Shown here: positions 1 to 64,000 of the stretch, piece after piece | How the letters are laid out: the number at the start of each line of letters is the position of its first letter | Position numbering within the stretch: the first letter of the stretch is position 1 | Assembly (NCBI RefSeq): GCF_032884065.1 | Contig: NC_088875.1 | Location: 49,464,971 to 49,528,970 of the forward strand | From: Artemia franciscana | Taxonomy: Eukaryota; Arthropoda; Branchiopoda; Anostraca; Artemiidae | Length of the DNA stretch: 64,000 nucleotides | Reading direction: 5' to 3' | Program-made: the position numbers and the translations under genes | Notes under the pieces: generated by a model | Told to the model about the DNA's origin: nothing | The model's database searches: none | The model's input: the letters and a program-made list of their open reading frames with translations, nothing else

Positions 1-325
1 AAAATACCTTCCCAGGACATACTTTAGCCTGTAGACAGATCCCTGAAAGTCTCATTTTCCAATTTTGAAAAAAAAACATTGATATTGCTCAAAATTCTAC
101 TCAAATAACAGGAATTGCATCTTCAGAACTAAAGGCAGAGAAAAGGCAACTAGTAAATGAAAATTTAGGAAAATGATGTTTTTTCAAAATTTCAATAGGT
201 AATAGACCTGTCATCTAGGCAAATTTTAGGGCCCTCTAGAGGGAGAAGGAGTGGAGGTGGGTACTTTAAAATACCTTCCCAGGACATACTTTAGCCTATA
301 GACCCATCCCTGAAAGTTTAATTTT
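1..325. repeat. Direct repeat pair of about 55-60 bp
   Basis: The first 60 bases recur at about 266-325 with a few substitutions (shared core: cccaggacatactttagcct). The spacing is about 268 bp. The intervening sequence is not visibly repeated again, so this looks like one old local duplication or two ends of a dispersed repeat cut by the window edge. No gene is seen in 1-620. Confidence 0.7.
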
Positions 326-621
326 TTAACCCTAAACCCAAGAAGTCCATTAACTAGAATTTTACCAAAACTATGCCTGTTTAGGCCAGTATATGTATGC
401 CAAACGTTAGAAACATAATGCAAAGAGTATGCACTGGGTATGCCAAATGCTACAAATAATCTATTTCTATATCAAGTGTGTGTCTGTGGTAGACTTGTCT
501 ACCATTCAGAAAAGGGGTATGTTCAAATAATTAATAGTGAGGTAATATGCCAAGTATTATACAAGCCAAAATCCAACACTTGGAATATGGTACCTAAAAT
601 TATATGGCTTTGTACTGGATC

Positions 622-897
622 CCAGTGAGGTCCACATGTTTTTCTGGGTTATCACTCATTTAACAGGTCACCACTCCAGGGACTGAAGGCCTGGGTGATC
701 TTGAAATCTGGGTGATCTTTTTGTGGAGTGATGGCCCAGTCAGAGCCATCACTCTTCAGACTGATCACTCAGATTCAAGACTGGATCATCAGTCCATAGA
801 GAGGTCAGCCAGATTTCAAGAATAGGCTATCAGTCCCTGGAGTGATGACCTCTCAAATGAGTGGTCACCCACAAAGACGTCTGGACCCCACTACTGG
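622..897. mobile_element. Foldback / TIR element (MITE-like)
   Basis: The two halves are imperfect inverted repeats. The left arm (about 622-712) and the reverse complement of the right arm (about 800-897) share the order GGTCCA, then TCACTCATTT, then CACTCCAGGGACTG, then CTTGAAATCTGG. The centre repeats gatcactc-like words. There is no coding capacity. The outer ends read CCAGTGAGGTCCA on the left and CCAGTAGTGGGGTCCA on the right arm read inward. The element is best described as a non-autonomous DNA transposon able to fold into one long hairpin; its superfamily is not identified. Confidence 0.65.
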
Positions 898-1544
898 TTT
901 CCCCTGCTTTGAAGGAATGAGTGAGCAATAGTTTTTTTTTTGCAGATATTATAGAATAGGATATATGGTCTAAAGTGCAACCACACAACAAAAGTAGTGT
1001 TCAACTCAGCTGTAAACTCATGACCAAACTGAGGGCACATAAAATTCATAGCATAACTAATCTCTTTGAATATATTTTATATGCATATCCTATCTTTGTG
1101 TTTTCCTTGAGAAGCCTGGTATATGACAGGCTTTTCTTGGACAAGAGAAATGAGCATGTCTTCAGCTTCAATATTCCACATTTCTCAGTATGTTTAAAAG
1201 TTTTGCTCTGAAACTCTTTCCCTATCGGTCAACTTTACGAAAAAATCTAACTAAAGTTTAACTTTCATATTTGCTCACGTAAAGTGTTAAGGAAGTTTAA
1301 CGAAGCAACTTCACGAAGCTTATCAACGACTTTACGAACCTTACGAACGCCGTCTGAGCCCTCCCTTATAGTCACATTTATCGATAAAATCAAAATAACG
1401 TACGATAACCGCACCAATTATGTTTCTCGATTGTAATTTTTGAAGTTGAACACTGTTCAACTCTGAAACTTAAGGCGTCATTTTGCGTTAACCGATATTG
1501 TCAACCAGTAATTGTTTGACGCAAAAATAGCATAAAACGAATGA

Positions 1545-2110
1545 TTCTCGCAAAAATACGCCGTCCTTATCTAAAATAGAAAATGTTTGATAAAACCAGA
1601 TAGAAAGTGATTACCTACTTGAAAATGCAAAACGTTTCCATTAGAAAATCATCATGATCATTATGAATCATTATGATAATGATAAAAATCATAAGAAAAT
1701 ATTATGGAAATCAGTTCCTGATCTCCATTAAGGCCTTTTATTCCACTTTTGTCTGTTGCACTAGCTTTAGTCAAATATTGAACAATAGCCTAGCCTACTA
1801 CTTATGGGTCATAGTTAAGCACTTCACAAGTCATACTGGAAGATTATAGCCTCGCTAATTAAAATATTTATGCTTATTTAGTCTGAAGCTTAGTACTTTT
1901 ATTCTGGGTAGCCTGTGCAATTTTTAATTCTCCCTGGATAAGTGGAATAGAACTGTTGGAAACCAGTTGAACTGAAAGCGCAAAAATACGCAATCCTTAA
2001 CAAAAATAGAAAATATTGATTTAACCAGATAGAAAGTTATTCCTAAATCAGATTGGTGTAGTGTTTCTATTTAGGTTCCTTATGATTTTTGTCTGTTGCA
2101 CATTTCTCAT
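1545..2110. repeat. Degenerate direct duplication
   Basis: A block at about 1548-1615 (gcaaaaatacgc, then aaaatagaaaat, then aaccagatagaaagt) recurs at about 1979-2045, and the tract tttgtctgttgcac at about 1748 recurs at about 2087. Order and spacing are roughly kept, so one segment of about 200 bp was duplicated and has since diverged. Nothing coding is seen between 897 and 2330. Confidence 0.55.
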
Positions 2111-2339
2111 CTATATATCTGCTTGTTGCTTTTGATGACTTGGAGGGCTTTGGCTGTTTATTTTTGAATATGGTATTAATATGCATGTATTTTATGAACA
2201 AAACCAATAGCTGTAGTCAAACCCAACAGCCAATAAAATAAAAATCACAAATACTGGTTGTAAATACCTGAGAAAACGCAAAATTATGGCCATTATAATT
2301 ATTGAATTACTCTAGTGCTTTTGAAAATGTAATTCATTC

Positions 2340-2699
2340 AAATGCGTTGTTTTCTCTAGCAGCCTCAGGTTTAACCTTTCTATTGTTTCCGTGCTTAAGT
2401 ATTGGTATGCTAATTCTTCAGTTAGGGTGAAGTGGAATGGTACTGTAGGGGAGTATATTCCTCTTAAAAAAGGATTTAGGCAAGGGGCCGTGTTATCCCC
2501 GAGCATATTTAATGTGTTTTAGCTTCGTGTCTCCAATGTCTTCAACCGTCAATTTTTTACAATGATAATTTAGGGATTAGTCACGTTGCATATGCTGATG
2601 ATGTTCTGCTTCTTAGCCGGACAAAACATAGTCTAATTACCAACTTTAACCGGCTTTCAGCCGCACTATCCACAGTAGGCCTTTCAGTTAATGCCTCCA
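2340..2699 (+). pseudogene. LINE reverse transcriptase fragment
   Basis: The plus strand encodes a reverse-transcriptase palm segment of an APE-type non-LTR retrotransposon. About 2390-2520 reads as YWYANSSVRVKW followed by a GFRQGAVLSP motif, ending at a stop codon. About 2570-2699 then gives VAYADDVLLLSRTKHSL, the YADD catalytic motif, followed by the usual thumb-proximal helix. The two parts are in different frames with a stop between them, so this copy is dead. It resembles the minus-strand LINE at 21.5-25.5 kb (YADDLLLISRTKSSL there), so the two probably belong to related families. The fragment runs into the assembly gap at 2700, so its 3' extent is unknown. Confidence 0.85.
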
Positions 2700-2799
2700 N
2701 NNNNNNNNNNNNNNNNNNNNNNNNNNNNNNNNNNNNNNNNNNNNNNNNNNNNNNNNNNNNNNNNNNNNNNNNNNNNNNNNNNNNNNNNNNNNNNNNNNN
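2700..2799. other. Assembly gap (100 N)
   Basis: A run of exactly 100 N, the usual placeholder for a scaffold gap of unknown length. It interrupts the LINE fragment. Confidence 0.99.
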
Positions 2800-4900
2800 A
2801 ACAGCTTACAATGTAATACATTGTCCTTAATTTAAATAGCACTCAGTCCAAAAACAATAAAAAGACATCCTGGTATGTTCCCCCTAATGTAGCCTAATAA
2901 AACATTCAATTATAAGTTTCTGAAAAGTCAAGAGAAACTTATTTATGAGCCTAAATAACAAGTCGTAAACTTGAGTATAATAAACCTGTGTAATATTCAG
3001 ATCTTATCTAATTAGTAATCACTTCAAATCTAAAGGTTTATCGAAAATGCTGTATTTATAATGCACATCTTCAACCGACTAGATAATTGCGTTAGGAATG
3101 TATTTCTACCTAATGGAAAAATGCGTTTTTTTTTCGTTATTCAATCAAGTTGAAAATAACACACTTACCTATTTCCTGACTAACCTAAAGGTTTTATATA
3201 AGGAAAAAATTAATGAAAAAAAAAACATTTAATAAACCATATTACGCTGTGCTGTCCCATAAAAAGAAAAACTTCACTAAGACTAAAATGTGCCGTCACG
3301 CGCTGCGCTAAGATTCTTCATTAAGTTTGTGTTTACCAAACTATATTATGCGCTGCAAAACTGTGCATATACTAATAGAATAATTTAATTTCCTTTCAAC
3401 CTAAACAAAATAATACTATAGCAAAAATCTTACTGAAAAAAGCATGACTTGTGATTAGAAGTTAAAAGTAAAATTTTTATATGCTTATAATTTAGTTAAT
3501 TTATATGCTATTTAAAAAAAACATTTTTTTTATTTAAAAATAAGTAGCCTAAAGAACTTAATTCTCCTTAAGATTATAGATCAAAATTGTTTATAGGAAA
3601 CAAATTAATTGTAATACAAACCATCCCCTTGGTGTTATATTAATCCCTTAACCAACTCTGTCGGTTAAACATTAAAAAAACCTAATTAAACATAAATGCT
3701 ACTATTTTAAACTGTAGGCTATATTAAACTACATGCTTAATACATATGTAAGCATGTGTATAAATTTAAATATAATAATTTTCCTTCCCCGACAAAATTT
3801 TACAAAACAGAGTAGTTTAAATAATTCTTTGTCTGAAACTCGGCTGGAAAAGTATGATTTATGACAAATATTCTTTTAAGAAATAAAAAATAAAAAAATA
3901 AAAAATGGGACAGTAGTAAAATTTTTCGAAATTTATAATCTAATAATTTAACTTTTCCTAAATAATTATGGTACAACCTCTTATTAGTTATGAGACAATA
4001 TAAACTTATATTACAAAAGACTAATAGCCTACGACTTATTCCTTAAGTTGGGCTAAAATTCTACTAAATTTAAATTATAAATCAATATAAATTATAATTC
4101 AAAAGTTTTTTTTATTTGTTTTAACAACTAAGCTACTTAATTTTGAGCTGGAAGGAGTTCAAATGCAAAAGAACACTTAACTTGTCGAAAGTCAAACTAT
4201 TTTACCTCAATATGACACCCTAAGCGAATTTGTGCCAATTTTGGAATAGCTATGATTATTTCTCAGTGCATACAAAAAAAAGGCTGTGATCTTTGAAACA
4301 TAGTTACTAGGCCTTATAATCTTATAATATAATAATAATCCCTACTTTTAAACTCCAAACTACATTAACCCATCCATAATTAGATTTTAACCAATTAATT
4401 GGAAACATAAATCAAAACTTTAACAATAAAATAAGCCTACCCTTCTATTACACCTACATAATTAGTAATTTAAGCTTCAGGCCGTAACAAACAAATAAAT
4501 TATTTCATACTTTTATCAGATATGTGTTGTAAGAAAAATTTTCCTCTTGGTTAGCAAAATTTTAAATAGTTTTCGTTCTTAACTGTTTAAAATCATGAAG
4601 AAGTTTAACGGCGATTCTCTCAGAACGCAAGTGCTATCATTTTCTTCAATATCGAGGTATTTTTATAAACAATAGAATAACTTTAATGTAAATGTTGCAA
4701 ATGTCCATCCATCTCCCCCTAACCTCACGTTTAGTAGAGTAATGAACCTATAAGAGGTCTTGAGTTAACCCCATCCCATACCCAAAACAAAACATTTCAA
4801 GAGAGTCAATAATAAATTATTAGTAAGTCTCAAGTTGGTTCTTTAATTAATTGACAATATATATATTAAAATACCTAGTGATTATAACCTTAAAGTATTA
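2800..4900. other. AT-rich DNA without recognisable genes
   Basis: No ORF of note, RNA gene or clear repeat structure was seen on either strand. The sequence is very AT-rich, with many short A and T runs. Confidence 0.6.
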
Positions 4901-4904
4901 TGGT

Positions 4905-5350
4905 TTTATCTTCTAAAACACGCATCCGTGATTAATCTTGTGGTAAAAATTCCACATTTTTGGAGATAGGAGCTTGAAATTTTTGCAATAAGGTTTTCTG
5001 ATACGCCAAATGCAATGGTGTGATTTTACGTTAAGATTCTATGACTTCTAGGGAATGCTTTCCCCTATTCTCCAAAATAAGACAACTTTTCTTAGGCTTG
5101 TAACTTTTGATGACAAGGACTAAATCTAATGAAACTTATACGAAAAGAGTATTTGGAGAAAGGGCGGGTTTAATTTCTTATAAAGCAGTGTGGTCTAAGA
5201 AATTATTAATGAAACTTGTATATTTAGAATTAGATTGAAGATTCAATTCTTTTAAAGTGTCTTTCAGCATCAAATTCCATTTTTTTAAAGTTTCGTTACT
5301 ATTGAGCCAGATCGCTCTTTATCACAGTTTGTTACCACAAACTACTTAAT
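4905..5350 (+). repeat. Diverged copy of dispersed family R1
   Basis: The order cacgcatccgtgat, ttccacatttttggagatagg, gttaagattctatgacttctaggg, ttgtaacttttgatg, actattgagccagatcgctc matches the better preserved copies at 33.9-34.6, 55.7-56.6 and (inverted) 59.7-61.3 kb. The copy ends in a small hairpin at 5325-5344. It is non-coding and is the most diverged of the long copies. Confidence 0.8.
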
Positions 5351-5716
5351 TGTAAATTGATTTTATGAAAAAACACTACTTCCGTTCTCAGCTCCAATTT
5401 AGATTTGTTGATATTTTTAAATTAACTATTTTAATACTATTTCTTGATAACTATAAGGTTATTAGCCATTTAGATTAATCTATGCTCAGCAATTCAAATG
5501 ATCTTTAATCAATCTCATTACCACGCAATTCATTTTTAAAAAAATATTTATTCAAAAAATAATTTATTAAACATTAATTACAGATAAGAAATGATGTTCT
5601 TAACATTTTTGATGACCATGTGAATAAGTACCCATACACAAGATATCGTATAACATGGGATAATATTCAAACACGAAAATTCACTTCTAACTAATAACAA
5701 CGCTTGGAAAATATTC

Positions 5717-7588
5717 ATGAAGTTAGACCCTAAACCATTTGAAAAATTGTTCCAACAAGTTATAAGACTCGAGAAAAACACATTTGACCTGAAAGAATCA
5801 ATTTTTAAATTCTTAAGATCAGACAAGGGACTGCAAGCAAGCCAAAGCAACCACAAAGAGAAGAAAGATATACCATCCCCTACCTATCCCAAAGTCAAAA
5901 CAAAGAAAATAGTTGATGATTTTGATGCAAAAATGGCCGAAATTGATAGCTATAGGACTCGGAAAAGCCATTGAAAAAAGAAAAAAAAAGATCAATTAAC
6001 GAAAACCAAAACTCAGATACCGATAAAGAGACCCAAAACGTAATTAAACCAATGAAGACCCAACTTAGACAAAGAAAATTTTACGATGGACAATATGCAT
6101 TATTAAACGAATTGCCAACAGTATGGAATTTCTTCAAAGAACTATGGAATAGACCAAAACAAGCTAAGAAGGCTGAGAACAAACCCGTACAAGAAGAAAT
6201 AAATTTGTCTGAAATAAAGCCAACAGAAGTTGAAACGAGAGACATAATAAATATTTCCCCAAACACACAACAAACCGCTGCAATTGAAACCCAAACAACA
6301 AACATTGTATCTGACCTTGTAACACGAACAAATAAAATACCAGCGATAATAAGGGGTATAGAAAATATTGAAGTAGGATCAAATTCCATTAATGGTACCA
6401 GCAAACCGAAATACAAATTTAAATTTCAATACTTTTGAAGAATAATAAACGTTACAACGGAAGCTAACAAAATCAACACGACCTCCCATATTCCACATCT
6501 TACTTCTAATACCAAAGAAAACACAAACGAATTAATGGAAATCTCTAAAAGCACCTCAAAGAAATATGAAACGACTACCTTCTGGAAGTACGATATTCAG
6601 AACGAGGAAACCACAGCAGAAACTTAATTTACTCCAACAACAATCGAAACTGAACATACCCCAATAACAGAAGTGGAAGAAACATTCCCCACGTCAAACC
6701 CCACAACTACTGACACACAACCCATAGAGTTAGACACCTCAATGTCAGAAGTTACTACAGAAACTATTCCAGGTGTACTAATGCCAAATAACAACGATGA
6801 AATTTTAATAACAGTAAGACAACCATATCGATCAACTAGCTGGATATGGACGTCAACGAAGAGATGAAGAATACAAGTTAGATGGCAAATCCCTTTCGTC
6901 GACACCGATTATGGCAGAACACAATGCAAGGAAGGAGACAAAAAATGCCAAAATGAAAATCACTGGAGATAATGTTGGACTATAGACGGTAAAAAAAACT
7001 TGCGCACGACTGGCCATGGCTGATGAACCAGCAAAGAATGAACTAGAACCCCTCCCGGAATTAACCATGGAAAATGCTCATAAAATATCAGCTCATCAGG
7101 CATTCCTCATATTATATAGACAAAGGTTGGAAGCGTTATTTGAACTATTCAATACAGAAATACAAAAACTGAAACAAAGCACAACACGTATATTTGAAGT
7201 ATTTTTCCGGAGGAGTAAATATAAAAGGTCAACAAGTTTAATCCCAATAGTAGGGGAGCTTGCTTCTCGACTATTCGGTTTGTCAACCGAAGAAGATTTA
7301 AATATATTAAGAGATAATGTTAAAAGGCTCAACACAGCCATGAATACAACACTACATGTACAAAAAATACAAGCAAGTATCGCCAACTATCAAAAGGACG
7401 AAATTGAGGCCATATTCAAGAAAATCTCAAAAACAGTCAACACAATGAATTATTTAAAAAATGAAGTAGACAGAGTAATCTCTGATTCCAGCCTAACAAT
7501 GGTGTCACTCGATATTGTTATCATGTCTTTGTTGAACTTAGCTACTGATGTCAGTAAATTTGAATTCGCGTTATTTTGTAACATATAG
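5717..7588 (+). pseudogene. env: env fossil of an errantivirus-like LTR element
   Basis: This region encodes the amino-terminal part and fusion-peptide region of an envelope glycoprotein of the type carried by insect errantiviruses (Metaviridae) and related to baculovirus F proteins. The upstream part is Lys/Glu- and Thr/Ser-rich. At about 7200-7240 there is a basic furin-type cleavage site (RRSKYKR), followed by a hydrophobic fusion peptide (LIPIVGELASRLFGL) and a heptad-repeat coiled coil (EEDLNILRDNVKRLN onward). The region is broken, with several interruptions, and stops short of a full-length Env, which normally continues for a few hundred residues to a transmembrane anchor. A candidate Env carboxyl tail lies downstream at about 8620-8899. 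Identification rests on the cleavage site, fusion peptide and coiled-coil order. Confidence 0.75.
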
Positions 7589-7617
7589 ACCAGCCCCCTC
7601 CCCTCTATAAATTTCAG

Positions 7618-7751
7618 GGCCAAATCCCTCATTCACACCCCCTTGGAAATCCTCAAATATAGGACCAAATCTCTCATCCATACTCTTCTAGGAACTCTTA
7701 AATTCAGGACTAAATTTCTCAGTCACACCCCTTTAGTAAATTTCAATTAGA
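7618..7751. repeat. Three tandem copies of a ~45-bp unit
   Basis: Units start at about 7618, 7662 and 7707 and share the skeleton GGaCcAAATctCTCAttCAcaCccc followed by an AAAT-rich end. They are 70-80% alike by eye. They lie just after the env fossil and before the LTR-like region. Confidence 0.7.
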
Positions 7752-8053
7752 AAAAGGTTTGAATAAAATCATTTAGAATTTAACAGTTGCTAAATTTAAC
7801 AGTCTGCATAGTCCAACGCAGTTGGACTACGTGCATTTAGATAAGTTAAATGTTACTTAACAAGTTAAGTAACCAGTTATTCTGACCCCTGGGTTTTTCA
7901 ACTCAAAACCAAAAGGGAAATCCTTGCCATAAAAACAACTTTTGGATGCAGGACTAGTCACATTAATAAATATTACCAATAGAAGTGGAGGTCAACTTCC
8001 ACAGGTCACCAAGCCTGTCTGGCGAGTGTTTTTTAGAGAAATCGCGCGTTGGA

Positions 8054-8087
8054 TATATGAGCCCAACGCAAGGGCGAATAGTCAGTT
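8054..8087 (+). promoter_or_regulatory. Candidate core promoter (TATA plus Inr) of the LTR-like region
   Basis: TATATGA at 8054-8060 is followed 28 bases later by TCAGTT at 8082-8087, an arthropod initiator match. A purine-rich GGAGAGATTCG follows at about 8091-8101, where a downstream element could sit. An AATAAA lies about 100 bases further on, inside the 219-bp repeat. This is how U3-R boundaries look in many gypsy-type LTRs, but no second copy of this stretch exists in the window, so the assignment is tentative. Confidence 0.35.
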
Positions 8088-8125
8088 TTAAGGAGAGATT
8101 CGAATGCATTAGATCAATTGCTCAT

Positions 8126-8344
8126 GTTCACCTTTTCATGCAATAAGTCATTGAAGCTATTTTGTCAATAGTTGTATATTGTAAGTAAATAAACTTTATT
8201 GTATTTAATCATCTTCTGTCTATGTTTTAGGGCATCAGGTACAGTTCCTCTAGCCTTCAGGTACGGTCCCAAGGGAATCTATATTTGTTTCAGGAGACCT
8301 CGAACAACACTGAGATGGTTCTGTCTCCCAGGTTACTGGGGATT
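8126..8344 (+). repeat. 219-bp direct repeat, copy A (LTR-like)
   Basis: Begins gttcaccttttcatgcaata and ends ggttactggggatt. It contains AATAAA near the middle of its first half. It is matched almost exactly by 9042-9260. Confidence 0.9.
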
Positions 8345-8619
8345 GTGTGGTCGTACCCGCTGGCTGGATGTTTCGTCTTCTCTAGTCTACGTTATTCAGT
8401 CAGAAATGAATGATGATAGTAAGTAGTTGGTTCTATTTGGGATGTCACTTGGGTGATAGTTGTCTGGTTGAATCAGATGTGTTTCGGGCATTCTTCGGTG
8501 GTTGATAAATCATGATAGGTGTTTTGTAGTCTTTGACCATGACGTTTGTTGGCCAGCCCATTAGCTGTCATTTTAGCCAGCCCTTTGGCTGGCTAAAGAA
8601 AATGTCAATTATTAAAAAC

Positions 8620-8899
8620 TGGAAGAGCATTTAGACCAAGATCCAGTTAAAGGAGCAGGCAGTTACATTATAGAAGAGATAGCTCCAGGTTTCGAAGAAT
8701 ATATTATGAAAGAAGAAGCAGCAAGACGTCTAAAGAGTCCTGTTTTTGACAAAGAAGAAGATGAAAATGAAAAAAACAAACAAGATCATCCAGCCCCAAC
8801 CAGACCCAACCTGCTTATTTTGGCCCGACCTTTTGGGGTGGATTTGCTATAGGCCTGGGCCTCACTATGATCGGAGTGGTGTTGAGTAAAAGGAGATAA
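8620..8899 (+). pseudogene. Env carboxyl-terminal tail with membrane anchor (fossil)
   Basis: About 8620-8810 encodes an acidic, helical segment, then a Pro-rich stretch. About 8830-8887 encodes a hydrophobic Gly-rich membrane span (FAIGLGLTMIGVVL) followed directly by a short basic tail (SKRR) and a stop at 8897-8899. A single span plus a very short basic tail at the end of the last gene before a polypurine run fits the end of an errantivirus-like Env. The region is broken and detached from the env amino-terminal part at 5.7-7.6 kb. It could be the tail of a different membrane protein of the same element type. Confidence 0.5.
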
Positions 8900-9023
8900 G
8901 AAGAGTTGAACAGGGATTTTGTTAAATTGAGGTTGAAATATATGCGCATCCTGCAACCTTGATTGGTATTTAAGTCATTTACAGTTTTCAATTTATTTTT
9001 TTTAAGAATAAATTGACTAGGAC

Positions 9024-9041
9024 AAAAAAAAAAAAAAAAAA
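9024..9041 (+). other. A-tract in polypurine-tract position
   Basis: A run of 18 A is followed at once by the 219-bp repeat, giving an AAAAGTTCACC junction. Errantivirus LTRs commonly begin AGT after a purine run, which fits. A poly(A) tail of a retroposed transcript is the alternative: an AATAAA lies about 15 bases upstream. A similar A-run followed by GT occurs at 20012-20036. Confidence 0.5.
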
Positions 9042-9260
9042 GTTCACCTTTTCATGCAATAAGTCATTGAAGCTATTTTGTCAATAGTTGTATATTGTAA
9101 GTAAATAAACCTTATTGTATTTAATCATCTTCTGTCTATGTATTAGGGCATCAGGTACAGTTCCTCTAGCCTTCAGGTACGGTCCCAAGGGAATCTATAT
9201 TTGTTTCAGGAGACCTCGAACAACACTGAGATGGTTCTGTCTCCCAGGTTACTGGGGATT
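9042..9260 (+). repeat. 219-bp direct repeat, copy B (LTR-like)
   Basis: Near-identical to copy A at 8126-8344. It is followed by about 135 bp of unique sequence leading to a candidate primer-binding site at 9397, so it could also form part of the 5' terminal repeat of the gag-pol element downstream. Confidence 0.9.
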
Positions 9261-9396
9261 ATATACGAAGCCTTTTTATTTTATTAATAATTTAGCTCCC
9301 ATATCCACATTAAGCTATAAGCACCTCAACGCAAACCCCCCTTAAGATAAAATCACAACCCAAACCTATTATTTTACTAAACCACCCCGTAACATA

Positions 9397-9409
9397 TGGC
9401 GCGGCCGGG
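9397..9409 (+). other. Candidate primer-binding site of the gag-pol element
   Basis: The sequence TGGCGCGGCCGGG begins with the TGG expected for pairing to a tRNA CCA end and resembles the TGGCGC-type sites of gypsy-group elements. It sits about 310 bases before the gag start and just after CCCCGTAACA, a plausible LTR end. The tRNA is not identified. Confidence 0.4.
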
Positions 9410-9707
9410 AAAAGAAAGCAGCAAAAGGAACTGAAAGTACCTACGCAATAAATGCCTACTAACATAGACAAGTATGATTATTTACATTTTATTTTTTGAT
9501 TTTTAAGTGCAGTGCAATTTTACCTCGCTTTTTGAATTTTTAGGTGCAGTGCGATTTTATTTCTATTTTTGTATTTTTTTTTATATATAGGTATACCCCA
9601 TTCAAAAAATAATCAAAATCCTTAAGAAATTAAAATAAAACAGTAATAAAATTAAAAAATTTGGAGATTATTTTATACCGCATACTAAAAAAAAGACTAC
9701 AATAAAT

Positions 9708-10890
9708 ATGGACCAGGAACAAGATGAAATATTGAAAGCGCAACAAATTATCGCAACTTCGGTAGAAATTGCAAAATCATTACCAGAATATGAAGGAGAT
9801 ACGGACGTTGATCAATTCAACATCCATTTAGGACAATTTGTGGAAATGACAAAAATTGACCTAAAAGTATTGAAAAAATATGTTACTTTTAAGACTGAAA
9901 GGACAGGCGCTAACATTTCTAAAACAAATCGAAAACACGATAGGTACAGAAGCAACCTCAACAATTAACTCAATAGAATTATTGCAACAGGCCTTCCAGA
10001 AAAGATTCATTGACACAAGTTCATTGAATAAACTGAAACATGGCCTAGTTACTTTCGAACAGACCCAAAACGTTCGTGAGTACTTGCATAAGGTTAGAAT
10101 CGCAACAGAAGCGCGATACGGTCCAGGAGAAGGGGAATTATATGAAAAAATCATACTAAATGCATTTAAACAGGGACTCAACCCAAAGTTATACCGCCTT
10201 TTGATAGCTAAAAATATTGATAACCTAGAACTAGCAGTTCAGGAAATAGAAAGAGCCGTAGAAATTGATTCGATTGTCCTGCAGCATCAAAAACTGTCAA
10301 TAAATGCTATAGAAAACAAAGCCCCGATAAAGTCAAGAGATTCCTCTCCGCGATTTTTCTCCCGAGAATCATCGCCCAAACCTGTTCGAAATCAAATTCG
10401 AACCACCACACCTCCAAGACAAGTACATTTTGCCCCCAATAATCAATTAAGGGCACAAACTAACAATGAACCATTAAGGTGCTACACCTGTAACCGGGTA
10501 GGACATATCGCAAGAAATTGTTTCGCAAACAATAATTATCGCCCAAATATTAGGGGAACGGGTAACCGTTTGTCCAGGGGGACAAACTATAGTGGGTACG
10601 CCCCTACAGGCAATCGAGGGAACACCTTTGTAACAAGAAATAATTATCCCACCCAAAATCAAAATTTCCAACGCAATACGTATCAATATCGAGGAGGGTA
10701 TCGTGGAAGGACAAATCAACCCAGTAATAGTTGGAACAGAAATACAAGAGGAAGTTACATCAGCCGACGGCAGCCATATAATAGCTCCATCTCAAATAAT
10801 AACCAAGGAACCCAAAACAGAACAAATGAAAGTTCTACATCTAACATCTGGGAATCCCAGGGAAACGATATAAGCCCCCAAAATTCGTAG
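9708..10890 (+). pseudogene. gag: gag of a Ty3/gypsy-type LTR element (fossil)
   Basis: This encodes a Gag-like polyprotein: an acidic amino-terminal region, a helical capsid-like middle (about 9900-10300), then a Pro/Arg/Asn/Gln-rich nucleocapsid. The nucleocapsid has one CCHC zinc knuckle at 10480-10521 (CYTCNRVGHIARNC, spacing C-x2-C-x4-H-x4-C) followed by an Arg/Gly/Tyr/Asn-rich, probably nucleic-acid-binding tail. Gag would form the particle shell and bind the element RNA. The gene is broken, with about one break, but otherwise well preserved, so the copy is fairly young. It lies on the same strand as pol, 77 bases upstream. Confidence 0.85.
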
Positions 10891-10967
10891 GACCAAAATT
10901 TGGTGGCAAGATAATTTATAGGTCCCCTCCAGTAATAATACCATTTTTAAGTGCAAATAATAATAAT

Positions 10968-13900
10968 ATGATACCAATATTTGAAAATTTTAATGCAGGA
11001 AATATTTATTTCTCAGCCCTTATAGATTCAGGAGCAACCGTAAATGTGATAAATACATCCGTATTTAATAAATTACCAAATTATATTAAACGACGAATGA
11101 GCAATATCTGTCCCAATTTATCAAGCGTAACCGGGCACGACCTGGATGTAAAAGGCACCGTGTACCTAGCCTTGCGCAAGGATAACAAAAATTTCTATAC
11201 TCGATTTATAGTTTGTAAGAATTTTCCATACGAGGCAATAATAGGCGCAAATTTTTTAAAATCAATTGAAATATTATTAGATGTAGCAAATTCAAAGTTT
11301 ATCTACCCGACGGACACCATATCAATAATAAATAACATACAAGCAAACAAAGTAAGGGAGAATATAGGCAACATGAAAGAGTATAGAAACAAACAAATTC
11401 AAGAAATTTCTTATTTATGGAAAAAACTTGAAAAAATAGAAACTCCAGGAAAAAAACCAGCGGAGAATCTTCTAAATTCAATAAAAGAAGAAAATAACGA
11501 AAAATATTATGGATTTGTAGTGCGAAAAATTAAAATTCCCCCTAAATCAATGCAGAGGGTCCAAATATCACAAATGTTAGAACCAGTTAATGATAAAAAT
11601 GAAATTTGGGTAGCATCGCCGTCGGAAGATCTCCCGAAATATGTAGTTTGTGAAGAACAAATTATAAATTACGAAAAGGGAGAAGGTTACATTTGGGTAA
11701 CGAACACCCACGAAAATGACCTAATTACCCTAAGCAAAGGGACATGCTTAGTAGAGATACAAGTAGTATCGGAAACCGATATTAATAATTGGAAAAGTTC
11801 GGAAAAAAACTTAGTGAATAATATCAATGTTCACGTTGACAAGGAATATCCACTGACAAGATCTCAATTTCTTGAGAAGTTCGAACTAAGTCATATAACC
11901 GATGTGTCATTAAAACAAAAATTATGCGACTTATTATGGGAGTATAAAGATGTCTTTTCGACATCTGAAGATGACATAGGACTTATCCCATTTTATGAAC
12001 ATGCAATACAAACTATAGGGCCGCCAGTTGCGAAACAACCGTACCGAATTCCTTATAAACATAAGAAATGGCTAATAAACAAAATACATGAACTCGAAAA
12101 AAATCGAATCATAAAACCAAGCATAAGCCCATACTCTGCCCCCGTCATTCTAGTCCCGAAAAAGAATAACGACCTTAGATTAGTGGTAGATTATAGAGCT
12201 TTAAATAAACAGGTAGTGAGTGACAAATTTTCCCTACCTAGAATAGACGAAATTCTAGATTCAATATCAAGAAAAAATAAAATATTTACTTCCCTAGATT
12301 TGACACAAGGTTATCATCAAGTAAAAATAAAAGGGGCCGATATTTTTAAAACAGCTTTTTCAACTTCAGAATGTGGTTCTTAAGAGTACCGTTTGGACTA
12401 AAAACCAGTTCAAGTGCATTGTGTAGACCCCTCCTTCATTTACTAAGAAGCCTAAATAACATAATTCATTTTGTTGATGACGTCATAGCTATGGACAAAG
12501 ACGCGGAGGACCACTTAGTGACCCTAGCGAAAGTATTTGAGAAATTCAGAGAAGGCAATTTAAAATGTAGACCAGAAAAAGTAAATCTTTTTCAAACAAA
12601 ACTAAAATTTTTAGGAGTAGTTGTAACGCAAGGACAAATTTCCCCAGACCCTGAAAAAATTAAATCCGTTAAAAATATAAAGCCCCCCCAAACAATTAAA
12701 CAATTACGAGGAATCTTAGGATTAATGAGCTATTTCCGAAAATTTATAAGAAATTACGCACAAGTTGCAAAACCTTTAACGGACCTCACGAGAGGCAACC
12801 CACAAAAAATTGTGTGGTCTAAAACAGCTCAGAATGCATTAGATCATTTAAAAAAGGCTCTAACTTCAGAACCTATTTTATCATTACCCGACTTCCAAAC
12901 AGGACAATTCGTTGTTACAACGGATGCCTCAAACAAGGGAATTGGGGCGATCCTCTCCCAAATAATAAATGGGGAAGAAAGAGTAATAGCGTACGCTTCT
13001 CGCACCCTGACTTCAGGAGAAATTAATTATTCTGCTACACAGCTTGAATTATTATCGATCATCCACCATTTGGACAAGTTCAGACATTATTTGGTAGGCA
13101 GAAAATTTAAACTGCGTTCGGACCACAAAAGCCTGCAATATTTGCAAACTTTCAAAAAGCCAACGGGAATACTCGCGAGATGGATTTTGAAAATACAAGA
13201 CTTAGATTATGAATTTGAACATCTTAAGGGAAAACAAAATGCCCCATGTGACTATCTAAGTAGGTTTCCAGATAATACCCCAGTAGAAAATGAAAACGAA
13301 GAAGTCAACACAATAAAAGCAAAGTATGTTCCAAGAAAGAAGGGTTTAAAAATGAAGTCGGTTGAGAATAATTCGGTTGAAAAGCAACAGAAAAACAGCC
13401 CACTTTCCTTAAATTCTATAAAAATATATCAAAAGAAAGATAATACTTGTGCCGCTCTAATAGAATATTTCTTATATGATAAAGAGTTACCTGATGAAAT
13501 GAAATCTTTTAAAAAAGAAATTGATAACTATTATTATGATTTCGACGAAAAAATACTATGTAGGATAATGACAGATAGCGATAAAAGAAATCAAACTTCC
13601 ATTATACCAGTTTTACCCCAAATTTTGGAAAAACCCGCTTTTGAATTTTTTCATTCTGAAGTAGGAGGTCATTTGGGAATAGATAAGACATTCCATAGAT
13701 TAAAACAATACTTTTTCGTTACTTCAGCCTTAACAAAGTTAAAGAATTATGTTAATAATTGTGAAACCTGTAATTTAAGAAAAAATCCTCAAGTCTACCC
13801 GAATCCAACGATAGGAAGAACGCCAACGGCCCGGTTTCCATTTGACATAGTTTCTTTTGATTTATATGGTACAAGTGGAGGACTACCCACGTCTAATGAA

Positions 13901-14700
13901 GGACACACCTGTGTACTGTCAGTGATTGATCATTTTTCCGGTTTCACATTTGCTAAACCATTAAAAAATCAAAGCGCTTATGCGACTTCGAAAGCTCTTG
14001 CCAAAATATTTTTTAATTTCGGTATTCCTAATACAGTATTGAGCGACAATGGCCCTAATTTCGTATCGAAAGTAACTAAGGATTTAATGTCTCTCCTTCA
14101 AATAAATAAATTGGTATCGACCCCCTATCATCAACAGGCCAATGGGAAAATCGAGAACAGACACAAACTATTCTCTAATATTTTAGGTATTTATACGAAA
14201 GAAAATCGCAGGGATTGGCACGAAACCTTAACTTATTTAACAAATGTAATTAATACAGCTTATTCCCATGTCATTCGTGATAACCCATTCTACATTTTAT
14301 TCGGACGAGACTTCAGAATCCCTTATAATGAAATTACAGAGTCACGACAATATTATAATGATTCTCAAGATTATAAACAGGAATTTATCAATAGAATGAG
14401 GAAAACTTATAAACTTGTAAAACAAGAAATAGAAACATCAAAAAGAAAGCAAGAAGCAAAAAATATTCCTAACGTCAAGGGTAAACTCGATTTCTAAGTA
14501 GGAGATTGCGTTTACTTAAAAAACAAATCGGACGGCAAGAAACTTTCGGATTTATACCTAGGACCGTTAAGAATAATTAAGAGGTATGATAATAATGTTA
14601 CATTTAAACTATTAAAACCAAAACAGGAAAAACCTATAAAAACCCATGTTAGTCGTATAAAAAGGGCAAAATTCACAGAAACATGGACCCCTCAACCTTC
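10968..14700 (+). pseudogene. pol: pol of the Ty3/gypsy-type LTR element (fossil)
   Basis: Domains appear in Ty3/gypsy order. They are an aspartic protease (DSGATVNVI, about 11020-11050), then reverse transcriptase with LDLTQGYHQV at about 12295 and the FVDDVIAM catalytic motif at about 12468. RNase H follows (TTDASNKGIGAILSQ at about 12920). Integrase comes last, with a His/Cys zinc region (HLGIDKTFHRLK and CETC, about 13650-13785) and a D,D-35-E core (D in FDLYG, SDNGPNF at about 14045, E in NGKIENRHK at about 14150). An SH3-like tail (LGPLRIIKRYDNN, about 14550) ends near 14700. RT before integrase places it in Metaviridae. It carries about two breaks and is otherwise well preserved, so insertion is relatively recent. 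It makes element cDNA and integrates it. Confidence 0.92.
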
Positions 14701-15140
14701 AACATCACATACCTCGGAGGACAAAAATGAACCACCTCGCTCTAGACTAAGAGAGCTTAAACCTTTTAATTTTAAACGAGGGTATTTTGAAAACAGTAGT
14801 GATGAAGAAAAATTTAATGAATTTCTAACCATGACAAATATGGTTACCCCCCCCCCAAAAAAAAAAGTACCCCCGTCGCGCGGAGACGGAAAAAAAGCGA
14901 CTCATCTTCCAGTGAGGAGTCAGAAGAATTGGACTATACAATTTCTCCAAAGTCACAATTTTTTCCAGATAAAATGTCAACCCCTTACCCCCCAAAACGT
15001 TTCCCCGACAATTTGGTGAAACCTATTTCACCAATAGACAGACCTTTATCGTTACACGATGAATCAAATAAGGCTATACAGACTCCTGGGGACATTCACA
15101 AAGGGACAAAGAACCCCAAAAACAAACATTAAGAGAAGCA

Positions 15141-15761
15141 ATGGATATCATTAACTACCCAATTAAGACTAGACAGAGTACATTTTATACTAATCCATCT
15201 ACTGATGAGCAACAGTATCACGATATAACCGTCTCAAAGGCAAAAACAAAGGACTGGGTATCTTGGAAGGAAACCTTAATGCAAACAATTCCTCACCCCC
15301 CGGAAGACATGGCTTTCAAGCAGTGGAGGCACCCCAAGAAGACATTTGAATCCTCCCAAAGCTCCCAAGAATCGTTCAATTCTCCCGAGCCCAGAGATCA
15401 ACAGGACGAGTCAATCAATAAACCCTCCACTTCACGAGGAGAAGAAATTTACGAAGGTCAGGCTGGATCTACACCTAGATCTCAAACTTCTACTCCAAGA
15501 GAACCAGATACTAAATCTACAACTAGTTCCTCAGATACTGAGAGTGAATCAGGCACAAATGAGCCCAAAGATGTGGAAGGAACAAGACCACAGAGTGCAA
15601 CTGCCCAGGCTAAAAAGGCACAAATTAAAGGTCAAAAATTTCTTAAAAAACAATATAAAAAGTTTGACTTGATATCGCTAGCGAAGCCAAAGAAAAAAAA
15701 CCGAGTCTACCGAAGAGAAGGTAACAACAAGGTCAGGCCGAGTTGTCAAAAAACCAGATAA
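15141..15761 (+). CDS. Ser-rich, Lys-tailed ORF after pol (LTR-element ORF3)
   Basis: The ORF is 206 codons on the pol strand. The first ~65 residues are mixed and include WVSWKETLMQTIPHPPEDM. Residues about 68-150 are low-complexity, rich in Ser, Thr, Pro, Glu and Gln (TSSSDTESESGTNEP). The last ~50 residues are strongly basic (KKAQIKGQKFLKKQYKK, then KPKKKNRVYRR). An acidic/phosphorylatable middle with a basic end resembles viral phosphoprotein-like or nucleic-acid-binding accessory proteins in composition only. No family is recognised. It may be a separate gene or the end of a longer pol polyprotein, because 14700-15140 also has Pro/Ser-rich coding character. Confidence 0.45.
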   Translation: MDIINYPIKTRQSTFYTNPSTDEQQYHDITVSKAKTKDWVSWKETLMQTIPHPPEDMAFKQWRHPKKTFESSQSSQESFNSPEPRDQQDESINKPSTSRGEEIYEGQAGSTPRSQTSTPREPDTKSTTSSSDTESESGTNEPKDVEGTRPQSATAQAKKAQIKGQKFLKKQYKKFDLISLAKPKKKNRVYRREGNNKVRPSCQKTR

Positions 15762-16855
15762 ATTAGATTATTAATAAAAGAAAAATAAAAATCTATCAGT
15801 CCTGGATAAAATAAAGGAAAAAAAATAAAATAATCATTTTTTTGCTAATTGTCAATTAATTACGCTAAGAAACCATCCCGTAGTAAAAGTCATTAAAAGA
15901 AAGTACTTTTCAGGAAGTCTGAAAGACTCCAAGTGAAAAATTGGCCTATCTTATCAAAAAGTACTCATTATTCTAAGTAAGTTCCAAATCACATTTTTTT
16001 GCTAAGAGTAATCATAAGAGTGTAACTGCTTCATTAACATTTTTCTTAAAATAATTCCTTAAAGTTAAGGATTATCTTAAAGGTTAAAATTAGAACTGCC
16101 CCGTCGACTAAACGTTTCGCCAGATAAGTAGGCGAGACACTTCCTGATTCTTGAACTTTAATTTCTCTAATAATATAACCCGTAGCTTGGTTAACATATC
16201 TTACCACAAGTATAACTCAACTGTAACAAAACGTTAATTAGAAAGCTTATTAATATTCCTAAAGCTTACGCATAGACAGAAGATTTAGGTTTGGAAACAA
16301 AAATTACAATCGAAATTACAAGAAGACTACTATACACGAAACCGGAATAGAGAAAACAAGGCGCCCTTGCGGGTTGTAGTGACAAGGCTTGGCTTGTTTC
16401 AACTTGCTTGGCCACAAACAGCCTTAAAGGACTCCTTAAAAGCCACCTCTTCATTGTTACAGCCAGCGATAAAGTGAACAAATTAAAGTACATTGCAACA
16501 AACTGTAAATTGAATTTTACCAAACCCAAATTCCCCGTAAGCCAATAATCGGTAGTTGGAGCTGGTGCTGCTTACGAACTTCGTCTGAGTTCGTTGACTG
16601 CACTAATTCGATTTCCCAATTACTATTTATTCATTGCTTCAACTCATGTTAGACCAATCAATTCAACCCGTAATATATAATACTCGCACATTCTTTGAAT
16701 GAATTAGAATAAAAATCCATATACGTTGTGTTTCTCTGCTTATTACTTTAAGCATAATTCATAATTTAAGAAATATTCATTTTTTCTTGTTTCCAATATC
16801 TCCAAGTTATTAAGTCCCTTTTAACTTAATTTACTACCCCACTTACCACCAAAAT
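15762..16855 (+). other. 1.1-kb non-coding spacer between gag-pol and the accessory ORFs
   Basis: No ORF of note lies on the plus strand. The last ~250 bases look promoter- or LTR-like: an AT-rich TATA-like tract at about 16671-16682 and AATAAA at 16708-16713. The spacer is either an untranslated region inside one long element or contains a terminal repeat separating two elements. No second copy of it was found in the window. Confidence 0.4.
16671..16682 (+). promoter_or_regulatory. Possible TATA box upstream of the accessory cassette
   Basis: An AATATATAATAC-like tract lies about 180 bases upstream of the first accessory ORF at 16856. It is the only TATA-like element near that ORF, but in DNA this AT-rich such matches arise easily. 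Confidence 0.25.
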
Positions 16856-17443
16856 ATGTCCAAAGCTATTATAGATACAGAATTTATTTCAATTATCCAT
16901 GCTAAGGAAAACATTATATACGCGGCCGCGATCTTAGTTCAGGATGAGAATGGTAAAGAGGTGTATTCTGAAACATGGTACCTCAATTACGATTTAACAA
17001 AATTTGAACCTCATACATATAGATTTGGCTTAAAATTAGCGAATACTCCTAGATATCAACCCGCGAGAAGAGAAGTAAAAATAAAATATTCAAATAAAAA
17101 TAAGAAAGGAAAAAACTTGACAAGCCTTCAACTATTAATAATAAAACTACAACAAAAATTTAATATAAGCTATTGGTTTTGCAAGGGCCCAAATCAAACT
17201 GATCTACTTTTAATTGATAAATGTAGACCACCGAAAATTTGTTATAAGATCGAAGAAAATGAAAATTGTATTAAGTACGAAGGAATTCACCACCCCTTAG
17301 ATGAAATCCGACATTACGCCAAATTTATGTATGATCCAACGTCCCAAGATTACGCAGTAAGGGGAAATAACATTTTCTTAAAGAGAAAAAAATCGGTAGA
17401 AGCAAAAAAAGACGCATATAAAGGTAAATTAAAATCAAATTGA
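16856..17443 (+). CDS. Possible DEDDh-like exonuclease ORF (accessory ORF A)
   Basis: 195 codons, one uninterrupted frame, Lys-rich. Residues 4-11 read AIIDTEFI, the DxE motif I (D7, E9) typical of RNase-H-fold 3'-5' exonucleases, especially the Rv2179c-like/RNase T type, where IDTEF opens the protein. A second segment, CKGPNQTDLLLID (residues 109-121), could supply the middle Asp (D116). HHPLDEIRHYA (145-155) resembles motif III, with His followed by an acid. Spacing of H145 to the acid (D149 or E150) is close to, but not exactly, the usual H-x4-D, so activity is uncertain. The predicted role is RNA or DNA 3'-end trimming. DEDDy-type exonuclease ORFs are reported in some rotifer LTR elements, a precedent for capture. 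It is followed after 88 bases by ORF B. Confidence 0.5.
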   Translation: MSKAIIDTEFISIIHAKENIIYAAAILVQDENGKEVYSETWYLNYDLTKFEPHTYRFGLKLANTPRYQPARREVKIKYSNKNKKGKNLTSLQLLIIKLQQKFNISYWFCKGPNQTDLLLIDKCRPPKICYKIEENENCIKYEGIHHPLDEIRHYAKFMYDPTSQDYAVRGNNIFLKRKKSVEAKKDAYKGKLKSN

Positions 17444-17531
17444 AACACCAGAAGGACTCAAGCCGGAAAAAGGTAATTACTCATTAGATAATTAGCCTGC
17501 TTATACGTGTGACTAGTACTAACCGGGAAAA

Positions 17532-18092
17532 ATGCCGCGACGAAGAACCTTAAGTAATACCGATACCCTAGAACCCGACCAAGACCTGATGTTTGCGAGA
17601 CCAGAATTTTGGATTTCAAATAAAACCCAGAGTTTACCAAACCTCTCGGTAATAGACTATGAATTACGTGAAATAATCTTCGAATCCGCAACAACTAATG
17701 CAATAAGGAACTTGGAATATAATACCTTAAGTTCTTTATTGCAAGTTCCCATTATTTTTAAAGAGGATCTCATCATACACGGAATGATCATCCTATTATA
17801 CGGCTCATTTTCACTAGATATATTGAGCAAAGATTACGATTATAGGCACAAAAATGCTTCATACACCTTCGCAGCCCTACTCCAAGCAATGCCCCCCGCT
17901 GCGTATCCTTTAATAGCATCTTTAATACGCGAAAATTTTTGGCACATAGAACAAGAATCAGGTTTCAAAATACTATGGCCCTTAAAGTTTCTGGAATTAC
18001 TACTAGATGTGAATTACAAAATAGTGGAAAATGAAAATATATTGTTGGGAATATATGAACACTATTTAAGATACAGTGCCAATTTTGACTAA
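17532..18092 (+). CDS. Helical accessory protein, short paralogue (ORF B)
   Basis: 186 codons, intact, family not recognised. It is a clear paralogue of the amino-terminal half of ORF C (18134-19240): both begin with a basic RTLS motif and share KTQSLPNLS (residues 31-39 here). Both then have a helical domain with matching landmarks: ATxxAxRxLxYxTL, LLxVP/LLxIP, SF, YPLxAxLIxENFW, then a WxLxFL motif. It lacks the SOCS-box-like carboxyl region of ORF C. RTLS and KTQSLP resemble basophilic-kinase or 14-3-3 type sites, but this is only motif similarity. The likely role is the substrate-binding half of an adaptor or a decoy. It starts 88 bases after ORF A and ends 41 bases before ORF C. Confidence 0.65.
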   Translation: MPRRRTLSNTDTLEPDQDLMFARPEFWISNKTQSLPNLSVIDYELREIIFESATTNAIRNLEYNTLSSLLQVPIIFKEDLIIHGMIILLYGSFSLDILSKDYDYRHKNASYTFAALLQAMPPAAYPLIASLIRENFWHIEQESGFKILWPLKFLELLLDVNYKIVENENILLGIYEHYLRYSANFD

Positions 18093-18133
18093 CTAACCTG
18101 CTTATAACTAACAAAAATTGAAAAAGAAATATC

Positions 18134-19240
18134 ATGCCATTAAAAAGAACCTTAAGTTATCCCAACCTTACCAGATTGAGGAATGGGGAAAGTTTTGATA
18201 TAAAAACTAGAACCATAATAACTCCCCCTAGATACCTGAAAAACCGAACAGCTTGGTTTCCATGTAAAACCCAAAGTTTGCCAAATTTGTCCAAAATTGA
18301 ACACACATTATTAGACCAAGATTTAGAAAATGCTGTTAAGAAAGCAACAAGAGAATTACAATACCAAACTCTCTACCTCCTTCTCGAAATTCCTGTAAGC
18401 ATCACTAATAAGTTAATAACAAGAATTTTGTTCATCTTGTTATTTTGTTCATTTACACGCAAGATAAGAAAAGAAAACTTCAAATATAAACAGGAACTTG
18501 CGTCTCGGACTTTTACGATCTTACTTAACAAAATCCCCCTCAAAAAATACCCTCTAGTAGCAACATTGATCAGCGAAAATTTCTGGAGAGTCTATAATGA
18601 AAAAGGCTATACAATCATATGGGCTCTCAGATTTTTGTCAATATTGATAAAAAGAAATACAAATGTCTTGTTGGAAAAACCAAGCATACTAAACAAAATT
18701 TATAAAGACTACAAGAACCATTATTCAGCTAGTAATTTGATAGGAAACGGCCGAAAATTCCACATTTATGAACCAGACTACAATGAACTGAAACAAATAA
18801 TCTTTACCTGTAGCGAATGCGATGACAATTTTGCGTCAAAAATAGCGCCTCAAACAGATATAATCGTATTTGAAAAATTAATGAACTGTAGGGACCCCCT
18901 ATTTTTCCATAAAATATTAATTTTCAAAATAATCCATAACGTGTCAGGACCATTAACTTTAAAAGAACAGTGCAGAAAGCACGTCCGACTTCTTATGCGG
19001 AAAAGAAATATAAATTATACCCTGTGGAGCCTTCAAATACCTAAAAGTTTACAAAAATATCTAATGTTCGCGGAAGAAAATTCAGAAAATAAAGATCAAA
19101 TATCTGAATTAACCTTTTGGTCAGCTCATATTCCAAGATCAAAAGATTTTTTAACATATTTAGGTGGGCCAATTTTCAATGTGCAAAATAATTTCGACAT
19201 CAACTGTGGAACAAAACTGTCTACTTTACAAAAATTTTAA
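18134..19240 (+). CDS. SOCS-box-like adaptor protein, long paralogue (ORF C)
   Basis: 368 codons, intact. Residues 1-195 are paralogous to ORF B (RTLS, KTQSLPNLS at 45-53, the helical domain with YPLVATLISENFW at 139-151). Residues about 270-311 look like a SOCS box: PLTLKEQCRKHV (273-284) fits the BC-box pattern (S/T/P)LxxxCxxx(V/L/I), and LQIPKSLQKYL (300-310) fits the Cul5-box region (LPxP-like, with Gln for the first Pro). In known proteins this box recruits Elongin B/C and Cullin-5 to form a ubiquitin ligase, the strategy used by lentiviral Vif. By analogy the amino-terminal domain would choose the target. The middle (200-265) has CSECDD and no recognised fold. A cellular origin (an ASB-like or other SOCS-box host gene) is possible. 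Confidence 0.65.
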   Translation: MPLKRTLSYPNLTRLRNGESFDIKTRTIITPPRYLKNRTAWFPCKTQSLPNLSKIEHTLLDQDLENAVKKATRELQYQTLYLLLEIPVSITNKLITRILFILLFCSFTRKIRKENFKYKQELASRTFTILLNKIPLKKYPLVATLISENFWRVYNEKGYTIIWALRFLSILIKRNTNVLLEKPSILNKIYKDYKNHYSASNLIGNGRKFHIYEPDYNELKQIIFTCSECDDNFASKIAPQTDIIVFEKLMNCRDPLFFHKILIFKIIHNVSGPLTLKEQCRKHVRLLMRKRNINYTLWSLQIPKSLQKYLMFAEENSENKDQISELTFWSAHIPRSKDFLTYLGGPIFNVQNNFDINCGTKLSTLQKF

Positions 19241-19330
19241 ACCTCTGAGTAACCAAACAGCTAATCCCGCAAAATTATCTATGAAAACATGTCTAACTCC
19301 ACCCAATGATTATTAATATAACCCAATTTA

Positions 19331-19342
19331 ATTTTTTTTTAG
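19331..19342 (+). promoter_or_regulatory. Candidate splice acceptor before the 2H phosphoesterase ORF
   Basis: An uninterrupted run of nine T is followed by AG (attttttttt|ag at 19331-19342), with CTAAC at about 19294 as a possible branch site. It lies 30 bases before the ATG at 19372. Errantivirus and retrovirus downstream genes are known to be expressed from spliced RNAs, so a subgenomic message starting here is plausible. Confidence 0.4.
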
Positions 19343-19371
19343 AAATTGGACTTGTCTAAAGATTTGAAGTA

Positions 19372-20005
19372 ATGGAATCTCGACCGAATTACTTCCTCGC
19401 AATCCAAGTTAAAAACCCTCAGATAAGGATGAATGCTTCCTTAATGCAAAAACATGTAATTGAAACAAACCCTATGTTAACAAAAGCCTTAATCAAACAA
19501 AACTCTTTCCATCTAACGTTAAAAGTATTGCATCTGAAAAATAATACTGAAATTGAACATGTAAAAAGTGCTTTCGTCCAAACCATAGCAAAATATAGAC
19601 AAAATTTTACAAATGAAAAACTTTATCTCGATTTTCAAGGCATCGGGGATTTCTTTGAGCAAATTATATATGCAAAATTAAAGAACGAAGAGGTAGTTAA
19701 AACGCGCTTAAATCCAATTATAGAAGAAATCTCTAAAGAAATTACCAAAAGCGGAGTACAAATTGTAAATCAAGAAAACTGGAAGCCACATTTAACGTTA
19801 GTTGACCTAAGAAAAGTAAAAAAGCTAAGGAAAGAGGCACGAAAACTTCACCCCTCCTTATCTTCCAATTTTAAGAACATGAAATTTGGAAGAGAACTTG
19901 TAAACGGGTTACAATTACTATCAATTTTCGGACCTAAAAGCCAAGAAAACTATTACGAGATAATAGCAGAAGTAACATTTGAACAAAACACCCCTAAATG
20001 CAACT

Positions 20006-20007
<2 letters not shown>
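19372..20007 (+). CDS. 2H phosphoesterase, AKAP7-like (ORF D)
   Basis: 211 codons, intact, a normal length for a single 2H domain. The amino terminus NYFLAIQVKNPQI (residues 6-18) matches the opening strand of the AKAP7 NLS-type domain (YFxAIxxxNPxI). The two catalytic H-x-T-x motifs are both present: HLTL at 47-50 and, after W137-KP, HLTL at 140-143, at about the usual spacing. Family members cleave 2',5'- or cyclic phosphodiester bonds. Relatives in coronaviruses (ns2), toroviruses and rotaviruses (VP3 carboxyl domain) degrade 2-5A to block RNase L, and phage Acb1 enzymes cleave cyclic nucleotide signals. In an arthropod a cGAS-like second messenger or an RNA end would be a candidate substrate. 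It is the last ORF before the A-run at 20012. Confidence 0.8.

Positions 20008-20011
<4 letters not shown>

Positions 20012-20036
<25 letters not shown>
20012..20036 (+). other. Run of 25 A after the last accessory ORF
   Basis: The run begins 5 bases after the stop of ORF D and is followed by GTAAAAACG. As at 9024-9041, the A-run/AGT junction is where the polypurine tract meets the 3' LTR in errantiviruses. A retroposed poly(A) tail is less likely because no AATAAA precedes it within 30 bases. Confidence 0.5.
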
Positions 20037-20418
20037 GTAAAAACGTTCCAGGAACAGGAAAGAGAACGAAACAGGAAATATATGGCGGTAAGGTAATGAT
20101 TTTTCAAAATAAATTACGCTTACCAAAACTAACATTTCAAAAAAAAATATAACCTCCGTATAACTATCTTAATCCATATACTTATAGTAAGATAAATATG
20201 TTTAAAATTACCAAAATCGCTGGACCTGTGAGAACTTTACAAACCATTATAAATAAGTGTAATAATATATCCCACACCAAAAGTCTAAACTTAACACTTA
20301 GCCTACTGACCCCTTATAATATTAATATATACATTCAATAAAATTAGATTGGCTAAAAGAAAAAAAAAGCGGCGGAGCTAAAGAGGTAACCATTGAACAT
20401 TAGTTGGAGAATCGGAGT
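20037..20418 (+). other. Candidate 3' LTR, cut by an assembly gap
   Basis: About 380 bases of AT-rich non-coding sequence lie between the A-run and the gap. It has an AATAAA at about 20338-20343. If the A-run is a polypurine tract, this should be the start of the 3' terminal repeat, but no matching 5' copy was found upstream of the primer-binding site. The assignment is therefore unproven. Confidence 0.3.
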
Positions 20419-20518
20419 NNNNNNNNNNNNNNNNNNNNNNNNNNNNNNNNNNNNNNNNNNNNNNNNNNNNNNNNNNNNNNNNNNNNNNNNNNNNNNNNNN
20501 NNNNNNNNNNNNNNNNNN
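20419..20518. other. Assembly gap (100 N)
   Basis: A run of exactly 100 N between the accessory cassette and a minus-strand LINE fragment. It hides the end of the LTR element. Confidence 0.99.
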
Positions 20519-21390
20519 CTCGCCGCTTAAGCCTGTAATTCGGTTCTGACTTTATCTTACTTTTATCCGTCACTACATCAGTGAAAGTAGCAAAATCATC
20601 TGATGTTTCAAATAATAGCACTTCTACGAACTTTCTAACAATGTTTTGGTGAGATACAAATATACTATCAATCAAGAGTCGCGGACGTTGGAGTTACCCT
20701 TGTGCGTATTCGGACTATAGGCAGGTAACCATATGACATACAGTTTTGAAGAAATAAGAGATTTTTTATTTTTTAACGATAGTAGATCCATATTAAAATC
20801 CCCAAGCATTATTACCGGGTACTGATGACACTTCAACTTTGACAAAAGCTTTTCTAGTTCATCCATAAATATTTCCGTATCACCTGACGGGCTTTGATAT
20901 ACCAACACCATTAGAATTTCCTGATGATTTAATTTTACCTTGAGACAGAATGACTCAAATATTCCTTCAACACGAATATTAAAATCAGGTATTAGCGAAT
21001 AATCAAGTCCTTGTCACACATAATACGCTAGACCACCTTTCCTTAGCTTTTCACAGTTTAATACTTCTAACGAGAAACCTGTAATATCAAGCATTTTCTT
21101 ATCCATACTCTCTGTAAGGAACGTTTCTGTCAGCGCTAGAACATCAAATTGATTATTTCTACTAAAAACTTCAGATATTTCATCATATGCTGTCTGTAAT
21201 GACTGACAATTTAAGTGACCAACCCTTAAGTCCGACTTATTTACCTTTTCCGAGCACTCACTTACATATCTGCATGATATAATATCTACCAATAATTCAC
21301 TCTGTTCTTTGTCATCTTCACCTAGCGTTGTGTTTATCAAAGAATCTAGGCACAGAGGATTTTTCTCAAACTGTTCTAGTCGATTCATCT
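20519..21390 (-). pseudogene. LINE endonuclease fragment (start of ORF2)
   Basis: On the minus strand, reading from 21388, the sequence encodes the start of an APE-type endonuclease domain. LRVGHLNCQSL is followed by FDVLALTETFL (catalytic Glu), then GGLAYYV, and then, in another frame, LVYQSPSGDTEIF and VIMLGDFNMDL (the GDFN motif). There are at least two interruptions, one near 21014 and one near 20672, and the copy is cut by the gap at 20518. It differs in sequence from the adjacent LINE at 21.5-25.5 kb (there LQEHLL and IGDLN), so it is a different family. Confidence 0.85.
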
Positions 21391-21582
21391 GTATAACGCA
21401 CTAAATGAACTAATTAATTAATCACTGAAACAATGCAATTACTCCCTGTCTTGTTACATTACTCGTTGAGAAGGATCGGGCAATAATAATAATAATAATT
21501 TATTTGTTACCCGCTTGTTTTGACAAATTAAGTGGAGTAAAAACATTAAGGAAAGAAAAACGAAATAACACAAACAATACAA

Positions 21583-24188
21583 TTAATACAGTCTAATCAA
21601 AGGGTGGTAAGGGCCCAAGCGTTGACATGCCTCAGCACCTAATCTAGCATAGAGTTTTTTATAAACGAAAATAATATCAGTGGCACAAAACTTTCTGATA
21701 ATCTTCTGATTTCTATAAGAACGCGGCAGATACAATAAATATTTACAATAACGAAAATACATAACTCTTATGCCCTGCAAATCTTGATTATTAAACAACG
21801 GGCGCAAACCGGAAAGAAACAATATAGAATGATCGCAATATGTAGAATAAAGTCTGGATAAAGCCTTTCGTGAAAATCTGCCTCGGTTCGGGACAATTTT
21901 CGCGTACCCTTTTTTAAGTTTACTGTTAATATCATTTAGCCCACAGGATCGAAAAGCCGATAAGATGAACAAATATTAATACCAAGCCACCGAATCGAAG
22001 AAGAACGAGCTTAACTGAAAAATAACCACAATCAAGATCACTACTTTGATGCTTAGCATTAAAAACTAAATATTCACATTTTTCAGTATTAAGTTTGAGG
22101 CCGATTTCCTCAAAAGACTTAGAAACAAGCTGGGTCGACTTAATTAGGCTAGATTTAGTGCGGCTGATCAAAAGTAAATCATCTGCATATGCAATGTACG
22201 AAAGATTAGTTAGGCCTAAAAAACATGATGGATTAATACGTGGCAAAACAGAATAAAGACAAGCATTAAAAGATAAGGGGATAAGACTCCTCCTTGCCTA
22301 AGACCAGAACGGATGGGGATATTACCAACGTAGGTGTCACCTGACTTGAGTCGAACATATGAATTAGCATACCAAAAACGAAGAGTTGATATAATAGACA
22401 CATTTGCACCAAGTTGGATTAAAGAATACCAAAGTTGGCTATGACAAATTGAATCAAAAGCTTTTGAAACATCGAGTGCACAAAAATGAACCTCAAAACC
22501 ATTTTTATGCGCTTCAAGTAATAGCGAAACTATAGCACGATGAGCATGTTGGCATCCTATATACGGCTTAAAGCCAAACTGATTAGACATATAATCTACA
22601 TTAGACAGGAGATCAGGGAGCAAAACATATTCAAATACCTTACTTAAAGTACAAGCAACCGTAATAGGCCTATACGAAGCGCAACTAGTTGGGTCCTTAC
22701 CGCGTTTCAAAATTGACGTAATGTTACCAACTAAAAAAGAATCAGGGACTAAAGAAGAGCATAAACACATCTGAAAAAGTAACTGCAAGTGATAAACTAA
22801 TTCCTCCGAATCGGTGTTGAGGTGAAAAGCACTGATCCCGTCTATATCATAAGATTTCGATTTAAGTCTCTCTACACTTCTTTTGACACGGTCAACACTA
22901 ACGGGAGGTACATGACCTTGAATGATTTTGTTAGGCAACAGATTAGAACAGAGCTTGGCAAAACGAAAATGAACCGCATATATCACTGTATCGAAAATGT
23001 TACTATAATGATTGATCCATGATACATTAGGGATTCGGTCAGCCGTAGGCGATCTATCAAACTTCGCGACATTGATCACTTTTTTCCACTGGCTAGGAGA
23101 CTTAGGAAATTCAGCACCATTGTACCTAATTTTTCGAAGATAGCGTTTAAAATCAAGTTTTGTTTTTTGTTTAATATCGAAAACATTACCCCTTAAGGGG
23201 CGGCCGCAAGCTATCCAAATTTTTAGCCCGATTTTTTATTGTTTTGAGCTCTGGGTCATTCTTCCAAATTGAACTTCTTGTTTTTGCTCTAAAGCGACAT
23301 AGGGGAACAGCTACTTCTTCAGACCTCTTTAAGCACGATACAATGTGGCTATAATAAATATTAAGCTGAATTCTGGCTTGTGGGGACCCAACGCTTGTAC
23401 ACAACAGATTAAAAGGGACTTTAATCGTTGATAGAAGGCTAACAAGCGTAGAAAAATAAAGAGGCCAGTCAGCTTTGTTCCATTCTCTTTTAGAAATCCA
23501 TTTTCTAGAATTGGGACGAAGGTTCTTCTCCGCAGTAGTATTAAGGGTAACAGTGAGGGATAGGGGGAGATGGTCGTAATCACGCTCATCCTGATCAACA
23601 TGGACTTCGCCACAGATGAGACCAGAAGAAACGATACAATGGTCAATGTCTGAAAGTGAGCCACTATTATGGATATAGGAATGGGAGGCATCTTTCTTCA
23701 AAATTGATTTCAAACGATGAAGAGTGAATGTTACAGTTCAGATCACCGATTAATAACCAATCCAGTCCACTACTCTCAATGCCATTCAAAAGACTTTTTA
23801 TTAATGCGCAAAATTTTGTAAATTTAGTTAAACTTCGGAGGGATTTCTGGTCGCAGGGGAGATAAACATTAATGAGGACAAGGTTGGCAAGACGAATAGC
23901 AATATAACAATCACTCTCGTGATAGCATAAAGGGGGTGGTGAAAACAGCGTCATTTTTATTAAACATGCTAGGCCACCTGATGGTCTGCCAGAGGTTTTG
24001 CGTGCACTTTTAGAAAAAACTGAGTGTTCGTTACTTCTCTGTAGGGAGTTTAAGCTCACTAAAGGTAGGAGATGCTCCTGGAGGAATAAAACATCAAAAT
24101 TTTCTAATTTCTGATCTAAAGAAACGTCTTTATCCTTAGTACCGTTAATATTGAACGAACATATAGTGAAATTAGTCTTAGCACTCAT
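21583..24188 (-). pseudogene. LINE ORF2 (APE endonuclease plus reverse transcriptase)
   Basis: The start ATG (24188-24186) overlaps the ORF1 stop as ATGA, suggesting coupled termination-reinitiation. Endonuclease motifs: SFNINGTKD at the start, LFLQEHL (Glu), LLIGDLNCNI, LSDIDHCIV and DYDHLPLSLT (Asp-His). Reverse transcriptase: SYRPITVACTLSKVFE, ALDVSKAFDSI (catalytic Asp), GLRQGGVLSP and AYADDLLLIS (catalytic Asp pair). The carboxyl end from 21972 has RYCKYLLYLPRSYRN. There are frameshifts near 23690, between 23186 and 23079, near 22230 and near 21950, so it is inactive. Confidence 0.88.
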
Positions 24189-25495
24189 TTTCTAGTATAG
24201 GACGATCGTTTCGACAGAAGTTCACGAAGAATTCGGCATTTCATTGAAAATGACACATGATTGCCTTGACAGTTCGCACATTTTGGTGTAGCCTGGCACG
24301 GAGAATCAGGCGAGGATTCATGTTGCCCTGCGCAACGGGAGCAGCATTTTTTCTTTATCACAATTTGATTTTAAGTGATTTGGTGATTGGCAATTATAAC
24401 AGCATTTGGGTGGGCGTTGGTATTCGTAAACTCGATATATCTCTTACCCAATCTTTATACCAAGTCGAAGTGCATTAGCCAGCGCAACAGCGTTTTCAAA
24501 AAACACTCTAACAGCCAAAGAATTGCCTATTCGCTTCGCATGAGTAATATTATTGCAATCAATTAACATTTCCTCATCAAAATTGGTCGGTATACCTTTA
24601 ATGATTCCAATATATTTCGTTTCTTTTACTTTGACGTCACAATCTCTCATTATATTTGGAACGGCATTGCAAAAGTTCCTTGCAGCAATCTTGTCAATTC
24701 GTACCACTAGCTTATCGCCAGAGGGCTTAATGCTGTGAATACATTCATGACCTGGAATAGAGTCTATTATTTCGCGACGCTTGGCAGGATTATCTAATTC
24801 TGATGGGACTTTAGAAATAACAACGGTCGTCAGATCGGGATTCAATGACTGAGCGCCAGGGCTGCTAAGAGGGGGGAATTTAAGATCATACGACGAAATC
24901 TTCTCACGGATTTGCTTAAGTTCCGAATCAATGCTTACAAGCTTTGAGGCGAAGCTAGAATAAGCCACAGCAGGAATAACAGGAACCTCGGTAGGTAAAA
25001 TAATCACGTATGTAGGCAAAGACAAATTTTCGCTGTCGCATTTCTGGAAGATTTCCATCATGTCCTTAATGTGACGGTAATTAGCTTGATCGCCTTGGCG
25101 TCTTTGCACACGTTCACCCTCGTAAACATGAGACCAAAGTTCTATTTAGCCGCCATAATAGACTTCTCATCGAAAAACCCAACAGCATGGCTAGCAATAA
25201 CTTCATCACTTACTCTTTTTTAAAGATTTGATTGCACGAAATTCAACACCGACGAATGTACATATTCCGTCGAAATCATTTTTTCAATTCGCAGTAATGA
25301 CCTATGGCATGGTTCAAACTTCATGTCGAATTCGATCTTCAAACTGTCGTGGACAGTTTGAGTGATTTTTTCAATCTGAGAAGTCGTAATTCCTGGCATA
25401 CTGTCCTTTAGCTTTTCTACTTGTTTTGTGATTTCGGCAGAAACCGTTGAAATCACACTCAATTCTACAGGTCCTTTGGTATGTTTCTGTTCCAT
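24185..25495 (-). pseudogene. LINE ORF1 (Gag-like RNA-binding protein)
   Basis: Reading down from 25495, the first block is a charged coiled coil (TKQVEKLKDSMPGITTSQIEKI), interrupted near 25220. A second block from 25109 to 24444 carries an RRM/PRE-like domain (TTVVISKVPSELDN ... IGIIKGIPTNFDEE ... GNSLAVRVFFENA). It is followed by CCHC zinc knuckles: CYNCQSPNHLKSNC at about 24395-24350, then, in a shifted frame, CCSRCAGQHESSPDSPC and CANCQGNHVSFSMKC. Three knuckles after an RNA-binding domain are typical of Jockey- and I-superfamily ORF1. At least three frameshifts are present, one lying between knuckles 1 and 2. The stop codon overlaps the ORF2 start (see ORF2). Its role is binding element RNA. 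Confidence 0.8.
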
Positions 25496-25560
25496 GGGTG
25501 GTCCTAAAATGCAAGATGATTGTTTTCTAGACGTGAGAACTACATAAAATAATTATCAGC

Positions 25561-26489
25561 CTATGTAATTACAAAGTAGTTCTAAATGTTTTGAGGAGTA
25601 TTTAAATATGCACACCGTATAAGTCATTGAATTACAAAGTGAATCGTATTGCATTCCAAGGGCATTTTAGAGTATTTTGAGGTGAGAAGGAGGGCAGGTT
25701 ATGGTCCAGTCAACACTTAAACCACAAGGCAAGCAAGGTTATGCCAATTTATTTGTTTGCCTAGCAAATTTTAGAGAACCTAGGTTTACAAGAGACCAAT
25801 AAGTCATACTTCAAAAAGGTGGCAAAGGGGAGAGGGGCTTAGCTTAGAAATGCTTTGGTTCATAAAACAGTCGCATGGGCTTCTGTTCATCAGGAAAATA
25901 AAATAAAAAGAGAAAATATTTTCAAGCCTAATAACAATTTTTTTGTATAGTAATATACATCGCAAGTAAACTCAAACAGCTTGGATTCAATCCCAAGCAT
26001 CATTACTAAAAATGAAATAAAATAAAAATAAAATAAATAGGAGTTGAGGGTGTTGCACTCCCTTCGGATATTTTACAACTGACAATTGAATATAATCACT
26101 CCAGGGAAAAATACGCAGCTGGTTAACTGATTCCTTGGAAAAAAATACCAGTTTTCATATAATGTACATAGGAACTTGAAACTTCTTCAAAATGGTTCTT
26201 GAACCTGATGGATATGACGCTGCAACTTTCATTAAGATCATATTTCTTATAAAGGCTTTTACCTCCTTTTCCTAAATCAAGCAAATTCTCTTAGGTTTGT
26301 AACTTCTTTTGTTAATTTTGTGATAGTTTGTTATGTCTTGTCTGAAAAGTATAAATTACCGAAATTTTGCAAGTTTTTCGCAAGAAAGATTTTCTCCGGT
26401 ACGTAACTTTGGATACAATGAACTTAGTCTTAATGAACTTTACATATTTGTAATCACCGTAAAAATCCAATTCTTTAGTGTTTATATTG
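25561..26489. other. Non-coding, weak repeat content
   Basis: No gene seen. About 26150-26310 has a weak resemblance to family R1 (gaacttgaaacttcttc, then ggtttgtaacttcttttg), too diverged to be sure. Confidence 0.4.
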
Positions 26490-26555
26490 TAATAAAAATC
26501 CGTTTTAGAGCTACAGTTTTAGCACTGTTTGCACAAGTTACTCTTTATTTACAAT
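26488..26555 (+). repeat. Dispersed ~65-bp repeat, copy 1 of 2
   Basis: The sequence tccgttttagagctacagt, then gcactgttTgcacaagttactctttattta, recurs at about 28460-28515. Both copies lie beside LINE fragments of the minus strand, so the repeat may be part of a LINE 3' region or a preferred neighbour. Confidence 0.75.
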
Positions 26556-26562
26556 TATAATA

Positions 26563-27080
26563 ATAATTTATTTGTAACCCACTGTACAAGTTTAAGATAG
26601 TGGAGTATGAAAGAAAAAGAAATAAAGAAAATACAACAAACAACAACTGAAAATCACTCAATGAAAAAACCGGATGAGACCATGGTGCACACCAAGACGG
26701 AAACACGCATCAGCACCAATATCGGTCTACAGATTCTCCAGCGAACACAAAATTTCGGTAGCTCCGTAATGATCTACAGGGCGTCTGTTTCGAACCGATC
26801 TGGGTAGGTACAAAAGGAATTTACAATAACGAAAATAATTAACCCTCATTTGCTTAAGATCAATCTTTGTAAAATAGGATACAATCAGACACAGACAAAG
26901 CGGCAAGGTCGTAAAAACTAGAATACAGCTTAGTCTACTAAAACGACCACGATTTGCAACAATTTTTGTATAACCAATTCTTAACTGATCTCTAGTATGA
27001 ATTAAAAACTTCCTCCGGGTGCTAGCAAGGGAATCGCAAACAGATATAACCAGCCACTTCAACATCTTCACTCAAGATAA
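26563..27080 (-). pseudogene. LINE ORF2 carboxyl end and 3' tail (second copy)
   Basis: On the minus strand this encodes GYTKIVANRGRFSR and YFRYCKFLLYLPRSVRN, which align with GYAKIVPNRGRFSR and YFRYCKYLLYLPRSYRN at the end of the LINE at 21.5-25.5 kb. The non-coding 3' flank (about 26563-26620: aataataatttatttgtaaccc) matches that element's 3' end at about 21486-21530, including the (TTA)n tail. It is a 5'-truncated relative of the same family, with several frame disruptions. Confidence 0.85.
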
Positions 27081-27129
27081 TAACAAAGCTTCCGCAATTC
27101 AGAGAGTTAGCGCAATCATTATTATTTTG

Positions 27130-27335
27130 AGAGAGAGAGAGAGAGAGAAAGATGGGTTTATCAATATAAATAACAAAACCAAACAAGCAAATGGCCCGAA
27201 GCAAAGCTTATTTGGGCTTACAATCCCAATACACATACAAATAAAAACAATACGAAAAGAAGAAGAAAAGAAAAAAGCGAAGAAAAGGAAAAGAAAAAGA
27301 AAAGAAATGAAGAAGAAGAAAAAAACTCAATTACC
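27130..27335 (+). repeat. Purine-rich simple sequence
   Basis: A (GA)n run at about 27130-27149 and a strongly purine-biased tract at about 27248-27330 (repeated gaaaag, gaagaa words). The Lys/Arg-rich ORF read through it is a by-product of composition. Confidence 0.8.
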
Positions 27336-27449
27336 CTGCAATTCAATCGACACGGAATTACACTTCAAAAAAGACAAAACAAAAAGAAACTAAAACCACT
27401 TGACCAGTATCGCCTAGAACAAAACCAACATCTTGGCTCCACTTGAGGT

Positions 27450-28200
27450 CCACTCAACTATCAAAACCATAAATATTAAGGCAAAATAGCTTTAATTCCC
27501 GCTGAAATTCAAGAAAATTATCCATGTTTCTCAAAGTCGTAGGTAAACAATTCCATGCATGGGGTCCTAGAAGCCGAATAGAAAATTGAGATCTACGGGT
27601 AATAGCAAGCGGACGACGAATTATATCGGACTGTCTCGTAGAATGTGTATGAATACCAACTCCTAATTCAAACATACTTTTAAAACATATTGGTAAACAA
27701 TTTTGAAAATATTTATATATAACAGGCTTCGATAAAAAGTAATAAGTCCCTGCTAAAGGCCAGATTTTGCAATCTATATACCTCTTTTGTACCGAGTGTT
27801 TAAAACTTACACCACATAACACTCGAAGCGCTTTATTCTGCAAAACTCGAGTATGATGGATATGAGAAGGAAATGTACTACCCCAAACATTACAACAATA
27901 TAGCAGATAAGGATGAATTAAGGAATAATACAGTGTTCTTAAAATATCTCTTGGGAAAATTTATTGCAACTTTCTTAAAATGCCAACATTCCTAGCGAGT
28001 TTAAGACTAATATAATCTATATGTTCTCTAAAACTGAGACATTCAACAATTAATACTCTTAGATATTTTGTATATTTTATTCTTAAAATACTCATATCAG
28101 CAATATCAAGTCTGTCTATCCAAGGGTAATAATTTGAGCTCCTACCATACAATAAAAAGCAAGATTTACTATAATTCAAATTTAACTTATTAAGCTAAAT
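27450..28200 (-). pseudogene. LINE reverse transcriptase thumb and carboxyl region
   Basis: The minus strand from 28179 encodes KSCFLLYGRSSNYYPWIDRL, then KYLRVLIVECLSFREHIDYI, then LARNVGILRKLQ. After a frame change comes a Tyr/Leu-rich stretch with YYSLIHPYLLYCCNVWGS and QNKALRVLCG, and from 27843 to 27454 SRRSQFSIRLLGPHAWNCLP and LKLFCLNIYG. This is the classic thumb-to-end order of an APE-type LINE ORF2 and a different family from the neighbour at 26.6-27.1 kb. There are at least two frame disruptions, and nothing upstream of the thumb is present. Confidence 0.85.
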
Positions 28201-28324
28201 TTGCTATGAAACTTATTTAAATTTACTAAATTTATGATAAATAATATCATATTATTAAGCTATTAAAGGATAAATATTAACACTTGGCAATATTTAAAGA
28301 AAGTCAAATATTTTTGAACAATGA

Positions 28325-28450
28325 TCAGGCCAGGCGGGCATTACGCTCAAGTGCGCTTTTAGAGCGACTAATTAAAAGGGGGTCATCGGCGTATGCTAAG
28401 TAAGAAATATCACTATATCCGAAAAAACAACTTGATTGCAAGCATTAAAA
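28325..28450 (-). pseudogene. LINE scrap with YADD motif
   Basis: The minus strand encodes GYSDISYLAYADDPLLISRS followed by KSALERNARLA, the YADD catalytic region of a reverse transcriptase. It is close to NLSYIAYADDLLLISRTKSS in the LINE at 21.5-25.5 kb. It is isolated and only about 120 bases long. Confidence 0.8.
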
Positions 28451-28459
28451 CGAAAAAAA

Positions 28460-28515
28460 TTCCGTTTTAGAGCTACAGTCTTTGCACTGTTGGCACAAGT
28501 CACTCTTTATTTACG
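28460..28515 (+). repeat. Dispersed ~65-bp repeat, copy 2 of 2
   Basis: Matches 26488-26555 almost base for base (ccgttttagagctacagtct). Confidence 0.75.
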
Positions 28516-28519
28516 ATTT

Positions 28520-29925
28520 TTTATCATTATTTATTTTATTACTTTATTTTTTTATCATTATTTACTGTTTATTACCATTAATTGTTAGGGTTAAAGTTTG
28601 CATTCTAATAGTGATGTTAAAGAATTTTGTTTCTGCTCAAGAACCCTTTTAAGTAAAACTTGTCATTCGAAAATTAGTACTGAAGCAAACCATATTAAAG
28701 AGCTTCGAAAGACGAGACTGGAGTCTCTTATGCTGGCCTTATACAAGAAGAGAATGTCATGTCAGATCTAATTTGGAGCCTTTTAAGGATGGCAAAGTCG
28801 AAGTCTTAGTACATCAAGGCACTCAAATGAAGTAAGTACTCAATTCCATGTTGGAGGAGCTACAGCTTCACTCTGGCTCTCCTATTATATAAACTTAAGA
28901 TTCTTGTGTGATTACGGTTCAAACAAGGTGAAATATACCCAAATTTTATTGCACCCTGAATGACGATAGTTTCTTAAACCACATTGGCCTGCCATAACAT
29001 AAAGAAAGAAAGCTATTATTGTTGTTAGGTTTCGATTTTAACTCTTTTAATTTTTGGTCTTTTATTGAATTTTGTTTAATTTTTTGGCGTTTTTTTCATT
29101 GGTTTTGTTATAATTTCCACGTTTGTTTTTTGGGTTTTTTTTCTTGGTCATATTATTTTGTTCGCGCTGAAGAAGAAAGGCGGTTGTTCTCTCGAAATAT
29201 TTGATTTCTGTCTTTTCCTCAGTATTTTCATTTGGCCATTAAAAACCGTGAATGAGTCTGCTGGTAGGACTTAGCTTAAAATTCTTTTTTAAGTAATTCA
29301 TTAAGTATACTGTATTTTCATTTCATGGTTGTGGGATCGAGGTGAAACTTTCAGCGGAAGTTTTTTTTGGTAGAAAGATAGCAATAGAATGTTCGACAAT
29401 TTGTTTTCTTTTTTATGCCTGTTGTTGGGCAGGTTCGTTAACTGGTTAGGCTATCATCCATTACAAGAATTTTTTGCCAATTAAACTCCAAAGCACTGTA
29501 TAATAATGACAACTTGACTATAATGGTTTGATTTGGTAGTAAGTCCTTATTTAATAACACAAAATAATATAATACTCGACCCATGGCCTTCCTAAGTGCT
29601 TAAAACATCAGGCAGCCAGTTTGAGACCTGAAAAAGGCCTATTTTCCTTATAATCTCTCCTAATTACGCATCTTCTGTTCTATAAGTTTCATTAAGCCAT
29701 TCAAATTTTGAAGTTGGCTTTTAGAAATGGTGTTAGAATGCGAATAAATAGTATGTTTAAATTATTGCATTATTATTACTTTTAAGCAATACAACTTTAG
29801 AAAATAAGATAAAAATGTGCCTTTAATACAGAAGTTTCATACAGCTCAAATTCGTTGCTGTTAAGGAAAGACATTGTTAGCCTGGAAAAGGGTAAAATAT
29901 TGGATTGAGCTAGTGCTGACTGTTT
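28520..29925. other. No recognisable gene
   Basis: AT-rich sequence with T-rich tracts. No convincing ORF, RNA gene or repeat structure was seen on either strand. Confidence 0.5.
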
Positions 29926-29927
29926 TT

Positions 29928-29929
<2 letters not shown>

Positions 29930-30023
<94 letters not shown>

Positions 30024-30031
30024 TTATTATT
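29930..30031. repeat. (ATT)n microsatellite
   Basis: About 33 nearly uninterrupted TTA units over about 100 bases, with one interruption near 30012. It may mark the tail of a LINE, since LINE tails here are (TTA)n, but no LINE sequence was recognised beside it. Confidence 0.97.
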
Positions 30032-30169
30032 TCGTTATGGTCCGACCGTTGGGGTTGTTTTATATGAAATTCAAATAAGAAAATATAATTTTGAACCTGG
30101 CCTTGTTTTACATTATTTATATTTAAAAGTAGATTTAGTGTTATAATAATTTGGTAGATATTTTGCAAA

Positions 30170-31059
30170 GTTGTATATCCGTAACAAAATTTAGAATGTC
30201 AATTACTACGTTTTTCATTAAAAAAGAAAAGAAATCGGTAACCTAAAATAAAAATCATGGTAGGAAATCCAGAACTTTTCAACCTAGCCTGTTCCAGTAA
30301 TTTCTTATGGAAAAACAGGTCTGACCAAAGTAGTTTCTTGAGTTAAAAGACAGACTTTGAATAGCGTATTCAACAACTAAAAACTTTATTTGCCTTCAAA
30401 AGAAATCTCTTTCAGAGACGAGGAAGCAGATAAGCTTACCTCTCTTAGGAGAGAATAATTCATAGAATATGAGACAGAATAAAGAAAAAGGTAAATATTT
30501 ATCACAAATATCAATCCCTGTGATCGTTGAGTAGGCTACATATCAACTAACAGGAAAAAGAGAGATTAGTCTCCTATGCTTTTGTGCTAAAAGGTTTGCT
30601 TACATTCCATGGGTTTATTTTTATGATATAAGCATGTCTTGTTCCGTAAGCCATTTAGACTGTTGCTTAAGCATGTGTCAGAAATTGAAGTTGAATAATT
30701 ACGAATTTCTTTCCCATTGTTGTGTGTACCTGTTGTTCCAATGTCAAATTTTGAGTCAGTAAAAACATAAAAAATAAAACCCGATTTCTTACAAGTAAAC
30801 TCGGTTTCTATGGGATGAAACTGTGTCAATTCTATTGCAATTTCCTTCAATATTTCTTGACAATATTTTTATGCAAGAATCTATTTTCGTAATATTTTTT
30901 TTCATCTTTTGCTGATGAAATTGATGACGCCGAACTGCGCTTTCTAGTTGGATATAGTTCTATTTATTTCCATTGTCTTTGAATTATACCGTTTCTATAA
31001 ATCTTTACGCCTTGTTTATACTCCGACAAAATAAACTGTTTTGTTATACCATCTTTGAC
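30170..31059. other. No recognisable gene
   Basis: A short minus-strand ORF at 30587-30850 has no recognisable motif. An AATAAA on the minus strand at about 30967-30972 could serve the ORF at 31060-31389. Confidence 0.4.
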
Positions 31060-31389
31060 TTAGACCTTAGGGACGCCCGTGCCTTCTAAGGCATCCAGAG
31101 CATCAATGACGAGCAGCCAATCATCCCTCAGGTTTGCAGCTGCAATTATTTTCTGCAATGTATGATAGTATAGTCGCCATCTTCCTCTATTCCTGAACCA
31201 GTCCACCACACTTTTAATAATGCTAATATGTCTAGGTGGGTAGTCTTTCGTTACTTTCTGTACTTGCTTAGTTTCATAGAGTTGAGACATCATTCGTATG
31301 TTCGAAAAACCATACCTTGGGCTGTTCACAAAACGTGTCCTTGGGCACACCCACGTTGTAATTATTGATGGGTTTGATATGAGGATCAA
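31060..31389 (-). CDS. Unassigned ORF, possibly a host 3'-terminal exon
   Basis: A minus-strand open frame of about 109 codons ends at 31060. The last 60 residues look like real protein: helical, mixed charge and hydrophobicity (SIIKSVVDWFRNRGRWRLYY ... AANLRDDWLLVIDALDAL), ending EGTGVPKV. The family is not recognised. There is no convincing Met start; the frame opens after a TAA just beyond 31389, so the 5' end could be a splice junction, although no good acceptor with a pyrimidine tract was found. An AATAAA on the minus strand lies about 90 bases past the stop. Base composition is less AT-rich than the surroundings. Confidence 0.35.
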   Translation of the reverse strand: MILISNPSIITTWVCPRTRFVNSPRYGFSNIRMMSQLYETKQVQKVTKDYPPRHISIIKSVVDWFRNRGRWRLYYHTLQKIIAAANLRDDWLLVIDALDALEGTGVPKV

Positions 31390-31404
31390 TTTTGATGTTT
31401 AAGT

Positions 31405-31974
31405 TTTGATTTTTTTTTTCCTTGAAGCACTTTCAGGGTCCCTTGTAGGTCCTTTAGACCCCAATTTTGTCCCCTCCTCAACGCTTCGCTCTTTACGCTA
31501 AAATTTTATTCTTTCTCAAAACTCTACTTTTTAAAACAATAAAAACATTAGCGTAAAGAGCGAGGCTTTGAAAAGGGGACAACCCCTTTCATATACGGAA
31601 TTATTTTTTTCGTGTTAAGTTTTAATGTCACTCCTTACTTGCAATTAAGAAAACTTGTTTTTGTATTTAATTTCTGAACGTTTTTGAATTAATATGTCTC
31701 GATTTTGTCTCGAAATGTCTCGAATTTGGCTAACCGTACATGAATAATTAAAACGAAATTTTAATTTTAATTTTTTTTGGCTAAATGGCTTTCTCACAGT
31801 TTCGATCGAACGATTTTGATAAAAAAGAGGTGGGGGAGGAAGCCTAGTTGCCCTCCAATTTTTGGTTGTTTAAAAAGGCAACTAGATCTTTTTTACGAAC
31901 GTTTTTATTAGTAATAAATATACGTAACTTACGAATCAACTTACGCAGCGAACTTCTATATTTGTATATTTTTA
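31405..31974 (+). repeat. Family R1 repeat, left part (split by Helitron)
   Basis: Contains the R1 hairpin core (arms about 31471-31502 and 31548-31580, CGCTCTTTACGCTAA and its complement). It then runs through the segment tccttactt, gaacgtttttg, and ggcaactagatcttttttacgaacg, up to the Helitron junction at 31974/31975. It continues at 33067. Confidence 0.85.
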
Positions 31975-32128
31975 CTAGCTGTTGGGGTGGCACTTCGCGC
32001 CACCCCAACACCTAGTTGTTGGGGGAGCTTCGCGCCCCCCAAGCCCCCCGCGCGCGCAAGTCGTTACGTGCCATATTAGTTACGCGCCATTGTAGTTGTG
32101 TCCCTGTGTCCCACCTGTGAATATAGAT

Positions 32129-32130
<2 letters not shown>

Positions 32131-32190
<60 letters not shown>
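32131..32190. repeat. (TA)n microsatellite in the Helitron
   Basis: About 30 uninterrupted AT units between the helicase stop and the Helitron 3' end. Confidence 0.97.
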
Positions 32191-32192
<2 letters not shown>

Positions 32193-32193
<1 letters not shown>

Positions 32194-32394
32194 TAACTAC
32201 GTAAAACTTGCGAATGTACAACATTCTTGGCTGTCCCATTGTCTGTGCATATAAATAGATTGTCAGGTTTACTGACTCTTGAACATGCAACATATAATTG
32301 TCAATGGGAAAAAACAATCTGTATTCAGATTTATACCTCATTATTCTAATGATTGCCCTTGAGCTTTGTTGATGGTGATTGCTAATTGAACATT
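32193..32394 (-). pseudogene. Helitron Pif1-like helicase, carboxyl-terminal remnant
   Basis: The minus strand from 32394 encodes NVQLAITINKAQGQSLE, the conserved helicase motif of Helitron RepHel proteins (normally INKAQGQT/S). It is interrupted by a stop codon and frame changes. The carboxyl end GQLYVACSRVSKPDNLFI is followed by KNVVHSQVLRS and a stop at 32193. YVACSRV is the usual YVALSRV motif near the end of the helicase. Everything upstream (Rep HUH domain and helicase motifs I-IV) is missing. The gene end lies about 220 bases from the Helitron 3' terminus, as normal for autonomous elements. Confidence 0.9.
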
Positions 32395-32960
32395 CCCTGT
32401 GTCCCTGTCATCATTTATATATCCCCCTCTGCCCCCCGGCGTCCCCATTGTTGTTGTTTTCCTGTGTCCTGGTCGTCATTTGTGTCCCGGTGTCCCAGTC
32501 TGTAATTTCTCTTTGAGTGTCGTGGTCGTCATTTATATTCCCTGTGTCCCGGTGTCCCGGTCGTCACTTTTGTCCCGGTCGTCATTTGTGTTCCGGTGTC
32601 CCGGTCTGTAATTTCTCTTTGAGTGTCCTGGTCGTCAATTATATTCCCTGTGTCCCGGTTGTCATTTGTGTCCCCGGTGCTTTGTTGATGGTGATTGCCA
32701 ATCGAACATTCCTTGTGTCCCGGTCACTTTCTCTTTGAGTGTCCCGGTCGTCATTTATATTCCCTATGTCCCAGTGTCCCGGTCGTCATTTGTGTCCCGA
32801 TGTCCCGGTGTGTAACTTCGTCAATCAACAAACATGACGTCAGTCGACACACAAACATGACGTCACTCGACACACAGACACAAAGACAACTTATTTTTAT
32901 ATATATAGATGTCCCGGTGTCCCGGTCGTCATTTGTGTCCCAATGTCCCGGTGTGTAATT
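32395..32960. repeat. GC-rich minisatellite inside the Helitron
   Basis: Imperfect tandem repeats built on tgtcccggtcgtcatttgtg and variants, with units of about 25-30 bases and higher-order blocks. A block of about 156 bp containing the Helitron 5' terminus (tgacgtcagtcgacacac ... tatatatagat) occurs twice, at about 32755-32910 and 32911-33066. Confidence 0.85.
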
Positions 32961-33012
32961 TCGTCAATCAACAAACATGACGTCAGTCGACACACAAACA
33001 TAACGACACTCG

Positions 33013-33045
<33 letters not shown>

Positions 33046-33066
33046 ACTTATTTTTATATATATAGA

Positions 33067-33660
33067 TTACGCATATGATGGGGTTCACACCCTCGTCTAT
33101 ACCTCGCTCTTTACATTAAAGCTTGAATTTTTCCCAATTCTTTAAGAATAACCCCTGAATCACAAAAGCCGTAAGTTAAATAGTTGAAATTACTAAAAAT
33201 ATTTTTGCGTAAAGAACGAGGCGTTGAGGAGGGACCACCCCTTTCATATACGGAATAATTTCTGTTCATTTTAAGTTTTAATGTGGGTCCCTACTTGCAG
33301 TTAAAAAGAGTTGTCCTCCAATTTTTGGTTACTTAAAAAGGCAATTAGAACTTTTTTTACGAACGTTTTTATTAGTAATAAATATGCGTAACTTACAAAT
33401 TAACTTGCATAACGAACTTCTATAGTTGTATATTAAATTAAGCATATATTAAGGGGTTCGCCCCCTCGTCAATACCTTGCTCTTTACATTAAAGCTCAAA
33501 TTTTGTCCCAATTCTTTAAGAATGACCCCTGAATCACAAAGGCCGTAGCATAAATAGTTGAAATTGCTAAAAACATTTTAGCATAAAGAGTGAAATATTG
33601 TGGAGGAGACGAAGTCTCTTAAATATGTAATAATTTTTGTTTATTTTAGGTTTTAATGCT
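33067..33660 (+). repeat. Family R1 repeat, right part, plus a second R1 segment
   Basis: 33067-33300 continues the R1 copy interrupted by the Helitron. From about 33300 another R1 segment repeats the same order (ttttggttacttaaaaaggcaa, gaacgtttttattagtaataaata, aacgaacttctatagttgtata, ggggttcgccccctcg, ctcgctctttac-like hairpin arm). At 33413-33470 this second segment provides an uninterrupted version of the Helitron target. Confidence 0.85.
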
Positions 33661-33859
33661 GTTGCTTACTTTCAGCCGAAAAAACTTTTTTTTATTTATT
33701 TTTTCATTGTTTTTTTTTAAAATACTACTAGAAGATCCTGTGCCCACTTCATGGAAAATCTCTTCCCTCTTAATAAATTCCTCCATGGAATGATCCTCCC
33801 ACGTAACCCCCTCTCCCTCAACGCGAAAAAGTCCCACTGAAAACGTATGTACACTTCCC

Positions 33860-34575
33860 AATAACTATTACTATATGTAAACAATGGTCAAAGTTCGTAA
33901 CTTGCAGCCCCTCCTCCGGGGACTCTGGGGGATTAAGTTCGAACAACATAATTATTAGGTTTTCTGACTATACTGAGCAGACTGGCTATCTCAAAATTTT
34001 GATCCGGTGACTTTGGGAAAATTATAAGCGTGGGAAGAGGCCTTGGTGCACTCCAATTATTTGGTCACTTAAAAAGAGCACTAGAACTTTCTATTTCTGT
34101 TAGAATGAGCACTCTTGAGACATTCTAGGACCAATGGGTCGATACGATCACCCTTGGGAAAAAAAAGAAAAAGAAAACAAAAAATCAAAAAATAACAAAT
34201 AAAGATGCATCAGTGATCTGTCTTCTGACAAAAAAAATACGAAATTCCAAATTTTTTTATATATTAGAGCTTGAAATTTCTACTGTAGGGTTTCTGACAC
34301 TCTGAATCTCAGGGTGTAATTTTCGTTAAGATTCTATGACTTTTAGGGGGTGTTTTTTTCCCTATTTTCCAAAATATGGCAAATTTTCTCAGGCTCGTAA
34401 GTTTTTATGAGTAAGACTAAACTTTATGAAACTTATGTATTTAAAACCAATATAAAGATACGATTCTTCTGATGTAACTATGGTATCAAACTTCCAATTT
34501 TTAGAGTTTCGGTTACTATTGAGCCGGGTCGCTCCCTACTACAGCTCGTTATTACGAACTGTTTGATTGATCTGA
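33860..34575 (+). repeat. Family R1 repeat, 3' portion
   Basis: The order acttcccaataactattactatatgtaa, ggggactctgggggattaag, gactttgggaaaattataagcgtgg, gtcgatacgatcaccc, gttaagattctatgacttttaggg, actattgagccgggtcgctcc matches 55.9-56.6 kb and (inverted) 59.7-60.4 kb. It ends with the hairpin at 34542-34561. Confidence 0.9.
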
Positions 34576-35149
34576 TCTAAGCTGCTGCTTAATTTCAAAA
34601 TATTACTGTAACAGGAATTTTTTTTAGTTAATTGCAACTGAATTTGAGCATTTTGTTTTGTCTGTGCACAAAGTGAAGATTCTAGTGAATCAAATTTAAA
34701 ATTGTGCATAATAGCAAAGGTAGAATTATCCCAGAGAATAAAAGAGATTAAAATTCTCCATGTTTTTGATCTGCAAAAGCGGACTTGATCTGCTGTTTAT
34801 CTTAATTATCTGACCGTAATAATAATCAGTATTTTCTTCTTTCTATAGCTAGTTACAAATAAACAAGTCCCATTGTTTTACACTACAGGAAGTGATGATA
34901 CTAGCCTATACAATTTGAAATGGCCTAGAGCAGAGAAAAACCATTCTTTCTAGATGAGCCATGAAAAGAAAAACTTTGACAAATTTATATCGTTTTAAGT
35001 TGCTAAAGTCGCTTTTTTATTTCTTTCTTTTTTCTGATCCTCGTATCGATATCACTGCTTATACTTTTTTTTAATACTGAAAAAACGACTGGAATAAAAG
35101 TAGAAGAAAATAAAATGCAAAGAAACGCCAAACACTAGATGGTGCTGTG

Positions 35150-37065
35150 TTTACTCTTTTTTTTTACTTAAGTATAAGTACCAAGTACTCGGAGAAATTT
35201 CTACTTAAGTACAAGTATTAAATACTTCTCTAAAAATTTTCTTAAGTAATAAGTACTTTTGAAAAAGCACTTCAGTACTTAAGTACTGAAGTATTTCGAT
35301 TTTACTTCAGTATCTAAGCACTCAAGTGCTAATATTTTACTTAAAGTAAATAACACACAAAATACTTCTTTAATATCCGTTCTCTTTCTAAGTAGACAGG
35401 ATAAGCAAGATTTTGACAAGAAATCGACTGCTTTCTAGGAAAACCGACATTTTTCATGATTAAAAATCAACTGGTTTCACAAAAAATCAAATTTTACTTC
35501 AGCTAAGATATAAAAAGAAAAAGAAAATTGCAAAGAACATTCATTACAGCTTCATCATAATTTAACTTAATTTCTTACTTGCTCCTTTCAACAGCAGAAG
35601 CTTTTCAAACATACCGTCTCAGAGCATGTTTCTTTTTTGGAGTAAAAGTTCCACCACACCGAAAAGTCGTTCTGCAGGTGCAGGAGAAGGAATGATACAG
35701 TTGTACTTCCTGAAAACTTTCATTACCCTTAGGTACACTTTGAGCAAAGATAGTTCCTTTCACCTCTCATTCAAATATGACAAAACCTCCACCTTCACAA
35801 TTGGTTTCACGGCCACATTGCCAGAATTATCGCGAGTTGTTTTTTCATCACTAAGGTCAAAGTATTCATCTCCAGACAAAAACCTACCTTTATCAGCCTT
35901 GTCACTTCTGAAATCTTCGACCTTTTTCGCTTTGTCCACCAAGAGTTCAACTGCTACATCCTTCTGGTTATCAGGAAACCACTTCAATTTGAAGATAGGA
36001 TGACTTGCAGTGGCAATAACATAGTGTCTTGCACGATGAGCTCTCTCGTCCAGGATCTTGGGGAATCTTTTTTCAAGACCCACAAGTAGAGCATTTGCCA
36101 AAGGCTAGCTGACTTTTGTTAAATTTTGCAGCTTTTTGAGCTTCCTTTCAAGTGATTTGGTTGTAAGATATGTAGTACCGAAGTAGCTTTTTCCCTCCCT
36201 CTGAAGAATCTCCAGTGTCACTGCTACTGGCTCCATAATGTTCATGTATTCTTCAAGAATTTCAATATCACGAGAAGTTAGCCTTGGTTTTTGCAAAGCA
36301 TCACATACATCAGCATGCTATCTAATTTTTTGACAGTCCATCAATCGTTTGACACTGTCATACTTCGAGATCCACCTGGTTATGTCTTATAAGCTGTTTG
36401 GCATGTGCCTCTTTTACAGTATCATCAGCTTTTGAACTCTTATTCACGGCATCCTAAAGAGCAATACACTTAGAAAAAGTGTTGCAGCATTACCTCTTAT
36501 ATGCAATATCACAGAGGGCTTTATCAGCATCGGTGGATGCAAGCAGGTTAAGTGTGTGGTTGACACACCTGAAGTGTGGAGAAAGTTGGAAATACTCGGG
36601 GTCGCTATGAAATCGAGCATCTCTCCAACATTTGTAAAAGAGAATGAGCCATTCTTGCCTGCATTATCTTCATTTTCTTTACCATTGACTTGAACATCTT
36701 CTGCAATTTCCCATTTATCACAAAAACTTTCCGTTCAATATATATGATAGTTCCACCATGATAGCGTCCTCTTTCGGAATTTCGTGCCCTGCCGGGAGCC
36801 GCTGTTCTCAAAGACTAAAATCCATTCATCCACTATTATAAAGGCAGTTCAATTATTCACATCAGCCCTGCGTCATGTCAGTATAATCTTTCTGTGCCAT
36901 GAAGAAATCACTTGAGTACTTAAGTACCCCTAAGTATTTTAATTTTTTACTTAAGTATAAGTATTAAGTACTTTAAAATTTTTTTACTTAAGTAGAGTAC
37001 AAGTACTTAGATTTTTTACTTAAGTAGTTACTTAAGTACTTTTACTTAAGTATTTCCTAACACTG
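35150..37065 (-). mobile_element. hAT-type DNA transposon (decayed)
   Basis: Both ends carry clusters of ACTTAAGTA-like words (about 35160-35345 and 36905-37050) that serve as subterminal repeats. The right end reads, inward on the minus strand, CAGTGTTAGGAAATACTTAAGTA, a good hAT terminal inverted repeat. The left end is diverged (ctgtgtttactc ... acttaagta) and no 8-bp target duplication could be confirmed. The interior encodes a hAT transposase on the minus strand with several frame breaks, so the copy is inactive. Confidence 0.85.
35595..36840 (-). pseudogene. hAT transposase
   Basis: Reading down from about 36810, fragments of the catalytic region are followed by SRDIEILEEYMNIMEPVAVT (about 36280-36210), KSYFGTTYLTTKSLERKLKKL, LEKRFPKILDERAHRAR-like sequence and ATASHPIFKLKWF (about 36030-35990). 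Then comes the hAT carboxyl dimerisation block YLRVMKVFRKYNCIIPSPAP followed by AERLFGVVELLLQKR (about 35740-35640). In active hAT proteins the block reads IPSSSAxxERxFS. The frame is interrupted by stops near 36103 and 35760 and by others upstream of 36300. No BED zinc finger was recognised at the amino terminus. Confidence 0.85.
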
Positions 37066-37071
37066 ATTGCG

Positions 37072-37558
37072 AACACACTCAATAAGTGAAGTAAGGTTCT
37101 TTCGTGAAACAAACTACGATGCAGGTACATTTTAATTAGATATTTTGTATATAGAGGTGGTTAGGTTAGTTTAAGTTAGGTATTTGATATAATGCACGCC
37201 CCCCTAATTTGCAAATATATAGCCCAAAACCTTTGATAAAGCTAATGAAATAAAATAAGATATGATGAAAATATAATACTTTATTAGGAAAATTGTAAAA
37301 GTACAACTTAAAATTACATACCCAGAACGTGAACCCAGAGCATAACCTAACCTAACCAAACAAACATTACTTAACTTATTGCCTCATTTTCAGTCTTTGC
37401 AAATCCCTAATCTCCATTTCAAAATCCATGATCAGACACTATCTTCTATCACTATGCGTAGCAAACTAAATTGAGTTCTGTCTTTGTGGCTATAAAATCG
37501 GATTTTCGCATCGTAGTTTGTTTCACGAAAGAACCTAACTTCGCTTATTGAGTGTGTT
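37072..37558. mobile_element. TIR element of ~487 bp (MITE-like)
   Basis: A 51-bp terminal inverted repeat bounds the element: 37072-37123 begins AACACACTCAATAAG and ends AAACTACGATGC, and 37508-37558 is its reverse complement with about three differences. There is no coding capacity. The interior also has short inverted words (ggttaggtta at about 37158 and taacctaacc at about 37350). It directly abuts the hAT right end at 37065. The target duplication is not clear. Confidence 0.8.
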
Positions 37559-37914
37559 TTGAATAATACATAAGTACGCATGTGTCACAGCTACACGCAA
37601 CTTTGTTCAACTTAAACTACATCCAACTCTGTCTTTTGAAATGGCACAAGTTTAGGATATGATTTTTACGGTCATTTATATTGATCAGGTGTTATAGCTT
37701 ATCACAAATATCCAAGGTGAGATAATGATTAGTATGAGGGAAGGAACAGTTCTAGCCCAGGAACTCGAAAATAAGTTTTAACAGAAGAACAAAAATTGTC
37801 CTAAATAAGCGAAAGGAACACAAATTTCTTCCTATTTATAGTTTATGTATATAGATAAGTAATTTAAATATGTTTGAGCTTTTTTTTAAGCAGACCCAGA
37901 TTGAATTTAAGGCA

Positions 37915-38070
37915 AATTATTATGCTCTTTAGCTTAAAAAGTGAAGGATTGAGAAGGGGGCAGTCCCCTCCTACCCGGGATAATATCTGTTTGTTTAGAT
38001 TTTTAATTTTACTCCTTACTTTCTGTTGGAAAAAAAGTTTTTTTTTATTTAATTATAAAAAAATGCTTAG
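37915..38070 (+). repeat. Family R1 fragment
   Basis: A short segment with aggattgagaagggggcagtcccctcc, then ttttactccttactttctgttgg and a T run, corresponding to the right hairpin arm and flank of R1. 37560-37915 shows no feature. Confidence 0.65.
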
Positions 38071-38858
38071 GAAACGTCTAAGTTATGTTTGCATGTCTAA
38101 CTATTTCATCCATGCCAATTTTTTTTATGGCATTTGGTATTATCCAAGTGACATATAGCGATTGCAAATTCTGTCGGTCGGTCTGTCGGTCTGTCTGTCC
38201 CGGTTTTGCTAGTTTTGGCGCTTCCAGATAAGCTAGGACGATGAAATTTGGCAGGCGTATTATAAACCAGACCAGATTAAATTAAAATTAGTCGTTCCTC
38301 CCATTCGATCATCTGGGGGGGAGTGGGGGGATGGCTAATTCGAAAAAATTAGAAAAAATAGGTATTTTTAACGTACGAACGCGTGATCGGATCTTAATGA
38401 AATTTGATATTTAGAAGGATATCGTGTCTCAGAGCTCTTATTTTAAATCCCGACCGGATCCGGTGACATTGGTGGAGGAGTTGGAGGGGGAAACCTAAAA
38501 TCTTGGAAAACGCTTAGGGTGGAGGGATCAGGATAAAGCTTGGTGGAAGAACTAAGCCCAAGTCCTAGATACATGATTGATATAACCAGAATGGATTCGC
38601 TCTCTTTGGGGGAGTTGGGGGGAGGGTTAATTCTGAAAAATTAGAAAAATGAGGTATTTTTAACTTACGAAGGAATGGTCAGATCTTATTGAAATTTCAT
38701 ATTTAGAAGGACCTCGTAACTCAAATCTCTCATTTTAAATCCTGACCGGATTCAGTATCATTGGGGGAGTCGGAGGGGCGACCAGAAATCCTGGAAAAAG
38801 GCTTAGAGTGGAGGGATCGGGATGAAACTTGTTGGGAATTTGAGGATAATTCCTAAAT

Positions 38859-39495
38859 AATAATAATAATAATTTAGTCCAGAAAAAGCCCGTGGGCCAT
38901 AGGAAAATTACATAACAACAAACAAACGACAAATTAACTACATTAAATTAATACTATTTAAAGAAAACGCTCCCGATGTGCCGCTGCAATCCTTACAAAT
39001 CTTGCTATCCTTTTAATACTCAGGGAATTTGTCTCTTTCATTCTATCTAGGATCCATATCTCATTCAATTTTTCTTTACCATACATCTCTCGCCTCCAAT
39101 CATTCAATTCGACACATTCACACAAAAAATGTACTAAACTTTCATCCTGAAATCCATACATAGGACAAGCAATAGATTCTACCTTCTCCCCTTTTCTCCC
39201 TTGATACTTTCTTTTCTCCCCAATCAAAAATCCATTTCCCCTCTAATCCAAATAAGCCTTCAAATCCTCTCTACTTAACCCAACCTTCCAAAATAACTCC
39301 TCCCCCCAACTACCCTTTATCTGTCTATACAATTTTAACGACCCTGAACGATCCAGACTTGCCCACCATATCTGTATTTCTGGGTTCTTCAACCTCTCTG
39401 GTACCTCCCTTATTACTATTTCCTCCATACCCCTAATCCCCTTTCCTACATTCCACCATTCCACCATTTCCCTTGTTGGGAAAAATGAGGACAAA
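38859..39495 (-). mobile_element. 5'-truncated LINE inserted in the R2 array
   Basis: On the minus strand, reading from 39494, it encodes IQIWWASLDRSGSLKLYRQI and EELFWKVGLSREDLKAYLD. After a frame change, from 39227 to 38958, it encodes CPMYGFQDESLVHFLCECVE (a Cys/His cluster found after the RT in several LINE clades), ending RIAAAHRERFL. The 3' UTR contains TTTTCCTATGGCCCACGGGC and ends in a (TTA)n tail at about 38859-38872. The 8-bp target duplication TCCTAAAT is at 38851-38858 and 39496-39503. Confidence 0.85.
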
Positions 39496-39503
39496 TCCTA
39501 AAT

Positions 39504-39578
39504 AATAATAATAATAATAATTTATTCCAGAAAAAGCCCGTGGGCCATAGGAAAATTTCATAACAAGAAACAAACAAA
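39504..39578 (-). mobile_element. Second, very short LINE insertion at the same target
   Basis: About 75 bases of the same LINE 3' end (same UTR words and TTA tail) lie between TCCTAAAT at 39496-39503 and TCCTAAAT at 39579-39586. The R2 unit then resumes (acgtgattg). So two extremely 5'-truncated or truncated copies of one family used the same target. Confidence 0.85.
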
Positions 39579-41070
39579 TCCTAAATACGTGATTGAAATA
39601 ACCGAACGGATCTACTCGCTTTGGGGAAGTTGGGGGGAGGGTTAAGGCTGAAAAATTTGAAAAAAATGAAGTATTTTTAACTTACGAAGGATTGATCGGA
39701 TCTTAATGAAATTTCATATGTAGAAGGACCTCCTAACTCAAATCTCTTATTTTAATCCTCGACCAGATCCATTGTCATTGGGGGTGTTTGGGGGGGGGCA
39801 GAAATCATAGAAAACGCTTAGAGTGGAGAGATCAGGATGAAACTTAGTGGGAAGGATAAACACAAGTCCAAGATACGTGAAGAACACAACCGGACCGGAT
39901 ATGCTCTCTTTGGGGGGAGTTGGGGGGTGGGGTGGTAATTGAAAAATATTAGAAAATGTAAGGCGTTTGTAACTTCAAACGGTTGATCAGATCTTAATGA
40001 GATTTGATATTTAGAAGGATCTTGTGTTTCAGAGCTCATATTTTAAATAACGACCAGATCCAGTGACATTGGGTGGAGTTCAAGGGGGAAACTGGAAATC
40101 ATGGAAAACGTGAATATTGAGGTTTCTTTATCTTACGAATGGGTGATCGGATCTTAATGAAACTTGATATATAGAAAGCTTTATGTCTAAGATAAAGATC
40201 TTTCATTTATGAAAGCTTTTATCCGAGGACTTAGGGGGTTGGAGGTTTGGAAACCGAAAATATTGGAAAACACTTAGAGTGGAGAGATCAGGATGAAACT
40301 TGATGTGAAGAATAAGCACAAGTTCTAGATACGTGATTGATATAATTGGAACGGATCCGCTCTCTTTTGGGGAGTGGAGGGGGGGTTGTTAATTCGGAAA
40401 AAACTAGAAAAAATGAGGTATTTTTAACTTCAGAACGGGTGACCAGATCTTAATTAAATTTGATATTTAGAAGGAAATTATGTCTCAGAGCTCTTATTTT
40501 GAATGCCGACCAGATCTGGTCACATTGGGGGGAGTCGGAGGGGGAAACTAGAAATCTTTGAAAACGCTTAGAGTGGAGAGATCGGGATGAAACTTGGTAG
40601 GTAGAATAAGCAAATATCGTAGATAAGCGATTGAAGTAATTATACTGGATCCGATCTCTTTGGGGGAGTTAGGGGGCTCAGTGCTTTTACGAGCTTGGTG
40701 CTTCTGGATGTGCTAGGACGATAAAAATTGGTAGGCGTGTCAGGGACCTGCACAAATTGAGTTTATAAGGTTGTTTTCCCCTATTTAACCATCTAAGGGG
40801 GTTGAAAGGAGAGGAAAAATTAGAAAAAATGAGGTATTTTTAACTTACGAGTGGGTGATCAGATCTTAATTAGTTCTGATTTTTAGAAGGACCTTGTGTC
40901 TTAGAGCTCTTATTTAAAATCCCGACCGGCATTGAGCCTCTGATTTTCCTTTTAAATCAATCTATTGATTCTTAGGATTTTGCTAGAGCTCATTCCGTAT
41001 GATCTCTTGACTCTTGGCTCTTCCGACCTAGTCACAAGTACCATATGAGCTCTTAGCTCTTGTTTTAATT

Positions 41071-41960
41071 TTAGGGTTTCTTTCGTAAATCACTAGAATA
41101 TAGGAAGTACCGAACGTAACTGTAAAACACACTAATTTGGATTAAAATCATAATCATAATTATTTTGGGTTATTTTCAGTCCTTTGGGTGTGGTGTTTTG
41201 ACACACGGCTTGCCTATGTGTTTGTTCTGCTTTGTTGAACTTTCTTGGTAGTGTCAAAGTGTTCACCATTGTTTTTGCTCATGCTCAGAACTCAACTTAC
41301 AAACTTCACACATACTTGGTCCGGAACACTCGTCTCTCGAAAGACTCTTTTCTCTCAAAATTCCCTTCTTCATTGTCAGTGACTCTGCAGAACAGACAGT
41401 GACTGGATGGGGACAGAAATTAACAGTAATTAGTTCCCTATGTATGGATACTATTCTTTGCGGCATCAAAAGAAATTTTTTACCAATATCTCCAATAAAT
41501 TAATCTTTTCATACACATCTTTGAAACAGTAAAGAAAAAAATATTATTGCCTTTACCTTCACACCATTCAATGGGTTGCCGTATACAGATACTGCATCAA
41601 ATAGCAAATCTTGATTATAATTTCAGACAGCGCTAGTTATCAAAAATTTCCTGAATACAGAAATGGGAGACAATAAGAACTTCACATAAATATATTTTAA
41701 AAGAGTGAGGAAAATGCTAGGCACTGATATTTCCCTCGTTAAAACATTAAGAATCTTTGTTTTCGGAGAAGCTGGTGCTTTTCAATAGATGATGTATCTG
41801 ATCCATGAAAAACGAGGTCAATTTGGAAATAAAATTTTGCCTCATTGATATTTTATTGTGTTATTAGGTATTTTACGGATTTCTGATTACGGTGTATCAT
41901 TCAAGGGAGAAAGAAATCTCTTTCACCGTCCGATTTTGTATTTCTTTGCTAAAAAAAATC
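41071..41960. other. No recognisable gene
   Basis: AT-rich sequence; no supported feature on either strand. Confidence 0.5.
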
Positions 41961-41961
41961 T

Positions 41962-43715
41962 TTACTGGAGAAATGAGTCGCCAATAAACGAGGCTTGTCG
42001 ACACTCTTTATAGCTTAATTTTTGAAAATAAAACTGAGGGTGTTCACGTGGCACCTTTGATCGGGTAATAAGAATCTCCTTTGTTTTGGCCCCATTGAAG
42101 TTGATCATCCATGCATCAGACCACTTTTCGATTTTAAAATAATCTATCTGTATGGAAAGGGAGGCTTGTGTTGGGTCTTCGAGTTTTGGAACGGCTGAGT
42201 GTGTCGTTGTATCGTCGGCAGAGCTATGCAGAAATCTTTCAAGGTTGTCTCCCATATCGCTTACGTGAATAAAGGAAAGCAAAGGTCCCAAGACACTGTC
42301 CTGTGAACCATTTCTTTCACTGATTTTCGCAGGAAACAAACCTTTTGAGGACAACCCGCACTAAACGATCAGAAAGAAAGCTCTCAATTACTTTTAAAAG
42401 ACATCCAAAAACACCGTGCTTATGGATTTTGTTTAGCAGGCCACGGTGTCATTCTCTGTAGAAAGCTTGGGCAATGCCGAATGACAACAGCCTAATCTCG
42501 TACTCTATTGCCAGAAGTTCAGTCCACTCCTGATGCTGGGCCACTAGGCAGTCTAATATTGAGTTTCCTGACAGAATCTACATTGATCATCGTCTAGAAG
42601 GTCTTTTGATTCCAAAAACGGTTGAAATGTTTTATTAGAGACGCTCTCGTAGACTTTTTCAACGCAGGAGAATAGGCCTGCCTATAGGAAACCGCGTTCG
42701 TTGGATCATCATCGGGCCTTAGCTTTGGTATAACATGAGTGGACTTCCATGTTGTGGAAGTTTCTGGAGCAAAAGCATATCCAGAAAAGAAATGATAAAG
42801 GTCCAGCTATTTCAGCAATAAAAGAAACGAGGACAACATTTGGTAGGTTGTCAAGACCTTTGGCTTTGTCCACATTAAAATTCCGATGGGAAGCTTCTTA
42901 GGAACATAAATACTCACACGATCAAGGATAGTAATGGTTAGGTTGGAAAAATTCGGCCCTTCTCTACTGTCGTTGTTCTGATTCAAAATTTGGCAAAATC
43001 CTTAGCATGTGCTTCCTTCGTTGCCTGTGGATCTATTAACACAATCCGGCTATCTTGTAGAGAAGGAATTGAAGTCCCCTTGGAAAACGGTAAGGACTCC
43101 ATGAGAATTCCCCACCAAATCTTTGCCAAATCATGTTGAAACTTGGTCAAGAGTTTCTCTTTATACTGAAACTGGGACTGCAGGACCGCACAAAAAGCAT
43201 CTTTATGCGTGTTGAGGAATGCAGTTCTTTACTCGTCACTCTTTGAAAGTTTTCATCGCTTAAATTGAAAGTTTTCATCTACCTTAAATGAGTTAGGATG
43301 ATCTGTCAGGGTGAGTCTGGTGATGCGCGTCAAAATTCATAAGCTCGTCCGGCCCATAAGAAAGAAATAGATCATACAGGTCCGACGCTCCCTATTAGTA
43401 TTTTTGCTGCTACGCTATTATGAACTTTTACATCTCCATGGAGGATATTGGCAGACCTAGCGTACTTACCACGAATTTATTCAAGTTAGCTTCAAGGAAG
43501 CTGATAATCTGGCAGGTTGTAGGGTTATACACGGTATTAACAATCACAGAATTATTTAGGTGGGTCACCCCAGCCCAGAAAGCTTCTTCACCTGCTGAAT
43601 CTGGTATATATAGGTATGAATATGGTATAAGTTTCTGCAGATAAACAGCAATACCTCCTCCCTTGTATTTTGCACCGTCACTACGTTCAAGATTTTAACT
43701 GAGGGGCAATTATTC
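41962..43715 (-). pseudogene. LINE with endonuclease and reverse transcriptase (ADDTT family)
   Basis: On the minus strand, from about 43700, it encodes YKGGGIAVYLQKLIPYSYLY-like endonuclease sequence with NNSVIVNTVYNPTTC. A degenerate linker follows. Reverse transcriptase then reads (about 42560-41980) FGIAQAFYRE (normally LDIAKAFDRV), LNKIHKHGVFG, ESFLSDRLVRVVL, QDSVLGPLLSFIHVSDMGDN and SADDTTTHSAVPKLEDP (ADD catalytic pair), then KWSDAWMINFNGAKTKEI. At least five frame breaks or stops are present and the catalytic Asp of AFD has become Tyr. A related fragment lies at 53.0-53.9 kb on the plus strand. Confidence 0.85.
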
Positions 43716-44225
43716 CTGAATGTAGGCTTAAATGTTAAATATTTCACAGGAACCATGTGGTTCCAGTTAGGATCCACATGGCTAGGAACATGTTATTAAA
43801 TAGCACAGGAACCATGTGGAAGCTTTGTCATTGAGACACTGCTGGCTGTTCAATATAGTCCAATCCACTATTTTCTGGCATTTTAAAACTCTCGTAATGT
43901 GACAGCGATTACCATAGAGATATCGAATTGGAAGTCAAACTCGGCAGTAGTATCATAATATTACATATGTAGAAGTGGGATTTCATAAATATTTCAGTAC
44001 ATTTAAACTATTTTATTGAAATGGTAATTGATTAAATATTTTATGCATTTATCCTTAATTTTCTTATGCATGTTAATGAGGGTATGAAATAGTAAGATTT
44101 CGCTTTGGGAAACACTACATATATTGTTCATTCTTAAGTTTGCCTGAAAGGTTGTTTTTTTGAAGATTCCCCAAAGGCACCATGGTTTGTGCTGGTACAC
44201 TTGACAAAATGTAGTCTGGATCACA

Positions 44226-44667
44226 GAATATTAAGGGAGATACCGATCGCAAGCTCTTTCTCATACAATACCTAACTCGTTTGATTTTTGATCAGTCTAA
44301 AACCTTGACAAGTTCTAGGGCTACCCTTCTTAATGTTATCAGTCCAGACGCAGGGAATCTTGGTTTTGGAGCTGATGTCAACGTTTCTGCTACCGAGTCA
44401 TACAGTTTGTTCGTTCCCCTCTATACCTCAGTCATTGAAGAGTATCATATCGGATTTACTAAAAAGACTCCTAGCCCACCCAGTGAATTTGGTAAAGTTA
44501 ACACTCCCGGGGATTTGGATCCTGATAATGAATTTCTCATCTCCACTCGTCTCGAATATGGTCGTTGTCTCCAAGGACTCCTTCACAACATTCTTCCTTT
44601 GTTGCAGAAAAAATTCAAAACGAAGGGGTTTAGGAATACAGCAACAAAGACTGAAACAAGTGCATAA
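44226..44667 (+). pseudogene. Arginine kinase-like exon (degenerate)
   Basis: The plus strand encodes about 145 residues that follow the amino-terminal domain of arthropod arginine kinase in order. KLFLIQYLTRLIFDQSKT corresponds to SLLKKYLTKEVFDKLKDKKT, then SSRATLLNVI (LGATLLDVI), ESYSLFVPLYTSVIEEYHIG (EAYTLFAPLFDPIIEDYHVG), FGKVNTPGDLDPDNEFLIST (FGDVNTFVNVDPEGKYVIST), then RLEYGRCLQG (RVRCGRSMQG). After this, homology fades. The second Arg of STRVR, which contacts ATP phosphates, is Glu here, and the catalytic domain is absent. An acceptor-like CACAG precedes the homology at 44226, and an in-frame stop lies just upstream. It is best read as a duplicated exon or decayed paralogue of a host phosphagen kinase. 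Confidence 0.8.
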
Positions 44668-44879
44668 CCGTACTAGAGAAAGCTGAGGTTGGAGTATGAC
44701 TGACAATATCATCGTTCTATGCTAGATTTCAGCTAATAAAAGTCGATGGCTTTTCCTTTGTGTGATATACCATGGTTGCATTGAAGAAAAAGCTGAACAA
44801 CCTTATTAGTTATTGTAGCAATCACGTCACTATCAGCTGATGATCAAAAACAGCTTGTACTAACGGACTGTAAGTAAGG

Positions 44880-45335
44880 CGTGATGCCGTCCAATACTAA
44901 TCGAAACTCTTAGAATCAGAGTCTTGATAACAGTAGACACATTAAAAGAATCAAATTTTGATGCTTGTCCAAAATATATAAAGTTCATTATGTTTACCAT
45001 AAAAAGTTACGACCCTGAGAATTTGTCAATTTTTTTAGCAGAAGAAAGATCAAGGATGTGTGTTTATTTGGTGTTTTCTTTCCAGAATTGATTGTAATGA
45101 ACCAGTAATTCTAGAACATCGGGAGAGGGCTGATTTGACTGGAAATTTAAAGTTCTAATGCCCTTTTTAAGTAAAAAAAAATGTTGGAGGGCAGGTAACC
45201 ACCCTCCCATGCCCCCTTTTTCCTCAGAGTCGTCAGGTCAAAATTTTGAGACACTAATTTTGTTCAACATAGTCTTAAGATCGAATAACTATCCTGCCCC
45301 TCGAGGAAATTATAGCCTAGTAAACAACACAGCAC
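44880..45335 (-). repeat. Diverged family R1 copy, inverted
   Basis: The plus strand shows R1 in reverse order: actaatcgaaactcttaga, aaaagttacgaccctgagaa, agatcaaggatgtgtgtttattt, gggagagggctgatttgac, tgccctttttaagtaaaaaa, ggagggcaggtaaccaccctccc, gtcaaaattttgagac. Confidence 0.8.
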
Positions 45336-45481
45336 TCGTACGGGATTCTGATAATTGGATAATTGTCTGGGCTTGGTTTGTTTTGATGGGCGTTTTCGGG
45401 CTGAAAAACCTCTTCCTAGCTAATTTATCTACTATGGGCTGCCTCCCCGTAGTAGCATAATATTTGTAGCATGAATATATA

Positions 45482-48177
45482 ATGAGTCGGAGGTAATAGG
45501 TTTGGGACTGTCTGTGCAGGATTTCGACTCTTGTTGATAGAAGAGCATCGCCAAGTGCTGAAAACTATGTTGTGACCAAGATGGGCCCAGGATTGCACAA
45601 AGCCTCCAACTTACTGGAGGTCCCAGGGACTTCTTGCTGTCCGGTTCTAAGCCGACTTAAGCGCTTCGGTGTAGACTTGAGAAAATATGTTGGTCCCCAT
45701 CTTGCACTGTATCCGGGATCACTGCTTTTCTGAGGCCAAAATAATTAAAGATTTAAAGAACCATGAAAATTAGAACTTGGAATGTTACGACGTTAAAAAA
45801 TGACTATCGCATCGACTTTTGACTGACGAATTCAGACGGTTTGAACTGGATTTATTAGGAGTTTCAGAAACTCATATCCCAGGGGTAGGAAGCATGAAAT
45901 TAGGTGACATAGAATTTGTTTACTCAGGCGGGATGGATGGGGTACATAGACAGGGAGTAGGACTCATGATGAATAAGGAAGCTGCTAAGTCTTGTTTAGG
46001 CTGGAAAGGTATTAATAATAGAATACTAATTGCTCATTTTATGACTAAAAAGTTTAGGGTATCAGTTATAGTAGTATATGCCCCCATTGAACCAACTGAT
46101 GGAGATACTAGTGACTCAGATGAATTTTACTTACAGTTACAGCAAATAGACAGGGTACCAGGTAGAAATATGGTGTTTTTGCTAGGAGATTCTAATGCCC
46201 AGGTTGGTAGAAATAGGGATAGATGGTATCCTAGCCTAGGTAAATTTGGTGTAGGAAAGAAAACAGTAATGGCTATAGGCTTTTGCAATTTTGTAGGTAT
46301 AACAACCTAGTTATAACCAATACGGTGTTTGGTCACAAAATGGCCCATAAGTTGACATGGTATTCACGTGATGGTAAGACAGAACACCTTATTGATTATG
46401 TTATTGTAAACAGAAGACTAGCGGGATCTATACAAGATACTAGGGTGTATAGGAGTGCCGCTATTGATGTTAAAAGTAAAGATCACCATCTAGTAGTGTC
46501 TAAGCTTAATTTAAAGCTGAAATTTCGGAAGGGTAACTCCCTCCCGGAAAGTTATGATGTTGGTAGACTTCAGGATGAAAATTTGAGAAAAAAATCCCAG
46601 GAACAGTTGAGTACTAAACTTGAGGATTTAAAATTTGACAATGTGGAAGATGGATGAAATAATTTCAGAAAAACAATTTGTGAAGTTGCTGATGGTGTCC
46701 TAGGAAAGAGTGCTAAGACTGCAACTAGGAATATTAGTGAAAACGCTTTAGGTTTAATAGAGAGTAGAAGGGGTTTGTATAAGAATTATCTGAGTGATAG
46801 GTCGTATGAAAACAAAAGGAATGTAAAGAAAGTGGAGAAAGCATTAAAATATGAACTAAGGAGATGTGAAGTGGAGGCGATGGATAAAATTGCTGAGGAT
46901 CCGGAAGATGCGGCTAGACGGCATAATAGTAAAATATTATACTGGCATGTTAATAAATTGAAAGGGAGTAGCCAATCCGGACTAGTCCCAGTTAAAGATA
47001 GAAATGGGGCCACAATTAGTGATAAGGAAATAGTTAAAGAAAGATGGGTGGAACGTTTTGAAAATGTGCTAAACCGAGATACAGTTGCAGGAAAAGATAT
47101 AGATGAAAATGAAAAAGTTTGTGATACCTTGGATGTGAAGAAGATTTGTTTAGTGAGGAAGAATTAGCGACAGTACTAAAAGGATTAAAAAATAATAAGG
47201 CCCCAGGTGCTGATAGTAATGATTAATGAGTTTCTTAAATATGGTGGCTCTGAGGTTAGGAATAAGCTACTGAAGATTATGAACATGATTTTTGAAAAAG
47301 GGGAAGTACCCAATGATTTTAGGAAAACCTTAATTAAACCACTGTATAAGAAAGGTGACAAGAGTGAGTGTCGTAATTATCGAGGCATTAGTCTGGTCTC
47401 TGTAGGTAGCAAATTACTGAGTAATATGATACTTTTAGACTGAGACATGCTGTAGACAAAGTTTTAAGGGAAGAACAATGCGGTTTTAGAAAAGGTAGAG
47501 GATGTGTCGACCATGTTTTCACTCTTAGGTTAATAACTGAGAAGTCCCTTCGATATCAAACACCTTTGGTCCTTAGTTTTATCGATTATGAGCAAGCTCC
47601 TGGACTTAGATTATGCTGATGATTTAAGCATATTAGATGAAAGTGTGAGCAAAATGAATGAATTTTTAGAGGTTTTACGAGTTCAAGGTGCTAAAATAGG
47701 CTTGAAAATTAATGTTAAGAAGACTAAGTCACAAAGGCTAGGAATAAGTGAAGATGAACAGATGACATTAGGTAACGAAAAGATTGATCAGGTTGGGAGC
47801 TTCAGTTACCTTGGTAGTATTATTAGTAAAGATGGTGGGAGCAGTGAAGATGTTAAAAGTAGAATAGCTAAAGCTCAGGGAGTTTTTTCACAGTTAAAAA
47901 AAAGTTTGGAAGAATAGAAAGATAAGTCTACAAATTAAGATTAGAATATTGGAAGCTACAGTGATGACAGTGGTCAAATATGGCTTCTGAAGTATGGGCA
48001 CTCCGAAAAGCAGATGAAAATTTACTAGATGTTTTCCAGAGAAATTGCCTACGGATTGTTCTGGGTACACGGCTGACTGACCGTATTTCAAACAGTAGGC
48101 TGTACGAAAAATGTGGTTCAATCCCACTTTCGACGACTATAATGAAAGAAAGGTTGAGATGGCTAGGCCACGTCTAC
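45482..48177 (+). pseudogene. RTE-type LINE, internally deleted
   Basis: A conserved 5' UTR (45482-45760) leads to MKIRTWNVTT at about 45762, the usual RTE ORF start. Endonuclease motifs follow: LLGVSETHI (Glu), VVYAPIE, LLGDSNAQVG, then, after a frame break near 46310, LTWYSRDGKTEHLIDYVIVN and KSKDHHLVVSK (Asp-His). Reverse transcriptase begins at about 47170 with NNKAPGADS, then EKGEVPNDFRKTLIKPLYKK, CRNYRGISLVS and EEQCGFRKGRGCVDHVFTLR to FIDYEQA. There an in-line deletion of about 100 residues removes the AFD and GVRQGC segments, and the sequence resumes at DLDYADDLSIL. The thumb (SFSYLGSIISKDGG, VWALRKADENLLDVFQRNCL, RLRWLGHVY) follows to the gap. At least six frame breaks. Confidence 0.9.
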
Positions 48178-48277
48178 NNNNNNNNNNNNNNNNNNNNNNN
48201 NNNNNNNNNNNNNNNNNNNNNNNNNNNNNNNNNNNNNNNNNNNNNNNNNNNNNNNNNNNNNNNNNNNNNNNNNNNNN
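48178..48277. other. Assembly gap (100 N)
   Basis: A run of exactly 100 N interrupting the end of the RTE-type LINE (GHVY motif just before the gap; 48278-48300 may be its continuation). Confidence 0.99.
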
Positions 48278-48402
48278 AGGATAGAGATGAGGCAATGATA
48301 TAAAAACAATGTTTGATAAGAAAATGTAGCCTAGCTGTATGGTCATTTATCCTTATGGCTAGTCTAAAAGTTGATAGAAAATTTACATACACCTTGATAC
48401 TG

Positions 48403-49200
48403 TTAAGGAGTATTTTCATACCCCGTGACTCCACAGTATTCCATGTTTGGGTCATGTTTAGGTTTCTTTTTCTTTAAAATTGGTAGGAGAGTTGAACATT
48501 TCCATTTATTAGGGAATGTGGATGTAGCCCATGCATGGTTATAGCTATTTAGGAGCTCCTGTTTATACAAAGGGGTAAGATTCTTTATCCATATAGGGTT
48601 ATCATAGCTACTTTTAGCATTGGCCTTGATATGGTGTATTGCATTATTCAATTCATGTATTGAGAAGGGATGGTTTATTATACTCTGAACCTGGTCGGGG
48701 CTGGTAAATAGGATTTGTCAATATTTGAGTAGTGATATTTTTGTTTTTGATGTTAGCTTTTTTAGTAGTGGGAAACATGTGTGTCCCACTTAAGATCATT
48801 AGAAATTGTGACACCAAGAAGCTTAAAATGTTTCACTAGCATTTCACATGGGATCTATAATTTGGCAATCTTTTGTCCACCATGCTTTAGGGGTGTGTTT
48901 AGGGATGGTTTTCCTAGGTGAAGTTTTTGGGATAGCTTGATTAGCTGCATTTGTTAATATTGATGTCATAGCTTCAGCACACGTGTCAGCAGTTACAACT
49001 GAGGTATGAGATTTCTGGGTTAAACTTAGGACTTCTTCATTAAGCTTATTTCTAAACATAGTCCAATTTGCTTTGGTGTTGACATATTTAGGGATATGTG
49101 GGAGAATGTTGGCTGGTTCATTTAAAGAGGATACTATTGCAAAATGGTCAATGCATAGATTTTCAATTTTCTTAATATAAATTTTATTTAGTATATTATT
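48403..49200 (-). pseudogene. LINE endonuclease-RT linker and RT fingers
   Basis: The minus strand from about 49190 encodes LCIDHFAIVSSL (end of the endonuclease, DH motif) and TKANWTMFRNKLNEEVLSL. It continues with PKTSPRKTIPKHTPKAWWTK (linker motif). After disruption, 48651-48403 gives NPIWIKNLTPLYKQELLNSY and FPNKWKCSTLLPILKKKKPK (RT motif 0-1). Frame breaks are present. This piece would normally precede the palm of the reverse transcriptase, but the palm of what seems the same family lies on its upstream side at 49211-49522. Confidence 0.8.
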
Positions 49201-49210
49201 ATATATACAT

Positions 49211-49522
49211 TTAGTATATATTCCTATGACATATTTCAAGGATCGACAAGTCATCCACATATTTCCATCTATGGGGGAATTCCTTGCCAATTTCGTTAAT
49301 CATGACAAGAAATAATAGTGGTCCCAATAAGGTTCCTTGAGGTATTCTACAGTACCTAGGGAGGGGGTTAGAGAAGTTATTTTTGTATGTTACAACTTGT
49401 GATCTGTCTGAAAGGAACAACATAACAATATTTACTAAAAGTGGGTCAATTTCAAAGTTATCATGTAGTAAACGAATTAGGATAGTCGTTTTAATAAAGG
49501 TGTTTACTGTATGAACTCTCAA
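49211..49522 (-). pseudogene. LINE RT palm fragment, out of normal order
   Basis: The minus strand encodes FIKTTILIRLLHDNFEIDPL, FLSDRSQVVTYKN, RIPQGTLLGPLLFLVMINEI and KYVDDLSIL (YVDD catalytic motif). This is RT motifs 3-5. In minus-strand reading it lies 5' of the linker and fingers at 49200-48403, so the element is rearranged or two partial copies are joined near 49200-49240. Confidence 0.8.
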
Positions 49523-49661
49523 ACAAGACCTGCCTTTGAGAATGTGAGGAGTAAGGAATTATGTCACCATCTGATGAGATAAATGCTCCTAAGCTGTGTG
49601 ATGATGTGTCAACAGTGATATTGTGTCTGTATTTTGCAATTCTTTTTTCTTACCTAAATTT

Positions 49662-49801
49662 TATCTTTTCAGGACCCATTTTGGGGTCAATACCCAAGGA
49701 ATGGTACAAACTTCTCCACTCAACTATTCCGACCCAAAGGGGCTTACGACAAGAGTGTTGAAGGAGTATCTTTTCAGGACCCATTTTGGGGTCAATACCC
49801 C
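49662..49801. repeat. Direct repeat of ~35 bp, 105 bp apart
   Basis: tatcttttcaggacccattt followed by tggggtcaatacccaa at 49662-49696 recurs at 49767-49801. Confidence 0.9.
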
Positions 49802-50550
49802 AAACGACGTACCATGGAATACCCTAAACAACTTCCCCTTTCTCTTCTGCAGGTATGTTTTAATAATTATAATAATTTATAAAAGAATGATATCTTATAA
49901 TTTACAAAAGATATAAAATTTAACTGGATATTTCAAACACATATACAGTGTTTGTAAATTTTATATCTGTTCACTTTCAATAAAAAGGTTTCATCCCTAT
50001 TTTGAACTGTTTTACTTTCGCCAATTGCTTATTGCGCATCTACAGAACCCAATTGGTTTTGCATATAGTAAAATTGTTTCAAGTAAGTTAAAGTTCAACA
50101 CACAAGTTTTAGCTCATCTTTATAGTGCAATTGTCCTCCCCCATTTTTTTGTATTTGAGTCCTTTTGGAGAATTTCTCCTGAGGGCAATAAACGTAAACT
50201 TTGATTTGTTTCCTTTAAGTACGCTAAATTTCTGCTTTACCTCCTACTTTTGTCCCGAAATTTTTTTTCTTACTAGGAAATATAATATAACAGACCTAAC
50301 TTCAGCCATCCTTAATCAGATTTCAAAATTAAATAATAATATGAAAAGCCATCTGTGGTTTGAAGTCCTTCCCCAGTAGAACTCAGTGTGTTTGTATTTT
50401 CGCCATGGTTTAACCAGTCTTTTTGTGCTAGTGAATATTAATTATGGATACATTGTGTCTAGCCCTGATCTTCTTTTTCTTGTATTTTTATGTACTCCCT
50501 CTCTTTTGTTTGTTTTTGACAGGTACTAAAATAACATTATAATTCTTATG
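49802..50550. other. No recognisable gene
   Basis: AT-rich. Short plus-strand ORFs (for example 50125-50379) have no recognisable motif. Confidence 0.45.
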
Positions 50551-51512
50551 TTGAGTTGGAAGTAATAGGCTCGAGATTGTCTGTGCTGGATTTTTACTCT
50601 TGATGAAAGAAGAGCATCACCAAGTGTGGAAAACCATGTTGGGACAAAGATTGGTCTGAGATTGCAAAAATCCTCCATTCAACTGGAGGTCCCAGGGACT
50701 TCTTACTATCCGGCTCTAAGCTGACTTACGCACGTAATGTAAAATTGAGAAGATGTGTTAGTCCCCGCCCTGCACTAGTTCTGGGACCGTTGTTTTCCTG
50801 GGGCCATAATAATTTCAATGATTTAAAGAATATGAAAATTGCAACTTAGAACATTACAGCATGAAAAAAAAAAATTGTGTCAACATGATGAATTTTACTT
50901 ATAGCTACAGGAGCCAACAGAGATGGCCCCAAGTAGAAATATCGCATTTTTTTTAGGGGGTTTTAATGCCCATATAGAAATAGAAATAGATGTTATCCTA
51001 CCCTTGGTAAATTTGATGTAGTAACTACCTTTCGGGAAATTATGATCTTGAGAGACCTCAGGATTAGAATTTGAGAGAAATTTTCCCGGAAAAGTTGAAT
51101 TCTAAACTGGGGGATCTAAGTTTGACGCTCTGTAAAATGGATTAAACCATTTTAAGAAAATAGTTTGTGAATTTGCTGATGGAGTCTTAAGAAAGAAAGT
51201 TAGAAACGCAGCTAGGAATACTAGTGAAAATGCATGATACGACCCCGTAGGGGTTAGTGTAAGAATTATTTAAGTGATAGATCATATGAAAATAAGAGGA
51301 ATGTAAAGAAGTCTGGGAGAACATTAGAATATGAATCAATTAGGCGTGAAGTTGAGCTTATTGACAAATATACTGAAGTTATGGAAGATGCTGTCAAACG
51401 GCATAATAGTAAAATATTGTGAAGACATTTTTATGAATTGAGAGAGAATATTCAATCTGGACTCGTCCCATTTGACCCTAGGAGTGGGGCACCAGTTAGT
51501 GATCAGGCAACC
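50551..51512 (+). pseudogene. Second RTE-type LINE copy, heavily decayed
   Basis: 50551-50830 repeats the 5' UTR of the element at 45.5 kb (ggaagtaataggctcgag, gaagagcatcaccaagtg, tggaggtcccagggacttctt). The ORF start atgaaaattgcaacttag has a stop in codon 6. The body has large deletions: the endonuclease is reduced to a few stretches (FFLGGFNAH-like), followed by the linker (SDRSYENKRNVKKS-like) up to about 51510, where homology ends abruptly. It is about 75-80% similar to the first copy by eye. Confidence 0.85.
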
Positions 51513-51879
51513 TGAATACACTTACACCCTTTCTATTTATTAAAATTGTAAGAGCAGAAATAGTAATAGTAGTATTCCCAAAAGTTTTAGCTTAATACCC
51601 CCAGTTGTTCTCGGTATATTGCTGAGGTGTCTTATTGGCAACCATAAACACAACGCCTTTTGATTTATTTTAAAGCATAATGGGCCATTCGAAAAATTGT
51701 GAGGGGTTGACGTATCATTCCCAAAAGATTCTATTTATGCTTTTGACAACGTGGATATACTTGTACTCTTTTTATATATTTAAATCGTAAGAGCAGAAGT
51801 TGTAATAGTAATAGCCCAAAAAGTTTCAACAAAATGCCTTTTGATTTAGCTTAAAGCAAAATTTAGTTTTTAAGCGTAA

Positions 51880-52100
51880 TGGACCAATTATCTCTAAAGA
51901 CATAGCTGGTGGACCGTTCTACTATGCCGAGCAAAACGGCTGTCTTAAAATTTTGACTGGATGTTTTTTGAAAATGAATAGGTTTGAGAGAAAGTTTTGA
52001 GCTTTTTTTTTTTGAGAATAGGTTTGAGCTTGCCCTCCAATCTCTTTTTTATTCTTAAAAAGGGCACCAGAACTCTTAGTTTTGAATTGAATTTGTTCTT
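51880..52100 (+). repeat. Weak family R1 copy
   Basis: The segments caaaacggctgtcttaaaattttgac and gccctccaatctcttttttattcttaaaaagggcacc correspond to R1 (tggctatctcaaaattttgatcc and gccctccaatttttttggtcacttaaaaagggcac). The rest is too diverged. 51513-51880 and 52100-52480 hold nothing recognised. Confidence 0.55.
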
Positions 52101-52487
52101 TTAAAAGTTTCAATGATAGTTCTAGCTATTATAGAGTGATGTTGCCTATGATATTGCTTATATGCTCTATCGAAAACCTGCATGCACACGGTTTTTTGTT
52201 TAATTGAAACTCCTAAATGTCCCCTATAAGTTTCATATTAATACCCTTAGCGTCATTAGTTACAGTAACCGATGTGGTAGTATTAAAAGTATACACATAG
52301 TGCCCTCTGGACAATTCTCTTTTTTTATGGGCTCTTAATTACCTAATTTTTACGATCCATCAATTTATTTTATTTTCAATAAGTTTGATATGTCTAGGAG
52401 TTTGTTTTTCGCTTGGGAGCGATCGAACAGAATAGTTGAGAAGAATTGTACTTGCCGATACAATAAATGATTGTTATTCTTAAGTAT

Positions 52488-52557
52488 GGCTTGTGGTCTA
52501 GAGGTATGATTCTCGCTTAGGGTACGAGAGGTTTTAGGTTCTAATCCCGGACCACCC
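52488..52557 (+). tRNA. tRNA-Pro(AGG)-like sequence, probably a pseudogene
   Basis: The D arm (TGGTCTAGaGGTATGATTCT) and anticodon arm (CTCGC TTAGGGT aCGAG, anticodon AGG at 52519-52521) match eukaryotic tRNA-Pro closely. The T loop GTTCtAATCC is near-normal and is followed by CGGACCACCC. However, the T stem (TTTAG against CCCGG) and two acceptor-stem pairs do not match, so the cloverleaf is damaged. There is no intron. It may be a decayed tRNA gene or the head of a tRNA-derived SINE; no second copy was seen. It lies just upstream of an R2 repeat fragment. Confidence 0.7.
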
Positions 52558-52561
52558 AATT

Positions 52562-52975
52562 TTAATTAAGAAGATCCGGAACTAGATACATGATGAATAT
52601 AGCGATCGCTGAAAGTTGGCATCAGGGGCCCAAACGGATCAAATTAGAAATAGTCGCTTCCCCGATTCGAACATCAGGTGAGAGCGAAATGACGGTTAAT
52701 TCAGAAAAATTAGAAAAGGTGAGTTATTTTTAACTTACGAAGGGTCTATCGGATCTTAATTAAATATGATATTTAGAAGTACCTCGTGTCTCAGAGCTCT
52801 TATTTCAAATCTCGACCGGTTCCGGTGACATTTGCGGGAGTTGGAAGGGGAAACCGGAAATCTTAGAAAACGCTTAGGGTGGGGAGATTGTAGTGATACT
52901 TGGTGGGAAGAAGCTCTTGGCTTTTCCGACCTCGTCACAAGTGCCATATGAGCTCTTGGCTCTTGTTTGTTTCAG
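52562..52975 (+). repeat. Family R2 fragment
   Basis: One R2 unit plus the family's 3' end: gatcggatcttaat-like core, tctcagagctcttattt, gaaacggaaatcttagaaaacgctta-like, then the terminal gagctcttggctcttg. It matches the end of the array at 41.0 kb. Confidence 0.85.
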
Positions 52976-53009
52976 TTTTTCTTTGATGACATACACTCAT
53001 TTGGGCTGT

Positions 53010-53905
53010 AAATCATGAGTGGGTTGAGCTCCTTTCTCAGGGTCACGATATTTGCCTTCTCTCCTTTGACATCGCGAAAGCCTTTGATCGTGTATGGCAA
53101 AAGGAACTTCTTTGTAAACTGAAAGCCTGTGGAATTGATATTCGACTAAATGAGGTGCTTGCTGACTTTTTTTTTGTCAAGGATCATTGTAAGTTGTCCT
53201 CGACGGCTTCATATCAATAGCACATCCAATCTTATCAGGAGTACTCCAAGGAAGTATTCTTGGGCCAACTCTTCTTGGTATTCGTAAACGATCTAGGGGA
53301 CAACCTTGTGAAGAAACCTCACCACTTTGCTGATGACACGACAACAAAAACATCAATTGCAAAAGATGACGATCCCAGCAAACCCCATAAGGAACTCCAG
53401 GTTGACCTGGAGAGAATCGAGGCGTGGGCAGATGCATGGCGTGAAAGTTTTAACGCATCAAAAATGGAAGAGCTCCTACTTTCTAAGGCGCTTAATATGA
53501 GGGCTCATCCTGATTTCGTCTTCAAAGGAGAGGCAATAATGCGAGTTGATACACTGTGCCTACTTTGAGCTAATTTCTCTTCGGAACTCTCATGGACTGA
53601 GCAACTCAGTAAAATTAGATCCTCTTTCTCTAAGAAGTTAGGAGTTATCCTAAGATGCAAAAGTCTTCTCCCTGATGAGTCTATTCTGCCATTTTCCATT
53701 TCGTGCATCAGACCTGTCATGGAATATGCATGTCCTCTTTTGGCAAATGTACCTGTTTGCAATTTCAAAAGCTGTATAAGTGCAACGATTTTTTTTATTT
53801 CAAAGGTTTTGCTTTAAAGTTTGAAGTGACTTTTACCTCAAGGCCTTACCTGGCTTTAAAAATCAAAAATCATATTCCAGACATGTTATCTTGTCTCAGA
53901 AGATA
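53010..53905 (+). pseudogene. LINE reverse transcriptase fragment (ADDTT family)
   Basis: The plus strand encodes FDIAKAFDRVWQKELLCKLK (catalytic Asp present), then a broken stretch with ILGPTLLGIRKRSRG-like frames, then FVNDLGDNLVKKPHHFADDT (ADD pair). DLERIEAWADAWRESFNASK, then thumb sequence (KKLGVILRCKSLLPDESILP, PVMEYACPLLAN), follow in other frames to about 53790. It is related to the minus-strand LINE at 42.0-43.7 kb (MGDNLERFLHSSADDTTTHS). At least three frame breaks. Confidence 0.85.
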
Positions 53906-54239
53906 ACATTGACTGAAGATTAACAGACTGATGAATTTAAAATTGGGCAGCTAAGAATAAACTGTAGTTCAATGCAAACAAGTTAAAACTCTTTGGTTTG
54001 GGCTAAGATAAATAGAAGTGGCAGTATTTCATTAGTTCTGAACGCCCTAGCAATCATCAACCGTACCAAAAAGACCTTAATATGTCCCTATTACAAATTC
54101 AGGAGCCCTGAAATAAATGTAAGGCCTTTTTGTTGTGAAAGAAGTTAAAGTGAGAGGAAATTAAAAAAACATAATTCAAAAAAGTGTGCAAAAGCGTTTT
54201 TTGGAAGTATGCAATTTTGGGGTCGAACAATTGATATTT

Positions 54240-55225
54240 AGAGTGACCTGGAAATCTTGGAAAACGCTTTGGGTGGAGATATCAGGATGAAACTTGGTGA
54301 GAAGAATAGGCACAAGTCTTAGATACATTATTGATATAAATGGACTGGATCCGCTTTCTTTGGGGGAGTTGGGGGGATTTCCAGTGCTTTGGCGAGTTTG
54401 GTGCTTCTAGACGTATTAGGACGATGAAAATTGTTAGGCGTGTCAGGGACCTGCTCAAATTGACTTTATAACAGTCGTTGCCCCGATTCGACCATCTAGG
54501 GGGCTGGAGGGAGAAGAAAAATTGAAAAAAGAAGTATTTTTAACTTGCGAATGGGTGATCGGATCTTAATGAAATTTGATATTTAGAAGGAACTCGTGTC
54601 TTAGAGGTCTTATTTTAAAATCCCGACCGTATCCGGTGATACTGGGGAGAGTTGGGGGGGGAAACAGGAAATCTTGGAAAACGCCTTGAGTGGAGAGATT
54701 GGGATTAAACTTGTTTGGAAAAATAAGCACAAGTCTTAAATACGTGATTGACACAACTGGACTGAATCTGCTCTCTTTGTGGGGAGCTGGGGGGGGGGTG
54801 TTGATTCGAAAAAATTAGAGAAATTGAGGTAATTTAACCTAGGGTCGGGTGACAGGATCTCAATGAAATTTGATATTTAGAAGGAATTCATGTCTCAGAG
54901 GTCTTATTTTAAATTCCAAACAGATCTGGTTACACTGGGGGGAGTTGGAGGGGACAAAAGGAAATCTTGGAAAACTCATAGAGAGGAGAGATGAAACCAG
55001 GTGGCATGAAACTTGGTACAAATGGGTGATCAGATCTTAATGAATTTAGAAGTAGCGCGTGTCTTAGAGCTCTTATTTTAAATCTTGACCTTTATTAAGC
55101 CTCTGATTTCCTTTAATTCAATCTATTGATTCTTAGAATTTTGCTAGAGCTCATGCCGTATGTTTTCTTGGCTCTTCCGACTTCGTCACAAGCGCCATAT
55201 TTACTCTTAGCGCTCTTTTTATACT
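54240..55225 (+). repeat. Family R2 copy, three to four units
   Basis: R2 units recur (aatcttggaaaacgctttgggtgg, gatcggatcttaatgaaatttg at about 54560, gcttctagacgtattaggacgatg at about 54400) and the copy ends with gagctcatgccgtatg ... cttagcgctctt at about 55215. 53906-54240 holds nothing recognised. Confidence 0.85.
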
Positions 55226-55689
55226 GACACTAAAGAGCGAATTCGGCCCTTTTGGGCTTGTGATAGCCGTTTTGTTGGAATAAAATCTTGTCTTACAAAA
55301 ACAAACTTATTTTATTTTCCGAAGTCTTGACTTTTCAAATTACATCTTATTTACCCATGAAAGTTTTTCCCCAGAAAATTCTTCTCCAAAAAATCATCTA
55401 TGCTCATACCGACTCACGGCCTCATCTTTTAATAGATGGCGCTTAATGATCCATAATTACACAGAAATTCTTGGTGTGGATCAACTTTATCAAATGGAGC
55501 GTTTATACACATTTTCATTTTTAAACATTTTTCTTGTATTTGCTAATTGAATTTGAAGGAACGCATTTGTCTCTGTGCTTTTCTACATAACAAAATGAGC
55601 CAGGAAAGTCTAAAGGGATTTGTTAATAGTAAGGAAAAAAAGGTCTTGACCTAGCATCCCAACCACCTTGAGGTTTTCTCTCATGTAAT

Positions 55690-56645
55690 ATATTAAATAA
55701 AAAAAACAAGTTTTTTCAACTGAAAGTAAGGAGTGACATCAAAACTTAAAACGCACAGAAATTACTTCGTATATGAAAGAGGCTAATTTCTCATCAACGC
55801 CCCGCTCTTTACGCTAAAGTTTGACTCTTTCTCTCAATTCTTCTTTCTAAAACAGTAAAAAACTTTAGCGTAAAGAGCGGGGCGTTGATGAGGAAGGAGC
55901 CTCTGAAAAAAATCCTCCTGAAAACGCCTGTATACTTCCCAATAACCATTACTATATGTAAGCACAGGTCAAAGTCTGTAACTTGTTGCCCCTCCCACGG
56001 GGACTGTGGGGGAGTAAGGCGTCCCCAAAGACATAGTTATAAGGTTTTTCGACTACGCTGAATAAAATGGCTATCTCAGAATTTTGATCCATTGACTTTG
56101 GGAAAATAATTAGCGTGGGAGGGGGCCTAGGTGCCCTCCAATTTTTTTGGTCACTTAAAAAGGGCACTAGAACTTTTCATTTCCGTTAGAATGAGCCCTC
56201 TTGCAACATTCTAGGACAACTGGGTCGATACGATCACCCCTGGGGAAAAAAAAACAACAAAAAAACAAATAAACACGCATCCGTGATCTGCCTTCTGGCA
56301 AAAAATGCAAAATTCCACATTTTTGTAGATAGGAGCTCGAAACTTCTGCAGCAGGGTTCTCTGATACGCTGAATCTGATGGTGTGATTTTCGTTAAGATT
56401 CTATGACTTTTAGGGGGCGTTTCCCCCTATTTTCTAAAATAACGCAAATTTTCTCAGGCTCGTAACTTTTGATGGGTAAGACTAAACTTGATGAAACTTA
56501 TATATTTAAAACCAGCATTAAAATGCGATTCTTTTGATGTAGCTATTGGTATCAAAATTCCATTTTTTAGAGTTTTGGTTACTATTGAGCCGGGTCGCTC
56601 CTTACTACAGTTCGTTACCACGAACTGTTTGATTTAGCTAGTCTT
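55690..56645 (+). repeat. Family R1 repeat with hairpin, well preserved
   Basis: The order is aaacaagttttttcaactgaaagtaagg, a near-perfect hairpin (about 55790-55825 against 55868-55903; CAACGCCCCGCTCTTTACGC and its complement), acttcccaataaccattac, gactttgggaaaataattagcg, gtcgatacgatcacccc, the gttaagattctatgac block, and gagccgggtcgctccttac. It ends in CAGTTCGTTACCACGAACTG (56608-56627), an 8-bp perfect stem with a TACC loop. It is the reference copy for the family here; non-coding. Confidence 0.92.
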
Positions 56646-58065
56646 CAATATTTATCCCTTTATAAATTTTTTAGGTCGGAAAAACATAGCATTTATTGTC
56701 TGTAAATGATTGACGTTCCTCTTCTTTTCTAGGTAATGAAGTAGCTGCCGGGCAGTAAATTTCGAAGTCTCTGTATAAGCCTGTTTTCTGTTGCATTCGT
56801 CTTTTTGTGTATAGACGCTTAATTTTACATAAAAAGACAGTGCAGCAGAACTGGTTTCTTATAATTTTAAAGTTTAAATAAATAAAAAATCAAGGGTTCT
56901 AAACCTTAAGTTAAATAGAATCTTAGTAAAATTCGTGTGTATTTTTCTTTCTCTCACCTTTTCATATTTTACAAAAAAATAGAACCCTAAAAAAAATTTC
57001 TAATCAATTTTCTTTTTTGCTCATCCTTCACATAACGAATTTACTGCTCATTGAAGCTGTGCAATTATGAGGCCTCTGCTCCTGCCAAGGAACCCCTTCC
57101 TGACTCAACATTCAAGACCATATTTTCCCTTATTTTAATAGAAATTAAATCAATAAAATATTGCTTCTTTGCATTCTTACCAACTACTTGTTGATCCTAG
57201 AGTTAGGGATAGTTCATAGGAACGGAGTACAAGACAGATAAAATACAAAACGGCGTTCATCAAAACAATTAATGAAAATCACTTATTATACACGAACATG
57301 TGTTGGTTACTTATAAGTTTAAACATCCCCTTTTAAGATGGGGATGTCATAAAGGAAAACTGGTTTTGTGGTTATGTCTCAAAAACAGTTTCAACAGATC
57401 TGTTTCTGGACCTACCATTTTATATTTACGGATTAATGCTAAACTTAAAATAATGTAGCTAGGCTTTTTTATATATAGAGTGAACCTTGATAAAAGTTGG
57501 AAAGGCGATCTTGCTTGTCGAAATGCCAGAATTTACCGTATCTATATGCTTACTAATGGCGAAATAATAATAATTATGAAATGACTAAAATAATTCATTC
57601 TCTCAAATATGTTGAAAAACCATCGGAGAAAGAATAATTTCTGTTGAAAATATGTTCCGTATTCATTAAAGAGCCAACACCGCTAGTTGTTTGGGGGAGT
57701 TAAATGAGAGTTGCGCAACTCATATTTATGGCTTTTTCGTGTTTTTTTTTGTGCTCGATATCTTCATTCAGCGTAGTCTGTTTGGTTTAAGATTGTTAAC
57801 TTAGAGGATTCGGTTTATGCATTTAATGGCAAAAAGTTGGCAATGCGGAACCAATGAATTTAATATGTTTTGATTATGGACGTCTATGCTGTATTGATAA
57901 TCTCAGAAGTGTTGTTGTCAAACTGAAAAAAACATTATATGAATATAATTCTGCCTTTTCTTGGGAGAAAATACATCGTTTTCATATGTTCTAATTGAAC
58001 GGCCATAGTGATTCTTAAGGAATTCTCAAAGAATCTTATACATAATTCTTAATTTAATTCCTAAC
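56646..58065. other. No recognisable gene
   Basis: AT-rich; no supported feature on either strand. Confidence 0.5.
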
Positions 58066-58307
58066 TTAATTCTTATTTTTTACTAATAAAAATGTTCGTT
58101 AAAAATTAAAAGTTCTAGTTGGCTTTTTAAGTAACCGAAAAATTGGAGGGCAACTAGGCCTCCTTCTCCACCCCTTATTTCTAGAAATCGTCTGATCAAA
58201 ACTAAGAGAAAGCCATTTAGCCAAAAAAGGAATTAAAATGCAAATTTCATTTGAATAGTTTACGTGTGGAGAGTCAAAATCAAACATGCATTAATTCAAA
58301 AACGTTC
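58066..58307 (-). repeat. Family R1 segment, inverted
   Basis: tttttactaataaaaatgttcg, aaaattaaaagttctagttgg, ggagggcaactaggcctcc and aactaagagaaagccatttagcc correspond, inverted, to 31.8-31.95 kb and, in the same orientation, to 60.83-60.99 kb. Confidence 0.88.
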
Positions 58308-58615
58308 AGAAATTACATAAAAAAAAACTAGTTTTTTTAACTGAAAGTAAGGAGCGACATTAAAACTCAAAACGAACAGAAATTACTCCGTATATGAAAC
58401 GGATTGTCCCCTCCGCAATCCCTCGCTCTTTACGCTAAAGTTAGACTCTTTGCCACAATTCTGCTTTTTAAAACAATTAAAAGCTTTAGCGTAGAGAGCG
58501 AGGGATTGCGGAGGGGACAATCCATTTCATACACGGAGTAATTTCTGTTCGTTTTAAGTTTTAATGTCGCTCCTTACTTTCAGTTAAAAAAACTAGTTTT
58601 TTTTATGTAATTTCT
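58308..58615. repeat. Long palindrome: 133-bp inverted repeat with 43-bp loop
   Basis: The left arm 58308-58440 and right arm 58484-58615 are reverse complements at about 95% by eye. From outside inwards: an A/T run with actagttttttt, a block with aaagtaaggagcgacattaaaac, cgaacagaaattactccgta, ggattgtcccctccgcaatc and cctcgctctttacgctaaag. The loop 58441-58483 is unique. It is the R1 hairpin with both flanks included, so R1 itself can be seen as a fold-back element. Confidence 0.93.
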
Positions 58616-59685
58616 TAAAAGCAACACATAGCTCTCGTCGCGACATTAATTGGCGTGTGAAATCAAGTGCACAAGGTGGTGCGTGTGAAGCGTTTTAGGG
58701 ACTGTGCCAAACATGACAGAACGTTGTGCCGTACTTGGTGTTCCAAGATTTACACTAGGTGGCGAAAATTCAGCGCCTCCTCGGTTCTCTGTCCATGATT
58801 TGAGCTTCTGAAAGACAGATGGTCGACACTACTTATAATCCACATTACCAATCATTTTCCTTTCTGAATTCTCCACCACCAATCAAATTTCCAACTTTTT
58901 TCTTGCATCCTCCTTTGTTTCTTGAAGATTTCTGTCTAAAAGAAGTATGCGGCCATTCAACACCAGACACTCTCGCAGTTGGAATTCAACAGCCTATGTA
59001 GACACATTATATAGATAGATAGATAGATAAGTGTATTTCAAAAACCCGTGGTTCACTGACAAGCAGACACACAGTTGAAACCTGAACTGACTGATGGATT
59101 GAAAGGAACCTGAATATTATATAGTTACGAACATATGTGGAATGTTCAAAGACAAGAGACGGTCCATGTTTAAATGCTGCAGGAATATCATACTTTAATT
59201 AAAGAAAAAAAAGACACTCACAATACAATTTTAAGTGAATTCCAATGTGGCAACGGCTGGTTAATAGAACTGTTTTTTATCTAGGATAATATTGTAAGGC
59301 TTTGTTTTATGCCCTAGAGAGTGGTATCAGAAGGGAAGAAAATGTTGACAATGGGGAAATAAGTCATGTAAGACTGAATTAAACAGTAAATGAAAAAAAA
59401 TGATAATAGGAAAAAAAACTTTGGGAAACAAAACCCATTGAAACATGAGGGCCCTAAGAGATTTGGAAAGGACTTGGCAAGCTATTGCACCAAACCTTAA
59501 AATATTAATCTTGAAATATTAAAACATACAACAATAGTGTAGACTAGTCTGCCTTTCGGCATCAAGATCATCAAATGCCCCCCACGATAATCTTCAGTAA
59601 AAGGTGAAAGATTAACTCGATCTGAGGAGAGGCCAGAGCTATGAAAATTACTAAGGTTGACTTGGGTATATAAAAATAAATCCTA
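58616..59685. other. No recognisable gene
   Basis: A short (GATA)n tract at about 59012-59030; nothing else supported. Confidence 0.5.
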
Positions 59686-59689
59686 GTAA

Positions 59690-61340
59690 CCGAAGCGACC
59701 CGGCTCAATAGTAATCGAAAATCTAAAAAATAGAATTTTGATACCAATAGTTCAATAAAAAAATTGTATTTTAATGCTGATTTTAAATATATAACTTTCA
59801 TCAAGATTAGTCTTACCTATCAAAAGTTACGAGCCTGAGAAAATTTGCCTCATTTTAGAAAATAGGGGAAAACACCCCCTGAAAGTCATACAATCTTAAC
59901 GAAAATCACACCATCAGATTCAGCGTATCAGAGAACCTTATTGTAGAAGTCTCAAGCTCCTATCTACAAAAATGTGGAATTTTGCATTTTTGCCAGAAGA
60001 GAAATCACGGATGCGTGTTTATTTGTTTTTTTGTTGTTTTTCTTTCCCAGGGGTGATCGTATCGACCCAGTGGTCCTAGAATGTCACGAGAGGGCTCATT
60101 CTAATGGAAATTAAAAGTTCCAGTGCCCTTTTTAAGGGAACAAAAAATTGGGAGGCACCTAGGCCCCCTCCCACGCTCATTTTTCCCCAAAGTCACCGGA
60201 TCAATATTCTGAGATAGCCATTTTATTCACCATAGTTGAAAAACCTAATAACTATGTCTTTGGGGACGACTTACTCCCCCGCAGTCCCCGTGGGAGGGGT
60301 TGCAAGTTACAAACTTTGACCTGTGTTTACATATAGTAATGGTTACTGGGAAGTGTACGGACGTTTTCAGGAGAATTTTTTTGGTTTGGGAGGGAGAGTT
60401 GATGTGGCGGGGTTACGTGGGAGGATCTTTTCATAGAAAAACTTCTCATGGAAGAAGAGACTTTCAATGAAGGGGGCGCAGGATTTTTTAGCATTATTTA
60501 AAAAAAAACAATGAAAAAATAAATATGAAAAGTTTTTTTCTACTGAAAGTGAGGAGTAGCATTAAAACTTAAAACGAGCAGAAATTATTGCGCATATGAG
60601 GGGTTTACCTCCTCGTAATACCTCGCTCTTTACGCTAAAGTATTTTTAGTAATTTCAACTACTTATTCTACTACCTTTGTGATTCAAGGGTCATTCATAA
60701 GGAATTGGGACATAAGTTAAGCTTTAGTGTATAGAGCGAGGTATCGACGAGGGGTGAACTCCCTCATATACGCAATAAAAACAGACGAATATAGAAATTG
60801 GTTACGTAAGTTAACTCGTAAATTACGTATATTTTTCTACTAATGAAAATGTTCGTAAAAAAATTAAAAGTTCTAGTTGCCTTTTCAAGTAATCAAAAAA
60901 TTGGAGGGCAACTAGGCTTCCTCCCTCTCTCCTTTTTTCTCAAAATCTTAAGATTAAAACTATGAGAAAGCCATTTAGCCAAAAAAAATTAATATACAAA
61001 TTTCGTTTTAATTATGTATGTGCGGAGAGCCAAGATCAAAACATGCATTAATTAAAAAACGTCCAGAAATTAAATAAAAAAAACAAGTTTTTTTAAAATG
61101 AAAGTAAGGAGCGACATTGAAACTTAAAACGAACAGAAATTACTCCGTATATGAAAGGGGCTTTTCCTCCTCAACGCCCCGCTATTTACGCTAAAGTTTT
61201 TTACTGTTTTAAGAAGTAGAGTTAAGAGAAAGAGTCAAACTTTAGCGTAACGAACAGAAATTACTCCGTATATGAAAGGGACTTTTCCTCCTCAACGCCC
61301 CACTTTTTTACGCTACAGTTTGACTCTATCTCTTAACTTT
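59690..61340 (-). repeat. Family R1 repeat, inverted, longest copy
   Basis: From 59690 the R1 3' part appears inverted (cgacccggctcaatagtaat, cccctgaaagtcatac, gggtgatcgtatcgaccc, gggaggggttgcaag, ggttactgggaagtgta). A hairpin follows at about 60610-60770 (ctcgtaatacctcgctcttt against its near complement). Next come the gttctagttgccttttcaagt block, a second partial hairpin at 61150-61260, and a direct repeat of cgaacagaaattactccgta at about 61134 and 61254. The terminal CAGTTCGT hairpin is missing, so the copy is truncated near 59690. Confidence 0.9.
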
Positions 61341-61946
61341 TTCACAGCAGTGAATTAAGTCTCTGAATTATTTTTGAAATTAGGAATGCACCATTTCATT
61401 TTCATATGTAAGCGTCTTGACCGTTTAAATGCAAGTTTACCTTTTTGAGAAAAGAAAATCAGGGGTTTATCACTCTCTTATCAATTTGACTGAAGTCGAA
61501 ACTTTAATTTCTGAGAACCCAGTGACTGTTCTACTGACTTTGCAAATTATTTTCTCTCTAACAATCAATATTCATTACTACTATCAACAACTCACCGCAG
61601 AGCCAAGCCGCCTGAGGCCAAAAACAATCCCTCCAGCAATTTTATTGAATATTGGTTCAATTTAGATTTCAGCAGTTTATAATTACGAACTATTTTCAAT
61701 AAAGATGCATGGGAACTTGGATCCAGCTTGGGCACTTTAAACTAATTATGGCGTCTATTCATTGGCTTTTACACCATTAATTTTTGTAAATCTTATGCAG
61801 TGTTTCTTCTTTTTTTCATATAGAAAAAAATGAATTACAATATATTCAAGGATTAAGTAACTAACGGCAGGATCTTCCTTCACTTTGAATAACGTATTAT
61901 ACACATAATTGATTAAGGTTCATAGACTTTGTTTCCCCTCGAAAGT

Positions 61947-62132
61947 GGTGCGGCGATCCCGGACGTACATCGTACCAGGCTAACGCGAGAAGGGAGCGGG
62001 GCAAGCCCCAACACCCCTACGGTTTCCAAAAATCAGTTTCATATTTTGGGCTCCATGTAGAGGCCGTATTAGATAGTAAGCTGATAAGAACAGATACTAC
62101 ACTTGATCTTAGCTAACAGGCCGAGAAGCGAT
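61947..62132 (-). ncRNA. U2: U2 snRNA (spliceosomal), possibly a variant
   Basis: The minus strand from 62132 reads ATCGCTTCTCGGCC, then GCTAAGATCAAGTGTAGTAT and CTGTTCTTATCAG, the near-invariant 5' third of U2, including the branch-point-pairing GTAGTA. An Sm site (ATTTTTGG, after GAAACTG) lies near position 100. Stem-loop III has GGGGCTTGCCCC, and stem-loop IV (CCTGGTAC-GAT-GTACGTCCGGG) is intact. The 3' end CGCCGCACC is at 61947. The length is 186 nt (human 188). One stem IIa pair is disrupted: TATCAG faces CTAATA instead of CTGATA. It could be an expressed variant or a pseudogene. No clear PSE was recognised upstream. It pairs with the intron branch site and is core to the spliceosome. 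Confidence 0.92.
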
Positions 62133-64000
62133 AATTCAATAAGGATTTTAAAAGATATTATAAGAATACGAGTAACAAAGTTTGTCACACAATTTATTTC
62201 GGTTGCAATACCCAAATAGAATTCAATTAACTTATCACTGTTTCTATAGATTTTCGTGAACAGTACGAAACATTTCCTATTCAATCAAAGTTTATCTCAA
62301 AATTTAAAATGGTAAACGGAAAATTTTCCAATCAAGACTTGGACAAAATTGTCACTCAAAAAGCCAAAATTAGAAAAGATAACACCTTAAATCAGAGATA
62401 TATTCTCTTGGCCCTTTCCTTGACAATGATTGAAACCAGCATTGATGAATGACGTTAATTCAAGGCAATTAAGGGGGTGGGGGACAGAAAAAAGTATTTT
62501 TCGAAATCCAGAGAGAGCGATTCTCTTGTTTTTTCACTTTCTTTTACAAAAACACCCTCATTTGCAATAAATGTCAATCCACCAGTCGACACCACTGGTA
62601 TTGATAAAAAGCGTCAATTCACGGAAACTAGGGGACAAGGCTGGACCCAGTGAGCTAATCTTCGATATTTTTGTCCGACTTGTTAAAACGTTGCGCAATG
62701 CATTTAAACAAGTTTCTGATGGGTTTATTTTTATTTTTTTTTGTATCCCTTCCTCAAAATAGATTTCTAAACACAGCCGAAGGGAAAGGGGAGAGGGGGC
62801 GAAAGAGTATTCTCCAGATTCCAGGGAGGGGAAACCTCGTTCTCTTTTGAATTTTTTTAACAAAAATACAAAGAAAAAAAACAAGCCCTTTTTCAATGAT
62901 GATACCATGAAGAGATTTTTTTGAATCTAAGAGGAGGAATGCAGGAAAAACATCTTGTACAGAAAATTTCCTTCCCTGAATTAAAGCTACTGGTTTTCCA
63001 TATATGCTACATGGTAGCAATGCAAGCTTTCTTAAGACATTATTAAATTCGCTTCAAATATAGAAACAAAAGCTGAATTTTCAATCACCTAAGAAAGATA
63101 CACAGACACGAAAAATTGAGACTTTATCAGATAAATGATTGCTTACTTTATTTTATAGGTATTTGTCCTTTTCATGTGTCATTTACTTGAGTAATTCTAT
63201 AATTCCATCTTATTACTAACAATATAGCCAGAAGACTGTCTTGAAGAATAGATGGCCTTGAAGTAGAATTCCAGTTTATAGGAGAATTTGATCAAAGCTT
63301 ATTAAACATCTCTAAGGTTCGAACCATAGAAAATTAGGAACGTAATGTGTTATGGAGCTGGAATGGGCATTTGCCCCTCCCTAACCTTGTTTTTCCCCTC
63401 CCCCAAACCTCATTCCCCCCTTCTGAAATTTAGTTTCTTCCAAAATCTTGTCTAAACTAATATAAACCTATAAATTCAAGCATCTACAGAAACACATAAT
63501 TTTTTTAAAAGTAACTTTATAGTCCTTTTAGAGTACTAAATAGTACCTCTGAGGTACCAAATGGCTTCTTTTTAGTTTTTACTGCTATTTTCATTTAATT
63601 TTGGACAAAAGGTTCCATCTTTGCCCCTCCATCCCCTTCAAGTTTGGATTTTGACGAAATTACGCCGCTGTAAAAAAGTAAAAGAAATGAAAAAAAGTCC
63701 TATAAGATGGTGTCGAGCTAGAAGGACTTAGTAGAAAGAAAGTAGTACGAGGAAAGTTGCATTCCAAGATGGTGATATCTTTTGATTTCTCAAGGACAGA
63801 AGATATTTACCTTATGCAGTAATAGAGTGTATGGATTTGAGTTAGTTTTGTTCAGATTTCTTGTGCAATGCTTTGCCTTTTACTTTTTAGCCTAAATAAA
63901 TTACGTGGCTATGCTCTAAGAATAATAAATCCAGAAATAGTTACTTTCTAAGACAAAACAAAAGAGGACTAAATGTAGCTTGGACTTGGCTCGGTTTTAC
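62133..64000. other. No recognisable gene; one degenerate direct repeat
   Basis: About 62478-62552 and 62795-62870 are loosely alike (a GGGG(A/G)C lead, aagtattttt/agagtattctc, a ccaga/ccagg block, gattctcttg/cgttctcttt, then a T run and acaaaaa(c/t)ac), suggesting an old ~75-bp duplication. No ORF with recognisable motifs was seen. Confidence 0.4.

What the first reader, a model, noticed from the sequence alone, without database searches (positions are those of the whole stretch)
16856..20036. Four-ORF accessory cassette behind gag-pol: possible counter-defence island on an LTR element
Seen: four intact, intronless, same-strand ORFs with gaps of 88, 41 and 131 bases, following gag-pol on the same strand and ending in an A-run in polypurine position. 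Motifs suggest a DEDDh-like exonuclease, a paralogous pair (one with a SOCS-box-like end) and a 2H phosphoesterase. Known: viruses use each of these activities against host nucleic-acid sensing or restriction. Inference: the set is an immune-antagonist or host-interaction module carried by the element. I know of no described LTR element with this combination.
Basis: partly seen in the sequence, partly recalled or inferred. Interest (0 to 1): 0.88.

Follow-up and report, generated by a model that had tools for sequence, protein, structure and literature searches.

The report
Counter-defence cassette in giant shrimp retroelement
In what is very likely a brine shrimp genome, a 21-kilobase virus-like retroelement carries four extra genes between its polymerase and a likely envelope gene, kept under purifying selection across many copies; two are predicted to hijack the host's protein-destruction machinery and two likely cut nucleic acids, a set that would help the element evade host defences.

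Summary
The observation largely holds; the element's boundaries were misread. The genome search (39 of 363 candidates scored, so a lower bound) found 38 further cassette loci. All 8 loci that I followed to both ends are LTR-bounded elements of about 21 kb: LTR, gag-pol, A-B-C-D, an env-like region, LTR. The cassette therefore lies inside the element, and the A-run is not its polypurine tract. The window copy is damaged: its B lost about 650 bp, while 10 of 20 copies fetched encode a 359-369 aa B, and the two tested have a SOCS box.

B and C are SOCS-box paralogues. D is an AKAP7-type 2H phosphoesterase with both HxT motifs. A is predicted to have a DEDD-exonuclease fold, nearest Rv2179c, with Glu at the last acidic position. 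All four are under purifying selection (omega in frame 0.11-0.41; wrong frames 0.73-1.27).

Likely mechanism, inferred and untested: host antagonism, by Elongin-Cullin 5 recruitment (B, C) and removal of sensed nucleic acids or signalling nucleotides (A, D). My paper searches found no LTR element with this set. The host is very probably Artemia franciscana.

The parts
16856..17443 (+). ORF A, 195 aa here (193-226 in other copies passing the filter): predicted DEDD-type 3'-5' exonuclease fold; conserved D7-x-E9, D116, H145-x4-E150
   Evidence: no Pfam or PDB sequence match
17532..18092 (+). ORF B, truncated in this copy to 186 aa; other copies 359-369 aa with a SOCS box (2 of 2 tested)
18134..19240 (+). 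ORF C, 368 aa, paralogue of B, SOCS box at residues 273-311
18950..19066 (+). SOCS box of C: BC box TLKEQCRKHV and Cullin-box-like LQIPKSLQKYL
   Evidence: the Cullin-box consensus is recalled, not from a call
19372..20007 (+). ORF D, 211 aa, 2H phosphoesterase of the AKAP7 type with HxT motifs SFHLT and KPHLT
20010..20036 (+). A-run after D; not the polypurine tract
9880..10890 (+). gag (Retrotrans_gag, CCHC zinc knuckle)
10968..14497 (+). pol: protease, RT, RNase H, integrase; split into two frames in this copy
7577..9394 (+). LTR (TGTAACATATAGACC ... CCCCGTAACA), interrupted here by a 219-bp duplication and inserted sequence at 8345-9041; 0.91-1.01 kb in other copies
9397..9409 (+). primer-binding-site-like TGGCGCGGCCGGG two bases after the LTR
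   Evidence: the tRNA was not identified
2802..7576 (+). Sequence that lies 3' of D in other copies, with the truncated env-like region (about 5300-7576), joined here directly to the LTR

Best explanation
The four ORFs are accessory genes inside a roughly 21-kb, LTR-bounded Ty3/gypsy-type element with a likely env gene, and they likely act as a host-antagonism module, in which B and C are predicted to recruit the Elongin BC-Cullin 5 ubiquitin ligase and A and D would remove nucleic acids or signalling nucleotides. Shown: position inside LTRs, repeated order, B/C paralogy, SOCS boxes, both 2H motifs of D, and purifying selection on each ORF. Predicted: the exonuclease fold of A. Inferred: the divergent N-terminal part of B and of C selects a host restriction factor, and the SOCS box hands it to the ligase for ubiquitylation, as HIV-1 Vif does with APOBEC3. 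Inferred: A trims 3' ends of cytosolic DNA or RNA that would be sensed, or of host small RNAs. Inferred: D hydrolyses 2'-5' or cyclic nucleotide messengers, or RNA ends. Spliced subgenomic mRNAs are a possible route to separate proteins, hinted at by splice-like sites.
Against: No activity, binding partner, target or transcript was shown. The SOCS box of C in L015 scores 20.9, below the cut-off of 23.5. The models are weak: C pLDDT 51, unusable; A pLDDT 69, with three of five models below 46. A has no sequence-profile match and has Glu where DEDDh enzymes have the last Asp; one copy (L010) has Asp for E9 and one homologue (P0011) has Lys there. Domain types alone fit other roles. gag and pol omega was not measured for comparison.
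Confidence: 0.55

Rival explanations
1. Replication-helper module: the four proteins serve the element's own cycle, for example RNA export, end processing of its RNA or cDNA, or regulation of Gag and Env levels, and do not target host defence.
For: A DEDD fold and a 2H enzyme both suit end processing. Rodriguez et al. suggest 3'-end processing of retrotransposon RNA for the bdelloid DEDDy ORF3 (PMC5408684, passages). Cer1 encodes an extra protein needed for nuclear export of its genomic RNA (PMC10309623, title and start of abstract in a listing).
Against: Two SOCS-box paralogues point to protein degradation through a host ligase rather than RNA handling.
Confidence: 0.28
2. Domesticated or host-serving: the genes are kept because they protect the host, for example by limiting related elements.
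For: Purifying selection on each ORF could in principle come from the host.
Against: Copies are dispersed and LTR-bounded, with LTR K2P 0.007-0.024 in the 7 measured, so the family was active rather recently; no single conserved host locus was seen among the 39 scored.
Confidence: 0.08
3. Passenger genes: captured sequence carried along without function.
For: Many copies have one or more broken ORFs: only 6 of 20 fetched have all four intact.
Against: In-frame omega 0.11-0.41 with wrong-frame controls at 0.73-1.27.
Confidence: 0.05
4. A host gene cluster that merely sits next to a retroelement in this window.
For: None.
Against: 38 further loci with the same order, linked to pol and, where followed, to LTRs.
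Confidence: 0.01

Closest known systems
Bdelloid rotifer Vesta/Juno LTR retrotransposons with a DEDDy-exonuclease ORF3 (PMC5408684, passages)
   Same: Env-related or env-less LTR elements with an extra DnaQ-like ORF after pol, one acidic residue changed
   Different: One ORF3 at most per element in the passages read (DEDDy and GDSL can share one ORF3); no SOCS-box or 2H genes mentioned; authors report no significant departure from neutrality, whereas here omega is 0.11-0.41
HIV-1 Vif (PMC3843819, abstract)
   Same: A retro-element protein with a SOCS-like BC box predicted to recruit Elongin BC and Cullin 5
   Different: No sequence relation was found; B and C have a canonical-looking SOCS box and come as a paralogous pair; target unknown
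AKAP7/AKAP18 2H domain (PDB 5jj2, 2vfk) and viral 2H proteins such as coronavirus NS2a (weak Pfam match, E 0.04)
   Same: Full-length 2H domain with both HxT motifs
   Different: D is the 2H domain alone, on a retroelement; substrate unknown
Rv2179c / RNase AS and other DEDDh exonucleases (TREX1/2, ERI1, oligoribonuclease)
   Different: Low identity, no sequence-profile match, Glu at the fourth acidic position, a low-confidence stretch at residues 56-81
TART-A counter-defence in Drosophila (PMC7785250, abstract)
   Same: A retroelement that appears to act against host defence using captured host sequence
   Different: Proposed to act through piRNAs against nxf2, not through encoded accessory proteins

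Membership tests
Ty3/gypsy-type LTR element (Metaviridae) | LTRs with TG...CA ends and short target-site duplication | tested here: met
   8 of 8 followed have both LTRs; matching 4-bp flanks in 7 of 8; the eighth lies in tandem with another element
Ty3/gypsy-type LTR element (Metaviridae) | gag, then PR-RT-RH-IN in that order | tested here: met
   Pfam order in the window
Ty3/gypsy-type LTR element (Metaviridae) | RT groups with Ty3/gypsy in a tree | not tested
   no labelled reference set on hand
Errantivirus-like, env-bearing element | Env gene between pol and 3' LTR | tested here: inconclusive
   Long ORF region with hydrophobic N-terminus, KYKR before a fusion-peptide-like stretch and a near-C-terminal hydrophobic segment, but no Pfam match
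SOCS-box proteins | PF07525 above curated cut-off | tested here: met
   Window C 25.3, B of L015 34.4 and of L013 32.7 against 23.5; C of L015 only 20.9
SOCS-box proteins | BC box | tested here: met
   10 of 10 B and 15 of 15 C intact copies; consensus recalled
SOCS-box proteins | Binding to Elongin B/C and Cullin 5 | not testable with these tools
   needs binding assays
2H phosphoesterases, AKAP7 type | PF10469 above cut-off | tested here: met
   127.5 against 24.4 bits
2H phosphoesterases, AKAP7 type | Two HxS/T motifs | tested here: met
   14 of 14 intact copies and the window
2H phosphoesterases, AKAP7 type | Phosphodiesterase activity | not testable with these tools
   needs enzyme assays
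DEDDh exonucleases | DnaQ-like fold | tested here: met
   Predicted model only:
DEDDh exonucleases | D-x-E, D, H-x4-D motifs | tested here: not met
   Last position is Glu in every aligned homologue that reaches it; so filed as DEDD-like fold, not as DEDDh
DEDDh exonucleases | Sequence-profile match | tested here: not met
   No Pfam, NCBIfam or PDB sequence match of weight
HIV-1 Vif | Sequence homology to Vif | tested here: inconclusive
   No PDB chain, Vif included, matched C or the B/C profile at E 10 or better; Vif is used only as a functional analogy

The most novel reading that the evidence does not exclude
An invertebrate Ty3/gypsy element has independently evolved a complex-retrovirus-style accessory genome: two Cullin 5-recruiting, Vif-like adaptors aimed at different host restriction factors, plus an exonuclease and a 2H phosphoesterase that erase the nucleic acid and second-messenger signals of crustacean innate sensing.
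Probability: 0.4. Interest if true: 0.93.

Novelty: new variant of a known kind. Interest (0 to 1): 0.8.

Why it matters
Accessory genes that turn host ubiquitin ligases on host defences are a hallmark of lentiviruses; LTR retrotransposons are usually seen as gag-pol, sometimes with env. A constrained, multi-copy SOCS-box pair on a crustacean Ty3/gypsy-type element would show the same strategy in a separate lineage. It would also give a direct handle on unknown crustacean antiretroviral factors, because whatever B and C bind is a candidate restriction factor. And it would extend counter-defence by transposable elements from an RNA-based case such as TART-A (PMC7785250, abstract) to protein degradation.

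Tried and rejected
Rejected: the A-run as polypurine tract and an element ending after D. Rejected: a host gene cluster. Considered and dropped: that window 8345-9041 is a retrocopied spliced env mRNA (I wrote so in the notes); its first 210 bp match element sequence near the 3' LTR in the opposite orientation and the rest matches nothing fetched, and its frames have no Pfam or PDB match.

Led nowhere: viral-contig scans with A, an A homologue, C and D gave no relative. The model of C was too poor to search. PDB searches with C and the B/C profile gave nothing. NCBIfam added only a 2H match for D below its cut-off (41.3 against 65.7) and PHROGs nothing of weight. Paper searches: SOCS box with LTR retrotransposon, errantivirus with accessory genes, 2H with endogenous retroviruses, Artemia elements, extra ORFs and counter-defence: I saw no description of this gene set in the listings; only open-licence PMC papers are held, and ranked listings were read, not all hits. 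PMC12440569 (Troyka; abstract) concerns 3-bp duplications and CG ends, unlike here. Term searches inside PMC12992720 and PMC8220671 gave nothing of use. Left open because the genome search machine did not answer: an intron-bearing host AKAP7 gene, and the origin of window 8556-9020. Families that the structure search did not list are not thereby excluded.

Rows dropped before counts: one search took only ORFs passing start-motif and length filters, leaving of 20 copies 11 A, 10 B, 15 C and 14 D. LTR K2P and element length come from 7 of 8 pairs; C1a (98.2% identity) failed the end-motif match there. C21 and C16 were not followed to both LTRs. One search aligned 19 copies for A, 18 for B, 18 for C and 19 for D of 20, those whose start pattern was found.
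Full report
What is there. The window carries four same-strand ORFs, A to D, downstream of a Ty3/gypsy-type gag-pol, at the stated places and spacings. It lies in a 1.27-Gb assembly. A close relative of full-length B is named as an Artemia franciscana protein, on a contig of 64,441,807 bases, exactly the length of contig C7 of this assembly, so the host is very likely the brine shrimp.

Copies. A DNA search of the window's own genome with 16856-20036 gave 76 matches; 39 of 363 candidates were scored, so copy counts are lower bounds. By place the matches form the window copy and 38 further loci; in 37 of the 38 at least part of the A/B half lies next to the C/D half. Where both halves are seen in full they are about 650 bp further apart than here, because the window copy lost the end of B. 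In 20 loci fetched, ORFs passing start and length filters number 11 for A, 10 for B, 15 for C and 14 for D; six loci have all four.

Element borders. I followed eight loci to both ends. Each has a 5' LTR of 0.9-1.0 kb beginning TGTAACATATAGACC, TGGCGCGG two bases after its end, gag and the start of pol, the cassette at the expected distance, about 8 kb more, and a 3' LTR. The rest of pol was not fetched for these eight. GGGAAAGGGGATA stands directly before the 3' LTR in six, one base off in C12, and not in C4b. Lengths are 20,987 to 21,765 bp and LTR pairs differ by K2P 0.007-0.024 in the seven measured; C1a has 98.2% LTR identity. Seven of eight have identical 4-bp flanks. C12 is preceded by the 3' end of another element, so tandem elements sharing an LTR exist; C4b, although its outer flanks match, is rearranged at its 3' side. 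gag-pol sequence was seen in 10 of 10 5' pieces, and 351-base pieces from 20 other loci hit the end of pol in 19 (one of these, L084, falls just past the pol ORF; L068 gave no match): together 29 of 30. The cassette is therefore an internal part of the element.

Downstream of D. In the four copies examined for ORFs, 3 kb or more without an ORF of 80 aa on the element strand is followed by an env-like region, open for 727 aa in one piece of C2381 but broken in others. It shows a hydrophobic N-terminus (C1a), KYKR directly before a fusion-peptide-like stretch, and a strongly hydrophobic segment near the C-terminus (C2381). Pfam has no match, so Env is an inference from position and features.

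ORFs B and C. They are 38% identical over 200 columns. Across intact copies B-C identity is 79% in a KTQSLPNLS-type motif, 46% in the SOCS region, 38-39% in between and 29% and 24% at the ends. SOCS-box scores: window C 25.3, B of L015 34.4, B of L013 32.7, C of L015 20.9, cut-off 23.5. The BC box is present in 10 of 10 B and 15 of 15 C, followed by an L-x-[IL]-P stretch. The model of C is poor (pLDDT 51). Homologue searches returned 4 proteins with C and 19 with the B/C alignment; the named one is Artemia, and I saw no clearly separate host family among them.

ORF D. It matches the full AKAP7 2H domain and AKAP7/AKAP18 chains (E 7.6e-27 and 1.4e-25); SFHLT and KPHLT are kept in 14 of 14 intact copies and in the window.

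Selection. Nei-Gojobori omega among intact copies: A 0.108, B 0.283, C 0.320, D 0.406; the same alignments in wrong frames give 0.73-1.27; bootstrap 5-95% ranges (30 replicates) stay below 0.45. With the window copy added, A is 0.133, C 0.320, D 0.391. Taking only intact copies may lower omega somewhat. gag and pol were not measured.

Expression. A T-rich run ending in AG lies about 30 bases before the D start in 19 of 19 copies aligned and in the window; AG-GTAA lies about 60 bases before B in 17 of 18 copies and the window, and before C in 18 of 18 (lost in the window). These look like splice sites; nothing shows that they are used. B and C share a CCTGCTTATA stretch upstream, in keeping with tandem duplication.

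Mechanism. Two ligase adaptors, a nuclease-like fold and a 2H enzyme are most simply read as host antagonism, by analogy with Vif (PMC3843819, abstract) and viral 2H enzymes (recalled; weak NS2A match). The main rival is a replication-helper role. I put the first at 0.55 and the second at 0.28.

Novelty. LTR elements with extra ORFs are known; bdelloid Vesta and Juno carry DEDDy or GDSL ORF3s, reported without significant departure from neutrality (PMC5408684, passages). I found no paper with SOCS-box genes on an LTR retrotransposon, within an open-licence library. I rate it a new variant of a known kind.

Noticed in passing
window 2800-20418: Between two 100-base N gaps the contig runs env-like region, LTR, gag-pol, cassette: the order of a tandem pair sharing one LTR, a one-LTR circle, or an assembly join. 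A tandem pair is seen at another locus (C12, L044/L060).
   Followed up: partly
window 8126-9260: A 219-bp LTR stretch occurs twice (99%), around an inverted 210-bp element fragment and about 490 bp of foreign sequence ending in AATAAA and an A-run directly before the repeat; possibly a host mRNA picked up by template switching.
   Followed up: partly
window 17430-17531 and 18093-18133; L009-L028: Splice-like signals near the starts of B, C and D, and a C-terminal extension of A in two copies (226 aa in L013 and L027), hint at spliced mRNAs.
   Followed up: partly
window 21014-25500, minus strand: ORFs that look like endonuclease and reverse transcriptase of a decayed non-LTR retrotransposon (my reading of the translations, no search).
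   Followed up: no
window 31467-61336: Dense set of direct and inverted repeats 70-93% alike, unrelated to the element.
   Followed up: no
proteins P0008, P0011-P0014: A-like proteins at about 50-60% identity on short public contigs suggest more distant relatives of ORF A; their surroundings are unknown.
   Followed up: no
C4b, L046/L064: The 5' flank plus LTR recurs after the element's 3' end at 99%, as if a solo-LTR allele and the full element stood side by side.
   Followed up: no
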